64,000 nucleotides of DNA, from positions 249,390-313,389 of the forward strand of contig NZ_MPIN01000005.1 in NCBI RefSeq assembly GCF_001887355.1. Direction: 5' to 3'. The DNA is from Cystobacter ferrugineus. GTDB lineage: Bacteria; Myxococcota; Myxococcia; Myxococcales; Myxococcaceae. The position numbers and the translations under genes were made by a program. Of the stretch, positions 1 through 64,000 are shown piece by piece. The notes under the pieces were generated by a model. It did no database searches. It worked only from the letters and a program-made list of their open reading frames with translations, and was not told the DNA's origin. Within the stretch, counting starts at the first letter, position 1; each line of letters opens with the position of its first letter.

Positions 1-1
1 C

Positions 2-2731
2 GAGACGCAGATGGGCCAGACGGCGGGCGCCAAGGTGTCCGCGTACATGAAGCTCGCGCGGCTCTACCTGGATCACTTCCAGGAGCCGGCGCGCGCGGCC
101 CAGTGCTGCGAGGCGGTGCTCGCGCTGGAGCCCGGCCACCTGTCGGCCCTCAAGACGCTCGAGCGCATCCGCGCGGGAGACCGGGCGCGCCGCGGCGAGC
201 TGCGCCTGCGGCTGTCCGAGCTGGTGAAGGACGCGCGGCTGGGGCTCGCGCTGAGGGTGAACGCCGCGGCGGACCTGGACAAGGGGTTGGACCTCGAGGC
301 GCTGAGGCAGGCGGTGGCGGCCAACCCTCGCGACGTGCGGCTCACCTTCAGTCTGGAGCGCGCCCTGCGCCAGGCGGGTGACGCGGCCGGCCTGTCCGAG
401 CTGTACCTGCGCCGGCTCCAGGTGGTGACGGACGAGATGGAGCGCGTGCAGTTGATGCTGCGCTGCGCGGACCTGGACGAGGGCAAGCTGAACAACTCGC
501 TGCGCGCCGAGCAGGCCTACCGCGCGGTGTTGCAATTGCAGCCGCAATGCCTGCCCGCGCTGCAGGGACTGAGGCGCGTGCTGGCCCGCCGGGGCGATGC
601 GGCCTCCGCCCGGGTGTTGTTGGAGAGCGAGGCGAACGCCAGCCGCGATCCCCGCGGCGCCATCGAGTCCTTCATCTCCGCGGCCCGCCTCGCCGCGGGG
701 GCCCTCCAGGACGCGGAGGGAGCCATCTCCCTGTACCGCAAGGCGCTGGAGCGCGATCCCCTGGACGCGACGGCGACCGCGGGTCTGGAGGAACTGCTGG
801 CGGCGCGGGGCGGCGCGGGAGATCTGGCGCTGATGCAGGAGCGGCGCGCCGAGGCACGGCTGGCCCAGGGTGACACGGACGCGGCCGCCGACGCCCTGCT
901 CCACGCGGCGAAGACGTACCTGACGGGCGTGGGAGACCGGGCACGTGCCGTGACGCTGCTCGAGCGCACCCTGTCCCTGCGGCCCCTGACCCCGGAGGCC
1001 CTGGAGCTGCGCGCGCACCTGCTGCTGGAGGAGCGGCGCTACGGCGAGGCCGCCGCCACGCTCACCCAGCGCGTCGAGCTCGGAGGCGATCCCGCGCTCG
1101 TGGCGAGGATGCACCTCACGCTGGGCGCGCTGTACCAGGATCACCTGGCCGAGCCGAGCCATGCCGCCGTGCACCTGCACGCCGCGCGCGAGGCCCTGCC
1201 GCACAACGTCGAGGTGCTCGAGCGCCTGTCGACGCTCTTCCTCCAGGTGCGCAACTGGACGGGGGCGATGGAGTGCCTGCAGCGGCTGTTGGAGCTGGAG
1301 CTGCCGGTGGCCGACCGCGCCCGCCACACGGTGACGCTCGCGCAGGTGCATGAGCAGGGGCTGGGGGATCTCGCCGCGGCCTCCACGCTCTACCGCCAGG
1401 CGCTGGAGCTGAGCCCGGGGGACATGGCGCTCGTGGACCGGCTGGCGACGCTGTACGAGCGCGCCGGCAAGCTGCCGGAGCTGTCGCAGATGCTGGAGAC
1501 CCAGTCCGCGCAGGCGCAGGGCGCCGGGGACACCAAACGCGCCGTCACCCTGCGGCTGAAGGTGGCCGACCTGAGCGCGGGACCCCTGAGCGAGCCCGCG
1601 CGCGCGGTGACGCTCTACCGGCAGATCGTGGAAGCCGAGCCGGGCAACATCTCGGCGCGCGCGGCCCTCGCCAACCTGTACATGCGCGACGCGGCCTCGG
1701 CGCAGCTCGCCATCGAGGAGCACCGGCAACTCTTGCGCCTGGAGCCCACGCGCGTGGAGAGCCTGCACGCGCTCTTCCGGCTGTGGGAGGGCCTCAAGCA
1801 GAACGACAAGGCCTTCTGCGCCGCGTCGGTGCTGCACTTCCTGCGGGCGGCGAACGAGGCGGAGGCGATCTTCTTCACGGAGATGCGCAACCGCCTGCCC
1901 CTGGAGACGCAGGAGCGGCTGAGCGTGGCGGATCTGGACACGGCGCTCACCCACCCGTCCGCGCGCGGGCCCCTGCTCGAGGTGCTCCGGGCCGTGGGAG
2001 ATCAGCTCGGCAAGCTGCACCCGCCGCAGTTCGAGCTGCTCGGCGTCAACCGCAAGGATGACAAGCTCAAGCCGGAGCACGCCGTGTTCAAGGCCGTGCG
2101 CGCCGTGGCGCAGGTGTTCGGCGTGGAGGAGTTCGAGGTGTACCAGTCGCGCCGCGGACTGCTCGCCCTGGAGACGGGAGAGCCGCTCGCGGTGTGCGTG
2201 GGCCAGGACGTGGTGCGCCGCTTCAACGCCCGCGAGCAGAAGTTCCTCATCGGCCGCACGGTGATGGGCCTCTTCAACAAGACGGCGGTGCTCTCCAAGC
2301 TGTCGCGCGGCGAGACCCAGGATCTCTTCGGCAACTCGGTGCGCATCTTCGCCCCGCAGTTCACGGCGCTGGGGCGCAACAACGAGGAGTTGGTGAAGCA
2401 GTACCGCCGCGCCTACTCGCGCAAGGCGCTCAAGGCGCTGGAGCCGGCCGCCCTGGAGCTGGGTCCCCAGTCCAAGGTGGAGCTGGTGCCCATGCTCGAG
2501 GGCCTCGCCATGTCAGCGGACCGGGCGGGCGCGCTCTTGTGCGGAGATGTGTCGGTGGGCCTCTCGCTCGTGCTCAAGGAGGATCCGAACTTCGCCACCG
2601 CGCGCCTGGACCACACCGAGCCGCTGCTCCAGGCCCTGCGCGAGCGCGCCGACCTGCAACAACTGCTCTCCTACGTGCTCAGCGACGACTTCCTGCGCCT
2701 GCGCCAGCGGCTCGGCCTGTCCCTGCCGTGA
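2..2731 (+). CDS. TPR-repeat protein, 5' end outside the window
   Basis: The frame is open at the left edge: the codons before the first visible ATG (position 11) carry no stop, so the gene probably starts upstream. About 909 codons are visible. Most of the protein is degenerate tetratricopeptide helix pairs, for example AISLYRKALERDPLDATA, ASTLYRQALELSPGDMAL and AVTLYRQIVEAEPGNISA. A non-repeat region of roughly 250 residues follows at the C-terminus, beginning near LLEVLRAVGDQLGKLHPP. TPR arrays are protein-protein interaction scaffolds; no catalytic motif is visible. No signal peptide can be judged because the start is missing. Large TPR proteins are abundant in myxobacteria. The specific partner or process is unknown. 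Confidence 0.85.
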   Translation, partial: ETQMGQTAGAKVSAYMKLARLYLDHFQEPARAAQCCEAVLALEPGHLSALKTLERIRAGDRARRGELRLRLSELVKDARLGLALRVNAAADLDKGLDLEALRQAVAANPRDVRLTFSLERALRQAGDAAGLSELYLRRLQVVTDEMERVQLMLRCADLDEGKLNNSLRAEQAYRAVLQLQPQCLPALQGLRRVLARRGDAASARVLLESEANASRDPRGAIESFISAARLAAGALQDAEGAISLYRKALERDPLDATATAGLEELLAARGGAGDLALMQERRAEARLAQGDTDAAADALLHAAKTYLTGVGDRARAVTLLERTLSLRPLTPEALELRAHLLLEERRYGEAAATLTQRVELGGDPALVARMHLTLGALYQDHLAEPSHAAVHLHAAREALPHNVEVLERLSTLFLQVRNWTGAMECLQRLLELELPVADRARHTVTLAQVHEQGLGDLAAASTLYRQALELSPGDMALVDRLATLYERAGKLPELSQMLETQSAQAQGAGDTKRAVTLRLKVADLSAGPLSEPARAVTLYRQIVEAEPGNISARAALANLYMRDAASAQLAIEEHRQLLRLEPTRVESLHALFRLWEGLKQNDKAFCAASVLHFLRAANEAEAIFFTEMRNRLPLETQERLSVADLDTALTHPSARGPLLEVLRAVGDQLGKLHPPQFELLGVNRKDDKLKPEHAVFKAVRAVAQVFGVEEFEVYQSRRGLLALETGEPLAVCVGQDVVRRFNAREQKFLIGRTVMGLFNKTAVLSKLSRGETQDLFGNSVRIFAPQFTALGRNNEELVKQYRRAYSRKALKALEPAALELGPQSKVELVPMLEGLAMSADRAGALLCGDVSVGLSLVLKEDPNFATARLDHTEPLLQALRERADLQQLLSYVLSDDFLRLRQRLGLSLP

Positions 2732-2900
2732 CCGCTCCGCGGGCAACCCGCTCCTTACTGCCCGAGCGAAATCCTCGACCGCGCCTGTTCCCGAGAGGCG
2801 TCCAGGAACGGGACTTCCAGCTCATAAGAGGATCCGTCGGTTTTTGTCCGCCATCCACCTTTACAAGTGGGATAACGCTCCTGTATCAATCCAGTGTCGC

Positions 2901-2969
2901 ACTCCCGTTCAATCGGGAGTCGACCCCAAGGACATTGGGGTCCGCCGGATCACCGGAGGGGTGGTCCGG
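2901..2969 (+). promoter_or_regulatory. Three back-to-back hairpins in the leader of the lipoprotein/TonB operon
   Basis: This lies in the 335-base gap between the TPR gene and the lipoprotein gene. Stem 1 (2901-2907 with 2914-2920) is 7 bp with a 6-base loop. Stem 2 (2922-2929 with 2935-2942) is 8 bp with loop GGACA. Stem 3 (2945-2954 with 2960-2969) is 10 bp including one G-U pair, with loop GGAGG. The stems are separated by 1-2 bases. The block ends about 98 bases before the lipoprotein ATG. It could be a structured 5' leader, a small RNA, or the terminator of the TPR gene. GGA in two loops resembles CsrA/RsmA-type binding sites, but that is only a resemblance. No known riboswitch consensus was recognised. 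Confidence 0.5.
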
Positions 2970-3066
2970 AAAACCAAGCAAAGCCAGTTGAGATAGCTCG
3001 CGAGGGAACGGATTGGGCCGTCGTGTGTGCGCGCTCACGCCGTCCCTTCGTGACGGGAGGCTGTTG

Positions 3067-4143
3067 ATGAGAGTGCAGCGGATGGTGGTCCCGCTCTCGC
3101 TCGCCCTGATGGGGCTGGGCGGTTGCAATCCCTATGAGCGGTGGACAGGTGACGAGTTCAACGCCGGTCCGGTGGATGCTCAAACCTTCCCGCCCGCGTA
3201 CCTGGGCACGGATGCCGTCCGCCAGCGCGCGGGCTCCGGCTTCTTCGCGGCTTCGTCCGCCTCGGTGGGAGGAGCGCAGGTCGAGTATTTCCTCTTCCCG
3301 TTCTCCACCACTCAGCTCGAGCTGGACGATCCACTGGCGGCGGCGAGTTCCAAGGAAGCGCCCAAGCCCAGCGCCTATGTGTTCAACAACGGCTGCAAGG
3401 CGCCCGAGGGCTACTCGTACGATCTCGCCCGCGACGCGGTCGACTACTCCCAGCAGGGGGTCATCTTCACCCAGCTCCCGAGCGCCACGTACGCCCCGGG
3501 CGTCGCCGCCACCTGGTCCTATGTGCCCATCGTCGCGCGCGTGCCAGTGACGCCCACGGACACCACCTGCCAGACCATCAAGAGCGAGACGGCCCTGGTC
3601 AAGCGCGCGGGGAATGAAGTGGGCGTGGTGCTCACCGACCCCGCGCCCGCCACGGGCAAGCAGGTCGGTGTGTCCGACGGCACCCTGCTGGCCCACGCCA
3701 TCATCGAGCCGGGCGCGGCCGTCTTCCACGCCGATGGGGAGACGCCGGCCACCGGCGTCGGCCTGCAGAAGTGGGGCTGGTACAACCAGTACCTCCTGGC
3801 CTACCTCGACGGCGGAGAGATTCCCACCGCGGGCGGCAGGTTGGTGACGCAGCGGCTGTTCGTTCCTCGCTCCGAGGTGACGCTGACGGATGCGCAGGGC
3901 AATACCAGCAACGAGGCGGTGGCCGCCGGCCAGGGCTTCGACGTGCTCACGGCCCAGCGTGGCCAGCCGGACTACTCCCCCGTGTGCGAGGTGTGGACCT
4001 ATGACGCCGGCGGTCCGCTCACCCCGGAGCAGTTGCCCAAGAGCGTCGCGGACATCGAGGCCAACTACAACGCCACCCTCGCGAAGCCGACCGCTGGAGA
4101 CCCCTACGTCTATTGCCTGCAACTCGACACGCGAGCCGAATAA
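3067..4143 (+). CDS. Outer-membrane lipoprotein paired with a TonB receptor
   Basis: A 358-residue protein. The ATG at 3067 is chosen over the upstream TTG (3013) because GGGAGG lies at 3055-3060 and the protein then begins with a clean lipoprotein signal (MRVQRMVVPLSLALMGLGGC, lipobox LGGC at residues 17-20). The mature part has no recognised domain. It is rich in Gly, Thr and Tyr, as expected of a secreted beta-rich protein, and has a few cysteines. It lies 24 bases upstream of the TonB-dependent receptor gene on the same strand, so the two are probably one operon. By analogy with receptor/lipoprotein pairs it may be a surface ligand-binding or lid-like partner; that role is inferred from context only. 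Confidence 0.8.
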   Translation: MRVQRMVVPLSLALMGLGGCNPYERWTGDEFNAGPVDAQTFPPAYLGTDAVRQRAGSGFFAASSASVGGAQVEYFLFPFSTTQLELDDPLAAASSKEAPKPSAYVFNNGCKAPEGYSYDLARDAVDYSQQGVIFTQLPSATYAPGVAATWSYVPIVARVPVTPTDTTCQTIKSETALVKRAGNEVGVVLTDPAPATGKQVGVSDGTLLAHAIIEPGAAVFHADGETPATGVGLQKWGWYNQYLLAYLDGGEIPTAGGRLVTQRLFVPRSEVTLTDAQGNTSNEAVAAGQGFDVLTAQRGQPDYSPVCEVWTYDAGGPLTPEQLPKSVADIEANYNATLAKPTAGDPYVYCLQLDTRAE

Positions 4144-4167
4144 CGCGAGCCCGGAAGACAAACGCAT

Positions 4168-6987
4168 ATGAAAACCAGGAACATCAAGTGGTTGCATCTC
4201 GCGCTCGCGCTGTCCCTCGGTGGCTCCGGCGCGGCGTTCGGCGCGGACGTCCTCACCGGTCGTATCGACGGCCGGCTGCGTGAGTCGGGCACCCAGGCCC
4301 CCCTGCCGGGCGCCAAGGTCACCCTCACCTCCCCCGCCCTCATCGGCGGCTCCAAGGTCATCGCCACCGCCCCGGACGGCTACTTCCTCGCCACCGACCT
4401 GCCGCCCGGTGAGTACACCGTCCAGTTCGAGCTGGAGGGCATCAAGCCCATCACCCGCAAGCTGGTGGTGCGCCAGGGAGAGACGAGCCCGTTGAACGTG
4501 ACGTGGAACGTGGAGTCCGACATCGAGGAGAACATCGTTGTCGAGTACGAGTCGCCCGGCACGCGTCCCGAGTCCACACAGTCCGGCGCGGTGCTCTCCG
4601 CGACGGGCCAGTCCAAGCTCGCCTCGGGCCGCAGCTACCAGTCCGTGGCCCAGCAGGTGGCCGGTGTGAGCGGTGGCGCCAACCCGGACGTCCGGGGCGC
4701 CAACGCCATCATGAACCGCTACCTGATCGATGGCATGGACGTCACCGATCCGGTGACGAACACGTTCTCGGCCAACATCAACTTCGACTCCATCTCCTCC
4801 TTCGCCATCATCACCGGTGGTATGGAGGCGCAGTACAACTCGATGGGCGGCGTCATCAACGTCGTCTCGGCCCAGGGCTCGGATGAGTTCCATGCCGACG
4901 CCTCCATCTACGCCAACCACTACCTGCTGTCGGTGCCGCCGCAGTTCGGCTCGAACCTGTACGAGGGTTACAAGCCCTTCAACACCACGGTTCGTCCCCC
5001 CACCCAGAGCTACCAGGGCAACATCAACATCAGCGGCCCCATCCTCAAGGAGAAGCTCTGGTACGCCCTCTCCTACCAGTACACCAACAACCAGGCCTCC
5101 GTGCCCGCGGGCCCGCCGCTCAACCTCCAGGCCCCCAACCGGGAGTTCATCGGGCACTACGTGCGCGGCAAGCTGACGTGGGCCCCGGGCTCGCGCAGCC
5201 GCGTCACCCTGTCCGGCCTGGCGGACCCGGCTTCCATCGACTTCTCCACCTTCAGCGGCTCCTCCGCCAACGCGCTGATGCCGTTCGCCGCCCCCAACCA
5301 GAGGCAGGGAGGCGTGCTCGGCAACCTCACGTGGGAGTACTTCCCCACGGCGGAGACGACCTACAAGGCCATGGTCGGTGCCCAGTCGAGCAACATCAGC
5401 GTCGGTCCCCAGGGCATCTTCGGCGGCTTCGATCTGGCCGCCATCCGCAACACCTACGGCGACCCCACGCTCACGTACGACCCCAACCGTCCGCGGCACT
5501 ACAACGATGATGACGGCACGTACTGGTACAACTACTCCGCGAACAACAGCGACACGCGCTACACGCTGAGCACGGACCTGTCCGTGGCCCACCGCACCAC
5601 CCTGTTCGGTCAGCGTCACGAGGCGCAGGCCGGCTTCCAGGGCCGCATCCTCCAGCGTCGCTACTCCAACGAGATCCCCGGTGGGCGCATCTACACCGAC
5701 GCGGGCGGCGGCCCCGGCGAGGCCGGTCTGTGCCTCCCTGAGATCGGCCAGACCGCCGGCTGCTACTCCTATCGGGAGACCCCCGCGTACAGCACCATCG
5801 AGCGCGGCATGGGCGCCGGCCTCTACGTCCAGGACCGGTGGAAGCCGGTGGACTGGGTCACCATCATGCCCGGTCTGCGCTTCGACTACGGCTACACCAA
5901 GGACGGCTCGGGCCGCGTGGTCGCCCAGCTCGCGGGCCTCGGTCCCCGCCTGGGCGCGGTGCTCGATCTGACGCGTGACTCGAAGACCATCTTCTCGGCC
6001 TTCTACGGTCGCTCCAACGAGACCCTGTCGCTGCTGGCCGCCGCCAACGCCAGCCCCGGCGCCCGGTCGGACATCTACCTGTACAACACGAACACCCGCA
6101 CGTTCGAGTACAGCTCCTCGACGGGTGGCGCCGGTGGCACTCTGGTGGATCGCAAGAACCACACCCCGCCGCACTCGGATGAGTTCCTCATCAGCCTGCG
6201 CCGCCAGATCGCCAAGAACACCGGCTTGTCGGTGGAGTACACCTACAAGAACCTGGCCAACATCTGGGACGCGGTGGAGACCAACCAGATCTGGGATCCG
6301 TCGGGCACGCGCGTCATCGGCTACAAGAACGGCGTGGCCACGTCGGTGTACCAGCTCACCCGTCCGGACTCCAACTGGATCAAGTACCAGAGCGTGGACT
6401 TCATCCTGGACGGCCGTCCGACGCCGGAGCTGGAGTTCTACGCGGCCTACACCCTGTCCTTCCGCTACGGTCCGGGCAACGAGTCGATGGGTCAGCTCGG
6501 CACGGGCATCGGCCAGTACGAGAACCCGCGCCAGGCGCACTTCTACACGGGCTATGCGCTGGGTGACACGCGGCACCAGATCAAGCTGCAGGGCTCCTAC
6601 ACCTGGAAGGGCCTGAGCATTGGACCGAGCTTCAACTTCACCTCGGGCTCGCCGCAGGCCAAGATCTACAACACGGGTAACCCCAGCATCAGCGGCGTCA
6701 TCCTGCGCTCGCCCGTGGGAACCACGCCGGGCACGGCCAACGATCCCACGCAGATCGCCGAGTTCCGCCTGCCAGACATCATCACCGCCAACGCGCGTGT
6801 GAGCTATGACTTCTCGGAGCTGACCGGCCAGAAGTTCGCGGTCATCGCCGACGTGTTCAACGTGTTCAACTTCGGGACCCCCACCGCCGTCGAGACGGTG
6901 GACATCGTGGGTAGCAACAACTTCGGCCTCGCGACCTCCCGCCAGCAGCCGCTGCGCGTGCAGCTCGCCGTGCGCTACCAGTACTAG
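4168..6987 (+). CDS. TonB-dependent receptor with carboxypeptidase-like regulatory domain (Oar-like)
   Basis: A 939-residue outer-membrane beta-barrel transporter. A signal peptide (about residues 1-26) is followed by a carboxypeptidase-regulatory-like Ig domain at about 29-115 (LTGRIDGRLRESGTQAPLPG). A plug region follows at about 130-240 (MNRYLIDGMDVTDPV), then a long Gly/Tyr/Asn-rich barrel ending LAVRYQY, with the C-terminal aromatic residue typical of barrel assembly. This is the Oar-like class common in myxobacteria and Bacteroidetes, in which the N-terminal domain is fused to a TonB-dependent channel. It imports or exports a large substrate using TonB/ExbBD energy. The substrate cannot be told from sequence. 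It is the second gene of the pair with the lipoprotein at 3067 and is followed by a strong hairpin at 7044-7077. Confidence 0.9.
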   Translation: MKTRNIKWLHLALALSLGGSGAAFGADVLTGRIDGRLRESGTQAPLPGAKVTLTSPALIGGSKVIATAPDGYFLATDLPPGEYTVQFELEGIKPITRKLVVRQGETSPLNVTWNVESDIEENIVVEYESPGTRPESTQSGAVLSATGQSKLASGRSYQSVAQQVAGVSGGANPDVRGANAIMNRYLIDGMDVTDPVTNTFSANINFDSISSFAIITGGMEAQYNSMGGVINVVSAQGSDEFHADASIYANHYLLSVPPQFGSNLYEGYKPFNTTVRPPTQSYQGNINISGPILKEKLWYALSYQYTNNQASVPAGPPLNLQAPNREFIGHYVRGKLTWAPGSRSRVTLSGLADPASIDFSTFSGSSANALMPFAAPNQRQGGVLGNLTWEYFPTAETTYKAMVGAQSSNISVGPQGIFGGFDLAAIRNTYGDPTLTYDPNRPRHYNDDDGTYWYNYSANNSDTRYTLSTDLSVAHRTTLFGQRHEAQAGFQGRILQRRYSNEIPGGRIYTDAGGGPGEAGLCLPEIGQTAGCYSYRETPAYSTIERGMGAGLYVQDRWKPVDWVTIMPGLRFDYGYTKDGSGRVVAQLAGLGPRLGAVLDLTRDSKTIFSAFYGRSNETLSLLAAANASPGARSDIYLYNTNTRTFEYSSSTGGAGGTLVDRKNHTPPHSDEFLISLRRQIAKNTGLSVEYTYKNLANIWDAVETNQIWDPSGTRVIGYKNGVATSVYQLTRPDSNWIKYQSVDFILDGRPTPELEFYAAYTLSFRYGPGNESMGQLGTGIGQYENPRQAHFYTGYALGDTRHQIKLQGSYTWKGLSIGPSFNFTSGSPQAKIYNTGNPSISGVILRSPVGTTPGTANDPTQIAEFRLPDIITANARVSYDFSELTGQKFAVIADVFNVFNFGTPTAVETVDIVGSNNFGLATSRQQPLRVQLAVRYQY

Positions 6988-7043
6988 TCGGCTTCACCCA
7001 TGGGGCGCCGGAGCAGGACTCCGGGGCCCCGCCCGGTCGACAG

Positions 7044-7077
7044 ACGCCCTCCTCCGAGAACATCCGGAGGGGGGCGT
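7044..7077 (+). terminator. Hairpin terminator after the TonB receptor
   Basis: A 13-bp stem (7044-7056 with 7065-7077, one G-U pair) with an 8-base loop, 57 bases after the receptor stop and 28 bases before the next start. There is no clear T-run after it. It most likely closes the lipoprotein/TonB operon. Confidence 0.65.
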
Positions 7078-7104
7078 GTCGCGTTATAGAGTCGGGCGCT
7101 CCTC

Positions 7105-8169
7105 ATGCCCGTGCCCGCCGTCCTCCCGCCCGCCCTCGCCGCACTGCCCGTGCGCCGCAAGGTGCCGCCCCCCGAGCAGCTCCGGGCGCACGCGCTCGAG
7201 GGCAGCCTCTGGCCCGTGGCGCTCCCGGTGACGTTCACCCCCTTCGCCTCGGCCCGGCCGTGCTCGGCCCGCTGTGTCTTCTGCTCGGAGACGCTGCGGC
7301 CCCATGGCTCCGGGCGGCTGTCGGCGTCCCTGCGGCCGGGCCCTCGCTACCAGGAGGGGCTCGCCCGGGCGCTCGCCGCTCTCCAGGGCCTGCCCCTGGG
7401 CATCTCCCTCTCCGGGCTCGAGTCCACGGACGCGCCGGAGTGGTTGCTGGGGGTGCTCGACGTGTTGGAGGCCCACGAGCGCCACCCCGAGGGGCACGTG
7501 GAGGAAAAGGTCCTCTATTCCAACGCGGCCGGGTTGTGCGCGGAGACGTCGGGCGAGGTGTTGCTGCCCCGGCTGGCGCGCTACGGCCTGACGCGCGTGG
7601 AGATCTCCCGGCACCACCCCGACGCCTCGCGCAACGACGGCATCATGCGCTTCCGCCCGGGCCAGCCCGTGGCACGGCAGGAGGTGTTCGAGGAGGCGGT
7701 GCGCGCGGCGCGCGGCCATGTGCCCGTGCGGCTCGTGTGCATCGTGCAGCGCACGGGCGTGGCCACGCCCGCGGACGTGGTGGACTACCTGCGCTGGGCG
7801 GTGGAGCGGCTGGGCGTGACGGACGTGGTGTTCCGCGAGTTCTCCCGGCTGCACGGGCTCTACCAGCCCAACGCCACCTGGCGCACCATCGAGCGCGACC
7901 GGGTGCCCATCGAGTCCCTGCTCGAGCCGCTGCTGCCGGACGGGCCCGGCTCGGACTTCGAGCCGGTGGACGTCACGCAGGGCTACTACTACTGGAACGC
8001 GCGCCTGCGCTGGCGCGGCCAGTGCGCGGTGACGTTCGAGGCCTCGGACTACCAGGACATGAAGGCCCGGCACCACTCGGGCGTCATCCACAAGTTCGTC
8101 TTCCACGCCAATGGCAACCTCTGCGCGGACTGGGACCCGGAGCGCGAGGTGCTGCTGCGCACCGCATGA
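7105..8169 (+). CDS. Radical SAM protein of unknown substrate
   Basis: A 354-residue protein with the canonical CxxxCxxC cluster motif at C53, C57 and C60 (CSARCVFC), which binds a [4Fe-4S] cluster and S-adenosylmethionine. A glycine-containing strand (ISLSGLEST) corresponds to the GGE-like region of radical SAM barrels. The C-terminal third has few cysteines, so no extra SPASM-type clusters are expected. The stop overlaps the next start (ATGA at 8166-8169), showing translational coupling with the nucleotidyltransferase-like gene. This suggests the pair acts on the same molecule. The reaction is not predictable from sequence. Confidence 0.8.
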   Translation: MPVPAVLPPALAALPVRRKVPPPEQLRAHALEGSLWPVALPVTFTPFASARPCSARCVFCSETLRPHGSGRLSASLRPGPRYQEGLARALAALQGLPLGISLSGLESTDAPEWLLGVLDVLEAHERHPEGHVEEKVLYSNAAGLCAETSGEVLLPRLARYGLTRVEISRHHPDASRNDGIMRFRPGQPVARQEVFEEAVRAARGHVPVRLVCIVQRTGVATPADVVDYLRWAVERLGVTDVVFREFSRLHGLYQPNATWRTIERDRVPIESLLEPLLPDGPGSDFEPVDVTQGYYYWNARLRWRGQCAVTFEASDYQDMKARHHSGVIHKFVFHANGNLCADWDPEREVLLRTA

Positions 8170-8663
8170 GCGCCCTGCCCTCCGAGCACCTCTCCTACCT
8201 GGAACTCCTGCACCGGCTCCAAGCGCGAGGGGTACGCTTCGCTCTCACCGGCTCCTTCGCGCTGCGCCTGCTCATGGACGCGCTCGAGGACGAGCCCGTG
8301 CCGGACTGCGATCTCTTCCTCGACCCATCCGCCGACAACCTCCAGCGGTGGGCGGCGCTCCTCGTGGAGGACGGCTGGGCGCTCACCGTCTGGAACGAGC
8401 CCGTGGGGGTGCCGCTCGATCTCGAGACCCTCCGTGGGAAGTACTATGTCCGGGCGAGGAAGGGCCCCCTGGTGCTCGATGGCACCTACGAACACGACAC
8501 CCTGGAGACGGGCGCCCTGGTGGCCGGGGCGCGGATGCTCCACGGCCTGCCGGTGATGGACCTGGACACCCTGCTCGCGCTCAAGCGGGAGCGAGGCACG
8601 CCGAGGGATCTCGAGCAGGTGGCGCGGGTGGAACACTGGCGGCGCGTGCACCAGGGGCGGTAG
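8166..8663 (+). CDS. Nucleotidyltransferase-like protein coupled to the radical SAM gene
   Basis: A 165-residue protein starting at the ATG that overlaps the radical SAM stop. The N-terminal half carries the pattern of the minimal nucleotidyltransferase fold: a helix, then FALTGSFALRLL (Gly29-Ser30), then DCDLFL with two acidic residues (Asp47, Asp49) at the spacing used for metal binding. A third acidic residue could come from LVLDGTYEHD. The family match is to the broad AbiEii/MNT-like group and is tentative. It may adenylylate or otherwise modify a small molecule or protein. Proteins of this fold are often annotated only as hypothetical. Confidence 0.6.
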   Translation: MSALPSEHLSYLELLHRLQARGVRFALTGSFALRLLMDALEDEPVPDCDLFLDPSADNLQRWAALLVEDGWALTVWNEPVGVPLDLETLRGKYYVRARKGPLVLDGTYEHDTLETGALVAGARMLHGLPVMDLDTLLALKRERGTPRDLEQVARVEHWRRVHQGR

Positions 8664-8699
8664 GGTCCGCCGCGCCCTCTGGCCAGGAGTGACACGCCC

Positions 8700-9599
<900 letters not shown>

Positions 9600-9605
9600 C
9601 ACTCC

Positions 9606-11513
9606 ATGGGGTGGCTCGTCTGGATTGTCGAAACGGCGATGTGCCTGGGGGCCGCCTTCTGGGTGGCGTCGGCGCTCTACCCGGATCGCGGCTTCCTCCA
9701 CCGGCTCATCGCCACCCTGCTCGTGGCTCCCGCGCTGATCCTCGTGCCCATGCAGGCGCTGGGGCTCGTGGGAGCGCTGCGGCCCGTATGGCTCGGAGTG
9801 CTGGCGCCCGTGGGGTTCGCGATCGCGGCGGTCGCGGCCTCGCGCCACCTGGGACGTGAGCGGGCGTGGGCTCTCCTCCGCTCGGACCTGGGCGCCCCCT
9901 TCCGGCTGCTGCGCGAGGCCGTGCGCGAGCGCGAGCCCGCCGTGCTCACCACGGTCGTCGCCCTGGGGGTCCTGCTCCTCGCGGGGCTGATGGTGTGGCT
10001 CTACAGGTCCTGGATGTGGGATCCCGTCTGGTACCACGTGCCCATCACCGCGTACGCCATTCAGATGGGCTCGCTGGAGTGGATCGACACCTCGGTGCCC
10101 TGGACGCAGAGCCACCCGAAGAACATCGAGCTGTTGGCGGCGTGGAACTGCATCTTCCCCCTGGACAACCGGCTGGATGACAGCTCGCAACTGCCCTTCG
10201 CGGTGCTGGGCGCGGCGGTGACGGCGGCCTGGGCGCGGGAGGTGGGCGCGCGGCCGGCCTTCGCGGCGGGAGTGGGCGCGGCGTGGATGCTCCTGCCTCC
10301 CATGTTCCTCCAGATGTGGAGCACGCACGTGGACCTGGCGTGCGGCGCCTTCCTCGGCGCGGCGGTGTTCTTCCTGCGCGAGCGACCCACGCCGAGGGAC
10401 CGGTGGATGAGCCTGCTGGCGCTCGGGCTGTACGCGGGCACGAAGATGACGGGTGCCTTCCACCTGCTGCTGTTCGCGCCGTGGGTGGCCGTCCGGGGGG
10501 GGCTGGAGCTGTGGCACGCCCGGGGCGAGCGGTGGCGGCGCGCCGGGGACGTGGTGCTCTCGTTGCTCGCGCTGATGGCGGTGGGCTCGTTCAAGTACTT
10601 CCAGAACCTGTGGAAGACGGGCAACCCGCTGTGGGCCTTCAAGGTGAAGCTGCCGCTGCTGGGCACCGAGCTGCCCGGCCTGTTCGATCCCGCCGTCTTC
10701 TACGGCTCGCGCCCGGGAGAGAGCCCGCTCTTCTTCGGCTCACCCGGAGCGCTCATGCAACTGTTGCGGAGCTGGTACGTGGAGCAGCCCGTGTACTGGC
10801 CGGACGTGCGCACGGGAGGCTTCGGCCCGCTGTTCTCCTGGCTTCTGGTGCCGTGTCTCGCGTGGCTCATCCTCGAGCTGCTCCGCCCGAGGCACTGGAA
10901 GACGCACCTGCCCATCCTCGCGCTCGGGCTGGCGGCGCTGATGGTGCAGTCGGCCTGGTGGCCGAGGTTCGTGATGGGGGTGGCCACGGCGGGGCTGGTG
11001 GCGCTGGGCTCGCTCCAGGGGCGGTTGCGGCACCTGGCGCCCCGGCTGGGCCTGTCGCTCGTCTTCCTCGCGCTCACCGCCGTCACCTTCTGGCGGGGCG
11101 CGAGTGTCCAGGTGCTCGAGCGCGACTTCTTCCTCTACCCCAGGCACTTCGGCGTCCTGCTGCGCTCGAGCCCCGAGCAGCGCGCCACGCGGCAGGTGAT
11201 GGACTGGCTGTGGCCCACCGAGTGGAGCCAGCGCAAGGAGCGCGAGCTCCAGGCGGGCGACGTGGTGGTGTATGACCAGTCGGTGGTGTTCCTCGGGGAG
11301 TTCTTCACCCGGGACTACCGCACCCGCGTGGAGTACGTGCCGAGCAACCAGGACGTGGCCACGTACCTCGCGCGGATCGACGCGCTGAAGCCCCGCTGGG
11401 TGGGGGTGGAGGGCGGCTCCGTGGCGGAGCGCGCCCTGAGGCTGGAGCGCGGCGCGCAGTACCTCTTCCGCGCACCACGCTCGGGCATCGTGCTCTACCG
11501 CATGCCTCGCTGA
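9606..11513 (+). CDS. Polytopic membrane protein, GT-C glycosyltransferase-like
   Basis: A 635-residue integral membrane protein with many hydrophobic helices, starting 6 bases after menB. The first large extracytoplasmic loop carries WMWDPVWYHVPI (Asp139). This resembles the acidic loop-1 motif of GT-C polyprenyl-phosphate-sugar-dependent transferases (PMT/ArnT-like). The C-terminal ~150 residues form a soluble domain after the last helices (LERDFFLYPRHFGVLLRSSP onwards). If the family call is right, it would transfer a sugar from a lipid carrier to a lipid or protein on the outer face of the inner membrane. Sequence alone does not settle donor or acceptor. The gene converges on asnS with only 4 bases between the stops. 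Confidence 0.65.
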   Translation: MGWLVWIVETAMCLGAAFWVASALYPDRGFLHRLIATLLVAPALILVPMQALGLVGALRPVWLGVLAPVGFAIAAVAASRHLGRERAWALLRSDLGAPFRLLREAVREREPAVLTTVVALGVLLLAGLMVWLYRSWMWDPVWYHVPITAYAIQMGSLEWIDTSVPWTQSHPKNIELLAAWNCIFPLDNRLDDSSQLPFAVLGAAVTAAWAREVGARPAFAAGVGAAWMLLPPMFLQMWSTHVDLACGAFLGAAVFFLRERPTPRDRWMSLLALGLYAGTKMTGAFHLLLFAPWVAVRGGLELWHARGERWRRAGDVVLSLLALMAVGSFKYFQNLWKTGNPLWAFKVKLPLLGTELPGLFDPAVFYGSRPGESPLFFGSPGALMQLLRSWYVEQPVYWPDVRTGGFGPLFSWLLVPCLAWLILELLRPRHWKTHLPILALGLAALMVQSAWWPRFVMGVATAGLVALGSLQGRLRHLAPRLGLSLVFLALTAVTFWRGASVQVLERDFFLYPRHFGVLLRSSPEQRATRQVMDWLWPTEWSQRKERELQAGDVVVYDQSVVFLGEFFTRDYRTRVEYVPSNQDVATYLARIDALKPRWVGVEGGSVAERALRLERGAQYLFRAPRSGIVLYRMPR

Positions 11514-11517
11514 GGGC

Positions 11518-12918
<1,401 letters not shown>

Positions 12919-13105
12919 GACGGCCTTCCTTCCTCTTGAAACCCTGTCCCTCGGAGAACGCGGAGTTAGCCGTCCGCTGGCCCGAGGACAAGCCCCATGA
13001 AGGGCCCCCGCCGGGGAACGAACGCCTCCCCGGGGCCCGAAGAGGCCCCACCCCCCCGCCGTGCGGCGAGACCCGACGGGGGGATCGTGCTAGTCGCCCC
13101 CCCCC

Positions 13106-14629
<1,524 letters not shown>

Positions 14630-14643
14630 CGGCCAGGCCCCGC

Positions 14644-15756
14644 TCAGGAGCGCCGCACGGGCGTGGCCGACATCGGATCCCACAAGAAGCTGGCGGTGTG
14701 CAGCAGGCGCTCCGTGCCCAGGCGCGAGAGCGCATCGCGCACCTCGGGCTGCTCGAGCAGGTGCTGCTCGCAGACGCCATGATCCAACCGCAGCAGCATG
14801 CAGGGCGTGTTGGCGCGGACGGTGGCGGTGGCGTGAAAACCGAGCAGCAGGGCGATCTCCCCGAACATGTCCCCCTCCTCCAGCGTGCGCAGCACCTGCT
14901 CGCCGTGCTCCGGGTGCTGGTGCATCACCTGACACTGGCCCTGAAGCAGCAGGTACAGCGAGTCCACGGGCTGCCCCTGCTGCAACAGGACCGAGCCCGC
15001 GGGCATGGCCCGGAGCTGGAACTCGTGGGACAGGGCCTCCAACTGCGCGCTCGACAGCAGCCGGAAGAGGGCGTTGGCGCGCAGCACGTTGTCGAGCAGG
15101 CGCTCGCGCTGGTAGCCGCGCAGCACCTCCTCCACGGACGGATGGCGCTGGGCGATCCGCTCCAGCCGCTCGCGCTTGAGTTCCAGTACCGCCGTGCGCT
15201 CGAAGGCCCTGACACTCGCCACCCGCGGCACGTGGGACAAGAGCGACATCTCTCCGAAGAAGTCCCCCTCGCCCAGCAGGGCCACGGTGCGCCGCCGGCC
15301 CGACTTCAGGGTGCGCAACACCTCCACGCTCCCCTCCACGATGGCGAACAACGAGTCCCCCGGGGTGCCCTCCTCCACGAGTATCTCCCCGGCCTGGAAG
15401 TCCCTCAGCTCCAGGGACTCGAGCATCGTCTGGAACTCCCACCGGCCGAGCCGGGCCAGCAGGGAGGCGGAGGCCGGCTTGCGCTCGGAGGCGCCCACGG
15501 GCAGATCCCGCTCCAGGTTGGAGGGCATCGGCACGGCGGGGCCCGCGGGAATGGAGAAGGGATCCAGGCGCCGGGCATCGAGCTCCGACAGCAGCCGGCG
15601 CGTCGGCGTGTGATCCGGCTCGAGCCGGAGGATGATCTTGCACAGGGCGATGGCGCGCATCAGCCAGCCCTGTTGGACCCAGCGCCGCGCCAGCACGGCG
15701 TAGTCCGAGAGGGCCTCATCCGGCCCTGAGGACGGTGGGTCGAGTGGTTCGGACAT
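14644..15756 (-). CDS. Tandem cyclic-nucleotide-binding domain protein
   Basis: A 370-residue cytosolic protein. Residues 1-90 include a short TPR-like helical segment (AIALCKIILRLEPDHTPTRR). Two cNMP-binding (Crp-type) domains follow at about 100-215 and 220-340. Domain 1 has a complete phosphate-binding cassette (FGEMSLLSHVPRVASVRA, with the ligand-contacting Arg). In domain 2 (FGEIALLLGFHATATVRA) that Arg is Ala, so it may not bind cyclic nucleotides. No DNA-binding domain is visible. It is probably a signalling or scaffold protein rather than a transcription factor. It lies 64 bases downstream of the CinA-like gene, possibly as the last gene of the tmk operon, and an AGGAG sequence precedes the start. 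Confidence 0.88.
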   Translation of the reverse strand: MSEPLDPPSSGPDEALSDYAVLARRWVQQGWLMRAIALCKIILRLEPDHTPTRRLLSELDARRLDPFSIPAGPAVPMPSNLERDLPVGASERKPASASLLARLGRWEFQTMLESLELRDFQAGEILVEEGTPGDSLFAIVEGSVEVLRTLKSGRRRTVALLGEGDFFGEMSLLSHVPRVASVRAFERTAVLELKRERLERIAQRHPSVEEVLRGYQRERLLDNVLRANALFRLLSSAQLEALSHEFQLRAMPAGSVLLQQGQPVDSLYLLLQGQCQVMHQHPEHGEQVLRTLEEGDMFGEIALLLGFHATATVRANTPCMLLRLDHGVCEQHLLEQPEVRDALSRLGTERLLHTASFLWDPMSATPVRRS

Positions 15757-15819
15757 GGGCTTCTCCTCGGACGACGGTCCGTTCGAACCCCAGCTACCAT
15801 GCCTGTCCCCGCGTGGCGA

Positions 15820-16566
15820 CTACCCGGTGCGCAGAACCGAGCCCGTGGGAAGACCGGCTTGGAGCCGGGCGAGGGCCTCCTCCACCGAGTCACGCTCCCC
15901 ACTCTCCACCGTCACCTTCACCTGATAATCCAGTGCAGGATCGAACATCGGGTACGAGCCAATGGACACATGGGGCATGTCCAATGCCACACGATCCAAC
16001 ACACCCGCCACCGCGCTCTCGCCCACGCCCAGGTACAACACGCGCAGGTACACGGGCGAGCCACTGAGCCGCGAGAGCACCACCTCGAGCTGCGAGCGGA
16101 AGAGCTGCGGCACGCCGGGCAGGAGGAACACGTCCTCCACCGTGAGCACCGGGAACCCGCCGCTCGGCATCGGGAGGAGCACCGCGCCCTCGGGGGCGTC
16201 CGCCAGCCGCAACGTCTCGGGCAGCACGTGCTCCAGGCCGCGCTCCCAGCTCTTCTGGCGAATGAGCTCCACCATCTCGGGCAGCCGCACCACCTGGCGG
16301 CCCATGGCCAGCGCCACCGCGCGCACCGTCACGTCGTCGTGTGTGGGGCCAATCCCACCGCTGGTGAAGACGTACCGGGCCCTCAAGCGAGCCCGGGCCA
16401 CCGCGTCCACGATGGCGTCCACTTCGTCGGGGACGATCTCCAGCGAGCGCAGGGAAACGCCCACCTCGCGCAGCCGCTGGATGAGGTGGGGACCGTTGGC
16501 ATCCACCACCTTCGCCGTGAGGACTTCGTTGCCGATGATGACCGCCGCAGCGCCCGAGGAAACCAT
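15820..16566 (-). CDS. CinA-like molybdopterin-binding-fold protein
   Basis: About 248 residues from the ATG at 16566; an in-frame GTG at 16578 would add four residues. The MoCF/CinA N-terminal fold is clear: AAVIIGNEVLTAKVVDANG at the start and TSGGIGPTHDDVTVRA for the GGxGPTxDD motif. The C-terminal nicotinamide-nucleotide amidase domain of full CinA is absent, so this is the short COG1058 type. Members of that group have been linked to ADP-ribose/NMN metabolism or nucleotide pyrophosphatase activity. The exact activity here is uncertain. It follows tmk almost directly, so the two are probably co-transcribed. Confidence 0.85.
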   Translation of the reverse strand: MVSSGAAAVIIGNEVLTAKVVDANGPHLIQRLREVGVSLRSLEIVPDEVDAIVDAVARARLRARYVFTSGGIGPTHDDVTVRAVALAMGRQVVRLPEMVELIRQKSWERGLEHVLPETLRLADAPEGAVLLPMPSGGFPVLTVEDVFLLPGVPQLFRSQLEVVLSRLSGSPVYLRVLYLGVGESAVAGVLDRVALDMPHVSIGSYPMFDPALDYQVKVTVESGERDSVEEALARLQAGLPTGSVLRTG

Positions 16567-16579
16567 GAGGGGGAGCACT

Positions 16580-17254
16580 CTAGCGTACCGGCGCCCGCCC
16601 GGGCTCGCGCGCGAGCAGCTCCCGCACGCGCGCCAGGCACGCCGCGGTCACCGCCTCCACGGAGGCATCCCCGTCGATGCGCACCACCTGCTCGCGCGCG
16701 CCCCGCAGCGCGATGGCGGCCTCGTACTGCTGGGAGATGCGGCGCTGCTTCTCCTCCGCGTCGAAGAGCTCCTCCGGCCCGCCGCGAACCGCCCGGCGCC
16801 GCGCCGCCACCTCGATGGACACCTGCACGAAGAGCGTCAGGTCCGCGGGGATGGCGTGCGAGTTGATGGCCTCCACCCACTCCATGGGCAGCGACGCGCC
16901 CTGGTAGGCGAGCGACGAGAGCACGGACCTGTCACTGAGCACCACCTGCCCCGCCTCCAACGCGGGCAGCACCCGGGCGCGCAGGTGATCCGTCCGGTCC
17001 GCGGCGTAGAGCAACGCGAGCGTTTCGGGAGCCAGGGGCCCCGCGCCTCCGGGGAGCACCACCCGGCCCGTGAGGGCCTGACGGATGAGAACACCCACCG
17101 GCCCATCCGAGGGCTCGCGCGTGGTGAGGACGGAATGGCCCTCGGCCTTGAGGGCCGCGGCCAGCCGCTCCACCTGGGTGGTGGTGCCCGCGCCGTCGAG
17201 CCCTTCCAGGACGATGAGCAGGCCGCGTCGGCGGGCGTCGGGCACGGGGCTCAC
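16580..17254 (-). CDS. tmk: Thymidylate kinase with a variant Walker A motif
   Basis: A 224-residue protein that phosphorylates dTMP to dTDP. The GTG start at 17254 overlaps the stop of the upstream gene (GTGA), giving a normal family length; longer readings upstream are unlikely. Features are the P-loop region LIVLEGLDGAGTTTQ, REPSDGPVG after strand 2, the DRSVLSSLAYQG segment (Tmk DRY/DRx motif) and a lid-like region near RRRAVRGGPEELFDAE. The Walker A lysine expected in GLDGAGKTTQ is Thr24 (codon acc, read directly from the DNA). Everything else looks intact, so this is either a functional lineage variant or an altered enzyme. Confidence 0.9.
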   Translation of the reverse strand: MSPVPDARRRGLLIVLEGLDGAGTTTQVERLAAALKAEGHSVLTTREPSDGPVGVLIRQALTGRVVLPGGAGPLAPETLALLYAADRTDHLRARVLPALEAGQVVLSDRSVLSSLAYQGASLPMEWVEAINSHAIPADLTLFVQVSIEVAARRRAVRGGPEELFDAEEKQRRISQQYEAAIALRGAREQVVRIDGDASVEAVTAACLARVRELLAREPGRAPVR

Positions 17255-17589
17255 CGGGGCAACAGCGCCGAGGGATCGTCCAGGCGCAACTGACGGCGCA
17301 GCTCCATCATCGTCGCGTAGCGCGCCAGCTCGTCGGCCAGCACCGTGCGCGCCTTGCTCAGGCGCAGCAGCCCATAGACGAGGAGTCCCACCGTCGCGAC
17401 GAGGCCGAGCCACGCCACATAGGGGGCACTCGCCGAGTCCCAGAAGAGCTTGCCCGTCGCGCCCCCGAGGATGAACGCCACGATGAAGGCGAGCCCCGCG
17501 TGGGCGAAGAGCTCGGTGCTCTGGCGGGTGGACAAGGCCTCCTGGAGGCGATCGAACTGCTCACGAAGGTTCTGCGTGTCTGCGCTCAC
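17251..17589 (-). CDS. Small membrane protein upstream of tmk
   Basis: A 112-residue protein. The N-terminal 30 residues are an amphipathic helix (LREQFDRLQEALSTRQ). Two hydrophobic segments follow (LAFIVAFILGGATGKLF and YVAWLGLVATVGLLVYGLL), then a charged helical tail (RYATMMELRRQLRLDDP). It probably sits in the inner membrane with both ends in the cytoplasm. Its stop overlaps the tmk start, so it is the first visible gene of the tmk operon. No family was recognised. Confidence 0.75.
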   Translation of the reverse strand: MSADTQNLREQFDRLQEALSTRQSTELFAHAGLAFIVAFILGGATGKLFWDSASAPYVAWLGLVATVGLLVYGLLRLSKARTVLADELARYATMMELRRQLRLDDPSALLPR

Positions 17590-17705
17590 GGGGCCGCGAA
17601 CCTAGCGGAACCCGGGGGGCGCGTCGAGAAGGTCGCACTCCGGGAGTCCGACAAGCCCCTACCCTAGCGTTGCATGCGTGCCCGGAGCCGGGATAGGGAC
17701 CCCGG

Positions 17706-18785
17706 ATGGATTCCACGCGCTGGCGTTCAGAAAGCGACGAACCCGCCCCCTCGCGGCTCTCTCCCGTGGATGACCGCCTCACCGCGGACGCGGCCTTGCG
17801 GCGGGTACGGCGGGGAGAGCACCTGCTGTACACGGGGGACTTCCACAACGCGAAGCAGCTCGTGGGCGCCATGGCCCGCCGCCTCCCCGACCCGCCCAAG
17901 GCGCGCACCCCCCTGGAGGCCTTCCGCGCCGAGCGCCGGGCACGGCAGCTCGAACACGAGACCCTGTCGCGCATCGTGGTGGCGCTCGACCGCGACTACC
18001 GGCTCCAGGTCAAACGCGCGCCCGACGTCGCCGAGGCGTGCCGCCAGGTGTGGGGCGAGCCCGAGGCCGACACGACACTCGTCTCCCTGAAGACGCTGCT
18101 GGGCATGCTCGGAGCCGCGGAGTGGCGGCGCAAGGGGCTGGAGGTGCCAGGGCTCACGGGCCGGCTGCATCCCCACTACGGCGTCTACCTGCCCACGCGC
18201 ACCGACTACGTGGAGCTGTTCCTGTCCGTCACCGACGTGAAGGGCAAGCGGGTGTTCGACGTGGGCACGGGCACCGGGGTGCTGTCCTTCCTGCTGCTGC
18301 AGCGTGGCGCGGCCTCGGTGACCGCGACCGATTGCGATTCACGCGCCGTGGCATGCGCCCGGGAGAACGCCGAGCGGCTCGGCCTGTCCAAGCGCTTCGA
18401 GGTGCTCGAGGCGGACCTCTTCCCGCCCGGCAAGGCGGACCTCGTCGTGAGCAACCCCCCGTGGATTCCCGAGCCCCCGAAGAACCGGGTGGACCGGGCG
18501 GTGTTCGACGAGGACAACCGCTTCCTCCTGGGCTTTCTCGACGGGCTGGCCGAGCACCTGAATCCCGGCGGCGAGGGGCTGCTGGTGCTCTCGGATCTCG
18601 CGGTGCTGCTGGGCCTGCGCGCCCCGGAATGGCTCGACGAGCAGCTCGCGCGGCGGGGGCTGCGCGTGAAGTGGAAGCGCTCCACCCCGGCGCGCCACTC
18701 CAAGGCGAAGGACCGGAGCGATCCGCTCCACGCGGCGCGCTCGCGTGAGATCACCACGCTGTATGGGCTGGTGCCCGGAACCTAG
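17706..18785 (+). CDS. Class I SAM-dependent methyltransferase (PrmC/HemK-like)
   Basis: A 359-residue protein. Residues 1-150 form an N-terminal helical region without recognised motifs. The Rossmann methyltransferase domain begins near residue 175, with SAM-binding motif I VFDVGTGTGVLSFLL, an acidic motif II (TATDCDSRAV) and catalytic motif IV NPPWIPEP. The NPPW/Y motif is typical of enzymes methylating amide or exocyclic amino nitrogens (protein glutamine, adenine or guanine). The target cannot be fixed: ribosomal-protein, release-factor or rRNA/DNA substrates are all possible. It is single and convergent with the protease gene across a strong hairpin. Confidence 0.85.
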   Translation: MDSTRWRSESDEPAPSRLSPVDDRLTADAALRRVRRGEHLLYTGDFHNAKQLVGAMARRLPDPPKARTPLEAFRAERRARQLEHETLSRIVVALDRDYRLQVKRAPDVAEACRQVWGEPEADTTLVSLKTLLGMLGAAEWRRKGLEVPGLTGRLHPHYGVYLPTRTDYVELFLSVTDVKGKRVFDVGTGTGVLSFLLLQRGAASVTATDCDSRAVACARENAERLGLSKRFEVLEADLFPPGKADLVVSNPPWIPEPPKNRVDRAVFDEDNRFLLGFLDGLAEHLNPGGEGLLVLSDLAVLLGLRAPEWLDEQLARRGLRVKWKRSTPARHSKAKDRSDPLHAARSREITTLYGLVPGT

Positions 18786-18796
18786 ACGCACGAAGA

Positions 18797-18834
18797 GGCG
18801 CCTCGGAGCGGTGGATGACTCCACCCCGGGCGCC
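18797..18834. terminator. Bidirectional hairpin between convergent genes
   Basis: Nested stems lie between the methyltransferase stop and the protease stop. The outer GGCGCC (18797-18802) pairs with GGCGCC (18829-18834). The inner GGTGGA pairs with TCCACC around a 4-base loop. The placement between two convergent genes and the symmetry suggest a shared terminator. Confidence 0.6.
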
Positions 18835-18868
18835 CCTGCTTCACCTCAGCGGCTCACACCGCCGTCCA

Positions 18869-19657
18869 TCACAGACCGATCTCGGCCAGCGCGGACTTGA
18901 TGAGCGTGGCGCGCACGCCGCTGTTGTGCGTGCCGCGGCCGGACGAGTTGCCACCGAAGCCGTAGTGGTGCAGCGCGATGACCTGGTTGGTGGAGGTGGA
19001 GAGCACCGGCGAGCCCGAGGAGCCACCCAGCGTGTCCGCGTTGTACGACGCGTCCGTGGAGCTGTAGTTGGCGTTCATGATGGTGCCCGGGGAGAACTTC
19101 TTCGTCGGGGCGCAGCCGGACGAGCTGTAGTAGTCGCAGTTCTGGTGGATGACGTAGACGCTGGCGTTGGTGGCCGCGTTGGTGCTGGAGACGGTCAGCT
19201 TGCCATACACCTGTCCCGGCTTCTGGCCATTGAGCGCGGCGCAGCGCAGCGCCGTCATGTCCAGGTTGCTCCACGTCTTGATGAAGGTGGAGCAGTCGTA
19301 ATAGATGCGCGAGCCGGAGGCGACGCCGTCGATATAGTTGAAGGACGCCTTGGCGCCCTTGGCCTGGGTGGCGCTGCCGATGCAGTGGTTGTTGGTGATG
19401 AGCACGTCATCCGACACCAGCCACGCCGTGCAGCGCGAGCCCACCGCGGGGATGGAGAGATAGCCCACCGCGTTGGCCCGGGTGGCCTGCGTCCCGGTCA
19501 GCGCCGTGGAGCTCTTCCAATCCACGCTGCCCACGATGACCGTGGACTCGGTGGAGGCCAGCGTGTCCGAGGAAAGGCTTTCATCTACTTCCGGCGGAGC
19601 ACCGCACGCCGCCAACAGACCCACCGCCGCGAGACCGAGATACCGACGCTTGAACAT
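18869..19657 (-). CDS. Secreted trypsin-like serine protease, lipoprotein
   Basis: A 262-residue protein. The ATG at 19657 is chosen because GGGAGGA precedes it and the product starts with a lipoprotein signal (MFKRRYLGLAAVGLLAACG, Cys18). The catalytic triad is visible: His91 in TNNHCIG, Asp133 in NLDMTALR and Ser214 in GGSSGSPV. The pattern fits the S1 (V8/glutamyl-endopeptidase-like) secreted proteases of myxobacteria. Several cysteines (76, 92, 122, 139, 174, 182) could form disulfides. It is predicted to be anchored on the cell envelope. The upstream region 19741-19785 is AT-rich and probably holds the promoter, but no convincing -35/-10 pair was found. Confidence 0.9.
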   Translation of the reverse strand: MFKRRYLGLAAVGLLAACGAPPEVDESLSSDTLASTESTVIVGSVDWKSSTALTGTQATRANAVGYLSIPAVGSRCTAWLVSDDVLITNNHCIGSATQAKGAKASFNYIDGVASGSRIYYDCSTFIKTWSNLDMTALRCAALNGQKPGQVYGKLTVSSTNAATNASVYVIHQNCDYYSSSGCAPTKKFSPGTIMNANYSSTDASYNADTLGGSSGSPVLSTSTNQVIALHHYGFGGNSSGRGTHNSGVRATLIKSALAEIGL

Positions 19658-19849
19658 GTGTCCTCCCGATGTGTGACGTAAGGGGCGCTTCCCGGACGGC
19701 AGACGCGCCAGAACTGGATTCACCGGGAAACGTGTGTACACCAGTTATTTAGAGAAACATAGGCGAAACTTATTTTTCGCATGACCTCACCACCGGGAAG
19801 AACCGATGAGCTCTTCCCGGGGCGGGGCACCGCTGCCCTTATCGGTTTT

Positions 19850-21178
19850 CTAGAAATCGGACAGGGCACCGCGGACGGCGTCGAGGTTCGCGGGCAGCTC
19901 GATGGGCGGGTTGGACAACCGGCTCGTCACGTCCGCCAGGGAGCCCTGGTGGTAGCCCACCTTGAAGTCCGGGAACTTCAAGCCATGCGCCGTGGACACC
20001 ACGGCCACGCGCGAGCCCCGGGCAATGACTCCCTGCGCCACGAGCTTCTCCAACGCGCCGAGCGCCACGCCCGTGTGAGGGCAGGTGAAGGAGCCCTCGC
20101 GGTCCGCCCGGGCCGCCGCGTTGGCCAGCTCGGACTCGGTCGCCTCTTCCACCACGCCGTTGAAGGCCTTGAGGATGCGCACCGCGCGCCGGAAGGACAC
20201 GGGGTTGCCAATCTGGATGGCCGAGGCGAGCGTGCGCTCGGCCTGCATGGGCACCAGCTCCGCGAAGCCGCCCCGGAAGGAGCGCACGAGCGGGTTGGCG
20301 CGCTGGGCCTGCGCCACGGCGATCCTCGGCCGCTTGGAGATGACCCCCAGCGCGAGCATCAGCTCGAAGCCCTTGCCCAGGGCGCTCGCGTTGCCCAGGT
20401 TGCCGCCCGGGATCACCACCCAGTCCGGCGGCTCCCAGTCCAGGTCCTGGCACAGCTCGATGGCCACCACCTTCTGGCCCTCGATGCGCAGCGAGTTCAT
20501 GGAGTTGGCCAGGTACAGGCCCGCGTCGCGCGTCACCTGCTGCACCAGCTTCATGCAGCCGTCGAAGTCCGTGTCGAGCGACAACACCCGCGCCCCGTTG
20601 GCCACCGGCTGCACGAGCTGCGACAAGGACACCTTGTTCCTGGGCAGGAACACCACCGAGGGGATGCCCGCCGCGGCGCAGTAGGCCGACAGCGCCGCCG
20701 AGGTGTCGCCCGTGGACGCGCACGCCACCGCGCGGATGGGCACGCCCCGGGCACGCATGTGCTTCACCGCGGACACCAGGACCGTCATGCCCCAGTCCTT
20801 GAAGCTGCCCGTCGGCGACACGCCGCACTCCTTCAGATCCAGGCTCGCCAGCCCCAGCTCCGCCGCCATGCGCGGCAGCGGCTTGAGCGGCACCCGCCCC
20901 TCTCCGAGCGAGACGATGTCACCCGCGGGAAGCTGGGGATACACCCACTCGTGCTTGCCCCAGACGCCCGAGGCGTACGGCAGCCGCGAGGCCCCGAAGC
21001 GCTGCGCGAAGCGCCGCTTCCACTCCTCCGCGGACACCGAGCGCAGCGCCTCCACGTCGTGCGCCACCTCGAGCAAGCCGTCACACTTCGGGCAGCGGTA
21101 GACGACCTCGAGCAGCGAGGCGCGATAGCCACACCCCTCGCTGCACGCATACGCGGCTTGAAAATCAGACGTGCTCAT
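19850..21178 (-). CDS. thrC: Threonine synthase
   Basis: A 442-residue PLP enzyme converting O-phosphohomoserine to threonine. Lys127 in the motif SPTGSFKDWG is the PLP lysine. The phosphate-binding loop is IPGGNLGN, and ACASTGDTSAALSAYC is typical of the fold-type II core. The N-terminus has a small zinc-ribbon-like element (C12, C16, C29, C32), as in the archaeal/plant-like ThrC class. The start lies 6 bases downstream of the zinc-ribbon gene's stop, so the two are co-transcribed. Confidence 0.95.
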   Translation of the reverse strand: MSTSDFQAAYACSEGCGYRASLLEVVYRCPKCDGLLEVAHDVEALRSVSAEEWKRRFAQRFGASRLPYASGVWGKHEWVYPQLPAGDIVSLGEGRVPLKPLPRMAAELGLASLDLKECGVSPTGSFKDWGMTVLVSAVKHMRARGVPIRAVACASTGDTSAALSAYCAAAGIPSVVFLPRNKVSLSQLVQPVANGARVLSLDTDFDGCMKLVQQVTRDAGLYLANSMNSLRIEGQKVVAIELCQDLDWEPPDWVVIPGGNLGNASALGKGFELMLALGVISKRPRIAVAQAQRANPLVRSFRGGFAELVPMQAERTLASAIQIGNPVSFRRAVRILKAFNGVVEEATESELANAAARADREGSFTCPHTGVALGALEKLVAQGVIARGSRVAVVSTAHGLKFPDFKVGYHQGSLADVTSRLSNPPIELPANLDAVRGALSDF

Positions 21179-21184
21179 GGATGC

Positions 21185-21751
21185 TCACTCCGCCGCGGGA
21201 ACATGGGTTCCACACGACACGCAGGCCCGGCCCGCGCGGGTATGGGTGTGGCACTTCGTGCACTTCGTCCACTCGCCCGCCGCCACCAGCCCCGACCCGG
21301 CCGAGGGCTCGGGAGCCGTCTGGCGCAGCTTGGGCAGACGCATGCCACAGCGCTCGCAGATGAGGCCATGGGCCTGCGGCGTGCGGCAGTAGCGGCAGAC
21401 AATGGGCCCGGTGGGCGCCGCCGTCCTCAGTCCATCCGAGACCGCGCGGCCCGTGTCCATGTCTTGAATGGGCGACACCAGGACGTTGCCCGCCGCGGCG
21501 GAACGCCCCGTGTCCAGCTCGGCCACCGGCTGGATGGCCCCCGCCTGCACGGGCGCCTGACGCGTCAGCTCCAGGTCCGGGATCGCCGCCACGGCCACCG
21601 GGGCCCGGCCGCCCGCCAGTTGCGTGCCCTCCAGCTCCGGAAGAGTCGCCACCGCCACCGCGATCGGCGCGGCCACGGCGAGCTTCTTCCCACACACTTC
21701 GCACTCGATGCCCTGAGCCTGCTGGTGCTCACACATGGGGCAGATGATCAT
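21185..21751 (-). CDS. Triple zinc-ribbon protein upstream of thrC
   Basis: A 188-residue protein from the ATG at 21751 (MIICPMCEHQQAQG); a longer reading to 21775 is less likely. Three CxxC...CxxC ribbons are visible: CPMC/CEVC at the N-terminus, CRYC/CERC in the middle and CTKC/CVSC at the C-terminus. They are joined by low-complexity linkers rich in Ala, Val, Pro and Gly that contain repeated 'DTGR' words (ELDTGRS, DMDTGRA). No enzyme motif is seen. It is probably a zinc-binding adaptor. It forms an operon with thrC, but why is unclear. Confidence 0.8.
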   Translation of the reverse strand: MIICPMCEHQQAQGIECEVCGKKLAVAAPIAVAVATLPELEGTQLAGGRAPVAVAAIPDLELTRQAPVQAGAIQPVAELDTGRSAAAGNVLVSPIQDMDTGRAVSDGLRTAAPTGPIVCRYCRTPQAHGLICERCGMRLPKLRQTAPEPSAGSGLVAAGEWTKCTKCHTHTRAGRACVSCGTHVPAAE

Positions 21752-21817
21752 GGACCGGGAGGTTAGCGGTCCCACTCCATCGGGCGCAATGGTGCCCCCT
21801 TCGAAGCGCCCCGCCGC

Positions 21818-22459
21818 TCAGTGGGGAAGGGACTCCGGGGGCGAGCTCGTCATCGGAACGAAGCGCACCGCCAGCAGCGCCTCCACCTGGGGAGCACCCC
21901 CCTCGAGCGGCTTCGTCACGCGGATGAGCTCCTGATGGCCCCCGTGCGCGCCCACCGGCAGGAGCAGGCGGCCTCCCGGGCGCAACTGCTCATAGAGCGC
22001 GGGAGGCAGGCGCTCGGGGGCAGCGGTCCCCAGGATGGCATCGAAGGGAGCCTCCTCCGGCCAGCCCGCCGAGCCATCGCCGACCCGGAAGTGGATGTTC
22101 CCCATCCCCAGCCGCTCCAGCAGCTCGCGCGCCGGCCAGGCGAGCTCGGGCAGGACCTCCACCGTGTAGACCTCGACGCCCAGCCGCGCGAGCACGGCGG
22201 CCTGATAGCCCGAGCCGGTGCCAATCTCCAACACCCGCTCCCCGGGCTGGAGCGCCAGCGCCTGCGTCATGTACGCCACGATGAAGGGCTGGCTGATGGT
22301 CTGCCCATGGCCGATGGGCAGGGGGCTGTCCTGTCCCGCCAGGTCCCGAAGGTCCTCGGGGATGAAATCCGCCCGGCGCAGGCTCCGGATCGCCTCCAGC
22401 ACCCGCGCATCGGTGATGCCCTGCCGCTCCAGAAACTCCGCGAGTTCCCTGTCACTCAT
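21818..22459 (-). CDS. pcm: Protein-L-isoaspartate O-methyltransferase
   Basis: A 213-residue repair enzyme that methylates isoaspartyl residues using S-adenosylmethionine. The family signature IGHGQTISQPFIVAYMTQAL is followed by SAM motif I VLEIGTGSGYQAAVLA and the post-motif EVYTVEV. LPVGAHGGHQELIRVTK near the C-terminus is also conserved. Length and order match bacterial PCMT. It is monocistronic on the minus strand, with its start 166 bases from the divergent small gene at 22625. Confidence 0.93.
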   Translation of the reverse strand: MSDRELAEFLERQGITDARVLEAIRSLRRADFIPEDLRDLAGQDSPLPIGHGQTISQPFIVAYMTQALALQPGERVLEIGTGSGYQAAVLARLGVEVYTVEVLPELAWPARELLERLGMGNIHFRVGDGSAGWPEEAPFDAILGTAAPERLPPALYEQLRPGGRLLLPVGAHGGHQELIRVTKPLEGGAPQVEALLAVRFVPMTSSPPESLPH

Positions 22460-22624
22460 GAGAAGAGCCTAATCACAGGCCCCCGCATCTCGTGGCCGAT
22501 GTTCCGCCCCTCGTGCTCCAGGCGACGCTTCCTCTCCTCCCCCGTCCGCCGCCCGGAGGCGTGTCCCCTTGTTCTTCCGTCACGGACGTGGTGGGAATCC
22601 CTCCCCCGCCAGGAGGCCCCCTTC

Positions 22625-22987
22625 ATGGATGCCGACACCGAAGTCCTGCTGCGCCTCGCCTTCGACCGCGCTCCGGCCAACCAGGCCAACCAGGCCATCC
22701 ACCGCGTCCGGGAGGAGGTGGGCGGCGAGTCCGCGTACGCCACCAGCTACGAAATCCTCCTGCCCGACGGAAACGTCCGCGCCTGGCTGCTCGACTACCA
22801 GCTTCCCCGGCTCGTGGACTACCTCGAGTCGAGGGGCGCGAAGCTCCCCCATTGCGGCGGCGTGTTCCTCTCCGTCTTCTCCGGGGACACGCTCCACTTC
22901 ATCCATGCCCGGGACGCCGTGGCGCTCTTCTCCCAGTGGAGCGGGCTGTCCTTCGACGAGCTGCGCAAGCGCTATGGGCCGCGCTGA
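22625..22987 (+). CDS. Hypothetical protein, 120 residues
   Basis: The ATG at 22625 has AGGAGG 8 bases upstream (22611-22616), which fixes the start and rules out the long upstream extension that overlaps pcm on the other strand. The protein is soluble with no signal peptide or recognised motif. It mixes helix (RVREEVGGESAYATSYEILL) with short strands (GGVFLSVFSGDTLHF) and ends SFDELRKRYGPR. It looks like a small conserved cytosolic protein of unknown function. Confidence 0.7.
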   Translation: MDADTEVLLRLAFDRAPANQANQAIHRVREEVGGESAYATSYEILLPDGNVRAWLLDYQLPRLVDYLESRGAKLPHCGGVFLSVFSGDTLHFIHARDAVALFSQWSGLSFDELRKRYGPR

Positions 22988-23058
22988 AGGAGCCCCAGGT
23001 CATCCGCCGGCTCGAGGTAGGCATCGCCCGCACGCCTCCTCCTCACCTGCTTGGGGGA

Positions 23059-23081
23059 GCCACGATGAGTATCCTCGTGGC
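23059..23081. terminator. Hairpin between the small gene and the glycosidase gene
   Basis: A 7-bp stem (23059-23065 with 23075-23081) and a 9-base loop, just beyond the stop of the minus-strand glycosidase gene and downstream of the plus-strand gene at 22625. There is no T-run. The call rests on position and symmetry only. Confidence 0.35.
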
Positions 23082-23089
23082 CCGAGAGG

Positions 23090-26047
23090 CTACTCCATGC
23101 GCAGCAGCTTCATGCCCGAAACGTTCGCCCGGTTGACCGGACCGCCGGAGCCCCCCGCCCCTCCGTAGGTCGCGTTACTCTCGAGATAGGACATGTTGTA
23201 GAAGTCCTTCACGCGAATCTTGTACGTGGCACCCGCGGTCAGTGAGAAGCGCGCGAAGCTGGAGTCACCCCAGACATCCCAGTTGCTCAGCTGCGGCATC
23301 ATCACCACATCGGAAGCAACCACCTGGCCCGCGGCATTGACCACCTCGATCCGCTTCACGGCCGCGGTCACACCGGAGTTCACCGGGCCGAACGCGTTGC
23401 CATACACCAGCTGCACCCCGTAGCTTCCGGTGAGCCCCGGCGTGAAAGCCGCTTCCAGGACCTGGTTCGCGGCTCCCCAATCGTTGAAGTGCGGGCGGCC
23501 GTGATCGGTCGCGGTCGATGCTCCGTCCAGGCTGTTCAAGCCCGCGCCGGTGTTGAAGAAGGTGACGGTGCCGGTGTGCCAGTAACAGATCGGGTCCGAG
23601 TGGTGCGACAGGTTGGCGACCGCCTCGCCGCCGGTGTACTGAGACTCGACGCTGTAGCACAGGGTCTTCGACGCATGGTTGGTCGAGGTGGGATCCGTCC
23701 AGCGGGTCGTCGTCAGATTGCTCGCCACCCGTGTACCGTTCCGGTAGATGTGGTGCACCACGCCCGTCTCGCCGTTCGGGCTGAAGCCGATGCTCAGCAA
23801 GCCGCCACTCAACGTCACGGAGACTCCCGTCGGTTCCCTCGGTGCCCAGAAGCGCCTGTAGTCCCCCGTGTCCTCCACCACCGTCATCGTCGTTCGAGAC
23901 GCATTCGCATCCACGAGCTGGATCTGGACGTTGTACGTGTCACTGGCCGAGGAGGAGGCCGTGAAGTAGGTGTCGTTGGCCACCAGGGTGCCATTGAGCT
24001 TGACGCTGGCGACATGGTAATAACCGCTGCTCGCGCCATCCCTTGCCGGCAACAGCACCTCCACGTTCAGGGTCTTGCCCTTGTAGGGCAGGTTCTTCAA
24101 GTGGATGCTGTTGGCGGTCGAGAACAGCGTGTTGCGCATGTATTTGGTCACGAACGGATGGAAGCGCAGACCCGTCTGGGTGGCCTGACGGCCGAAGACC
24201 ACGTCCAGCACCGAGGACATGTAGCCCCCGACGGACCACAGTTGTGCTTCCGAGTTGATGACCGGGCCCGCCCTGTTCCCATTGTCCTGATCCTGATGAT
24301 TGCCTGACAGGCTGATGAACTGGAAGTTCTCCATGTTCGACAGGTTCAGGCCCGCCCCACGAATCAGCGTCTTCAGGTTGTGGTTGACCACCGCGTCATT
24401 CTTCCCGAGCACCGCGGCACGCAGCCAATAGGCCGACACGAACGGCCAGATGGCCTGGTTGTGATAGATGGGAGTATCCCTGATCTGCGGCCACACCACG
24501 GGAGCACCGGCCACGGTATGCGGATACGTCTGGAGGATCGAGGCGGTCCTGGCCGCATCCGCGATGCCATCGATCACCGCCAGCGCCTCTCCCATCAGCT
24601 CATAGCGTTGCACCGAGGAAGGATCCAGCTCGGTGGTCTTCATCGTGCTGTACAGGCCCGCCTGGGACAACCACAGGTTGTCGTTCAACGCGGCCTTCAG
24701 CGCGTCAGCCCAGCCCCGGTACCGGGTGCTCGTGGCGGTATCGCCTTTTTCCGCGGCGAGGCTGGCGGCGACATCGAGGATCATCCAGTGATTGACGTTG
24801 GTGGACAAGGTCTTGGACATGCCAATGTGCACGACGTTGCTCGCGGTCCAACTGGGATAGGTCTGTTCACGCCAGTCGAGGAACGACTGTTCTCCCGCGT
24901 AGAGCCCCGTGCCCGCGTCATAGACCGCGATGCGATCGTTCTCGATGGTATTGACCATGGCGGCGTAGGCCGCGTCACGGAACTGCGTGCGATGGTCGCC
25001 GCTCAGGTACTTCAACACCTCCCAGGCCCCGCGCGCCCAGACCACGCGGTCCGTACTGACCGGCCAGCTGCCCCCGGACCCCGTGTCCTGAACGATCTCC
25101 GGTCTGCCCGGATTGCCGCGCCGATCCGAGATCTTGAACTTCAGGGTGTTGGCCGAACGCACCGGATCCATCTGCGCCAGGGACAAGTCGATCGCGTACG
25201 CGCTGTCCCGTGTCCACACGTAGGACCACTTCACGCCGGTCTTGAAGCAGCCACCACTCCCGCCGTCCTTCGGGCAGGCGATGGGTTTGCCTCCATTGTA
25301 GGCGCCATCGCCAATCTGGTTCACGGAGAGGGTATTGACCATCTCGTCGTAGGCCAGCGCGAACAAGCTGTCGAAGAGCGGGTTGCCGGTTCGAACGACC
25401 GGTTTGCCCAACGTCTCGTTGAGGGTCCGCGTGGTTCCCTTGTTTTCCACATCGGACCGGCGGACCGCGTTGGAGCTCAGCACGTAGGTCCGCGCATCCG
25501 TGTTGGGATTGGACACCGTCACGCTGACGGTATCCTTGCCATTCTTGAAGCCGTAATTGGAGACCCAGTTCAACGTCGTCGGGCAGATGTCACCGTCCGC
25601 CACGTTCACGCTCGCGGAGTAGTCCGAGCCCCCGTTGTTGTCCCACTTCGAGGGGCTGGTCGCTTCGATCGCGTAACGAATCCTGCTACCACAAGGCAGC
25701 CTGCCCAGGTTGACGTGCCATTTGTCGTTGTTACCGCTGACCCCGTTCTTCGTCATCGCCACGGTCAGCCAGTTGGCCCCCTCGTCCAGGCTATACACGG
25801 CCCGTACGCTCGCCGCGCTGTCCAGGGGATAGGTCTCGGTGTTGAGCCACACGTCGCTGGACGAGGTGATGCTCCCATTGGCGGGGTAGATGGACGAATT
25901 GCCAATCCACTGCACGTCCGCGGCCCGCACGTCCGCGGCCCGCGTCGAGCAGCCCAGAACCAGCGCGATACAGACGGTTGAAAGGCGACGGGCCACGACA
26001 GCGACCGCGCCGGACCGAGGGAAAAGCCGATTCTTTTTCATTCGCAT
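23090..26047 (-). CDS. Lipoprotein glycoside hydrolase of the (alpha/alpha)6 six-hairpin class
   Basis: A 985-residue protein. The start at 26047 has AGGA nearby. An N-terminal basic stretch and VCIALVLGC give a lipobox with Cys33. Residues ~45-150 form an Ig/CBM-like module (SSDVWLNTETYPLDSAASV). The central ~200-700 region is an alpha-helical toroid with TGVKWSYVWTRDSAYAIDLS, DRVVWARGAWEVLKYL and IYHNQAIWPFVSAYWLRAAV. These are the aromatic/acidic motifs of six-hairpin glycosidases (GH15/63/78-like clan). The C-terminal ~200 residues hold fibronectin-like and CBM35-like beta domains. The GH family and substrate are not assigned; a storage or cell-wall polysaccharide is plausible. A short tandem repeat (RAADV twice) follows the lipobox. 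Confidence 0.75.
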   Translation of the reverse strand: MRMKKNRLFPRSGAVAVVARRLSTVCIALVLGCSTRAADVRAADVQWIGNSSIYPANGSITSSSDVWLNTETYPLDSAASVRAVYSLDEGANWLTVAMTKNGVSGNNDKWHVNLGRLPCGSRIRYAIEATSPSKWDNNGGSDYSASVNVADGDICPTTLNWVSNYGFKNGKDTVSVTVSNPNTDARTYVLSSNAVRRSDVENKGTTRTLNETLGKPVVRTGNPLFDSLFALAYDEMVNTLSVNQIGDGAYNGGKPIACPKDGGSGGCFKTGVKWSYVWTRDSAYAIDLSLAQMDPVRSANTLKFKISDRRGNPGRPEIVQDTGSGGSWPVSTDRVVWARGAWEVLKYLSGDHRTQFRDAAYAAMVNTIENDRIAVYDAGTGLYAGEQSFLDWREQTYPSWTASNVVHIGMSKTLSTNVNHWMILDVAASLAAEKGDTATSTRYRGWADALKAALNDNLWLSQAGLYSTMKTTELDPSSVQRYELMGEALAVIDGIADAARTASILQTYPHTVAGAPVVWPQIRDTPIYHNQAIWPFVSAYWLRAAVLGKNDAVVNHNLKTLIRGAGLNLSNMENFQFISLSGNHQDQDNGNRAGPVINSEAQLWSVGGYMSSVLDVVFGRQATQTGLRFHPFVTKYMRNTLFSTANSIHLKNLPYKGKTLNVEVLLPARDGASSGYYHVASVKLNGTLVANDTYFTASSSASDTYNVQIQLVDANASRTTMTVVEDTGDYRRFWAPREPTGVSVTLSGGLLSIGFSPNGETGVVHHIYRNGTRVASNLTTTRWTDPTSTNHASKTLCYSVESQYTGGEAVANLSHHSDPICYWHTGTVTFFNTGAGLNSLDGASTATDHGRPHFNDWGAANQVLEAAFTPGLTGSYGVQLVYGNAFGPVNSGVTAAVKRIEVVNAAGQVVASDVVMMPQLSNWDVWGDSSFARFSLTAGATYKIRVKDFYNMSYLESNATYGGAGGSGGPVNRANVSGMKLLRME

Positions 26048-26241
26048 GTTTCCTCATCACGACAAGTATAGGACGGACAAGGCGTTCCTCGCTGTCCGGT
26101 AGGCTCCGGTACGAGTTCTTCGACACCTGTCCCGACACCTATCCCGCCCGCCGCAGGTGACCAGCATACACGCCTGACCCCCTGCCTGGCCCCCCTCAAC
26201 AGAATTCCCATCCATCCTGACGGATACTCCACCCATTTTTC

Positions 26242-26270
26242 TTGACCGGATTCACGCTGGAACCTATCGT
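26242..26270 (+). promoter_or_regulatory. Candidate sigma-70 type promoter for the small secreted protein
   Basis: TTGACC (26242-26247), a 17-base spacer, then TATCGT (26265-26270), about 90 bases upstream of the ATG at 26361. It sits in the 313-base divergent gap (26048-26360), which is visibly more AT-rich than its surroundings. The rest of the gap shows nothing else recognisable. Confidence 0.4.
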
Positions 26271-26360
26271 CTTTTCACTCTGGGTGCTGATGGGCGAGCC
26301 AGTTGCTGTCATCCCCAAATGGCATGACCTGGAGCCAAATCCTCAAGGAAATCATCAATC

Positions 26361-26771
26361 ATGGCGAACATCGTTGAGAAAGCTTCTCGGTCGCTGGTAG
26401 TCGCATGGATGGTGGCGGTCCTGCCAACTTCATCGCTGGCTTTCGAAGAGAAGAAGCCAAGTGAAAACCTCAAGAATTTGATAGTTGCCGCTACCACTAC
26501 CACTGTTTGTGCTAGCACGCTGACGCCAAGCGGCTGGGTGGACATTCAGTGGTGGAACTCGGCGAGCTGCGGGAGCACCTTTGCTCCGAACATCAAAATG
26601 ATCCAGGAAGTCGCAAGTCTCCCAGTCGGCACGACCATCACCGCCTGTGCCTCCACGTACCCTCCGCCCGGATGGGTGCAGACGGGTGCTTCTTTCTACC
26701 GCAGTACATGCCGATATTCGGTCGTACCGAGTTTGGATCCCAATGCTTGGACGCTGAAGCGCGTGTATTGA
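26361..26771 (+). CDS. Small secreted two-repeat cysteine protein
   Basis: A 136-residue protein with a signal peptide (hydrophobic LVVAWMVAVLPTSSLAF, cleavage near residue 27). The mature part consists of two imperfect repeats of about 40 residues. The first begins VCASTLTPSGWVDIQWW and ends in a second Cys; the second begins ACASTYPPPGWVQTG, also closed by a Cys. Each repeat has the pattern CAST-x2-P-x-GWV-x(8)-S-x-C, probably one disulfide per repeat. Base composition is lower in GC than in neighbouring genes, which may indicate acquisition. It has its own candidate promoter and terminator and no operon partner. No family was recognised; an extracellular or predation-related role is speculation. 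Confidence 0.7.
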   Translation: MANIVEKASRSLVVAWMVAVLPTSSLAFEEKKPSENLKNLIVAATTTTVCASTLTPSGWVDIQWWNSASCGSTFAPNIKMIQEVASLPVGTTITACASTYPPPGWVQTGASFYRSTCRYSVVPSLDPNAWTLKRVY

Positions 26772-26796
26772 CACCCGTGTCTACCGAAGAATGAGC

Positions 26797-26827
26797 CTGC
26801 CCCGCTTTGCGAGCACGAGCGGGGCAG
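26797..26827 (+). terminator. Strong hairpin after the small secreted protein
   Basis: A perfect 10-bp stem (26797-26806 with 26818-26827) with an 11-base loop, 25 bases after the stop codon. It isolates the small gene from the downstream Lgt-like operon. Confidence 0.7.
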
Positions 26828-26978
26828 AGTAGCGCAGCACGGGGCCCGGCACGAGCGGTGACTCGTGGAGCGTGGGGGCGGCGCTCATGGGTGCGCCGAG
26901 GGGCGGGCGCGGCCATGGGCATTTCGTTCAGCGGCACACCCCCAGGGCATGCGGTAGGCTGTCGGTCTCGCCCCGCTC

Positions 26979-27749
26979 ATGACCTTTCCCCTCTACATCC
27001 CCCTGGGCCCCTGGCAGGTGCACCCGCACTTCTTCTTCGAGACGCTCGCGTACTTCCTCGGCGCGCGGCTCTACTTCGTGTTGAAGCGGCGGTGGGCGGA
27101 TCCGCTGCAATCCTCGACACGGCTGGGAGTCATCGCCGGCGCGGCGCTCGGCGCGGGCCTGGGCTCGCGGCTGGTGCACCTGTTGGACGAGTGGCCCCTG
27201 TGGCTCGAGGGCCAGGTCACCACCGCGAGCCTGCTCACCGGCAAGTCGCTCGTGGGCGGACTGCTCGGAGGACTCCTGGGCGTGGAGCTCGCCAAGAAGC
27301 TGCTCGGCGAGCAGCGCAGCACGGGAGATCTCTTCGTGCTGCCGCTGTGTCTGGGCATCTTCGTGGGCCGCCTGGGCTGTTTCTTCACCGGGCTGGAGGA
27401 CCACACCTATGGCGTGGCCACCTCGCTGCCCTGGGGCGTGGACTTCGGGGATGGCGTGCGGCGCCACCCCACCCAGCTCTACGAGGCCGCCTTCATGGTG
27501 TTCGTGGCGGCGCTGAGCCTCGTGCTGCGCGGGCGCGAGCTGCGCCAGGGCGACCTGTTCCGCCGCTTCATGGTGTTGGACCTGACCTTCCGCCTCGGGG
27601 TGGATCTGCTCAAGCCGGATCCCCGTCCCTTGCTGGGACTGAGCGGCATCCAATGGGTCTGCGTGGCGGGCCTGCTCTACTACGCGCGGGATCTGCCCCG
27701 GTTGTGGTTGCGCCGCCCCGGTCTTCCGGTCCAGACCGACGCGCGATGA
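26979..27749 (+). CDS. Prolipoprotein diacylglyceryl transferase-like membrane protein
   Basis: A 256-residue polytopic protein with Lgt-family motifs: GKSLVGGLLGGLLG, GRLGCFFTGLED and RRHPTQLYEAAFM (the conserved RHPxQLYE). Lgt transfers a diacylglyceryl group from phosphatidylglycerol to the lipobox cysteine of prolipoproteins. The GRLGCF form differs from the GRxGNF form of enterobacterial Lgt, so this may be a divergent paralogue with another acceptor. It is the first gene of a run with the Tes-like radical SAM protein (39-base gap), which suggests work on glycerolipids. It could still be the main Lgt of the cell. Confidence 0.75.
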   Translation: MTFPLYIPLGPWQVHPHFFFETLAYFLGARLYFVLKRRWADPLQSSTRLGVIAGAALGAGLGSRLVHLLDEWPLWLEGQVTTASLLTGKSLVGGLLGGLLGVELAKKLLGEQRSTGDLFVLPLCLGIFVGRLGCFFTGLEDHTYGVATSLPWGVDFGDGVRRHPTQLYEAAFMVFVAALSLVLRGRELRQGDLFRRFMVLDLTFRLGVDLLKPDPRPLLGLSGIQWVCVAGLLYYARDLPRLWLRRPGLPVQTDAR

Positions 27750-27788
27750 CGTGAGTTCCGCTGTTTTCCATTAGGCTGGTGCCACCCC

Positions 27789-29213
27789 ATGACCGACCGC
27801 GTCCGCCCCTACCTCTTCTACGATACGGCCATCTCCATCTGCTCCACCTGCTACCAGCGCGTGGAGGGGAAGATCCTCTTCGCCGACGGCAGGGTGCTGC
27901 TGCAGAAGCGCTGCCCGCGCCATGGCTTCGAGCGGGTGCTGCTGGCGGACGACGTGGACTACTACAAGCGCGCCCGGGAGATCTTCATCAAGCCCCCCGA
28001 GCAGCCGCTGCGCTACAACACGCCCATCCGTTATGGGTGCCCGTACGACTGCGGCCTGTGTCCGGACCACGAGCAACATAGCTGCCTCACGCTGGTGGAG
28101 CTGACGGACCACTGCAACCTGCGCTGCCCCATCTGCTACGCCGAGAGCGGTCCGGAGCGGCAAACCCACCGCTCCTTCGAGAAGGTGGTGTCCATGTTGG
28201 ACGCCGTGGTGGCCAACGAGGGCGAGCCGGACGTGGTGCAGCTCAGCGGCGGCGAGCCCACCCTGCACCCGGACTTCTTCCGCATCCTCGAGGAGGCCCG
28301 GGCCCGGCCCATCCGCCACCTGATGGTGAACACCAACGGCATCCGCATCGCCAAGGACGCGGCCTTCGCCGAGAAGCTGGCCACCTACCGCAAGGGGCTG
28401 GAGGTCTACCTCCAGTTCGACTCCCTCGAGCGCGAGCCGCTCATGGCCCTGCGCGGCGCGGATTTGCGCTCGGTGCGGCAGCAGGCGCTCGAGCGCCTCA
28501 ACGCGCTGGACGTGAGCACCACGCTGGTGGTGACGCTGAAGAAGGGGCTCAACGACGGGGAGATCGGCCGCATCCTGGACTTCGCGGTCCAGCAGCCCTG
28601 CGTGCGCGGCGTCACCTTCCAACCCGTGCAGGAGGCCGGACGGCTGGAGGGGTATGATCCCTCGAGGGACCGTCTGACCCTGACGGAGGTGCGGCGGCGC
28701 ATCCTCGAGCAGACGCGGCTGTTCTCGCCGGAGGATCTCATCCCCGTGCCCTGCCATCCGGACAGCCTGTGCATGGGCTACGCCCTCAAGCACGAGGGCC
28801 AGGTGGTGCCGCTCACCCGCTTCGTGCCTCCGGAGCTGCTGGTGGAGGGCGGCCGCAACACCATCGTCTACGAGAAGGACACGGACCTGCAGAAGCGGCT
28901 CTTCCAGCTCTTCTCCACCAACCACTCCCCCCAGTCCTCCTCGCGCAGCCTGTCGGATCTGCTGTGCTGCCTGCCCCAGGTCCAGGTGCCCGGGGAGCTC
29001 ACCTACCGCAACGTCTTCCGGGTCCTCATCATGCAGTTCATCGATGCCCAGGCCTTCGATCTGCGCAGCGTCAAGAAGAGCTGCGTGCACATCGCCCATC
29101 CGGACGGGCGCATCATCCCCTTCGACACCTACAACCTCTTCTACCGGGATGATCTGGAGCGCACGCGCCTGGCGCCCCTGCGCAATGCCCTCACCGCGGC
29201 GGGATTGGCATGA
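27789..29213 (+). CDS. Radical SAM protein of the tetraether/membrane-spanning lipid synthase type
   Basis: A 474-residue protein with many cysteines in ordered groups: CSTC at 18-21 and C42 (rubredoxin-like site); YGCPYDCGLC at 83-91 with C99; the radical SAM motif CNLRCPIC at 109-116; and later CHPDSLC, LLCCLP and KSCVHIAHPDG. LSGGEPTLHPDFF is the GGEP strand. The block YGCPYDCGLCPDHEQHSC followed by the SAM motif is the hallmark of the MJ0619/Tes family. Archaeal members of that family couple two lipid tails through C-C bonds to make GDGT-type lipids. The bacterial substrate is unknown. The stop overlaps the next gene (ATGA). Confidence 0.85.
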   Translation: MTDRVRPYLFYDTAISICSTCYQRVEGKILFADGRVLLQKRCPRHGFERVLLADDVDYYKRAREIFIKPPEQPLRYNTPIRYGCPYDCGLCPDHEQHSCLTLVELTDHCNLRCPICYAESGPERQTHRSFEKVVSMLDAVVANEGEPDVVQLSGGEPTLHPDFFRILEEARARPIRHLMVNTNGIRIAKDAAFAEKLATYRKGLEVYLQFDSLEREPLMALRGADLRSVRQQALERLNALDVSTTLVVTLKKGLNDGEIGRILDFAVQQPCVRGVTFQPVQEAGRLEGYDPSRDRLTLTEVRRRILEQTRLFSPEDLIPVPCHPDSLCMGYALKHEGQVVPLTRFVPPELLVEGGRNTIVYEKDTDLQKRLFQLFSTNHSPQSSSRSLSDLLCCLPQVQVPGELTYRNVFRVLIMQFIDAQAFDLRSVKKSCVHIAHPDGRIIPFDTYNLFYRDDLERTRLAPLRNALTAAGLA

Positions 29214-29536
29214 GCCCCTCACGAGAGTCCAACCCCGGCCAGATCGTGCTGTGGACGCTGCTCGGCGTCGGCTACTACATCCTCATCGATGCGGCCTTCT
29301 GGGGCCTGTACTACGTGGTGGACAGCACCTTCCGGTCGATGGTCCCGCTGATGATCGGCCTGCTCGTCGCGCCCGGGCTGGGTTACTTGATGGCCGTGCA
29401 GGGGGACGACCCCGTCGAGAAGCAAGACAAGCGCAAGGGCCTCCTCATTGCCCTGCCACTCTTCTATGGCCTGTTCTGTCTGGCGCCGATCGCCATCTGC
29501 GGCGGCATCCTCATGAGTGGAAGCAAGTTGCACTGA
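29210..29536 (+). CDS. Small membrane protein in the lipid-related operon
   Basis: A 108-residue protein whose ATG overlaps the stop of the radical SAM gene, so it is translationally coupled. Three hydrophobic segments are visible (IVLWTLLGVGYYILIDAAFW, MVPLMIGLLVAPGLGYLMAV, LLIALPLFYGLFCLAPIAI), separated by a charged loop (DDPVEKQDKRKG). No family was recognised. Its coupling suggests it acts with the radical SAM enzyme, for example as a membrane docking factor, but that is inference. Confidence 0.7.
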   Translation: MSPSRESNPGQIVLWTLLGVGYYILIDAAFWGLYYVVDSTFRSMVPLMIGLLVAPGLGYLMAVQGDDPVEKQDKRKGLLIALPLFYGLFCLAPIAICGGILMSGSKLH

Positions 29537-29552
29537 GCGGGTTTCTCCTCAC

Positions 29553-30755
29553 ATGACTCCCACCGAACGTCTCTACTTCGACGACCCCTTCCTCTCCCAC
29601 TTCACCGGGCGAGTGCTCGCCCATGGCACGTGGAGCGGCGCGCCCTCGGTGGTGCTCGATCGCACCGTCTTCTACCCCGAGGCCGGCGGCCAGATGGCCG
29701 ACCGGGGAGTGCTCGGGGGCCTCGCCGTGCGCGACGTGCAGGTGGATGACGCGGGCGTCGTCCACCACCTGTTGGAGCTGCCCGAAGGCGCCTCGCTCCC
29801 CGCGCCCGGAACCGAGGTGTCCGGCGACATCGACCGCGCGCGCCGCCGCATCCACATGGCGCTGCACACCGGCCAGCACATGCTGTCCAGCGCGCTGGTG
29901 GAGGTGGCCGGAGCGCACACCGTGTCCTCGCGGCTGGGGGAGACGGTGTGCACCATCGACGTGGACCTGGAGGTGCTCGACGAGCGGCGCGTCGCCGAGG
30001 CCGAGGCCCGGGTCAACGCCCTCATCGACGACGACGTGCCCATCCGCGCCTTCTTCCCCACGCCCGAGGAGCTCGCCTCCCTCCCCCTGCGCCGCGCCCC
30101 CAAGGTGACGGACAACATCCGCGTCATCCAGATCCAGGGCTTCGACGTGTCGCCCTGCGGAGGCACGCACTGCACGCGCTCGGGACAGGTGGGGCTCGTG
30201 CGGGTGCTGGGCGTGGAGCGCTACAAAGGTAAAGGCCGGGTCCTCTTCTCCGCGGGCGGCCGGGCCCGGAGCGAGCTGTGGCAGGAGACCGCCGCCCTGC
30301 GCGCGCTCGGCCGGAGCTTCTCCTGTGGACCGCTCGACGTGCCCGCCTCCGTGGAGCGGCTGCGCCGGGATCTGACGGACGTGCGCGAGGCCCTGGGCGC
30401 GGCGCGCGCGAAGCTCGCCGAGCACACCGCCGCGGGGCTCGCCGCGCAACTGGAGCGCTCCCCCGATGCACGCGTGGTGGCGGTACTGGACGGCGCCTCG
30501 CCCGAGGACCTGCGCTCCGTGGCCGCGCGGCTGACGCAGCGTCCCGACGCCGTGGTGTTGCTCGCCAGCCGCACCCCCGACGGCCTGTCCGTGCTCATCA
30601 CCCGGGGCAGCGGCGCCTCCTTCGGCTGTGGTGCCTTCCTCAAGCGCGCCGCCGAGGCCACAGGAGGACGCGGAGGGGGCCGGCCCGAACATGCCGAGGG
30701 ACGTCTGCCAGCGCACACCGACTGGCCCGCCCTGGTGGCGACGTTGCTCGGGTAG
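29553..30755 (+). CDS. AlaX-type alanyl-tRNA editing protein with DHHA1 tail
   Basis: A 400-residue protein starting at the ATG at 29553. It resembles the editing half of alanyl-tRNA synthetase. The N-terminal beta-barrel begins VVLDRTVFYPEAGGQMADRG. The zinc site uses H105xxxH109 (HTGQHMLS) together with Cys and His in SPCGGTHCTRSGQVG. A coiled segment and a DHHA1-like domain follow (VLITRGSGASFGCGAFLKRA). The protein hydrolyses Ser- or Gly-tRNA-Ala mischarged species in trans. Its presence at the end of the lipid-related run looks incidental, though only 16 bases separate it from the preceding gene. Confidence 0.88.
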   Translation: MTPTERLYFDDPFLSHFTGRVLAHGTWSGAPSVVLDRTVFYPEAGGQMADRGVLGGLAVRDVQVDDAGVVHHLLELPEGASLPAPGTEVSGDIDRARRRIHMALHTGQHMLSSALVEVAGAHTVSSRLGETVCTIDVDLEVLDERRVAEAEARVNALIDDDVPIRAFFPTPEELASLPLRRAPKVTDNIRVIQIQGFDVSPCGGTHCTRSGQVGLVRVLGVERYKGKGRVLFSAGGRARSELWQETAALRALGRSFSCGPLDVPASVERLRRDLTDVREALGAARAKLAEHTAAGLAAQLERSPDARVVAVLDGASPEDLRSVAARLTQRPDAVVLLASRTPDGLSVLITRGSGASFGCGAFLKRAAEATGGRGGGRPEHAEGRLPAHTDWPALVATLLG

Positions 30756-30897
30756 TGACCGCGTCACACGCCCGGTGCGGGCCGCCAGGCGCTGGTGTTA
30801 TCGGGGCCCCAGAATCCCTGCGGGCCTCGTTCACTTCCTGGCGCTGGCCCGAAAGGGCAGCAAGCAGCGGAGCGACCAACCTGTCACCGTCTTTCGC

Positions 30898-33309
30898 ATG
30901 GTCCTCCTCATGGAGTCACACGGTGTCACGCCGCCCCCCAGGCTCGAGTACCTCCTCGAAGCCGCCACGGATGGAGTGCTGGCGCTCGATACCGAGGGGC
31001 GCGCCCTGTATCTCAACTCCAGCGCCGAGCGCATCCTCGGCCGGGCACGCGCCGAATTGCTCGGACACGCCCTGTGGTCACGGCTGCCCCGGCTGGAGGG
31101 CACGGAGTTCGGCCGGGCCTGCCAGCGCGCGCTCGTGCAGGGCATTCCCTCCACGGTGGAGGAGTACTTCGCCCCGCTGGGCGCCTGGGTGCAGGCGCGG
31201 GTGTCGCCCTCCCCGGAGGGAGTGCTCGTCTTCCTGCGCGACGTGACGCCGCTCAATCAGGTGGAGGCGGAGTACGCGAGCCTGCACGCGCTCGTGGCGA
31301 GCGCCCCCGCGGTGGCCTTCGTGACACGTGGGCCCGAGCACGTCTTCGTGCTCTCCAACGCGCGCCACCGCAAGCTCCAGGGGGGACGGGAGGTGCTGGG
31401 GCAGACGGCGCGCGAGGCCCTGCGCGAGCCCCAGGGCCAGAGCCTGCTGGAGGTGTTGGATCGCGTCTACCGCACCGGCATCCCGCTCGTGCTGGAGCAG
31501 GTGCCGCTGCCGGTGCAGAGCGACGAGGGCCCCTGGGAGGAGCGCCTCTTCCACCTCACCTGCCAGCCCCTGCGCGACGTGGCCGGGAACATCGAGGGCG
31601 TGACGGTGTTCGCCTTCGATGTGACGGAGCTGGTGCGCGCGCGCTGGCGGGCGGAGCGGCTGGCCGAGGAACTGAGCCTGAGCGAGGTGCGCTTCCGCTC
31701 GCTCGTGATGGCCACCTCCACCCTGCTGTGGACGACGGACGCCAGGGGCCACTTCCGCGAGGACTCCCCCACCTGGGGCGCCTTCACGGGACAGAGCTAC
31801 GAGCAATGGCGCAACGGCGCCGGGTGGTGGGACGCCATCCATCCCGAGGACCGGGATCGGGCCACGGCGGCGTGGCAGCGCGCCTTCGCCACGCGGGGCC
31901 TCTTCGAGGCGGAGTACCGGCTGCGCCGCGCCGATGGCACCTACACCCCGGTGGTGTCGCGCGGCGTGCCCGTGCTGGAGCTGGACGGCTCGGTGCGCGA
32001 GTGGGTGGGCTCCATCACCGACATCACCGCGCATCGCCGCGCGCGCCTGGCGCTCGAGCTGCTCACCGAGGCGAGCACCGCGCTGGCCTCCACGTGGGAG
32101 CTGCGCCCGGCCATGGAGCGCCTCACCCAGTGCCTGGTGCCCCGGCTCGCCGAGTGGTGCGGCGTGTTCCTGCACGACGAAGCGGGCCCGGGTGAGTGCC
32201 CTCGGACGAGCCCCGGAGAGCGCGTGGCCTTCAGCGACGTGGACCCGCGGCGTGCCCTGCGGCTGCACCAGGCGGGCCCGAGCGCTGGCGTGCCCATGTT
32301 GTTCCAGGGGACGTGGCCGCACGGGCGGGCGGAGTCCTTTCCCGCGCTCACCGAGCAGGCGCTCGCCGCGGAGCCGGACGCGGCCCGGCGGGAGCTGCTG
32401 CGAGCCTTCGTGGGCCTGCGGGGCATCGCCGTGCCCATCACCGTCAAGGGGCAGCACCGCGGCCTGCTGGTGCTCGCGGCGGGCGAGGGCTACCGGCCCT
32501 ACGACGCCGACGATCTCCAGCTCGCCGGGGAGCTGGCGCACCGGGCCGCCACCCTCCTGGAGCACCTGCGCCTCTTCGAGCTGGCACGCCAGGCGCGTGA
32601 CCGGGCCGAGGAGGCCAATCGCGCCAAGGACGAGTTCCTCGCCACCGTCAGCCACGAGTTGCGCACGCCGCTCACCGCCATCCTCGGGTGGACGAGCATC
32701 CTGCGCACCACGCCGCTGCCACCGGACAAACAGGAGCGCGCCCTGGAGACGGTGGAGCGCAGCGCGCGCGCCCAGGCGCAGATCGTGGATGATCTGCTGG
32801 ACATCTCCCGCATCGTCGCCGGACGGATGCGCCTGGAATTGCAGCCGGTGGATCCAGGCGCCGTGGTGGAGGCGGTGCTCGACGTGGTGCGTCCAGCCGC
32901 GGCCGCGCGCGACATCCACCTGGAGCCCCTGCTGGAGCCCAACGTGGGCCTCGTGCGAGGAGATGCCCAGCGGTTGCAACAGGTGGCGTGGAACCTGCTC
33001 ACCAACGCCATCAAGTTCACCCCGCCGGGAGGCCGGGTGACGGTGCGGCTGCGACGCGTGGAGGCGTGCGTGGAGTTGGAGGTGCGCGACTCCGGCCAGG
33101 GCATCTCCCCGACCTTCCTTCCCTACCTCTTCGAGCGCTTCCAGCAAGCCGATGGCAGCACCACCCGCCGCTACGGCGGGCTGGGCCTGGGGTTGTCCAT
33201 CGTGCGCCACCTGGTGGAGTTGCAGGGCGGCACCGTCCAGGCCCACAGCGCCGGCGAGGGCCAGGGCGCCTGCTTCACCGTCAGGCTGCCCGCCGCCCGC
33301 CTCTCCTGA
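30898..33309 (+). CDS. Multi-PAS/GAF sensor histidine kinase
   Basis: About 803 residues from the ATG at 30898 (an alternative ATG at 30910). Domains in order: PAS at ~10-115 (LEYLLEAATDGVLALDTEG), PAS-like at ~120-240, PAS with PAC at ~255-375 (GAGWWDAIHPEDRDRA), GAF at ~385-555, HisKA with phospho-acceptor His586 in TVSHELRTPLTAILGW, and a HATPase with N box NLLTNAIKFTPPGG, G1 DSGQGI and G2 YGGLGLGLSI. No transmembrane segment is seen, so it is a cytoplasmic sensor. It ends in RLPAARLS at a TGA that is overlapped by an ATG opening a broken receiver domain, suggesting it was once a hybrid kinase. Confidence 0.92.
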   Translation: MVLLMESHGVTPPPRLEYLLEAATDGVLALDTEGRALYLNSSAERILGRARAELLGHALWSRLPRLEGTEFGRACQRALVQGIPSTVEEYFAPLGAWVQARVSPSPEGVLVFLRDVTPLNQVEAEYASLHALVASAPAVAFVTRGPEHVFVLSNARHRKLQGGREVLGQTAREALREPQGQSLLEVLDRVYRTGIPLVLEQVPLPVQSDEGPWEERLFHLTCQPLRDVAGNIEGVTVFAFDVTELVRARWRAERLAEELSLSEVRFRSLVMATSTLLWTTDARGHFREDSPTWGAFTGQSYEQWRNGAGWWDAIHPEDRDRATAAWQRAFATRGLFEAEYRLRRADGTYTPVVSRGVPVLELDGSVREWVGSITDITAHRRARLALELLTEASTALASTWELRPAMERLTQCLVPRLAEWCGVFLHDEAGPGECPRTSPGERVAFSDVDPRRALRLHQAGPSAGVPMLFQGTWPHGRAESFPALTEQALAAEPDAARRELLRAFVGLRGIAVPITVKGQHRGLLVLAAGEGYRPYDADDLQLAGELAHRAATLLEHLRLFELARQARDRAEEANRAKDEFLATVSHELRTPLTAILGWTSILRTTPLPPDKQERALETVERSARAQAQIVDDLLDISRIVAGRMRLELQPVDPGAVVEAVLDVVRPAAAARDIHLEPLLEPNVGLVRGDAQRLQQVAWNLLTNAIKFTPPGGRVTVRLRRVEACVELEVRDSGQGISPTFLPYLFERFQQADGSTTRRYGGLGLGLSIVRHLVELQGGTVQAHSAGEGQGACFTVRLPAARLS

Positions 33310-33569
33310 TGGTGCGCCAATCGCCACCGGACGTGCTCGTCCCGGGCATCAGCAGGCCCGGCGTAAATGGCCATACACGCATGCGCCAGGTGCGTGCCCC
33401 TCCCGCTGCTCGAGGAGGACAGATTCCAGCCATCGCGCTCACCACGAACACCCAGGGTGAAAACCACGAGCGAGCCCTCGACTCGGGCTTCCAGGTGTAT
33501 GTGTCCAAACCGGTCGAGCCGCTCCACTTCCTTCACACACTGGCCGCTCTCGTCCGTGCGCCCCACTGA
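33309..33569 (+). pseudogene. Remnant of a response-regulator receiver domain
   Basis: An 86-codon frame opening with an ATG that overlaps the kinase stop (TGATG). It reads as the second half of a receiver domain: PPDVLVPGISRPGVNGHT corresponds to PDVLVSDIxMPGxDG, followed by IPAIALTTNTQGENHERALD and GFQVYVSKPVEPLHFLHTL (the conserved KP lysine-proline). The first half, with the acidic pocket, is missing, and the phospho-acceptor Asp position is Gly. This looks like a deletion that cut a hybrid kinase and left the tail out of frame. It might still be translated by coupling, but cannot accept phosphate. Confidence 0.6.
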
Positions 33570-33692
33570 TGTCCTGAGCCTCCAGGAATTCCAGACTCGC
33601 CAGGATGTCTGTTATTGTTTTTCCCAGAAGTTGTTAATTCATGTCTCCACGGTGGGTTCGCGGTAAAAATGCTGTCCGGCTGGAGAGGCGGT

Positions 33693-33721
33693 TTCCTTTC
33701 AACACTTCATCTGCGTATAAT
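33693..33721 (+). promoter_or_regulatory. Candidate promoter of the M4 protease operon
   Basis: A perfect TATAAT (33716-33721) lies 17 bases after a weak -35-like TTCCTT (33693-33698), in an AT-richer stretch of the 317-base gap 33570-33886. The protease start is about 165 bases downstream, leaving a long leader. Nothing else was recognised in the gap. Confidence 0.4.
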
Positions 33722-33886
33722 CACTCTCCACCGCGAATGAGGAAGGTCCAGGAGTTCCCGTCCCGACTGGAATCGGGTGGACCCTTCGCTTCGTGGTGTT
33801 CCAGGCAGATCCGGTCCAGGTGCTCGCGGATGGGCACCCGCCGGCCCCCTCCTCGATGCAGTCATTCAGTCCGGTGGAGTGAACCC

Positions 33887-36800
33887 ATGTCCATGCCGTG
33901 GCCTCGCTGGCCCCTGCTCCTCGCCTCGTTGGTGGCGGGGCCTTCCCTGGCGGCGGGCGAAAGACTCGCCTCCGTTTCCCAAACAACCCTGCTCCAGCTG
34001 CGCGCCCGTGAACCCTCGCGCGCGGCGGAGTCTCTCTCTCTGTTGAAGGCCCAGCGTGGGCAGCTCGGTCTGGGCGAGCGGAATGAGTTCCGCATGTCGA
34101 GCGTCCAGACGGACGGTTTTGGCCTCACGCATACCCGCTTCCAGCAGATGCACGAGGGCCTGCCGGTGTGGGGCGCCCAGGTCATCACCCATCTGGATTC
34201 GTCCGGCCGCGGTCTGACGGTGACGAAGGACAGCGTGCACCCGCACATCCGCGTGAGCACGAAGCCCGTGGTGGATTCGGCGAGCGCGGCGGCCCTGGCC
34301 CTGCTCGAAGTCCACCCGCTCGGCCTGCCCACGAGGCAGCCCTCCACCGAGCTCGTCATCTATCCCGAGGTGAAGCGGGTGCCCGCCGTCGCGGGCAAGC
34401 GCCGCGAGACGCTCAACGCGGTGGATCTCAAGGACGAGGTGGTGGGCTACCGCCTCGCCTGGCACGTGCACACCGTGCTGGACAACACCCAGGACGGCAT
34501 CAAGCACACCGACTTCCTGCTCGATGCCCGCTCGGGTAAGGTCCTCGAGCGGTGGAACTCGCTGGAGTCGGCGGCCACCGTGGGCACGGGCCTCTCGCAG
34601 TACCACGGCGAGGTGAAGCTCGACGTCTTCCAGAACGCCAAGGGCCTCTACGAGCTGCGCGACACGACGCGCACCTACGGCGAGGGCTTGCGCACCTACG
34701 ACGTCAATCACGCCGACATCTTGTACGGCGAGATCCCCAAGCCCGTGCTGTACGAGGACGCGGACAACGTCTGGGGTGACGGGCAGAACTACGATCCGGG
34801 CTCCGACACGCAGAGCGACAACGGCCAGACGGCGGCCGTGGACGCGCACTTCGGCGTGCAGGCGACGTGGGACTACTTCCAGAAGATCCACAATCGCTTT
34901 GGCATCGACAACGCGGGCACGCCGACCTTCAGCTACGTGCACGTCGGCAATGCCATGGACAACGCCTTCTGGGATGACGAGTGCTTCTGCATGAACTTCG
35001 GGGACGGCACCTTCCCGAGCGATCCGGATGGCTTCAAGTCCCTGGGCTCCATCGACGTGATGGCCCATGAGCTGACCCACGGCGTCAATGCCAAGACCGC
35101 CGACCTCATCTACAGCGGGGAGTCCGGAGGCCTGAACGAGGCCAACTCCGACATCTTCGGCGCCATGACGGAGTTCTGGCTGCGCAACGGCCGGGGCGAC
35201 ACCATCGGCGACGTGGGCGGCAACTGGACCATCAGCGAGGAGCTGAGCGTGGTGCCGCTGCGCTACATGTACAAGCCGAGCCTGGACGGCGTCAGCGAGG
35301 ACGCCTGGTCGCCCGGGCTCGCGTCGCTCGATCCCCACTACAACAGTGGCCCGATGAACCGCGCCTTCTACTTCCTGTCCCAGGGCGCGCTGTCGACGGC
35401 GACGAAGAATGACTACTCCAGCACGTACCTGCCCGATGGCATGGCGGGCATTGGCAACGACAAGGCGGCGGCCATCTGGTACCGCGCCCTCACCACCTAT
35501 CTGACCCCCTCCAGCAACTACGCGGCGGCCCGCACCGCCTCGCTCCTGTCGGCGGCGGACCTCCACGGCAGCGGCTCCGAGGAGTACCGCGCGGTGCAGA
35601 ACGCCTTCGCCGCCATCAACGTGGGCTACAGCGCGAGCACCTACGACGACTTCTCGCCGCCCACGGTGAGCGCGCTCGTCTCGGGCAGCGCGCCCCGGCT
35701 GCGGCTCACCGCGCGGGCCTGGGACAACGTGAACGTGTCGTACGTGGAGTTCTACGTGGACGACGTCCTCGTGAGCACCGCCGGCACGCAGCCCTTCGAG
35801 TTCACGCTGGACACCACCTCGCTCGACAATGGCACGCACCACCTGGTGACGAAGGCCTTCGACCTGGCCGGCAACGCCGGCACCTCCGCTCCCGTCAGCT
35901 TCACCGTGGCCAACAGCTTCACGCAGGTGATCGGCAACGCGGGATTCGAGCAGGGGGACGCCCCCTGGGTTCAGGAGCCCTCCGATCCCGGCTACCCCAT
36001 CATCAACTACCCGAGCACCCGGGCACGCACGGGCCAGGGCATGGCCTGGCTCAACGGCTACGGCAGCACGTCCGTGGATGTCCTGTCCCAGCAGCTCACC
36101 ATCCCCGCCGACGCCCAGACGGCTGCGCTGACCTTCTACCTCAACATCCTCACCGAGAGTTCCCCCGACGAGGCCCTGGACACCGTGGTGGTGGAGGTGC
36201 GCGACACCCAGGGTCAGCTCATCGAGGAGCTCGCGAAGTGGTCCAACGTGGACGCGACGGTCGGCTGGGCGCAGCGCAGCTTCGACCTGACCCGGTTCGC
36301 GGGCCAGACGGTGCAGCTGCGCATCGTGGGCAGCGAGAACGACGATGGCGAAATCACCGCCTTCTGGCTCGATGACTTCGCGCTGCGCGTCATCACGGGC
36401 CCCGACACCGAGGCGCCGTTCGTGACGGCCAGCGCCGAGGTCGACGACACGCTCGCCCAGGTGGGCCTGGCCGGCAATGTGTCGGACAACGGCTTCGTTG
36501 GAGCCGTCGAACTCATCCTGGACGGCACGTCGCTGGGCAGCGTGCCCACGTCGTTCACGAAGGTCCTGAGCACCAGCAGCGTGGGCGACGGCCGCCACAC
36601 GCTCGTGGTCAAGGCCACGGACGAGGCCGGCAACACGAGCACGTCGGAGCTGGTGTCGTTCTACCTCGACAGCAACCGCGGTCAGTTGGTGAGCAACCCG
36701 GACTTCGAGCTCCTCATCGATGGGTGGACCGTCAAGACGCCCTACCCGGGCTCGAACACGATCAACCTCTTCGGGCACTCGGGTTTCTTCTACTTCCGGT

Positions 36801-38110
36801 TCAGCAACACCCAGGGCCCCAACACGTCGAGTCTGTCTCAGTTCGTCGCGGTCCCCGCGGACACCGTGTCGGCCACCTACAGCTTCTGGCTGTGGGTGAC
36901 CAGCAATGCCTTCACCGACGGCGCGCCCCACCACACGTTCACCGCGAAGGTGCGCGACGCCAACGGCAACGACTTGCGGACCCTCGAGACGTTCTCGAAC
37001 GTGGACGCCTCGGACGATTACGCCGAGCACCGTTATGACCTGAGCGAGTTCAAGGGTCAGACGATCGAGCTGTTCTTCGAGTCCAACGTGGAGGAGGCGC
37101 CGCAGCAGCCGAACGGCAGGACGTACTTCGCGCTCGACGACGTCTACCTGGAGGTGTCGGGCACTCCGGACAGCCAGCCGCCCACGCTCAACGTGGGCGT
37201 CCAGGGCACCTCCGGGACGGTGCAGCTCTACGCCAACGTGTTCGACAACGTGTGGACGACGCAGCTCGAACTCTTCGTGGATGGCGCCCCGGTGGCCACC
37301 CTCACCAACCCCAACGGCGAGTACACGAGGCCGTTCGACACGTCCACGATCGGCAATGGCCAGCACGAGTTCACGGCCAAGGCCACGGACCAGGCGGGCA
37401 ACGTGCGCGAGGCCACGGTGACGTTCGAGGTGCACACGGTGAACGACGTGACCCCCCCGACCGTCAGCGCGGCCGTGTCGGGCGAGTACGAGACGACGGT
37501 GTTCACGGCCTCCGCCGCGGACGACACGGGCGTCACGGCCGTGGAGTTCTACGTGGATGGCGTCTTCCAGGGCAGCGTCCAGACGGCACCGTACCGGCTG
37601 CCCTTCAGCACCCTGCCCCTGACGCCCGGTGAGCACACCCTGAAGGTGGTGGCCCTCGATGCCTACGGGCACTCCGCCTCGGCCACAGCCACCTTCACGC
37701 GCGCCGGCCCGCTGCTGTCCTCCACGCGAGTCCTCGTGCCGGTGGACGGCACGTACGACCTGGGCACCCTGCTGGCCAACGGTGCGGATCCGCTGCTGCT
37801 CTGGAACGTACAGGAAGGCCGTGTCTGCGGAACCGTCTCCTGGACGGGCGTCTACACGGCGCCGGCCGCGCCCGGCCTCTGCCACGTGCTCATCACCAAC
37901 AAGCAGGACGCCCGCTCGAGCGCCAAGGTGGACGTGCGCGTCTACACCGCGGACCTCAACGGGGATCGTGTCGTGGACGGTGAGGACATGGCACGCCTTG
38001 CCCAGACCTGGGGCACCCGCGTTTCCTCCACGACGACCGCGGACCTCGACGCGAGTGGCTCCGTGGACGACTCCGACGTCACCCTCTTCGTCAGCCAGTT
38101 CGGACGGTAA
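33887..38110 (+). CDS. Secreted M4 (thermolysin-type) metalloprotease with C-terminal dockerin-like module
   Basis: A 1407-residue protein; the ATG at 33887 gives signal peptide MSMPWPRWPLLLASLVAGPS. A fungalysin/thermolysin propeptide region at ~40-230 precedes the catalytic domain with zinc motif HELTH at 394-398 and the third-ligand motif GGLNEANSDIFG. Residues ~590-1340 hold several bacterial Ig-like and jelly-roll modules (repeated SYVEFYVDDVLV / AVEFYVDGVFQG words). The last ~52 residues (1356-1407) contain two EF-hand-type loops, DLNGDRVVDGED and DLDASGSVDDSD, spaced 30 residues apart. This is the arrangement of a type I dockerin. The next gene starts 3 bases later and carries a cohesin-like module. 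Confidence 0.9.
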   Translation: MSMPWPRWPLLLASLVAGPSLAAGERLASVSQTTLLQLRAREPSRAAESLSLLKAQRGQLGLGERNEFRMSSVQTDGFGLTHTRFQQMHEGLPVWGAQVITHLDSSGRGLTVTKDSVHPHIRVSTKPVVDSASAAALALLEVHPLGLPTRQPSTELVIYPEVKRVPAVAGKRRETLNAVDLKDEVVGYRLAWHVHTVLDNTQDGIKHTDFLLDARSGKVLERWNSLESAATVGTGLSQYHGEVKLDVFQNAKGLYELRDTTRTYGEGLRTYDVNHADILYGEIPKPVLYEDADNVWGDGQNYDPGSDTQSDNGQTAAVDAHFGVQATWDYFQKIHNRFGIDNAGTPTFSYVHVGNAMDNAFWDDECFCMNFGDGTFPSDPDGFKSLGSIDVMAHELTHGVNAKTADLIYSGESGGLNEANSDIFGAMTEFWLRNGRGDTIGDVGGNWTISEELSVVPLRYMYKPSLDGVSEDAWSPGLASLDPHYNSGPMNRAFYFLSQGALSTATKNDYSSTYLPDGMAGIGNDKAAAIWYRALTTYLTPSSNYAAARTASLLSAADLHGSGSEEYRAVQNAFAAINVGYSASTYDDFSPPTVSALVSGSAPRLRLTARAWDNVNVSYVEFYVDDVLVSTAGTQPFEFTLDTTSLDNGTHHLVTKAFDLAGNAGTSAPVSFTVANSFTQVIGNAGFEQGDAPWVQEPSDPGYPIINYPSTRARTGQGMAWLNGYGSTSVDVLSQQLTIPADAQTAALTFYLNILTESSPDEALDTVVVEVRDTQGQLIEELAKWSNVDATVGWAQRSFDLTRFAGQTVQLRIVGSENDDGEITAFWLDDFALRVITGPDTEAPFVTASAEVDDTLAQVGLAGNVSDNGFVGAVELILDGTSLGSVPTSFTKVLSTSSVGDGRHTLVVKATDEAGNTSTSELVSFYLDSNRGQLVSNPDFELLIDGWTVKTPYPGSNTINLFGHSGFFYFRFSNTQGPNTSSLSQFVAVPADTVSATYSFWLWVTSNAFTDGAPHHTFTAKVRDANGNDLRTLETFSNVDASDDYAEHRYDLSEFKGQTIELFFESNVEEAPQQPNGRTYFALDDVYLEVSGTPDSQPPTLNVGVQGTSGTVQLYANVFDNVWTTQLELFVDGAPVATLTNPNGEYTRPFDTSTIGNGQHEFTAKATDQAGNVREATVTFEVHTVNDVTPPTVSAAVSGEYETTVFTASAADDTGVTAVEFYVDGVFQGSVQTAPYRLPFSTLPLTPGEHTLKVVALDAYGHSASATATFTRAGPLLSSTRVLVPVDGTYDLGTLLANGADPLLLWNVQEGRVCGTVSWTGVYTAPAAPGLCHVLITNKQDARSSAKVDVRVYTADLNGDRVVDGEDMARLAQTWGTRVSSTTTADLDASGSVDDSDVTLFVSQFGR

Positions 38111-38113
38111 CCC

Positions 38114-39409
38114 ATGAAAACGTTGACCAAGCTCATTGTTCCGCTGCTGCTCGGAGCGCTCGCCGCGTGCGGTGACAAGCCCACGCCCGGCACGGGGCCC
38201 GTGACCGTCTCGCCCAAGAGCATCACCGTGAAGGCCGGAGAGTCCACGACCCTCACCGCCTCCGTCGAGGGTACCCAGGAGCCGAAGATCCTCTGGAGCG
38301 TGGAGGGCGAGGACTCGGGCACCATCACCAGCACGGGCGTCTACACCGCGCCCGCAAAGGCCGGCACCTTCACCGTGGTGGCCACCAACGCGCTGGACAC
38401 CACCCAGAAGGACACCGCCGAGGTCACCGTCACCCCGGTCATCCACGTCACCCTCACGCCGACGTCCGCCACGGTGCTCACCGGCGGCAGCATCACCTTC
38501 ACCGCCGAGGTGACGGGGGCCACGGACACCTCGGTCACCTGGTCCATCCAGGAGGGTGACGCGGGCGGCACCATCACCAGCGCGGGCGTCTACACCGCGC
38601 CCGCGCAGGCCGGCACCTTCACCGTGGTGGCCACCAGCGTGGCGGATCCCACGAAGAAGGCCGAGGCCCAGGTGACGGTGAGCGCGATCATCGTCGAGGT
38701 GTCTCCCGGAACGGCGACGAGCCCGCAGGGTGGCACCACGAAGTTCACCGCGACCGTCAAGGGCTCCGACAACCAGGCCGTGTCGTGGAGCGTGGAGGGC
38801 GAGACCTCGGGCACCATCACCAGCGCGGGTGTCTACACGGCGCCTTCGCGTCCGGGCACCTTCACCGTGGTGGCCACCAGCGTGGCGGACCCCACGAAGA
38901 AGGGCACCGCCACCGTCACCGTGCCGGCCGCCCAGTCCGGTGGCTACACCAACCCCCCGAACACGGACGGCTGGAGGCTCGTGAAGAACACGAGCGCCTC
39001 CTCGGGCAACCACCTCGTGCTGGATCTGCTCGGCCCCACGGGCCAGTCCGGCCGCGGCGTGGCCCTGACGCTCTCCGTGGACGCGGCCCGGGCGGGCTGG
39101 GCCAAGGTGTCCCCATCTGACACCGAGTACGTCGCCAACGGGCTGTTCTCGCTCGGTGACGAGCCGCGGCTCCTCAAGGGCGCCGCCAAGGACGGCACGC
39201 TGCGGGTGGGCGTGTTCCAGAAGGGCACGAGCGGCCCGGCCACCGCGTACGCCGGTGCGCTGGTTTCGGTGGCGGTGGATGTGAAGCTCGATCCCTCGCT
39301 GCCCGCCGGCACGCGCATCCCCCTGTCCGTCGTCAAGGCCCAGGCCCTGACGGCGACGGGAGACCTGCGCACCATCGACGTCGCCGTGGGCGTGCTCGCC
39401 ACCGAGTAG
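38114..39409 (+). CDS. Ig-repeat lipoprotein with cohesin-like C-terminal domain
   Basis: A 431-residue protein with a lipoprotein signal (LLLGALAACG, Cys19). Three bacterial Ig-like repeats of ~82 residues span ~26-280; each contains TITSxGVYTAPxxxGTFTVV. The last ~140 residues are a different beta domain: GRGVALTLSVD, then GTLRVGVFQKG, then VAVDVKLDPSLPAGTRIPLS and ATGDLRTIDVAVGVL. That order of strands and the G-T-x-I-x-L...DGDL-like ending resembles cohesin domains. The gene follows the dockerin-bearing protease by 3 bases and is closed by a strong hairpin. It is probably a surface anchor for the protease; the cohesin call needs structural confirmation. Confidence 0.75.
   Translation: MKTLTKLIVPLLLGALAACGDKPTPGTGPVTVSPKSITVKAGESTTLTASVEGTQEPKILWSVEGEDSGTITSTGVYTAPAKAGTFTVVATNALDTTQKDTAEVTVTPVIHVTLTPTSATVLTGGSITFTAEVTGATDTSVTWSIQEGDAGGTITSAGVYTAPAQAGTFTVVATSVADPTKKAEAQVTVSAIIVEVSPGTATSPQGGTTKFTATVKGSDNQAVSWSVEGETSGTITSAGVYTAPSRPGTFTVVATSVADPTKKGTATVTVPAAQSGGYTNPPNTDGWRLVKNTSASSGNHLVLDLLGPTGQSGRGVALTLSVDAARAGWAKVSPSDTEYVANGLFSLGDEPRLLKGAAKDGTLRVGVFQKGTSGPATAYAGALVSVAVDVKLDPSLPAGTRIPLSVVKAQALTATGDLRTIDVAVGVLATE
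38318..38903 (+). repeat. Three direct repeats encoding Ig-like domain ends
   Basis: Near-identical DNA blocks of about 80-95 bases begin at 38318, 38567 and 38810 (spacing 249 and 243). All encode GTITSxGVYTAPxxxGTFTVVAT. They arise from tandem duplication of the Ig domain. The last two copies are the closest to each other. Confidence 0.85.
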
Positions 39410-39435
39410 TCCCAGGCGGCCTGTTGGCTGTCGCG

Positions 39436-39467
39436 ACGGCGGTCCTCTCCATCGGGGGGACCGCCGT
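39436..39467 (+). terminator. Terminator of the protease/cohesin-like operon
   Basis: A perfect 10-bp G+C-rich stem (39436-39445 with 39458-39467) and a 12-base loop, followed by a T-containing stretch, 27 bases after the stop of the cohesin-like lipoprotein gene. Confidence 0.75.
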
Positions 39468-39579
39468 TGTCGTTCGCGGGTGCCAGGAGACCGGGTGGCA
39501 CGAGGGGGCCTGGAATCGGCGCGGACCCTATGACTTCCGGCACATGTCCCCGCCAGGACAAACATATAACATGGAGGAG

Positions 39580-39594
39580 GCACGATTATCGTGC
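39580..39594. promoter_or_regulatory. 15-base palindrome upstream of the CARDB lipoprotein
   Basis: A perfect inverted repeat, GCACGAT-T-ATCGTGC, lies 125 bases before the ATG at 39719, just after a TATAAC (39565-39570). It is in an AT-rich part of the 309-base gap 39410-39718. Its size and symmetry fit an operator for a dimeric regulator; no regulator gene is nearby. Confidence 0.35.
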
Positions 39595-39718
39595 GTGTTC
39601 ATGTTCTGGCTTGTCTTTGCCCGTGAATGAATAGCCTTTTGTCATGCGCGTCTGGTGTGACGCGGCTCGACCTGACTGGAAGCCGCGCCTTCCCCTCCTG
39701 GAAAGGGAGCGAACACCA

Positions 39719-40618
39719 ATGAACGAACACAGGATGAAAGCGGGCCTGAGTGCCCTCGCGTTGATGGCCCTCGTGGGATGCCAACCTCCAGAGCCCACCG
39801 AAAGCAGTGAGAGGGAGGCCGCAAGACTTCAGCGCTCCATGGAAACCGGCAACCATCCCGACTTCGTCATCACCTCGGTGACGGGTCCCACCATCGTGGA
39901 GCCCGGACAACCCATCACCGCCCAGGTGACCGTGTGCAACCAGGGCAACGAGTCCGATTATGCTCACGTGCTCGTCCTCCTGTCCGAGGACCAGCAGTTC
40001 GACATCCCCTCGCGCTACGGGCCTCCCGAGGACGCCGTCGTGGGCTCCCCGGCGGGAACCTGGGTCTCCCAGGGAACGTGCTCCACGCTGTCCATCTCTG
40101 GACATGTCCCCCCGACGATCCCGCTCGACACGGGCACCCTTTACCTGGGCGCCGCGCTGGATCCCTCCAACACCTCCGAGATCATCACGGACAACAACAC
40201 GCACCCGGGCTACGAGCTGAGAGTGGCGGCCGGAGCGGACTTCGTCATCACCTCGGTGACAGGCCCCGCCAGCGTGGCGCCCTGGCAGCCCTTCACCGCC
40301 CAGGTGAATGTGTGCAACCAGGGCACCCGGACCACGAGCACCCAAGTGATGCTGCTCCTGTCCGAGGATGAGCACCTCTCGGTGCCCTATTCGGGGCCTA
40401 TCGAGGACTCCCTCGCGGGTAGGGCGCCGGTGGCGCCGCTCGCGCCGGGTCAGTGCACCACCGTGTCCGTCTACTGTGTTGCCGCGCGTCCTCCGGCAAG
40501 CCCGCCCGACACGAATGCCTTCCTCCTGGGCGCCGTGGTGGACCCGGAGGGCTCCACCCCGGAGCTCCTCGAGGACAACAACACCCTGCTCGGCGGGTGG
40601 ATCTCCTTCACCCCCTGA
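39719..40618 (+). CDS. Lipoprotein with two CARDB domains
   Basis: A 299-residue protein. The ATG at 39719 is preceded by AAAGGGAG and starts a lipoprotein signal (LSALALMALVGC). The mature protein is two CARDB (cell-adhesion-related beta) modules of ~120 residues. Both begin DFVITSVTGP and contain QVTVCNQG or QVNVCNQG, and both close with an EIITDNNT/ELLEDNNT asparagine turn. A 23-base identical DNA word marks the start of both repeats, showing recent duplication. It is probably an outer-membrane adhesion or binding protein. It is separated from the protease operon by a terminator. Confidence 0.85.
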   Translation: MNEHRMKAGLSALALMALVGCQPPEPTESSEREAARLQRSMETGNHPDFVITSVTGPTIVEPGQPITAQVTVCNQGNESDYAHVLVLLSEDQQFDIPSRYGPPEDAVVGSPAGTWVSQGTCSTLSISGHVPPTIPLDTGTLYLGAALDPSNTSEIITDNNTHPGYELRVAAGADFVITSVTGPASVAPWQPFTAQVNVCNQGTRTTSTQVMLLLSEDEHLSVPYSGPIEDSLAGRAPVAPLAPGQCTTVSVYCVAARPPASPPDTNAFLLGAVVDPEGSTPELLEDNNTLLGGWISFTP

Positions 40619-40629
40619 GTTCCCGTTGC

Positions 40630-40666
40630 CGCCTCCCGGCCCGCCCCTCAGGGGCTACGGGAGGCG
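40630..40666. terminator. Convergent hairpin terminator
   Basis: A 9-bp stem (40630-40638 with 40658-40666) lies between the CARDB lipoprotein stop and the end of the cupin gene; its right arm overlaps the last codons of the cupin gene. It probably serves both directions. Confidence 0.55.
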
Positions 40667-41179
40667 CCGTTTGTACTCCTCACGCAGCCGGGCCAGGTAG
40701 CTCGCGGCCTCGGGAGAACCCTCCGCGGGCGCCCAGGGAGCGAAGGACTTGTCGTTGGCCGGTGCATAGGGCCCGTTCTTCACCTCGAAGAGCACCGTGT
40801 CCGGCGCGAGGGCGATGAGCCCGTGGAAGATGCCCGCCGCCAGGTCCACCCCGAACCGCTCCCCCCCGGCCTCCAATGACAGACAGTCGCGCACGCGGCC
40901 ATCCTCCTCGAAGGTGAAGAAGGCCAGCGCGCCGCGCAGCACCACCCAGGACTCGGCCTTCGGTGGCTCCAGGTGCCGGTGCGGCCGCACGTAGCTGTCT
41001 GGCTGGATGACATTGAGCATCCGGTGCAGCAGCTCATCCTCCTTCTTGTGCAAGGGGAGGATGACGCGCCGCCGGGGGCTCGTCCGGGAGGACTCGGCGA
41101 CCTCCTCGACCAGGGAGCGCGAGAGGACCACCAGCTCACCCGCGGGGGCATCCAGGGCACGTCGATAGGAAGAGCTCAT
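40655..41179 (-). CDS. WbuC-family cupin-fold metalloprotein
   Basis: A 174-residue protein with the WbuC hallmarks: RVILPLHKKEDELLHRMLN, the metal-binding cupin motif YVRPHRHLEPPKAESW, GIFHGLIAL, and the C-terminal signature NGPYAPANDKSFAPWAP. Members of this family are often found near O-antigen or polysaccharide genes but their reaction is not established. The function here is therefore open. It is transcribed alone. Confidence 0.85.
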   Translation of the reverse strand: MSSSYRRALDAPAGELVVLSRSLVEEVAESSRTSPRRRVILPLHKKEDELLHRMLNVIQPDSYVRPHRHLEPPKAESWVVLRGALAFFTFEEDGRVRDCLSLEAGGERFGVDLAAGIFHGLIALAPDTVLFEVKNGPYAPANDKSFAPWAPAEGSPEAASYLARLREEYKRRLP

Positions 41180-41266
41180 GAATCCAAGCGGAGCACAGGG
41201 GCACGGCGAACGTCCAGGCCGCGCGCGCCCCGGTTCCTGGAGCCAGGGTGTGCTGACGCGTGCGCC

Positions 41267-41725
41267 TCAGTCGAGGCGGAAGCCGGCGGGCGCGCGCGGC
41301 TCCTGGCGGCGGTACATGTCGAGGTAGAGCGTCACCGGCTTCTCCAGGCCCTCGTACGTCACCTCGTACATGTCGAGCAGGCCGCCGCCATAAGGCAGGG
41401 AAGGATCCTCGAAGCCGCAGCAACTGCCGAGCCGCTCGAAGCTCAGCCGCTGACCCTCGGGGCCGCGCAGGTACTGCAGGTACTCACGCTCGCCAGCGGG
41501 CCCTCCACCGACCTTGATGGGCTCCTCCGGCGTGTAGCCATAGCCCGAGGGCTCCCGCGCCGGCATCTCCCCTGGAGCAGCAGGTGTCCGCGCGATGGCT
41601 TCGGTCGCGGGCGCACCCGACGCCCCGCCCCCCTCCTCCTGGCGCATCGTGGCGGACGAGCTGGCACAGCCGGAAGACACCACCCACAGGACACTGCAAC
41701 AAAGCGCGTTGCGGAGCATGAGCAT
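41267..41725 (-). CDS. Conserved lipoprotein with GSCCxF motif
   Basis: A 152-residue protein with lipobox Cys20 (VLWVVSSGC). A low-complexity Ala/Pro/Glu linker is followed by a domain containing IKVGGGPAGEREYLQYLRG, RLGSCCGFEDP, GGGLLDMYEVTYEGLEKPV and LYLDMYRRQEPRAPAGF. This domain is widespread in bacteria, where it is sometimes misnamed as an aldolase. Its function is unknown. The paired cysteines and the GGGLLD segment are conserved features. It is divergent from the PL14-like gene. Confidence 0.7.
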   Translation of the reverse strand: MLMLRNALCCSVLWVVSSGCASSSATMRQEEGGGASGAPATEAIARTPAAPGEMPAREPSGYGYTPEEPIKVGGGPAGEREYLQYLRGPEGQRLSFERLGSCCGFEDPSLPYGGGLLDMYEVTYEGLEKPVTLYLDMYRRQEPRAPAGFRLD

Positions 41726-41849
41726 CCCCGCATCCTAACCGTCCGTCACATTTCGCGGGATGGTTCTCCCCGCGGGATACTCATGCCTGACCCGAATAAC
41801 TGGTTTTCTATCTCTATCCGTTCAACTCCTTCCCAACTGGAAAGGCTCC

Positions 41850-42758
41850 ATGAAGGCACGAACACCGTTGATCGCCCCACTCGTCCTCTCGCTGGTGGCC
41901 CCCGTGGCCGCGCACGCCGCGCCAGGCGTCGCGCCCCCCGAGGTCCGCCCCCTTTTCGCCTCGACGTACAAGGAGAACACCTTCGAGCGGCCCGCCAGCC
42001 TGAGCACCTACTCGCTCGGCGATTGGGCCGCGGACGGCTGGAGCGCCCCCTGGGAGGTGGGGATGAGCACTCGAACCTGGATCGACGGGGTGAACTTCAG
42101 ACACTCGGGCACCAAGTCGTTACGCATCACCTACCCGGCTGGCAAGATTGGCCCCGAGGACTCCGGCGCCCAGGCGCCGTTCACGCTGATCCCCGGACGA
42201 GAGTATTACCTGTCGTATTGGATACGCTTCAGCAGTGATTTCAGCTGGGGCACGACCCATTTCGCCGGCAAGATCGGACTCGGTCTGGCCGGGGGCGGTG
42301 CGTGCTCCGGCGGTCAGGTCTGCACCGGCTACAACGGGTTCAGCTCGCGCATGATCTGGCGCTCGGGAGGCCAGGCGGCAATCTATTACTACCACATGGG
42401 TCATGAAGGCCAGTACGGCGACTACGCGGTGCTGAAGACCAGAACAGGCGCCGATATCTACTATCCCCGCGGCACCTGGGTGCACATTGCCCAGCGGCTC
42501 AAGGTCAACTCCGTGACCAACGGGAACGCGAACCCCGACGGTGAGATCGAGGTCTGGTACAACGGCACCTCGGCCGCCAGGCTCACGGGGCTGCGCTTCG
42601 TGCGCAACGCGGACGTGGTCGACAAGGCCTACTTCTCCTCGTTCTTCGGCGGGGCCACGACCGAGTTCGCCCCGAAGATCAACTCCTACATCTGGTACGA
42701 CGACCTGAAGGTCTCGACGGATCCGTCGGACATCTGCGAGCTGTCCGGCGGCTGCTGA
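41850..42758 (+). CDS. Secreted polysaccharide lyase-like protein (PL14 type)
   Basis: A 302-residue protein; the ATG at 41850 has GGAAAGG upstream and a signal peptide (LIAPLVLSLVAPVAAHA). The mature protein is a beta jelly roll with YYLSYWIRFSSDF, HFAGKIGLGLAGGG, YNGFSSRMIWRSGGQAAIYY and NSYIWYDDLKV. GGK-like/GGG turns and the SxRxMWR motif are reminiscent of PL14 alginate and glucuronan lyases. Two cysteines in CSGGQVC could form a disulfide. Endo-lytic cleavage of an acidic polysaccharide is likely, but the substrate is not certain. Confidence 0.65.
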   Translation: MKARTPLIAPLVLSLVAPVAAHAAPGVAPPEVRPLFASTYKENTFERPASLSTYSLGDWAADGWSAPWEVGMSTRTWIDGVNFRHSGTKSLRITYPAGKIGPEDSGAQAPFTLIPGREYYLSYWIRFSSDFSWGTTHFAGKIGLGLAGGGACSGGQVCTGYNGFSSRMIWRSGGQAAIYYYHMGHEGQYGDYAVLKTRTGADIYYPRGTWVHIAQRLKVNSVTNGNANPDGEIEVWYNGTSAARLTGLRFVRNADVVDKAYFSSFFGGATTEFAPKINSYIWYDDLKVSTDPSDICELSGGC

Positions 42759-42872
42759 GCCGCGCACCGGGAACGGGTCCAAGCTCCATGGCGGGAGCAG
42801 GCCAGAGCCCCATGGGATGTCAACGAACCCCTGGGGGGCACGCCCTCGACTCCTGCCTCGGCAGGGGAATGC

Positions 42873-43511
42873 CTAGCGTTTGGCCGTTCCGCCCAGTTGG
42901 ACGGGCCCCCCGCGCTGAACGGCCCGCTGATAGGCGGGACGGGCGTGCAACCGCTCCAGGTAGGGGATCAGGGGTGCGAAGGATTCCAGGAGACCCGTCG
43001 GCCGCGCGGCTTCCAGCACGAAGCTCATCTGGATGTCGGCGGCGGTGAAGGTGTCGCCCAGCAGGTAGTTCCCTTTCTCCAGCGTTCCGGAGATGTAGCC
43101 CAGGTGGTTCATCATCTCGCTGGAGATGCGCGGCTTGAGCGGCGCGCCCGCCTCGCCCAGGCGTCCCATGTAGATCCCCAGGATGAACGGCAGCATGGCC
43201 GAGCCCTCGGCGTAGTGCAGCCAGTGCACGTAGGTGTCGTACTCGGCCGAGTCCGGCGCGGGCGCCAGCCGTCCATGGCCATGGTGGCGCACCACGTAGT
43301 CGATGATGGCACCGGACTCGGCGAGGAGCCGGCCATTGTCCTCCAGCAGCGGAGACTTACCGAGCGGATGAATGGCCTTGAGCTCGGGAGGCGCGAAGTT
43401 CGTCTTTGGGTCGCGTGGGTAGGTGATGAGCTCATAGTCGAGTCCCAGCTCCTCCAGGAGCCAGAGGATGCGCTGCGAGCGGGAGTTGACGAGGTGGTGC
43501 AGTTTGAGCAT
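42873..43511 (-). CDS. Glutathione S-transferase family protein
   Basis: A 212-residue protein from the ATG at 43511 (MLKLHHLVNSRSQRILWLLE). The thioredoxin-like N-domain has IHPLGKSPLLED and the ESGAI glutathione-contact motif; a helical C-domain follows (GDTFTAADIQMSF). Ser10 or Ser12 could be the catalytic hydroxyl residue. It is a typical stand-alone bacterial GST, probably involved in detoxification or thiol chemistry. It is divergent from the lipoyl-like gene. Confidence 0.9.
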   Translation of the reverse strand: MLKLHHLVNSRSQRILWLLEELGLDYELITYPRDPKTNFAPPELKAIHPLGKSPLLEDNGRLLAESGAIIDYVVRHHGHGRLAPAPDSAEYDTYVHWLHYAEGSAMLPFILGIYMGRLGEAGAPLKPRISSEMMNHLGYISGTLEKGNYLLGDTFTAADIQMSFVLEAARPTGLLESFAPLIPYLERLHARPAYQRAVQRGGPVQLGGTAKR

Positions 43512-43702
43512 GGGAGCGGGATCTCCCAGGACGCACGGTCCATCACAAGGCCAAACCTCCGATGGGTGTGGGAAAAACCACACGGCCCCACCGGAGGGTT
43601 CGCGACCCGGCCGGACCACTGGCGCACCCGCCGAGCTCGCCCGCGGTGATATGTCATGGACGCTCGGCCGTTCCTGGCCGCCGCACCCGAGGAACAGAAT
43701 CC

Positions 43703-44032
43703 ATGGCACTGCGCGACATCATGATCTCCGGCTTCGACGAAGGCGTGATGGTGGCCACGATCGTCAGGTGGCACGTGAAGTCCTTCGACACGGTGCAGGA
43801 GGGCCAGGTGCTCGCCGAGGTCATGGCGGGTCAGACCACCGTCACGGTGTCCAGCCCGTGGGCCGGTCGCATCCTCGTGACACACGGCAGGGAGGCGGAG
43901 CAGGTCAAGGTCCACCAGCCTTTGGTGCTGATGGATGTCGAGGAGCGCGTGCCCGCGCGGGACACCGTGTATCAGTCCTCCCGCGTCCACGGCCCGCCCT
44001 CCTTCGCGACCCAGTTCGACCGGCCCCGCTGA
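43703..44032 (+). CDS. Lipoyl-domain protein lacking the lipoyl lysine
   Basis: A 109-residue protein that reads as the N-terminal lipoyl domain of a 2-oxoacid dehydrogenase E2: DEGVMVATIVRWHVKSFDTV, QVLAEVMAGQTTVTVSSPWA and VKVHQPLVLMDVE. Where E2 has TDK (the lipoylated lysine), this protein has AGQ, with Gln44 at the lysine position, so it cannot be lipoylated. No catalytic or E3-binding domain follows; the last ~25 residues are unrelated. It is 22 bases upstream of the CULT gene and probably co-transcribed. It is either a decaying copy or a repurposed scaffold. Confidence 0.7.
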   Translation: MALRDIMISGFDEGVMVATIVRWHVKSFDTVQEGQVLAEVMAGQTTVTVSSPWAGRILVTHGREAEQVKVHQPLVLMDVEERVPARDTVYQSSRVHGPPSFATQFDRPR

Positions 44033-44054
44033 CACGTCCTCGGGATGTGACGCA

Positions 44055-44486
44055 ATGGAGAATCAGGCCCCAGGGACATGGCCGATTCCGGAAGCACGGC
44101 GGCTCAAGGCAACCCCAGCGCCCCCCACCGAGGCCACGCCCGCCAGCAGAGCCGAGGATGAGACCAGCGCCGGTGCCCCGGAGACGCCGCTGTGCTGCGC
44201 GCACTGCGGCCATGTCATCGCTCGCGAGCGTGACCGCACCACGGTCAACGGCCGCCACGCCCACACCCGCGTCAACCCGTCCGGCTTCGTCTTCCACTTC
44301 GGCTGCTTCTCCCGAGCCGAGGGGTGCCTCGTCGTCGGTCCGCCCACCGCCGAGGCGAGCTGGTTTCCGGGCTTCGTCTGGGAATACGCCCTGTGTGCCG
44401 CCTGCAAGAAGCACCTGGGCTGGGCATTCCATGGCGAGAGCGACTTCCTCGCGCTCGTACTGGATCGCCTCACCGCCCCGAGTTGA
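44055..44486 (+). CDS. Stand-alone CULT domain protein (cereblon thalidomide-binding fold)
   Basis: A 143-residue protein. A Pro/Ala/Glu-rich N-terminal tail (1-45) is followed by a complete CULT domain. Zinc ligands are C48/C51 and C114/C117. RVNPSGFVF matches the VNPHGYVH strand of human cereblon. The ligand cage is W103 (SWFPG), W109 (FVWEY) and W123 (LGWAF), with the same 6- and 14-residue spacing as cereblon W380, W386 and W400; F125 matches F402. Human His378 is replaced by Ala101. Such domains bind uracil-like and glutarimide ligands in characterised bacterial proteins. The natural ligand here is unknown. Confidence 0.9.
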   Translation: MENQAPGTWPIPEARRLKATPAPPTEATPASRAEDETSAGAPETPLCCAHCGHVIARERDRTTVNGRHAHTRVNPSGFVFHFGCFSRAEGCLVVGPPTAEASWFPGFVWEYALCAACKKHLGWAFHGESDFLALVLDRLTAPS

Positions 44487-44513
44487 ACGCCACCCGGAGA
44501 GCACCGCCGTGCC

Positions 44514-45791
44514 CTACCGCGCCCCGATGAGCGGGCCGTGCGCATCCATCGGCCACGTCCACGGGACGAGCACGAGGAGCGCGACGAGCAGCAGCGCGGT
44601 GAGGGGGCCTCCGAGCCGGAAGAAGTCGCTGAGCCGGTAGCGCCCGGGGCCGTACACCAGCATGCAGCTCGGCTCGAGCGGGGTGACGAACGAGCAGGAG
44701 GCGGCGAGCGCAATCCCCATGGCGAACGTGCGGGGGTTCACGTCCAGGCCCGCGGCGGCGCTCAACCCGACGGGCAACATCACGAGCGCGGCGGCCTGGT
44801 TGCTCATCGGAATGGAGAGGATCACGGTCAGCAGCATGAGGCACAGCAGCACCAGGCGCGGACCTCCCACGACCGCGACTTCAGCCGCGAGTCCTCCGAG
44901 GAATTGCCCCGCCCCGCTCTTCTCCATGGCGACACCGAGCGCCATCATCGCGCCAATCATCAGCACCACCCGCCAGTCGACTCGCAAGACGAGCGCCGGC
45001 GCCAGGCAGCCGGTGAGGAGCATGAGGAGGACTCCCGCCACGCCCGCGACGGCCAGCGGGAGGATCCCCACCGAGCCGAGGACGAGCGCGGTGACGAAGA
45101 TGGAGAGGGCGAGCAACGCCTTGGGATGGACCCGGGGCGAGTGGCCAGCGGGAGGAACGGAGGCCTCCTCGCCAACGCCCGTCCGGCCTGGCAGGACCAC
45201 GGGCGCCAGCAGCAGGACGGTGGCGACACCGAGAAGCGCCACGGGCAGACCGGCCGGAGTGAGTTCGACGAGGCCGATGGGAGAGTGCCCGAGCTCGTCG
45301 AGACGCGCGGAGACCACCAGGTTCGTCGAGGTCCCATACAGGAACCCCATCCCGCCCAGGAGGGAGGCGAAGGCCAGTGGCATGAGCACCCCGCACCTGC
45401 GCAGGCCGGCGGCCTTCGCGCCGCGGAGCGCCGCCGGGAGGAAGGCCGCCGTGGAGACCGTGTTGGGGACGAAGGCCGAGAACAGCGCCACGAGCAGCAT
45501 CATCCCCAGGAGGAACCCCCGAGGACCGAACCGGCCGAGGCGGGCCAGCCCGTTGCCGGCCCCGTGCATCACTCCGGTGGCCGACAGGCCCTCCGTCATC
45601 GCCAGGAGCGCGAAGATGAAGATGACCGTCTCGTTGGAGAACCCGGCGAAGGCCTCCGCGGGCGTCAGGACTCCCGTCAACGCGAGCAGGCAGACGATGG
45701 TGAGCGCCGTCACCTCGAGGGGAATCGTCCCGATGGAGAAGAGGACGATGCCGATGAACACGATGATCAGAACGAGTGCAATCCCAGTCAT
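44514..45791 (-). CDS. SLC13/DASS-type anion permease
   Basis: A 425-residue inner-membrane protein with about 11 hydrophobic segments. Internal duplication is seen in the two GFSNETVIFIFALLAMTEGL-like and MSNQAAALVMLPVGL re-entrant regions, and SAFVPNTVSTAAFLPAAL carries the N-T/S motif that contacts dicarboxylates in this superfamily. No TrkA-C regulatory domain is present. The start at 45791 (MTGIALVLIIVFIG) is preferred over an implausible 64-residue Arg/Ser-rich extension. The substrate may be citrate, a dicarboxylate or sulfate. It lies 37 bases from the HAD-ATPase gene on the same strand, so they may be co-transcribed. Confidence 0.85.
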   Translation of the reverse strand: MTGIALVLIIVFIGIVLFSIGTIPLEVTALTIVCLLALTGVLTPAEAFAGFSNETVIFIFALLAMTEGLSATGVMHGAGNGLARLGRFGPRGFLLGMMLLVALFSAFVPNTVSTAAFLPAALRGAKAAGLRRCGVLMPLAFASLLGGMGFLYGTSTNLVVSARLDELGHSPIGLVELTPAGLPVALLGVATVLLLAPVVLPGRTGVGEEASVPPAGHSPRVHPKALLALSIFVTALVLGSVGILPLAVAGVAGVLLMLLTGCLAPALVLRVDWRVVLMIGAMMALGVAMEKSGAGQFLGGLAAEVAVVGGPRLVLLCLMLLTVILSIPMSNQAAALVMLPVGLSAAAGLDVNPRTFAMGIALAASCSFVTPLEPSCMLVYGPGRYRLSDFFRLGGPLTALLLVALLVLVPWTWPMDAHGPLIGAR

Positions 45792-45828
45792 GTCGACACG
45801 CTCCCGCGGGACGTGCACCCACCTCACC

Positions 45829-47523
45829 TCAGGCCGGGAGCGCGTACCGATGAGTGATGGCACCGAGCACCCGCCGGCGGCTGTCCGTCGCGGAAAGCTC
45901 GTAGCGGCGCTCGATGGTGGAGACCTCCCGGGCGAGCTCGTCGTCACGAAGCACGCGACGTATCCAGCGCGAGAAATCCCCATGCCAGAGGTGGAAGAGC
46001 CACGTCCGCTCGTCCAGGCCGTCCGCCAACTGGCAGAAGGTGCTCAGGTTGTGAGCCCTCAGCTCCAACCGCCCTTCCGGCCCCCGGAAGACGAAGCTCC
46101 TGGAGCCCAGATCTCCCTCCACATGTCCGTGGAGGCGCCGCAGGCGCTCGGCGCGCCCGGGCGGAACCCTCAGCCGCATGGGCCAGTGCCCCTCGGTGAT
46201 GAACCAGGCGAGCACTTCATCCGCCTGTCCCGCGCTGAGCGGGAGATGGGGAGAAGAGCCGGCGAGCACCCTGGCCACCTGCCCAAGCACCCGAGCCGGC
46301 GCCGGCCCGACGGACACGGCGACATCCACCTGCCGGAGGATGGACCGCGCCACCTTCCCCGGGTCCTCCACCAGCAGGAGGGTCTCTCCCAGTGTCGGAG
46401 GGCTCCCCTCGGCGGCGCGCCCTCCGGAGGGCCACACGTCCTGGGCTCCGTTGACGAGCAGCCAGTGCGGTCTCCCCGTCCGCCTCCGCATCACCTCCAG
46501 CGCCGTGAACAGCTCGGAGCAGAAGCCCGGCAACTCGTGGGGAGACAACCCGGCGAGGTTGACCACGAGCTTCACCGACGGATCCGTCAGGGCGGCGATG
46601 ACCTCGGATACACGGGGCGCGCGCAGCCGGCTCCCCAGCTTCACCAGATCCTCGCGGAGGGGGAAATCCCCGCTGGGGTCGATGACGCAGGGCTGATACT
46701 TCTTCTGGATGAGACGCTCGAGGAGCCCGAAGGCGTAGCTCGACTTCCCACCGCCACGTGGTCCCACGACGAGGACGTTGTCCCCATAGGCGGGAATGCA
46801 CACCGCGTCTCCGGCTTGATTGAAGCCGAGCATCAGCGAGTCGTGGGGAATCCGAGCCTTGGCCGCCTGGAGATCGTCGCGGACCAACTCCTCGATGAGC
46901 TCGACCACCCCGGCGTCCGCCGCTCCTCGGGTCACGAAGGCCGCCCGCCCCTTGAGCGCGGGCAGGGCATTGGCCAGGGCCACCGCGCACTCGCTCACCT
47001 CCAGGAGCGAATGATCATTGGCCTCGCTCCCAATGCCGACGACCTCGTGCGCGGACAACCCGAGTGACAGGAGCGCCTCTTGGAGGCCCGCTCCCTTGTT
47101 GACGCCCGGCGGCACGACCAGTGCCGACTCGCCATGGAAGACGACTTGAAGCTCGAGGCCAAGCTCGCGAACCGTTTCGACGAGCGCGCACGCATGCGAG
47201 GCATGGGTGGAGACGACGACCTGTCCCCGCTCGACGGGAGCGAGGATGCGCTGGCGCAGGGCCCCCACGAATGACTCCGGGATGGGCTCCCGGAGGGACA
47301 CGCTCTCGCGGCGAGCCGGCCAGTGCAGGACGGCACCGTTCTCCGCGACGATGCAATCGAATAATTCCAGGCGGGCGCCGATCGCGGGCAGCTCTCCGAG
47401 CCGTCGCGCGGTCACCAGGAGCGCGCGCCGTCCCGAGCACCGCAGCCGCTCGAGCGCGGCATCGAGAAGGCCGGCGGATTCCAGGTTGCCATCCAGGCTC
47501 ATGGCGAGGGCCAGGTAGCGCAT
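45829..47523 (-). CDS. HAD-phosphatase/P-loop ATPase fusion with eroded active sites
   Basis: A 564-residue protein from the ATG at 47523. Residues 1-215 are a Cof-type HAD domain. The nucleophile motif DYDGT is replaced by SLDGN (first Asp is Ser9), and the GDAENDH motif has become GSEANDH. Residues 220-560 form a HerA/DUF853-like ATPase with intact Walker A (VVGPRGGGKSS, Lys260), but the usual Walker B DEAHHL is VNGAQD at 357-362. VNKGAGLQEAL, HEVVGIGSE and CVIDPSGDFPLRE still identify the family. Both activities are therefore doubtful, although the gene is full length and in frame. It could be a regulatory paralogue or an early pseudogene. Confidence 0.7.
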   Translation of the reverse strand: MRYLALAMSLDGNLESAGLLDAALERLRCSGRRALLVTARRLGELPAIGARLELFDCIVAENGAVLHWPARRESVSLREPIPESFVGALRQRILAPVERGQVVVSTHASHACALVETVRELGLELQVVFHGESALVVPPGVNKGAGLQEALLSLGLSAHEVVGIGSEANDHSLLEVSECAVALANALPALKGRAAFVTRGAADAGVVELIEELVRDDLQAAKARIPHDSLMLGFNQAGDAVCIPAYGDNVLVVGPRGGGKSSYAFGLLERLIQKKYQPCVIDPSGDFPLREDLVKLGSRLRAPRVSEVIAALTDPSVKLVVNLAGLSPHELPGFCSELFTALEVMRRRTGRPHWLLVNGAQDVWPSGGRAAEGSPPTLGETLLLVEDPGKVARSILRQVDVAVSVGPAPARVLGQVARVLAGSSPHLPLSAGQADEVLAWFITEGHWPMRLRVPPGRAERLRRLHGHVEGDLGSRSFVFRGPEGRLELRAHNLSTFCQLADGLDERTWLFHLWHGDFSRWIRRVLRDDELAREVSTIERRYELSATDSRRRVLGAITHRYALPA

Positions 47524-48074
47524 GGGGACCTCCATGTGGGGTGGTGATGGACGTGGGAAGGCGGCGACGCCCGCCAGGACAGACCTGGAGCGGGGACCCG
47601 TGAGGGACGATCGGGAACGTGAGTGAGGGGGGCGGGCCCCACCAGGGGGCCCGCATCAAGGGCGTGCCCGACGAGGACGCTTCCTCGTTCAACGACCGCC
47701 AGCGCCTCTAGGCGAGAGGCGCCACGGTGCGCGAGAGGAGCCAGGCCGCGGCCCTGTGGAGCACGCACGAGCGACGGCACAGCCCCGCCCAAGGCACCTC
47801 GCTCTTGTGGTGGGCTGGCGGCATGCGCATCTCGGCTCTCCCCGGTTCACGACGATGCTCGGTCCACATCGTCTCCACGTGGACAACCCCTGCTCCGCCA
47901 GGATTCTTCCTCCCTCAGGAACGGCACCGAGGACCCGGCTTCATGGCGCGCCCTCCTTCGCGACCCAGTGCGGCCCTCGGCCAGGCGAGCCGGACTGACC
48001 TGGGCCCCACTGACACGCCCCGAATGTGACGCATACCCAGCCCCCTCGCGGCGTCCTCCAATTTCAGCGACTCC
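47524..48074. other. Gene-poor stretch with decayed coding fragments
   Basis: This holds no intact gene. A short in-frame, codon-biased fragment on the plus strand (about 47643-47711, ending IKGVPDEDASSFNDRQRL then TAG) and the decayed lipoyl-domain copy at 47756-47998 are the only coding traces. Upstream of the HAD-ATPase start (47524-47640) the DNA is G-rich without a clear promoter. Confidence 0.5.
47756..47998 (+). pseudogene. Decayed second copy of the lipoyl-domain gene
   Basis: An 80-codon frame whose second half lines up with the lipoyl-like protein at 43703. LHVDNPCSARILPPSG matches VTVSSPWAGRILVTHG, and RLHGAPSFATQ matches RVHGPPSFATQ. At the DNA level a 21-base word (47950-47970) is identical to one near 43997-44017. 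The similarity continues through the stop and spacer to GTGACGCA, just before where the CULT gene begins at the other locus. The N-terminal half of the lipoyl domain is unrecognisable and no CULT sequence follows. It is most likely the remnant of a duplicated lipoyl-CULT locus. Confidence 0.45.
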
Positions 48075-48120
48075 TTGAAGTGCGTGGCGCCCGCCATCAC
48101 GGCGCCGCCACGCACTTCAA
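48075..48120 (-). terminator. 15-bp hairpin after the giant lipoprotein gene
   Basis: A perfect 15-bp inverted repeat (48075-48089 with 48106-48120) around a 16-base loop, 38 bases beyond the minus-strand stop at 48158. There is no T-run on either side, but it is the strongest hairpin in the window. Confidence 0.6.
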
Positions 48121-48157
48121 CTCACGGTTCCCAACTCCTCTGCTCACCACCTCTTCT

Positions 48158-51100
48158 TCATTGCACGGTGAGGTGAGGCTGGGTCTTGAGTTCTTGGAGT
48201 TCACCCTGTCGACCAGCGGTCCGCACGATGAGGGGGTAGCTGCCCGAAGCGGGCGCCGTGAACCCGGTCACCTCGAGCGTGTAGCGGTGCCCGGGCAGTA
48301 TACCGGCGGACGTCAACGACAGCAGTGGGCCTCCACCCGGTCCCTGAGCACCAACCAGCACATTCGCGCTTCGATCCACGTCATCGACCTTGACGGAGAG
48401 TTGTCCCACGGTGGGCACCGGCCAGCCTGGAGGCAGCTCCACCGTCACGGTGTCGATGGTCGTCGCGGTGCGGCTCACTTTCAGTCCACGAATGGCCGTC
48501 TCCGCCTGGGAGTAGGCGTACGGACCATAACGACCGCTGGTGAAGCCACCAGGGTCCTTCACACTGAGTCGTGGTAACCCGTCGATGAAGACATCGATAT
48601 CAGGACCGTCGAGGACCACCTTGAGTTTGTAGAAGGTGTTCGCCACCCAGCCCTTCGTTGGCCCGAGATCGGACGCCAGGATGTTGGGACGGGGTGATGC
48701 CGCGTCATTGTCGTTGTCCCACAACTCCGCGAGCCCGGTGGGTCCGCTGCCATCTCCCCGGAAATCACAGTTGGAGATACGGCGCAACGCCAGGCCCGCG
48801 CGACCGTAAAGGCCATCCGCATGTTGATCGGCCTGTTTCCAATCAAGCAGATAGAAATTGCACTCATCCACCCACCGGAACACCAGCCCGATGAAATCGT
48901 CATCAGTGGTTGTCAGCGAGCCAATCTCCAACTCGATGGTCCCATCCGAGAGCGCATCCGCGGACGTGAAGTAGCCGGGATCTCCGTTGACGGACGTGCG
49001 CAGGATGGTCCCGTGCGTGGGGTGATTATACAGATGCCAGTTCAGATCCTGACCGTGTTGGGCCCATTGCTGGAAGATGGTCGTCGGATCCGTCATCACT
49101 TCCACGTTGTTGTCCACCGTGAGGGTGAATGAAGCGTTCCGCGTTCCCGCCACCAGGGGCGAGGGATCGGTGGTGAGAGCCACCACTCCCGCACCATCCG
49201 CTGCCGTGCCATGCACGCGCACCTGGACACCGTCGCCCAACATCGGCACGTAGCCCGCGCCGTTGTCCACCGTCACGGGCCAGGTGGAGACTCCGAGAAC
49301 CTCGTGCGCCATCATCCGCTCGAAGGTCACGTCCAGCCAGGGCTTCGCATCGGACGGCGAGACAGGCGTGGGTGGCACCACCGTCACGAGTGTGCCACCA
49401 CCTGGTCCTTCCCCTGGAGTTCCTCGAGTGACGGCATGGGTCACGTCCGTACCATTTCCCAGGACCGCATGGACCTCCGGAATGGACCACCCGATGGGCA
49501 CTTCAATGCGCACTCCGGCGAGTTTCGTCACGCCATCGGTGGCCACGCGGACTCGGATCTGATTGTTCTGGGTCGCGGCTCGAATCACCTCTGGAGTGCT
49601 GCGTGCGATCGCCTGGCGCACACCGACCTGCACGGTATCCACGGTGCCATCACCACTCGTGGCGGTCAGCGCGTAATCCCCGGGAGTGGCTCCCTCGATG
49701 ACCGCGGACTGGGTATTGGAGCCCGCCGGGAAGTGCACCGTTGAAGGAACGACGGCCCCCCCATTGCTCACGGCGAGCGCCACGCTGCGTCCGGCCGTGG
49801 GAGCGGGGGCATCGAGCCCCAATTGAAAGGTTTCGGCGATTCGAGGGAGGATCCAGAGCCGCGCGTCGGGCAGCACGGGGACGGGAGGTGCCACGACCCG
49901 CACCCGGAGCGAGGCCGCCTCCGCGAATGGAGTGCCCGCCGACAACGTGGCCTCGGGTCCTGTCTGAACTCCCGTCAAGGAGAGCGCCACACGACGCTTT
50001 CCTTCCGGAATGGTGCTCATTCCAGCCACGGGAGCCAGGATCCCCGCCGGGTCGGTCAGGGTCAATCCGACGGGATAGCCCCCTGCTTCCGCGGACTCCG
50101 TGAGGGTCACCTCTGTTTCGAGGCTCTCGCCGGGAACCAGGGAGATCGAGGGGAGTTCGAAGCCCAGTCTGGGAACGACGACCTCCAGGTCGCGCTGGCC
50201 CGAATGGCGATACGTGACGCGCGGGTCCCTGTTGCGCACCACGACGGTGGAATGTCCCGCGGTGCCAGCTCGGGCCGCCTCCAGGGTGAAGCGCAAGGAG
50301 CTGCCCTGGGTGACGGTCGTGGGCGCGGGTTCTCCGTCGACCAGCACCTGGCTGGTGGGCAGGAAGCCCGCTCCCGTGAGCACGATCTCACGCGAGACGG
50401 GCCCCGCGAGCAGTCGCTCGGGTGTCGCCCCCAGGAGGATCGGCGTCGGCGCGTCCACGTACAACGGCAGAGCGCGTGCGTCCGTACGGCTCTCGCCAAA
50501 GGCATTCGTGACCGTGAGCGTGGCGGGTCCGGGTTCCAGATCCCACGGAATTCGAATCCGGACGTCGAGTGCCGCACCTCGCGGAGTCGTCCCGAGGACC
50601 GTGATTCCCGCCGGCGTCAGCCGGACCGATGAAGCCGTAATCACATTCGCGCCCTCTACCCGGAGCGTCGTTTCCTCACCCACGACCAGGGAGGACATGG
50701 ACAGGGCGTCGATGCGAGGAAGCAGCGGATTGGCGATGGTGACCTGAAGCTCGGCGGGCTCCTGGTTCCAATTTCCAGACCCATCACGAGCCCACAACAA
50801 CCAGGTCTGTGTGCCATTGTCGAGCAGTTCCGTGTTCACGGAGAGCTGGCCCCGGGCCGTGTCGGAGGAGGCCAATGCCCTCCCGCCTGTCGTGAGCACC
50901 ACACGATCCACTCCCGGCCCGAAGGCATCCGTGCCTTCATACGACACGGTGAGCGTGCCACGAACCGTGCTCCCGGCCGCCGGAGACAGGAAGCGGACCA
51001 CGGGGAGGGTCGTGTCACGAGCCACCACGAGCTTCACCCCCGCTGTACTCTGGACGGTGGGCGCTCCCGGGTTGCCGTTGAGGTCCACCGCCATGACCGA

Positions 51101-54100
51101 GAGCACATGCTCGTGGTTCGGCGTCAAGGGCACCTGGACGGAGAACCGGCCCTGGGAGCCAGCCCTTCCTGTCGCGGGAGCGCTGCCGCCGCTCACCTGA
51201 ACATGGGCGTAGGGCTCGGTGCGTCCGGTGAGGAGCACACTGGCCTGGGCCGTATAGCGTGGCACGGACTCGACCTCGGGTGCTCCGGGCGGCACGGTGT
51301 CCGCCGGCCCCGTGGTGAACGGGATGAGCTGGATACCCGAGAGCGGTGTTCCAAAGACATCCGTGATGCCCGCGACTCGCACCACCACGGAAGCTCCGGA
51401 GGGAATCGGGGGCTCTGCCTCGCAGGTGAGCGTCCGGCCATCCGCGCTGAGGGTCAGTCGGCCCGCCAGCGCGCTTCCTCCCCGCACGTCTCCCCCTGAC
51501 ACCGTGCCCCCCAACACCACGGCGAAACTCCCCCGGGTGTAATCCGCCAGGTCCACGCGGACGGAGGAAGGATTGATGCGCTCACTGAACGAGAGACGCA
51601 GGGCCGTCCCGGCGGGGACATCCTTGGCTCCATTGGCGGGCACGCTCGCCAGCAGCGTCGGGGCAACGCCGTCATCCACGGGGGCCGTGCGGAAGGGCCA
51701 CGTGAAATCTCCAGCCAGAGGCTGTCCGCTGTGAGCATCACGCACACCAGTTCCGCCACCCGTCAGTCTGGCCCGATAGAACGAATCGGGAAGCAATCCG
51801 TTCAAGGGGCTCAGGCGGAGGGTGCTCCGGTTCGACGCGGAATCGAAGCTCGTGAAGACCCGCGTCAAGACACGCTCCAGCACCTGCTGCCCGGATTGAT
51901 CCATCCGCTCGAGTGAAAAGGTGCCCGCTTCCACCAGGGCGCCGGAGGAGAAGCGATCCGACGTCACCTGGGTGACCTCTCCAACCACTTCCGCCTCGAT
52001 GGACCCCAGGGAATGGGTCACCTCCGCATGGGGCGCCGGCGAGACGCGCGAGACGATGGGCGGCGGTGCGGCCGGCAAGGGGCTGGGGGAGACCTGCGAC
52101 GCACCGCCTTCGCAAGCCACTCCCGTGGAGACCGCGACCTCCACGTTCCCGCTCGTGTGTGTCCTGCACCCGATCACCTTCCCCTCCAGACAGGAGACGA
52201 GCTGGAACATGAAGGACCGGGAAGCGCCGGGCTCGAGGTGCCCCAGGGCGATCTGCCTGCCGCCCGAAGGTGACGCGGGGCAGCCCTCCTCCGCGAAGGC
52301 CGAACCGCCGCCGACATGGAACGCCAGGGAGCTGTAGTGGGCCGTGATGGGCGACGCATTGGTGATGGTCAAGAAGAGCGGATAGCGCTCCCCCTCCGAC
52401 ACATGGTCCGGATGAGTGAGTCCCACCTGGAACGTGGGCGGACCATGAACGGAGATCTGGGTCGAGGCATGGCCCTCGAAGGGGGCCAATGCTTCCTGGG
52501 CCGGGCCGACAATCGTTCCGCCGAAGTCGATGCGCACGTCGTGAAGACCCGCGGTATCACCCCGCAGGACGAACTGAGCGGTGGCCGTGGATGCACCCTT
52601 GGCCGTGGCGGGAGGCACGAGCATCAGGGGAACTGAATCCACGGGAGATTCCACCTGGATGTCGCCCAGATCATCACCCAGTCCCGCGCGGATGGCTGTC
52701 AGCCCCGTGGGTACTCGAAGCTCCGCGCCAGCCTGCAAGCTGAAACTCGTCGACAAGTTGGACAGGGCGAAGGTCACCTGGAAGAGTTCCTTGAGACTCT
52801 TGATCTTCCCATCGATGAGGATGACGCCGGGAATGGGGGGGAGATCTCCCTGAGGCTTGACCACGACGATGCTCGTTCCGCCACCTGCCGTGCCCCATGG
52901 CACTCCCTGGTAGATGCCCGGCGCGGAGCCCATCACCACGGGCTGGCTGACGGGAACCCGCTGGTGGTCCACCTCGATGACCACGGTGAACTCGGCGACA
53001 TGAAAATTGTCCGGGTCATCGAGTGTGATGACTCCCGCCTCCACCAGTTGTTCCACCTCCGCGGTGCTCAGTCTTCGGCTCGAGGCCTCCGCGACCACGA
53101 TTTCATTGGGGACCAGGTGCACCACGGAGAGAGGCACCGCGCAGGCCACGAGCCCCCCGCGCTCCGCGCAAACCCGGAGCACATTGTGGGCATTGCGCTG
53201 CAACGGCACATCGATGATGAATCCACTCTGGGAAGCCTCGAGCTGTTGACTCGCGGGGGCGGCACCGCCCTCGACAGTGACACGCGCGCCATTCGGCGCG
53301 GTCCCCCCGACACGCAGGTGATCCTGCGCGGTCAGGGCGGGCAGGGGCTGGAGAATGGGAGCCGCCAACCCTGGCGTGACCTTCGTCACCACGATCGAGC
53401 GTGTCCCGCTCTCGAGCGCACCGACGGTCCCCCTCACCAGCCGCGCTTCGATGAAAAGGGAGCCGCTCGCCAAGTAACTCAGATCCGCGGAGAGTGCCAC
53501 TGGGGAGGAGTGTCCATTCCAGAGCTGGCGGGTGGTGACCTCGCGTCCCAGACGATCCCTCGCGGTCAGTACAATGGCATCACCCGCCGCCGCCGTACCG
53601 GGGAGACCGACCAGGAAGGACACGGAATGCTCACTGTCGGGGGTGACCTCGTCACGTTCATTCCGGGAGGTGGCCGGCAGCGAGAGTTCCGTGGGAGGCT
53701 CCAGCGCGGCGGTCGGTGTGGGATCTACTCCGGTGCCCTGGGTAAGAATCTGGAGAGGCCTCATGCCACCCCCCTCGAGGACCAGTTTGGATTGCACCTG
53801 GCCCGAGGACGCAGGAGAGAAGCGCACGCTCACGGTCCGCTTCTCCCCTGGAGGAACGAGAAGCGGAAGCGGCGTCACCACCCGCATCACCTCCGTGTCG
53901 AAAGACGCGCGCTCGATGAGCGCCGCTCCCCGCCCTGAGTTCTCGAGCAGCAGGCTGCCCGTGGAGACATCTCCTCGCGCCACCACGCCCAGATCGAGCA
54001 GGGCTTGGAGCACATGCAATTCGGGCGTTCCCTCCGAAGCCACCCCCGTCCCGGACAATGGGACTCGCAACAGGCTCTTGTCGCCGCCCGTCCGGGCCAC

Positions 54101-54475
54101 GGTAATCTCTCCCGACGCGGCGTCCATGCGCTTGGGAGAAAAGCGGACCTCGAAGACTCCACTGGCTCCCGCCGCGAGTGAAGCCCTCGTCGGCGGAAGA
54201 ACCACGAACGAATCCCCGGTGGCCGAGAGCTCGATGTCGAGCGGCGCGCCGGAGACGTTGGTGAGTTGAAGGGATTGGGAGATCTCGCCCGGAACAGACA
54301 CCGCACCGAACTCCAACTCAGGCTGCGCCGCCGTCAGCAATACCGGCGCGTTCGGGTCATCCTGGTTTCCGTCTTTCCCAGGGTTTGCTTTTGTTCCCCC
54401 ACGACAGCTCGTGCACAACAATGCCAGGAGAAGAACTCCCGAAAAACATCCAAGCCATGATTTTTTGTCAGACAT
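48158..54475 (-). CDS. Giant multi-domain surface lipoprotein
   Basis: A 2105-residue protein. The ATG at 54475 gives MSDKKSWLGCFSGVLLLALL and a lipobox ending TSC. Two ASH-type (choice-of-anchor D) modules at ~45-240 contain QPELEFGAVSVPGEISQSL and ALLDLGVVARGDVSTGSLLL. Ig-like modules follow at ~270-900. A Big_5-like module (SVPANGAKDVPAGTALRLSF) follows, then Ig and two IPT/TIG modules (MSSLVVGEETTLRVEG, PTPILLGATPERLL). Near the C-terminus is a thrombospondin-C-like lectin domain (DECNFYLLDWKQADQH). No catalytic motif is visible. It is probably a long outer-membrane adhesin or matrix protein. Confidence 0.85.
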   Translation of the reverse strand: MSDKKSWLGCFSGVLLLALLCTSCRGGTKANPGKDGNQDDPNAPVLLTAAQPELEFGAVSVPGEISQSLQLTNVSGAPLDIELSATGDSFVVLPPTRASLAAGASGVFEVRFSPKRMDAASGEITVARTGGDKSLLRVPLSGTGVASEGTPELHVLQALLDLGVVARGDVSTGSLLLENSGRGAALIERASFDTEVMRVVTPLPLLVPPGEKRTVSVRFSPASSGQVQSKLVLEGGGMRPLQILTQGTGVDPTPTAALEPPTELSLPATSRNERDEVTPDSEHSVSFLVGLPGTAAAGDAIVLTARDRLGREVTTRQLWNGHSSPVALSADLSYLASGSLFIEARLVRGTVGALESGTRSIVVTKVTPGLAAPILQPLPALTAQDHLRVGGTAPNGARVTVEGGAAPASQQLEASQSGFIIDVPLQRNAHNVLRVCAERGGLVACAVPLSVVHLVPNEIVVAEASSRRLSTAEVEQLVEAGVITLDDPDNFHVAEFTVVIEVDHQRVPVSQPVVMGSAPGIYQGVPWGTAGGGTSIVVVKPQGDLPPIPGVILIDGKIKSLKELFQVTFALSNLSTSFSLQAGAELRVPTGLTAIRAGLGDDLGDIQVESPVDSVPLMLVPPATAKGASTATAQFVLRGDTAGLHDVRIDFGGTIVGPAQEALAPFEGHASTQISVHGPPTFQVGLTHPDHVSEGERYPLFLTITNASPITAHYSSLAFHVGGGSAFAEEGCPASPSGGRQIALGHLEPGASRSFMFQLVSCLEGKVIGCRTHTSGNVEVAVSTGVACEGGASQVSPSPLPAAPPPIVSRVSPAPHAEVTHSLGSIEAEVVGEVTQVTSDRFSSGALVEAGTFSLERMDQSGQQVLERVLTRVFTSFDSASNRSTLRLSPLNGLLPDSFYRARLTGGGTGVRDAHSGQPLAGDFTWPFRTAPVDDGVAPTLLASVPANGAKDVPAGTALRLSFSERINPSSVRVDLADYTRGSFAVVLGGTVSGGDVRGGSALAGRLTLSADGRTLTCEAEPPIPSGASVVVRVAGITDVFGTPLSGIQLIPFTTGPADTVPPGAPEVESVPRYTAQASVLLTGRTEPYAHVQVSGGSAPATGRAGSQGRFSVQVPLTPNHEHVLSVMAVDLNGNPGAPTVQSTAGVKLVVARDTTLPVVRFLSPAAGSTVRGTLTVSYEGTDAFGPGVDRVVLTTGGRALASSDTARGQLSVNTELLDNGTQTWLLWARDGSGNWNQEPAELQVTIANPLLPRIDALSMSSLVVGEETTLRVEGANVITASSVRLTPAGITVLGTTPRGAALDVRIRIPWDLEPGPATLTVTNAFGESRTDARALPLYVDAPTPILLGATPERLLAGPVSREIVLTGAGFLPTSQVLVDGEPAPTTVTQGSSLRFTLEAARAGTAGHSTVVVRNRDPRVTYRHSGQRDLEVVVPRLGFELPSISLVPGESLETEVTLTESAEAGGYPVGLTLTDPAGILAPVAGMSTIPEGKRRVALSLTGVQTGPEATLSAGTPFAEAASLRVRVVAPPVPVLPDARLWILPRIAETFQLGLDAPAPTAGRSVALAVSNGGAVVPSTVHFPAGSNTQSAVIEGATPGDYALTATSGDGTVDTVQVGVRQAIARSTPEVIRAATQNNQIRVRVATDGVTKLAGVRIEVPIGWSIPEVHAVLGNGTDVTHAVTRGTPGEGPGGGTLVTVVPPTPVSPSDAKPWLDVTFERMMAHEVLGVSTWPVTVDNGAGYVPMLGDGVQVRVHGTAADGAGVVALTTDPSPLVAGTRNASFTLTVDNNVEVMTDPTTIFQQWAQHGQDLNWHLYNHPTHGTILRTSVNGDPGYFTSADALSDGTIELEIGSLTTTDDDFIGLVFRWVDECNFYLLDWKQADQHADGLYGRAGLALRRISNCDFRGDGSGPTGLAELWDNDNDAASPRPNILASDLGPTKGWVANTFYKLKVVLDGPDIDVFIDGLPRLSVKDPGGFTSGRYGPYAYSQAETAIRGLKVSRTATTIDTVTVELPPGWPVPTVGQLSVKVDDVDRSANVLVGAQGPGGGPLLSLTSAGILPGHRYTLEVTGFTAPASGSYPLIVRTAGRQGELQELKTQPHLTVQ

Positions 54476-54912
54476 TGACGACACTCTATCGGGAATGACC
54501 TTGGAGGTGTCCATTGCCCCAAAGGCGCACACCGGATGAACAATCCTCTTGATGTTCGGAACGAAACAACGGCCCCCTCACGTGGACGAATACGTCCAGA
54601 GTGAAAGCCTTTGGCGGCCCCCTGTCCCACGCTCTCGAGCCGCTCAATCCCCATCGAAAGCCCCCCTCACAGCCTCCGCAGTCGCTGCTGCAACTGCTCG
54701 AGCGTCACCATCCGGAGGTCGAGGAGAGCGAGCCCATGCCGAAGAGACCCCTTGGCCAGGGCCACGTCACGCGCGAGCATCGTCTGGGCACTGCCCTCCG
54801 AGGAGACGGTGAATCGCGGGGGCTCGTAACGCGCCCGTGATATCTCTAGGGAAGCGCTCTCGGCCGTCCGCTCCGAGCCCCCGGTCTTTGGTGCCCTGTC
54901 AAACGGTTCGTG
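54476..54912. other. Divergent gap before the cellulase, with a possible gene remnant
   Basis: The 478-base divergent gap holds one suspicious minus-strand frame ending at 54667. Its last ~50 codons (back to about 54835) read like a real protein tail (ARDVALAKGSLRHGLALLDL, RMVTLEQLQQRLRRL), but no start or upstream partner is present. It may be a degraded gene end. The rest of the gap shows no recognisable feature apart from the promoter at its right edge. Confidence 0.35.
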
Positions 54913-54942
54913 TTGACACAGGGGCGTCCAATTCGAGAAAAT
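54913..54942 (+). promoter_or_regulatory. Candidate promoter of the cellulase gene
   Basis: A perfect -35 TTGACA (54913-54918), an 18-base spacer and GAAAAT (54937-54942), in the most AT-rich stretch of the window. Transcription would start near 54949, almost at the first ATG (54954), implying either a leaderless message or use of the second ATG at 54987. Confidence 0.45.
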
Positions 54943-54953
54943 TATGAAATAAA

Positions 54954-57554
54954 ATGAAAAACAGAAAATTTTATACCTTGGGTGTAATGCCTGAACGCTC
55001 CCTCGCCGTCGTGCTGGCGCTCGCCGCCAACACACTGACGTTGGGCGCGGCCTCGGCGCAGGCCGAGCCGCCCGAGCAGATCGTCAACGGCACCTTCGGC
55101 TCCGGCCACGCGCCGTGGTGGGGCACCAGCAACATCACGCTCGACTCCAGCAGCGGCGAGCTCTGCGCCGACATCCCCGGGGGGAGCGTGAACCCCTGGG
55201 ATGTGATCATCGGCCAGGACAACGTCTCGCTCATCGCGGGCGAGACGTACCGTTACAGCTTCGTGGCGACCGCGACGTCTGACTTCACGGGCAAGGCGCT
55301 GATCCAGCTCCCCGCCGACCCGTGGACGCAGTACCTGGCCGTCTATCCACAGATGACCGCGCAGGCCAACACCTACACCTATACCTTCACCTCGCCGGTG
55401 AGCCTGCCCAACGCGCAGGTGGCCTTCCAGATGGGCGGCAGTGCCACGCCGTGGCGCTTCTGTGTCGACAATGTGTCCCTCAAGGGGGGCGCCCCGCCGG
55501 ATGTCTACAAGCCGGACACCGGTCCCCGGGTCCGGGTGAACCAGGTGGGCTACCTCACCCACGGCCCGAAGAACGCGACCGTCGTCACCGAGGCCACGAC
55601 CGCGCTGCCGTGGCAGCTCGTCAACGGCTCCGGCACGGTGGTGGCGAGTGGTCTGAGCACGCCTCGCGGCGTGGACGTCAGCTCCGGACAGAACGTGCAC
55701 TCCATCGACTTCAGCGGGTACACCGAGGCCGGAGCCGGATACACCCTGGTCACCGACGGTGAGACCAGCCGCCCGTTCGACCTCGGGGGCAACCTCTACG
55801 CGCAACTGCGCGATGACGCCTTGAAGTTCTACTACCCGCAGCGCAGCGGCATCGAGATCCTCGACAGCCTGAGGCCGGGCTATGGCCGTCCCGCCGGTCA
55901 CGTGGGGGTCGCGCCGAACACCGGTGACACGGCCGTGCCGTGCCAGCCGGGAGTCTGTGATTACACGCTCAACGTGGCCAATGGCTGGTACGACGCGGGC
56001 GACCATGGAAAGTACGTGGTCAACGGCGGCATCTCGGTCTTCCAGCTCATGAGTGCTTTCGAGCGGGCCAAATACACCCCGGCCGCGCAGCCGTTCACGG
56101 ATGGTCAGCTCGCCATTCCGGAGAGCGGAAATGGCGTACCGGACATCCTCGACGAGGCGCGCTGGGAGATGGAGTTCCTGCTCAGCATGCAGGTGCCCGC
56201 GGGCAAGCCGCTGGCTGGCATGGTCCACCACAAGGTGCACGATGATTCATGGACCGGCCTGCCCCTGCTGCCCCACCTGGACCCCAAGCAGCGCGAGCTG
56301 CACCCGCCGTCGACGGCGGCGACGCTCAACCTCGCCGCGGCCGCGGCGCAAGCGGCGCGCCTGTTCGCCCCGTATGATCCGGCCTTCGCGCAGCGGAGTC
56401 TGACGGCGGCACGCACGGCGTGGGCCGGGGCGGTCGCCCACCCGGCGATCTACGCCAGCGTGTCCGACAACGTCGGCGGGGGCGCGTACGAGGACTTCGA
56501 TGTCCGGGACGAGTTCTACTGGGCCGCCGCGGAGCTCTTCCTGACCACCGGTGAGGCACCGTTCCGTGACTTCGTGCTGGGTTCGCCGCTGCACACCGCC
56601 GACATCTGGACCGAGCAGGGCATCAACTGGCGAGAGGTCGCCGCGCTGGCACGAATGGACCTGGCGTTGGTGCCGAGCAGCCTGCCGGACCGTGCCGCCG
56701 TGCGGCAGTCCGTCGTGGCGGGCGCCACGAAGTACCTGAACACGCTCAACGCGCATCCGTACGGGCTGCCCTACGCGCCCGCCGACAACATGTTCGCCTG
56801 GGGCTCCAGCAGCCAGGTGCTCAACAACATGGTCGTCATGGCGGCCGCGTACGACATCACCGGCGAGAAACGCTTCGCCAACGGCGTCGCGCAGGGCATG
56901 GACTACATCCTGGGCCGCAATGCCCTGAACATCTCCTACGTCACCGGCCACGGCGAGGTGAGCGCACAGAATCAGCACAGCCGCTGGTATGCGCACCAGC
57001 TCAACCCAGCGCTGCCCCGCCCACCCCGGGGCACCCTGTCGGGAGGACCGAACTCATACATCCAGGATCCCATCGCCCAGCAGAAGCTGACGGGCTGTGT
57101 GGCCCAGTTCTGCTACATCGACGACATCGAGTCCTATGCCACGAACGAGCTGACCATCAACTGGAACGCCCCATTGGCATGGATCGCCGCGTTCCTCGCC
57201 GGGCAGGGTGACGGAGCGGCTACCCCCGCCGCCTCGTGCCAGGTCAGCTACGTCAAACAGGACGAGTGGAGCGATGGCTTCAACGTCCAGGTCATCCTCC
57301 GCAATACCGGCGCCAGCGCCATCAACGACTGGACCCTGCGCTGGTCGTTCCTGGGTGGACAGACCGTCACCCAGGCGTGGAGCGTGAACGCCAGTCAGTC
57401 CGGAGCCACGGTCAGCGCGACCCACCTGCCCTGGAACGCCCGAATCCCACCTGGCGGCTCGGTGTCGTTCGGCTTCACCGGAGCCCTGGCCTCGGGGCCC
57501 AATCCCAACCCGGCGCTGTTCACCTTGAATGGCGCCGCCTGCCTCGTCCGGTGA
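54954..57554 (+). CDS. GH9 endoglucanase with CBM4/9 and CBM2 modules
   Basis: An 866-residue secreted cellulase. A signal peptide (1-37, or from Met12 if 54987 is the start) is followed by a CBM4/9-like jelly roll at ~40-180 ([14 protein letters not shown]), the CelD-type Ig domain at ~190-280 ([16 protein letters not shown]) and a GH9 catalytic domain at ~285-750. Catalytic-base aspartates are in [11 protein letters not shown] (Asp347, Asp350). The C-terminal GH9 signatures [16 protein letters not shown] and [16 protein letters not shown] (acid Glu732) are intact. A CBM2 cellulose-binding module ends the protein ([19 protein letters not shown]). The start codon area lacks a Shine-Dalgarno sequence. 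It suggests cellulose or beta-glucan degradation. Confidence 0.95.
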
Positions 57555-57565
57555 GCCAGGTAGGA

Positions 57566-57614
57566 GGTGAGCATGCGCTCACCCGGGCCTCACCGCCTCG
57601 CCACCGAGGCGGTG
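57566..57614. terminator. Tandem hairpins between the cellulase and ankyrin genes
   Basis: Two hairpins in a row: a 7-bp stem with a 4-base loop (57566-57583) and a 10-bp stem with a 4-base loop (57591-57614). They start 12 bases after the cellulase stop and end 19 bases before the convergent ankyrin gene's stop (57633). They probably terminate both. Confidence 0.7.
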
Positions 57615-57632
57615 GCGATTCCGCGTCATTGT

Positions 57633-60600
57633 TCACTGAGGCCCGGGACCCTCGCACTCCCGGATGGTGGCGCCCCGACTCTCGAGGTACTTGGCAATCC
57701 TCCGTCCCTCGGGGCTTTTGCGGTCGCGTGCCTCCCGCAGGGGGCTCGAACAGTCGGGACCATCGGCGTTGACGTCCGCGCCGTGCTCCACGAGGAGTTC
57801 AACGATGGCCAGCTTCGATTCGGGAACCGCCGTGTGGAGGAGCAGGGGATTGAGCGGCAGGTCACCATCCGCACCCAGGCGAACGAGGAGCAGGCGCAGC
57901 AATTCGAGGTCGTTCTCCCTCGTTGCGTGGCTCAGGAGCGTGCTTCGGGCATCCCCATCGAGGCGCTCGGGGCGGCTCAGCACGAAATGCCGAAGGATCC
58001 CCATCAGGTGTGACTCTTCCAGGCGATAGGCAAGCGCGCTGGAGGGAACACCACCGTGGATGGCAAGCTGTCTGGCGAGAGACCAGTCCTCTGCCTTCAC
58101 CAGCATGTCGAGTGCCCGGGCCTTCGGGTCGGAGGCGTTGAGCTGGATGAGGAGTTCCGCTCCCCACCGCCAGCCATACTGGAGCGCGTAGGAGAGGGCT
58201 GTGTCGTCGTTGTTTCCCTCTTCGTGGGGGTTGCCCCCCTGGGCGATGAGCCGTGCGGCGGCATCGGAGGCTCCGAGCCGCATCGCCATCAGCAGCAGCT
58301 CGTCAGGGTCCTTCGCGTCGTCGAGAGCGCCGTCCAGGGCGATGCGATCAAGCAACTCCCTCGCCACGTCGTGAAGGTCAGCGTGAAGAGCGTGCCACAC
58401 GTACGTCAGCTTGTCCTCCCTGGCGGGTATGGCCCGGACCCCCAGGCGCAGGAGCACCCACGGGGCCCTGTGGGCCGAACGCCTCAGGGCATTTTCGAGC
58501 ACGTTCAATCCGTCCCCATCAAGCGCGTTGAGCTCCACGCCTCGTCCGACGAGGAGTTCCAGCGCACGGGTATCGCGACATTCGGCGAGTCTGGCGATGA
58601 CCTCACGTGACCTGCTCTTGATGTCCTCTGGCGACAGACGCTCGAGGAGGACCTCGAAGATGGGGAGGCGCTCGCACAAGACCGCGGCGGAGTGCGCCAT
58701 CACCTGGAGGATGTCCTTCTGTGTCCACGCGGGCTCTTGCAGCAGGACGCGCAATTGCTCGAACTGCTCGGGCTGCGTCCTGGGCCGGGTCCAGATGCCA
58801 TCCATGATCTGCTGTGGCCGGGTGTGGTCGAGAAACCAGGAGATCCAGGCGGGAGAGGGCTGGGCGCCACGCCGGATCAACAGCCGCGCGATGTCGAACC
58901 GGGCCTTGCGCACCGCGACGCTGAAGGGGTCCCAATAGGAGTCGCCACTCGAGTCACTTCCCGCATCGGCACCGGTCGCGGCCGACCTGGTCTTGAAGTC
59001 CGGCCAGGCGCCGTGATCGAGCAGGTAGCTGGCCATCGCCTCGGTACTCACTTCGGCCAGCAGCAACCCGCCATTGGGGGCGGAGCCCTTCGGATCGGCG
59101 CCTGCCTCGATGTAGCCGCGGACGAGTTCCAACTGCCCCCCCCGAATCGCCGGCACCAGATAGCTCGGATCGGTCTGGATGGAGGCCCATCGCTGGGGGT
59201 GCTTCGCCGCGAGCACACCGAGGGCCTTCTCGAGCCCGCCGGCGAGCATCAGCACCACCGCCGTCTCTCCCTCCTCCGGCTTCCACATGGGGTCCGCGCC
59301 GCGCTCGAGCAACAGCGCCGCCACCTCGGAGTGCCCAGCCGTGGCGGCGACCTGAAGCGCCCGTTCCATCACCTGAGCTGGAACCAGCGGAGCCCCCCCC
59401 TCGAGAAGCAGTTCGACACTCGCCCGCGCGCCATTCCTGGCGGCGGTGAGGAGCAATTCCCCACGCATCTCGTCCCTCGGGACGCCAGACAGGGAGAGGA
59501 GGTGGCGCAGAAGCTTGGCCTGGTTGTGGCGCGCGGCGAGCCCAAGCAATTGGACAGGACCCTTTGGAGGGGGCTCCTTCCAGCGCTCCACGAGTTTCAG
59601 CGCCAGTTCCTCCTCGCCCGCGTTGATGGCCGCGCGGGTGGCCTTCTCCCAGCACCGGGATTTTCCCTCGACCGGCGCGCTGCGCTCTAGCAGGAGTTCG
59701 GTGACCTCCACCTGCTCCTCACACAACGCGAGCGAGAGCGCGGTATTGCCGTGCTGATTCTGGAAGCCGAGGTTCGCTCCGGCATCGAGGAGCGCGCGCA
59801 CCGCGGGGACATTCCCCCGGAGTGTGGCGGCCATCACTGGGGTGAGCTCTTGTTTCTCGTCACCCAGGGTGCCGGTCGCGGAGAGGTTGAGGTCCGCCCC
59901 GGCCTGAACGAGCCGGCGGATCGCGGCCGCATCCCCGACGGAGGCGGCGTCATGGAGCGCCGTCGCACCGCGCGCGTCGCGGACGTTGACGTCCGGGTGG
60001 AGTTCCAGCAGCGCCCCGAGGACGGAGCCGTTGGAAGACAGGGCGGCGTAGTGCAGCAACGAGCGGCCCTGGGCATCCGCCGCGATCGCCTTCAGCTCGG
60101 CCTCGGTCGCGGACGAGAGAGGCTCTCCTCGCAGCACGCTCCAATGAAGGGGAGTCGGCGGGCCACTGCTCGCCAGGGCCGCGGGGGTGGCCCCCTCGCG
60201 CAGGAGGGCCGGAAACTCGGCGAGCCGTCCTTCCGCCCAGGCCTCGCGCAACCGGGCATTGAGAGAGGCACGGGAGAGCACCTCACGCATCTGCTCACCG
60301 AAAACCACACGAGGCATCACCGAGCCGGTGACCGCTCCCTGGGCAACGAGTCGCTGGGCCACGGCGACATGGCCCTCCTGGACGGCGATATCGAAGGCGG
60401 AGAGTTCCGAACCGTTGATGCTCGCCCGGGCATGCACGTCGAAGCTTCTCGAGATGAGCCAGGCCGTGCTCTCTTCCGCGCCCGCGAGCGCGGCCCAGTG
60501 CAGCGGCGAGAGGCGCTGCTCCTCGTGCAGCCGCTCGAGCAGTTGCGCGTCCTTCTCCGCGAGGGCCTCGAGCTTCGCGGGCGAGTTCTCGATGGCCGCG

Positions 60601-61406
60601 AGGTGGAAGGGGGTGAGTTGGAGCAGCTTCTCGGTCCGCGCGTCGGTCGCGCCCTGGCGCACGAGCGCTGCGACACGCGAGAGGTATCCCGTGTCCACCG
60701 CCCAGCGCAACAAGAAGCGCCGGTGGGCCTGCTCCAACTGGGGACGGAGCTTCTCGGGAGCCTCGGCGATGAGCTTGCGCCGGGAGAGCACCGCGCCCTT
60801 TTCCAGCAGAAGGGACACCACCTCGTTGTGGCTGCCCTCGAGTGCGAGATTGAGCGCGGAGCGAAGCCCAGCGTCCTCCGCGTTCACCGAGGCCCCCCGT
60901 TCGAGCAGGTGCGCCACCATGTCCGCGCGCCCTCTCTCGGCCGCGAGCATGAGTGGAGTGCGATCCGCTCGGTTGCGCGGATCGACAACACCATCCGCGT
61001 CGAGCAGCACATCCACTGTTCTGGGCTCGGCGGCGAGGGCGGCGTAGTGGAGGAGCCCCATTCCCAGCGAATCCGAGGGCGGGATTCGTGCCGGGTCCTT
61101 CAACAGAGCGGCGAGCTGCTTGCGATCATTGCGGAGGACCGCGACATGGGCCTCGGTGAGCCCGAGCTCTTTTACCCGCGCCTCATCCGCCTGGGCCACG
61201 AGCGCCTTCAGTGCCTCGGCATCTCCGCTCGCGAGCGCGGCTCGTACGAGAGAATGACCACTCGGCTCACCCGGCTTCGTGTCCGCCACGGATGTCGTGG
61301 AGCCCGCCTGCACCTTGGCGGGCTTGTCCGAATCGTCGACAGCGCGGGGGCTCTCGCCCTTGCACGAGAGCAGCACCACCACGGCCATGATAGGCCATGC
61401 ACGCAT
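57633..61406 (-). CDS. Large ankyrin-repeat lipoprotein
   Basis: About 1257 residues from the ATG at 61406, which places a lipoprotein signal at the very N-terminus (MRAWPIMAVVVLLSC); an ATG at 61457 would add 17 residues. Nearly the whole mature protein is ankyrin repeats: TPLMLAAERGRADMVAHLLE, ATALHDAASVGDAAAIRRLV, NTALSLALCEEQVEVTELLL and many more. A less regular central part includes long insertions (DAGSDSSGDSYWDPF). Ankyrin arrays bind proteins. A lipoprotein of this size is unusual and probably sits in the periplasm or on the outer membrane. No partner gene is obvious; the neighbour on the other side is another solenoid protein, transcribed divergently. Confidence 0.85.
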   Translation of the reverse strand: MRAWPIMAVVVLLSCKGESPRAVDDSDKPAKVQAGSTTSVADTKPGEPSGHSLVRAALASGDAEALKALVAQADEARVKELGLTEAHVAVLRNDRKQLAALLKDPARIPPSDSLGMGLLHYAALAAEPRTVDVLLDADGVVDPRNRADRTPLMLAAERGRADMVAHLLERGASVNAEDAGLRSALNLALEGSHNEVVSLLLEKGAVLSRRKLIAEAPEKLRPQLEQAHRRFLLRWAVDTGYLSRVAALVRQGATDARTEKLLQLTPFHLAAIENSPAKLEALAEKDAQLLERLHEEQRLSPLHWAALAGAEESTAWLISRSFDVHARASINGSELSAFDIAVQEGHVAVAQRLVAQGAVTGSVMPRVVFGEQMREVLSRASLNARLREAWAEGRLAEFPALLREGATPAALASSGPPTPLHWSVLRGEPLSSATEAELKAIAADAQGRSLLHYAALSSNGSVLGALLELHPDVNVRDARGATALHDAASVGDAAAIRRLVQAGADLNLSATGTLGDEKQELTPVMAATLRGNVPAVRALLDAGANLGFQNQHGNTALSLALCEEQVEVTELLLERSAPVEGKSRCWEKATRAAINAGEEELALKLVERWKEPPPKGPVQLLGLAARHNQAKLLRHLLSLSGVPRDEMRGELLLTAARNGARASVELLLEGGAPLVPAQVMERALQVAATAGHSEVAALLLERGADPMWKPEEGETAVVLMLAGGLEKALGVLAAKHPQRWASIQTDPSYLVPAIRGGQLELVRGYIEAGADPKGSAPNGGLLLAEVSTEAMASYLLDHGAWPDFKTRSAATGADAGSDSSGDSYWDPFSVAVRKARFDIARLLIRRGAQPSPAWISWFLDHTRPQQIMDGIWTRPRTQPEQFEQLRVLLQEPAWTQKDILQVMAHSAAVLCERLPIFEVLLERLSPEDIKSRSREVIARLAECRDTRALELLVGRGVELNALDGDGLNVLENALRRSAHRAPWVLLRLGVRAIPAREDKLTYVWHALHADLHDVARELLDRIALDGALDDAKDPDELLLMAMRLGASDAAARLIAQGGNPHEEGNNDDTALSYALQYGWRWGAELLIQLNASDPKARALDMLVKAEDWSLARQLAIHGGVPSSALAYRLEESHLMGILRHFVLSRPERLDGDARSTLLSHATRENDLELLRLLLVRLGADGDLPLNPLLLHTAVPESKLAIVELLVEHGADVNADGPDCSSPLREARDRKSPEGRRIAKYLESRGATIRECEGPGPQ

Positions 61407-61639
61407 GTCGGCCCACCGATGAGCCACGGAGCGAAACGGGTTTGATGGAAGCGACATAATGACTTCGTACCCCAGGTTCTCCCCTTGATGCAGGGGGGGC
61501 CCCTCCGACGCGCGCCCTTGCCCACCCGTCCCGGAGAGTCCCATGTTTTGAGCGAGCAATCGCTCCGGACGCCGCCCTCCCCTGGCCCATCGGGCCTCGG
61601 CGCTATAGGAAGGCTGGGTCATCCTTCGATGGCACGAAG

Positions 61640-61741
61640 ATGGTTCAGGGCTTCATTGCTCCGGGCGTGACCGTGGATGACGCGTTCCTCGCCCGGTTCA
61701 TGGCAGCGTACGACGTGCTCACCCAGTACAGCCCGGCCTAG
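61640..61741 (+). pseudogene. 33-codon fragment upstream of the HEAT-like gene
   Basis: A short frame (MVQGFIAPGVTVDDAFLARF, then MAAYDVLTQYSPA) with normal codon bias, ending at TAG 61741, immediately before the Shine-Dalgarno of the next gene. The frame stays open upstream (..GSSFDGTK) into the start region of the ankyrin gene. It looks like the last part of a truncated gene rather than a random frame. No family was recognised. Confidence 0.35.
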
Positions 61742-61756
61742 AAGGAGGGAGGAGTT

Positions 61757-64000
61757 TTGCAGGTTCCATCACGCGAAGCGTTGCTGTCGGAGTTGGATTC
61801 CCTGGGGTACGGAGCCCGCATCGCGCGAGTGGCCACCCTGGGACGCGACACCCAGGGGACCCCCGAGCTGACCCGGCTCATGGCCGAGTTCCTCTCCGGT
61901 GACGCCTACGAAGCATGCCTCGCGCTCGAGCTGGCCCGTGGCGCTCGCGACGAAGCCACCCTGCTGCGAGGCCTCACCCATCCCTCCTGCCTCGTGCGCG
62001 GCCGGGCCGCCGCCTTCGCCGGGGACTTCATCCAGGACGACGCGGCCCTCGAGCGGGCCCTTCCGGACCTGGCGCCCTTCGTCCGGCGCCGCATCCTCAA
62101 GGGCGTGGCACTCGCCCGGAGAGGGGCACTCGCGGCCCGCCTGCTCCCCTCCGTCCACTCCCGCCACGGTGCCGCCGAGGCCGCCCTCCTCCTGCCCGCC
62201 CTGGACGCGGAGGTGGTGCGCCAACTCCTGCCGCGGCTCGGACACGAGGTGCATGGCTGGCGCACCCTCGTCCACCGCCATCCGGACGTGGTGCTGGGCT
62301 TCATCCAATCGGACCTCGCCCACACACCGGAGCGCGAGCGCGAGCAACGCGCCACCACCTACCTGGCCGCACTGGAAGAGCTGTCGCTGGAGCATGGCGA
62401 GGCGGTGCTCGCCCTGGTCTGGGAGCTCCTCCCCCCGGGCGCCCTGTCGAGAAGCGTCGAGTCCACCCTGCTGCCGCGGCTCATGCGAAACCACCCCGAG
62501 CAGGTCGCCGCGTTCCTCGCACGCCCGGCGTACCGCCAGCGGCTGAACGAACGAGGCATCCCCAGGAGCGTGCTGCGCCGGGCCCGGGCCTTCTCTCATG
62601 CACAGCGTGTCGCCCTCTGGAGAGCCCTCGCGGACGCCATCTATCACCTCGGGGTATTCTTCGAGGCGCTGCCTCCCTCCGGGCGCGCGGCCGTCTATAT
62701 CGAGGGCGGGGCACCTCGCATCCAGTACCCCTTGTTGGTCAAGGCCCTGCCCCATCCCTTCCGTGATGCCGAGGCCACGCGCCTGCTCCGCCTCGAGGTG
62801 GAGCAGGAGCTCAGCACCCTCGCCCTGCGCGACATCGAGCACGCGCGCGAGCCCCTCCAGAAGGCGGCCCTCGCCAGCAACGCCACGGCTCGTGCCCGCG
62901 CACTCGAGCTGCTCGTGGACTGCACCGGGGGATCCCGCCGTGGAATGGGGGAGACGCTCGCATTCCTCGCGCGCATCAAGAACGAGCAGGATCCGGTACG
63001 CGCCGACGTCATGGGCGCACTGTCACGGGTCCCGCCGTCCGTCTTCACCTCCGAGCATGTCCCCGCCCTGGAGACGCTGGTGACAGCCGTCCTCGATGCG
63101 CGGGACACCTCACGCGGCACGGAGTCCATGCTGCGGAAGTTGATCTTCAACCTCCTCCGCGCTCACGCCACCTCTCCCGGTAGCCCCCTCTTCCGCTTCG
63201 CCCTGGACACGCTGCGCAAACTGGCGGGCCGGTCCGAGGCCCTCGAGTTTCCCTCGCTGGAGAACCTGCCGCACGGCACCGAGCACCTCATCCTCGAGGC
63301 CCTGCTCCCCAGGATACAGGCCGCGGAGCCGCGGGAGCGCAACCCCCTCGTCATCGCCCTGGCCCAGGCGCTCGGAAGGCGCGCGTGGAAGCTGGACACG
63401 CTCCAGACCCTGCTCGAGCGCATCACCGAGGAAGACACCGACACGTTCGCGCTCCACGCCATTCAGCCCTGGCTCGCTCCGCCGCGCACGCGCGATGCCC
63501 GGGTTCGCAAGCTGCTCGACCTCGACGAGAGCGTCATCAATCTCGACCCCGTCTTCCATCACCTGCACCGGCGCCGTCAGGAGTGGCTGGACCCCTTCCT
63601 CCAGGGACGCAAGCTCCCGGGCCGCTTCCTCTTCGGTTGGACGCCCTGGATGCCTCGGGTCACCCATGGATTCCAGCGGTGGCTGCCGCGCCAGCAGGCC
63701 AGCTTCCGCGAGCAACTCCTGCGCTCCGCGCGCGACATGGAACGTAGCACGACCCAACGGCTGGACGACCTGTGGACCCTCCCCCGCCTCCAGGTCACCC
63801 GGGTGGAGGATCTCACGTCCTTCTTCCACTCGGAGGAGGTGCCCGTGGTGGAGGGAGCGCTCGGCGCGCTCGCGTGGATGGACCAGCCGGAGCAGGCGTT
63901 GCCCGTGCTGCTGGAATCCCTCGACGGAGACAGGGCCCGGGTGGCCATGTACGCGCTGCCCCGGGTGGCGCACCGCATGCCCCCCGGAAGGCTCTCCGCC
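61757..64000 (+). CDS. HEAT-like repeat protein, 3' end outside the window
   Basis: 748 codons are visible from a TTG at 61757; the frame is open to the right edge. The TTG is chosen because GGAGGGAGGAG lies just upstream (61744-61754) and no earlier in-frame start is present. The product begins LQVPSREALLSELDSLGYGA (with TTG read as Met). It is an all-helical solenoid of short helix pairs: LTRLMAEFLSGDAYEACLAL, VARVRALELLVDC-like segments, LRKLIFNLLRAH, and near the edge RARVAMYALPRVAHRMPPG, a HEAT-type pair. There is no signal peptide. Proteins of this type are long hypothetical solenoids in myxobacteria. The function is unknown. Confidence 0.75.
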   Translation, partial: MQVPSREALLSELDSLGYGARIARVATLGRDTQGTPELTRLMAEFLSGDAYEACLALELARGARDEATLLRGLTHPSCLVRGRAAAFAGDFIQDDAALERALPDLAPFVRRRILKGVALARRGALAARLLPSVHSRHGAAEAALLLPALDAEVVRQLLPRLGHEVHGWRTLVHRHPDVVLGFIQSDLAHTPEREREQRATTYLAALEELSLEHGEAVLALVWELLPPGALSRSVESTLLPRLMRNHPEQVAAFLARPAYRQRLNERGIPRSVLRRARAFSHAQRVALWRALADAIYHLGVFFEALPPSGRAAVYIEGGAPRIQYPLLVKALPHPFRDAEATRLLRLEVEQELSTLALRDIEHAREPLQKAALASNATARARALELLVDCTGGSRRGMGETLAFLARIKNEQDPVRADVMGALSRVPPSVFTSEHVPALETLVTAVLDARDTSRGTESMLRKLIFNLLRAHATSPGSPLFRFALDTLRKLAGRSEALEFPSLENLPHGTEHLILEALLPRIQAAEPRERNPLVIALAQALGRRAWKLDTLQTLLERITEEDTDTFALHAIQPWLAPPRTRDARVRKLLDLDESVINLDPVFHHLHRRRQEWLDPFLQGRKLPGRFLFGWTPWMPRVTHGFQRWLPRQQASFREQLLRSARDMERSTTQRLDDLWTLPRLQVTRVEDLTSFFHSEEVPVVEGALGALAWMDQPEQALPVLLESLDGDRARVAMYALPRVAHRMPPGRLSA

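Follow-up and report, generated by a model that had tools for sequence, protein, structure and literature searches.

The window analysed here is a stretch of 64,000 nucleotides from Cystobacter ferrugineus. Two neighbouring genes on its forward strand, to which all positions below refer, encode a secreted M4 metalloprotease of 1407 amino acids (33887..38110) and a lipoprotein of 431 amino acids (38114..39409). As originally predicted, the lipoprotein gene lies 3 bases downstream of the protease gene (38110 to 38114). The protease is recognized by its Pfam matches (PF07504, PF01447, PF02868, PF17957 four times, PF20773 and PF00404), the lipoprotein by its open reading frame, a lipobox and three Big_2 repeats. 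A probable signal peptide, MSMPWPRWPLLLASLVAGPSLAA (33887..33955), was identified by eye in the translation of the protease. The protein comprises a propeptide, Big_7/MAM-like/Ig modules and then a C-terminal dockerin; the M4 catalytic and helical domains cover residues 233-579 according to Pfam (34583..35623), with the zinc-protease motifs HELTHG (35066-35083) and NEANSD (35135-35152).

Dockerins are characterized by two 12-residue calcium loops with D, N or S at positions 1, 3, 5, 9 and 12. Both loops of the protease satisfy this motif, DLNGDRVVDGED at residues 1356-1367 (37952-37987) and DLDASGSVDDSD at residues 1386-1397 (38042-38077), exactly where two EF-hand-type loops had been proposed. 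The dockerin extends over residues 1355-1400 (37949..38086), as indicated by PF00404, PDB dockerins and the loop positions. With the whole protease as query, M4, M4_C, FTP and Big_7 were matched, and Dockerin_1 (PF00404) remained marginally below its cut-off (22.2 vs 22.9 bits). The isolated tail exceeded the cut-off with 27.9 bits (E=2.8e-6), and a profile search of the PDB returned the dockerin 2y3n_B (E=1.4e-7), which bears out the predicted C-terminal dockerin. Two profiles were used for comparison: A2, a dockerin-tail profile of 27 rows, and A7, a broader one from a mixed tail set. D17, D21, D25 and D28 are invariant across all 27 rows of A2. PF00404 matches 24 of these 27 tails at E<=1 and 16 of the 30 tails of the A7 set at E<=0.1. 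The second loop is seemingly degenerate in BNR-type tails. In the source genome, a single PF00404 match passes the cut-off and six more fall below it.

The lipoprotein carries the lipobox LAAC at residues 16-19 (38159-38170). It is followed by a stalk of three Big_2-type Ig repeats (38201..38938, end approximate), recognized by Pfam as three stretches of PF02368 starting at 38201, 38447 and 38693, in agreement with the three Ig repeats expected ahead of the C-terminal domain. In a read-through model, the Ig-repeat blocks of the stalk reach a pLDDT of 82-93. Residue +2 of the lipoprotein is Gly and residue +7 is Pro. According to the excerpts of PMC3222651 considered here, Lys occurs at +2 in 8 of 12 inner-membrane lipoproteins of M. 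xanthus, and Ala at +7 in 7 of 10 matrix lipoproteins. The residues found here differ from both patterns, a comparison based on a sorting rule taken from M. xanthus only, as given in those excerpts.

The C-terminal domain of the lipoprotein (residues 277-431; 38942..39406) is conserved in relatives and is predicted to adopt a cohesin fold, as judged from a predicted model compared with solved cohesins. Folded alone with AF2, it reached a pLDDT of 81.4 and a pTM of 0.78. All 47 Foldseek matches in the PDB at E<=0.001 were cohesins or cohesin complexes. In the VIA structure comparison, rows 1-47 were likewise cohesins or cohesin complexes, the first non-cohesin appeared at rank 48, and the best superposition was with 4uyp_A (Z 10.7, 129 aligned residues, 3.0 A). 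Entry 2o4e, whose PDB title names no more than a glycoside hydrolase interaction module, is presumably a cohesin. With a fused model, the VIA list consisted mostly of Ig rows, and cohesins matched residues 342-490.

Sequence searches gave a different picture. The Pfam cohesin family (PF00963) had no match in the lipoprotein or anywhere in the source genome, and none among the family members either (0 of 30, and 0 of 32 in a second set at E<=1). The NCBIfam search returned no cohesin match for the domain, nor did PDB profile searches with the domain retrieve a cohesin. When compared by hhalign with six Pfam-positive cohesins from Myxococcota, a small alignment, the domain obtained a probability of 0.3%. 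In a phmmer search of the PDB, 10uy_A ('Cohesin domain number 4') ranked second, with E=0.11. An ordinary Ig or CBM fold of this domain would have spoken against the original proposal; the model instead resembles cohesins in both Foldseek and VIA.

The original prediction that one terminator closes both genes was not borne out: a scan of positions 33300-39700 on the forward strand called no terminator consisting of a hairpin and a T run. A GC-rich hairpin lacking a T run follows the operon (39433..39470, ends approximate); the fold of 39410-39500 has an energy of -53.1 kcal/mol (z -2.6). A CARDB lipoprotein further downstream (39644-40618) was weighed as a possible third component and excluded from the system, as the fetched loci contained no homologue at E<=1e-8. 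For the histidine kinase encoded upstream, five loci gave a strong match; in some of the others, the upstream sequence was short.

The pairing of the two genes was followed in loci from 46 myxobacterial genomes, out of an order set of 145 genomes. After removal of L209, which repeats part of L166, 73 cohesin-like rows were reduced to 72 distinct ones. A same-strand neighbouring dockerin gene of its own lies beside 67 of these 72 cohesin-like ORFs, a count that is in part selected because the A7 profile was built from the cohesin neighbours themselves. All 23 M4-type loci (L038-L060) have a protease homologue directly upstream. Among the 15 A2 matches outside the profile's own training loci, 12 adjoin a cohesin-like ORF, two do not (L171 and L172) and one lies at a contig end. 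The carriers of the 67 pairs show the M4 zinc motif in 25 cases and a BNR-type motif, that of BNR/Sortilin-like proteins, in 40, with two left without a class. M4-type pairs occur in 24 genomes and BNR-type pairs in 24, three genomes having both. Since the carriers differ in this way, dockerin and cohesin travel together with different cargo. A lipobox-bearing start was located by pattern in 53 of the 67 pairs, at spacings of -4 to +38 bases relative to the dockerin stop; inspection by eye added 10. Measured from stop to stop, the lipoprotein ORFs range from 239 to 2161 amino acids; the stalk varies in length and the ends are conserved.

At the genome level, strong dockerin matches (E<1e-10) were found in 45 of the 145 genomes (44 with A7, and G092 with the A2 search) and strong cohesin matches in 46. 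All 45 dockerin genomes also carry a cohesin, and in G123, the 46th cohesin genome, the cohesin ORF is located where a contig begins. Most genomes have as many dockerins as cohesins, with 4/4 in G104 and 3/3 in G094, G109 and G042 as examples; the source genome has one of each by the same profiles. Weak A7 matches were seen in G091, G128, G136, G013 and G014, and a weak cohesin match in G083. In the 50 remaining genomes of the phylum, outside the order, the cohesin profile had no match. A scan of a contig collection gave 12 loci (nine from named myxobacteria, two from contigs belonging to a single Myxococcaceae MAG and a weak match in Gemmata), and no relative was found in the viral contigs scanned. 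Cultured relatives with the pair include Corallococcus interemptor and Myxococcus dinghuensis.

Several loci depart from the pattern. Five cohesin ORFs have no dockerin of their own: those of L167 and L207 sit at contig starts, the cohesin match of L208 contains an internal stop, one lies in L166 (13535-14470) and one in L062 (5017-6441). The latter, in G092, is not truncated by a contig end; it lies ahead of a dockerin protease gene that is followed by a different cohesin, with a regulator-like ORF upstream. Conversely, some dockerins lack a cohesin in their locus: those of L205 (5300-6142) and L177/L211, which are at contig ends, that of L171, where the carrier is a VWA protein, and that of L172. 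Dockerin and cohesin numbers are unequal in G008, G010, G011, G012 and G092. The members of the L166 pair are separated by 825 bases, and the protease homologue of the L061 pair lacks the zinc motif. Of seven BNR-type carriers scanned, four were below every Pfam cut-off. Four of the 30 carriers without the M4 motif and with the N-terminus in view resemble lipoproteins (L139, L163, L164 and L165), so a second anchor would not be needed there. Linkage and common descent confound the mirror-tree correlation (r=0.90), which is not used as proof.

The idea of a two-gene docking system is supported by the neighbouring genes across the order, also with a different carrier, and by the predicted cohesin fold. 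A dedicated one-to-one dockerin-cohesin tether with a stalk of variable length is probably the best explanation of the locus. The protease would be exported and then processed, and its C-terminal calcium-binding dockerin would plug into the cohesin at the C-terminus of the lipoprotein encoded by the next gene. The lipidated cysteine would fix the lipoprotein in the membrane, and the Ig-repeat stalk would raise the cohesin above it. The tethered protease would thereby remain with the cell or its vesicles rather than diffusing off. In relatives, the same two end-modules are paired with a BNR/Sortilin-like protein. Binding of the dockerin to the neighbouring cohesin is very likely; in the single read-through model, of a type that reports no interface, the dockerin has a pLDDT of about 47. 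The lipoprotein is somewhat more plausibly placed on the outer-membrane surface than elsewhere, and protease retention is favoured, to a similar degree, as the function. A role in predation or in the matrix is only a tentative suggestion.

The tight coupling, with the lipoprotein starting only bases away from the end of the dockerin gene, would also suit a helper in export or folding, such as a chaperone, a pilotin or a temporary inhibitor. Instead of anchoring the protease permanently at the surface, it would grip it by its dockerin in the periplasm and release it at secretion. Such a helper could sit in either membrane and on either side of it, and some carriers are lipoproteins themselves. 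Still, this seems unlikely, as a stalk whose ORFs span 239 to 2161 amino acids between conserved ends is more in keeping with a spacer than with a chaperone, and docking is what cohesin folds serve. Even less probable is that both domains are genuine and serve other partners, the protease attaching to another surface protein or cell and the lipoprotein receiving another dockerin protein. The unpaired dockerins of L171 (the VWA protein) and L172 indicate that dockerins can occur apart, and the source genome has its six further Dockerin_1 matches, all below the cut-off. Against this stand the single dockerin and single cohesin of this type in that genome, the co-occurrence in 45 of 45 genomes and the equal numbers in most of them.

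A further alternative sees in the C-terminal domain nothing but a common Ig or carbohydrate-binding module, with the EF-hand tail only stabilizing the protease and the adjacency reflecting a mere operon. The lack of a Pfam cohesin match and of an hhalign relation to Pfam cohesins would agree with this. It is nonetheless highly improbable and already largely refuted, since the significant Foldseek matches are cohesins and VIA places its first non-cohesin at rank 48; moreover, tail and domain remain paired while the rest of both proteins changes.

Compared with known systems, the proposed tether has familiar and unfamiliar traits. Cellulosomes are built on a scaffoldin that bears several cohesins along with a cellulose-binding module, and many dockerin enzymes attach to it. 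The noncellulosomal cohesins of C. perfringens are placed on secreted glycoside hydrolases. SdbA, OlpA, OlpC and ScaE are wall anchors of Gram-positive bacteria. The type I and II pairs of clostridial cellulosomes (PDB 2y3n, 4u3s, 6kgc, 5nrm) likewise combine a duplicated-loop calcium dockerin at the enzyme C-terminus with a cohesin beta-sandwich on a non-catalytic anchor. In contrast, here there is one cohesin per anchor and one neighbouring carrier per cohesin; the anchor is a lipid one in a Gram-negative cell, the cargo is a protease or a BNR-type protein, and PF00963 has no match. No multi-cohesin scaffoldin with a cellulose-binding module was found here. With one such cohesin, one such dockerin, no PF00963 match and one PF00404 match over the cut-off, the source genome does not present a cellulosome. 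A GH9 cellulase (54954-57554) carries CBMs, and none of the seven genomic PF00404 matches falls there. The noncellulosomal cohesins of C. perfringens (2jh2, 2vo8, 2w1n) and Archaeoglobus (2xdh) share the fold and are among the structural matches; the former are modules of glycoside hydrolases according to their PDB titles, whereas the cohesin here is on a separate lipoprotein beside the dockerin gene. SdbA, OlpA, OlpC and ScaE, also among the structural matches, fix dockerin proteins to the cell, but the anchor here is a lipidated cysteine.

Cohesin-dockerin pairing itself is of a known kind. No description of a myxobacterial dockerin-cohesin pair, or of the Gram-negative, Pfam-invisible, operon-paired form, was found in the literature searched by title and abstract. 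The data lean towards an undescribed, divergent family of myxobacterial cohesins that form private one-enzyme, one-anchor sockets for neighbouring dockerin proteins on Gram-negative surfaces, with freely varying stalk length, cargo exchanged between proteases and BNR-type proteins and, where a genome has several pairs, a binding specificity particular to each. Because Pfam does not recognize the domain, existing annotations may well list these proteins as hypothetical lipoproteins, and the findings suggest that cohesin-like docking in Gram-negative bacteria is broader than sequence searches reveal. Natural pairs, possibly orthogonal plugs and sockets, would serve surface display.

Myxobacteria digest other cells by means of secreted enzymes. 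To our knowledge, there is no settled account of how these enzymes stay with the producing cell. If one protease has a socket dedicated to it, enzyme retention becomes directly testable through deletion of one small gene, and the paired genes in many relatives suggest a simple means of keeping one enzyme at the cell surface.

The M4 metalloprotease encoded at 33887-38110 belongs to a genome of 12 Mb, in which the window lies on contig C5. A contig scan placed Corallococcus, Myxococcus, Pyxidicoccus and Citreicoccus among its relatives, which are Myxococcales as checked for one of them. Pfam recognizes an FTP propeptide, M4, M4_C, Big_7 and MAM-like modules in the protein, and both the zinc motif HELTHG and NEANSD are present. 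Two calcium loops lie within the final 52 residues, and a motif check placed them exactly where the original prediction had. The isolated tail scored 27.9 bits against Pfam Dockerin_1 (cut-off 22.9) and the whole protease 22.2 bits, slightly under the cut-off. A profile of 27 such tails (A2) retrieved a solved dockerin, 2y3n_B, as its top PDB match (E=1.4e-7). The Ig module preceding the dockerin (residues ~1275-1352) resembles the stalk repeats of the neighbouring lipoprotein, with 35.8% likeness over 81 aa to the one in locus L041, so that this module is common to both partners.

The lipoprotein gene (38114-39409) starts 3 bases past the protease stop. In its product, a lipobox (LAAC) is followed by three Big_2 repeats, and the C-terminal domain, of 155 residues, has no Pfam match of any kind. 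The cohesin identity proposed for this domain found no support by sequence. Pfam and PDB profile searches for a cohesin were negative, as was hhalign against six Pfam-positive cohesins of the phylum, and phmmer against the PDB returned 10uy_A at only E=0.11. The proposal was borne out by the predicted fold, from which the domain is clearly a cohesin. The AlphaFold2 model, built with 13 relatives, reached a pLDDT of 81.4 and a pTM of 0.78. Foldseek matched it to 47 PDB chains at E<=0.001, all titled as cohesins or cohesin/scaffoldin complexes except 2o4e, a cohesin whose title speaks of an interaction module from a C. perfringens glycoside hydrolase. The top 47 rows of a second structure comparison, VIA, were of the same kind (best row Z 10.7, 129 residues, 3.0 A), and the first unrelated row stood at Z 8.0. 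When the whole lipoprotein was joined to the dockerin through the stop and folded as one chain, cohesin matches covered residues 342-490 (Z up to 10.1); the dockerin was modelled at low confidence and no interface was reported.

The pairing is widespread in relatives. A single-sequence search of the order's 145 genomes located the C-terminal domain in 27 (E<=0.001), and a profile, A1, in 44 (E<=0.01). A protease homologue lies directly upstream of the cohesin-like gene in all 23 M4-type loci (L038-L060), counting L057 and L060, where it is cut at its start. The metagenome-assembled genome G092 has additional, shorter pairs without Ig repeats. Weaker profile matches revealed a second class, in which cohesin lipoproteins adjoin a BNR/Sortilin-like protein whose tail resembles a dockerin; all seven carriers scanned matched BNR or Sortilin-Vps10 models (E<=0.01), three of them over a Pfam cut-off.

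Of the 72 distinct cohesin-like ORFs in the fetched loci (46 genomes), 67 are each accompanied by a neighbouring dockerin gene of their own on the same strand, an adjacency that is partly circular because the broad dockerin profile used, A7, was trained on these same neighbours. The dockerin gene lies upstream in 66 pairs and downstream in one; this sole reversed order, at L157, consists of a cohesin gene followed by an overlapping dockerin gene. The frames overlap or lie at most 10 bases apart in every pair but L166 (825 bases). A pattern search located a lipobox start in 53 of the 67 partners, between -4 and +38 bases relative to the dockerin stop, and inspection by eye added 10. By motif, 25 carriers are M4, 40 BNR-type and two unassigned: L060, which is truncated, and L061, a homologue of the protease that lacks the zinc motif. 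M4-type and BNR-type pairs each occur in 24 genomes, and three genomes hold both.

A less circular check is offered by A2, whose training set consisted of M4-type tails and those of G092. Of its 15 matches elsewhere in the 145 genomes, 12 adjoin a cohesin-like ORF, one is at a contig end and two do not (L171 and L172). The dockerin-like tails are carried by a VWA protein in L171 (6966-8105, - strand) and by a different protein in L172 (6279-7217, + strand), and neither has a cohesin-like gene close by. In a second such check, by genome-wide profile searches, strong dockerins (E<1e-10) occurred in 45 genomes, G092 being counted from the A2 search and not the later dockerin search, and strong cohesins in 46; 45 had both. 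In G123, the only genome with a strong cohesin and no strong dockerin, the cohesin lies where the contig begins (L167). Numbers of the two modules are equal in most genomes, the unequal ones being G008, G010, G011, G012 and G092; the genome under study has one of each. Dockerin and cohesin distances correlate across the 67 pairs (r=0.90; at most 0.16 in 2000 permutations) and within the M4 (0.94) and BNR (0.82) classes, as linkage and common descent would also lead one to expect.

Several loci vary the arrangement. Of 30 carriers that lack the M4 motif and have their N-terminus in view, four, which are BNR-type (L139, L163, L164 and L165), appear to bear a lipobox and to be lipoproteins in their own right, which counts against a universal tether. 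Both partners would then be membrane-anchored at these loci, a poor fit to a simple tether. In L062 (contig C144 of G092), a regulator-like ORF is followed by a cohesin gene, a dockerin protease, a cohesin gene and a cut protease, so that a single dockerin protease stands between two cohesin genes. The L061 homologue (3809-6475, - strand) lacks the HExxH zinc motif, has a dockerin and a cohesin partner, and stands beside a copy having the motif; it is probably an inactive enzyme preserved within this docking scheme. Two tandem dockerin genes, the first cut by the contig end, precede one cohesin gene in L205 (contig C389 of G008).

A cellulosome was ruled out by the single cohesin and single dockerin of this type and by the GH9 cellulase in the window (54954-57554, + strand; CBM_2 and CBM_4_9), which has no Dockerin_1 match. 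The terminator expected to close both genes was not found as such in a terminator scan; downstream of the operon lies a GC-rich hairpin without a T run. Directly after the pair comes a CARDB-repeat lipoprotein (39644-40618, + strand), for which no homologue was found in the relatives' loci. Antisense to the operon runs an open frame of 1905 aa (33866-39583, - strand), most likely a high-GC artefact. Further along, a 1329-aa protein (57633-61622, - strand) consists mostly of ankyrin repeats.

Cohesin-dockerin pairing is already known, outside cellulosomes too. What would be new is its Gram-negative, gene-paired, private and Pfam-unrecognized form, a family of sockets not found in the titles and abstracts of the open-licence literature searched.

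In M. xanthus, certain marks near the lipoprotein cysteine have been linked to inner-membrane or matrix lipoproteins (PMC3222651). The residues here, G at +2 and P at +7, are without these marks, and the outer membrane may therefore, tentatively, be the likeliest place of the lipoprotein. Stop-to-stop ORFs of 239-2161 aa show a stalk of very variable length between conserved ends, and the stalk thus looks like a spacer. Most likely, the dockerin of the protease would plug into the cohesin of the lipoprotein in a putative calcium-dependent binding, and the lipoprotein would most likely retain that enzyme at the envelope, with the Ig stalk determining how far away it stands.
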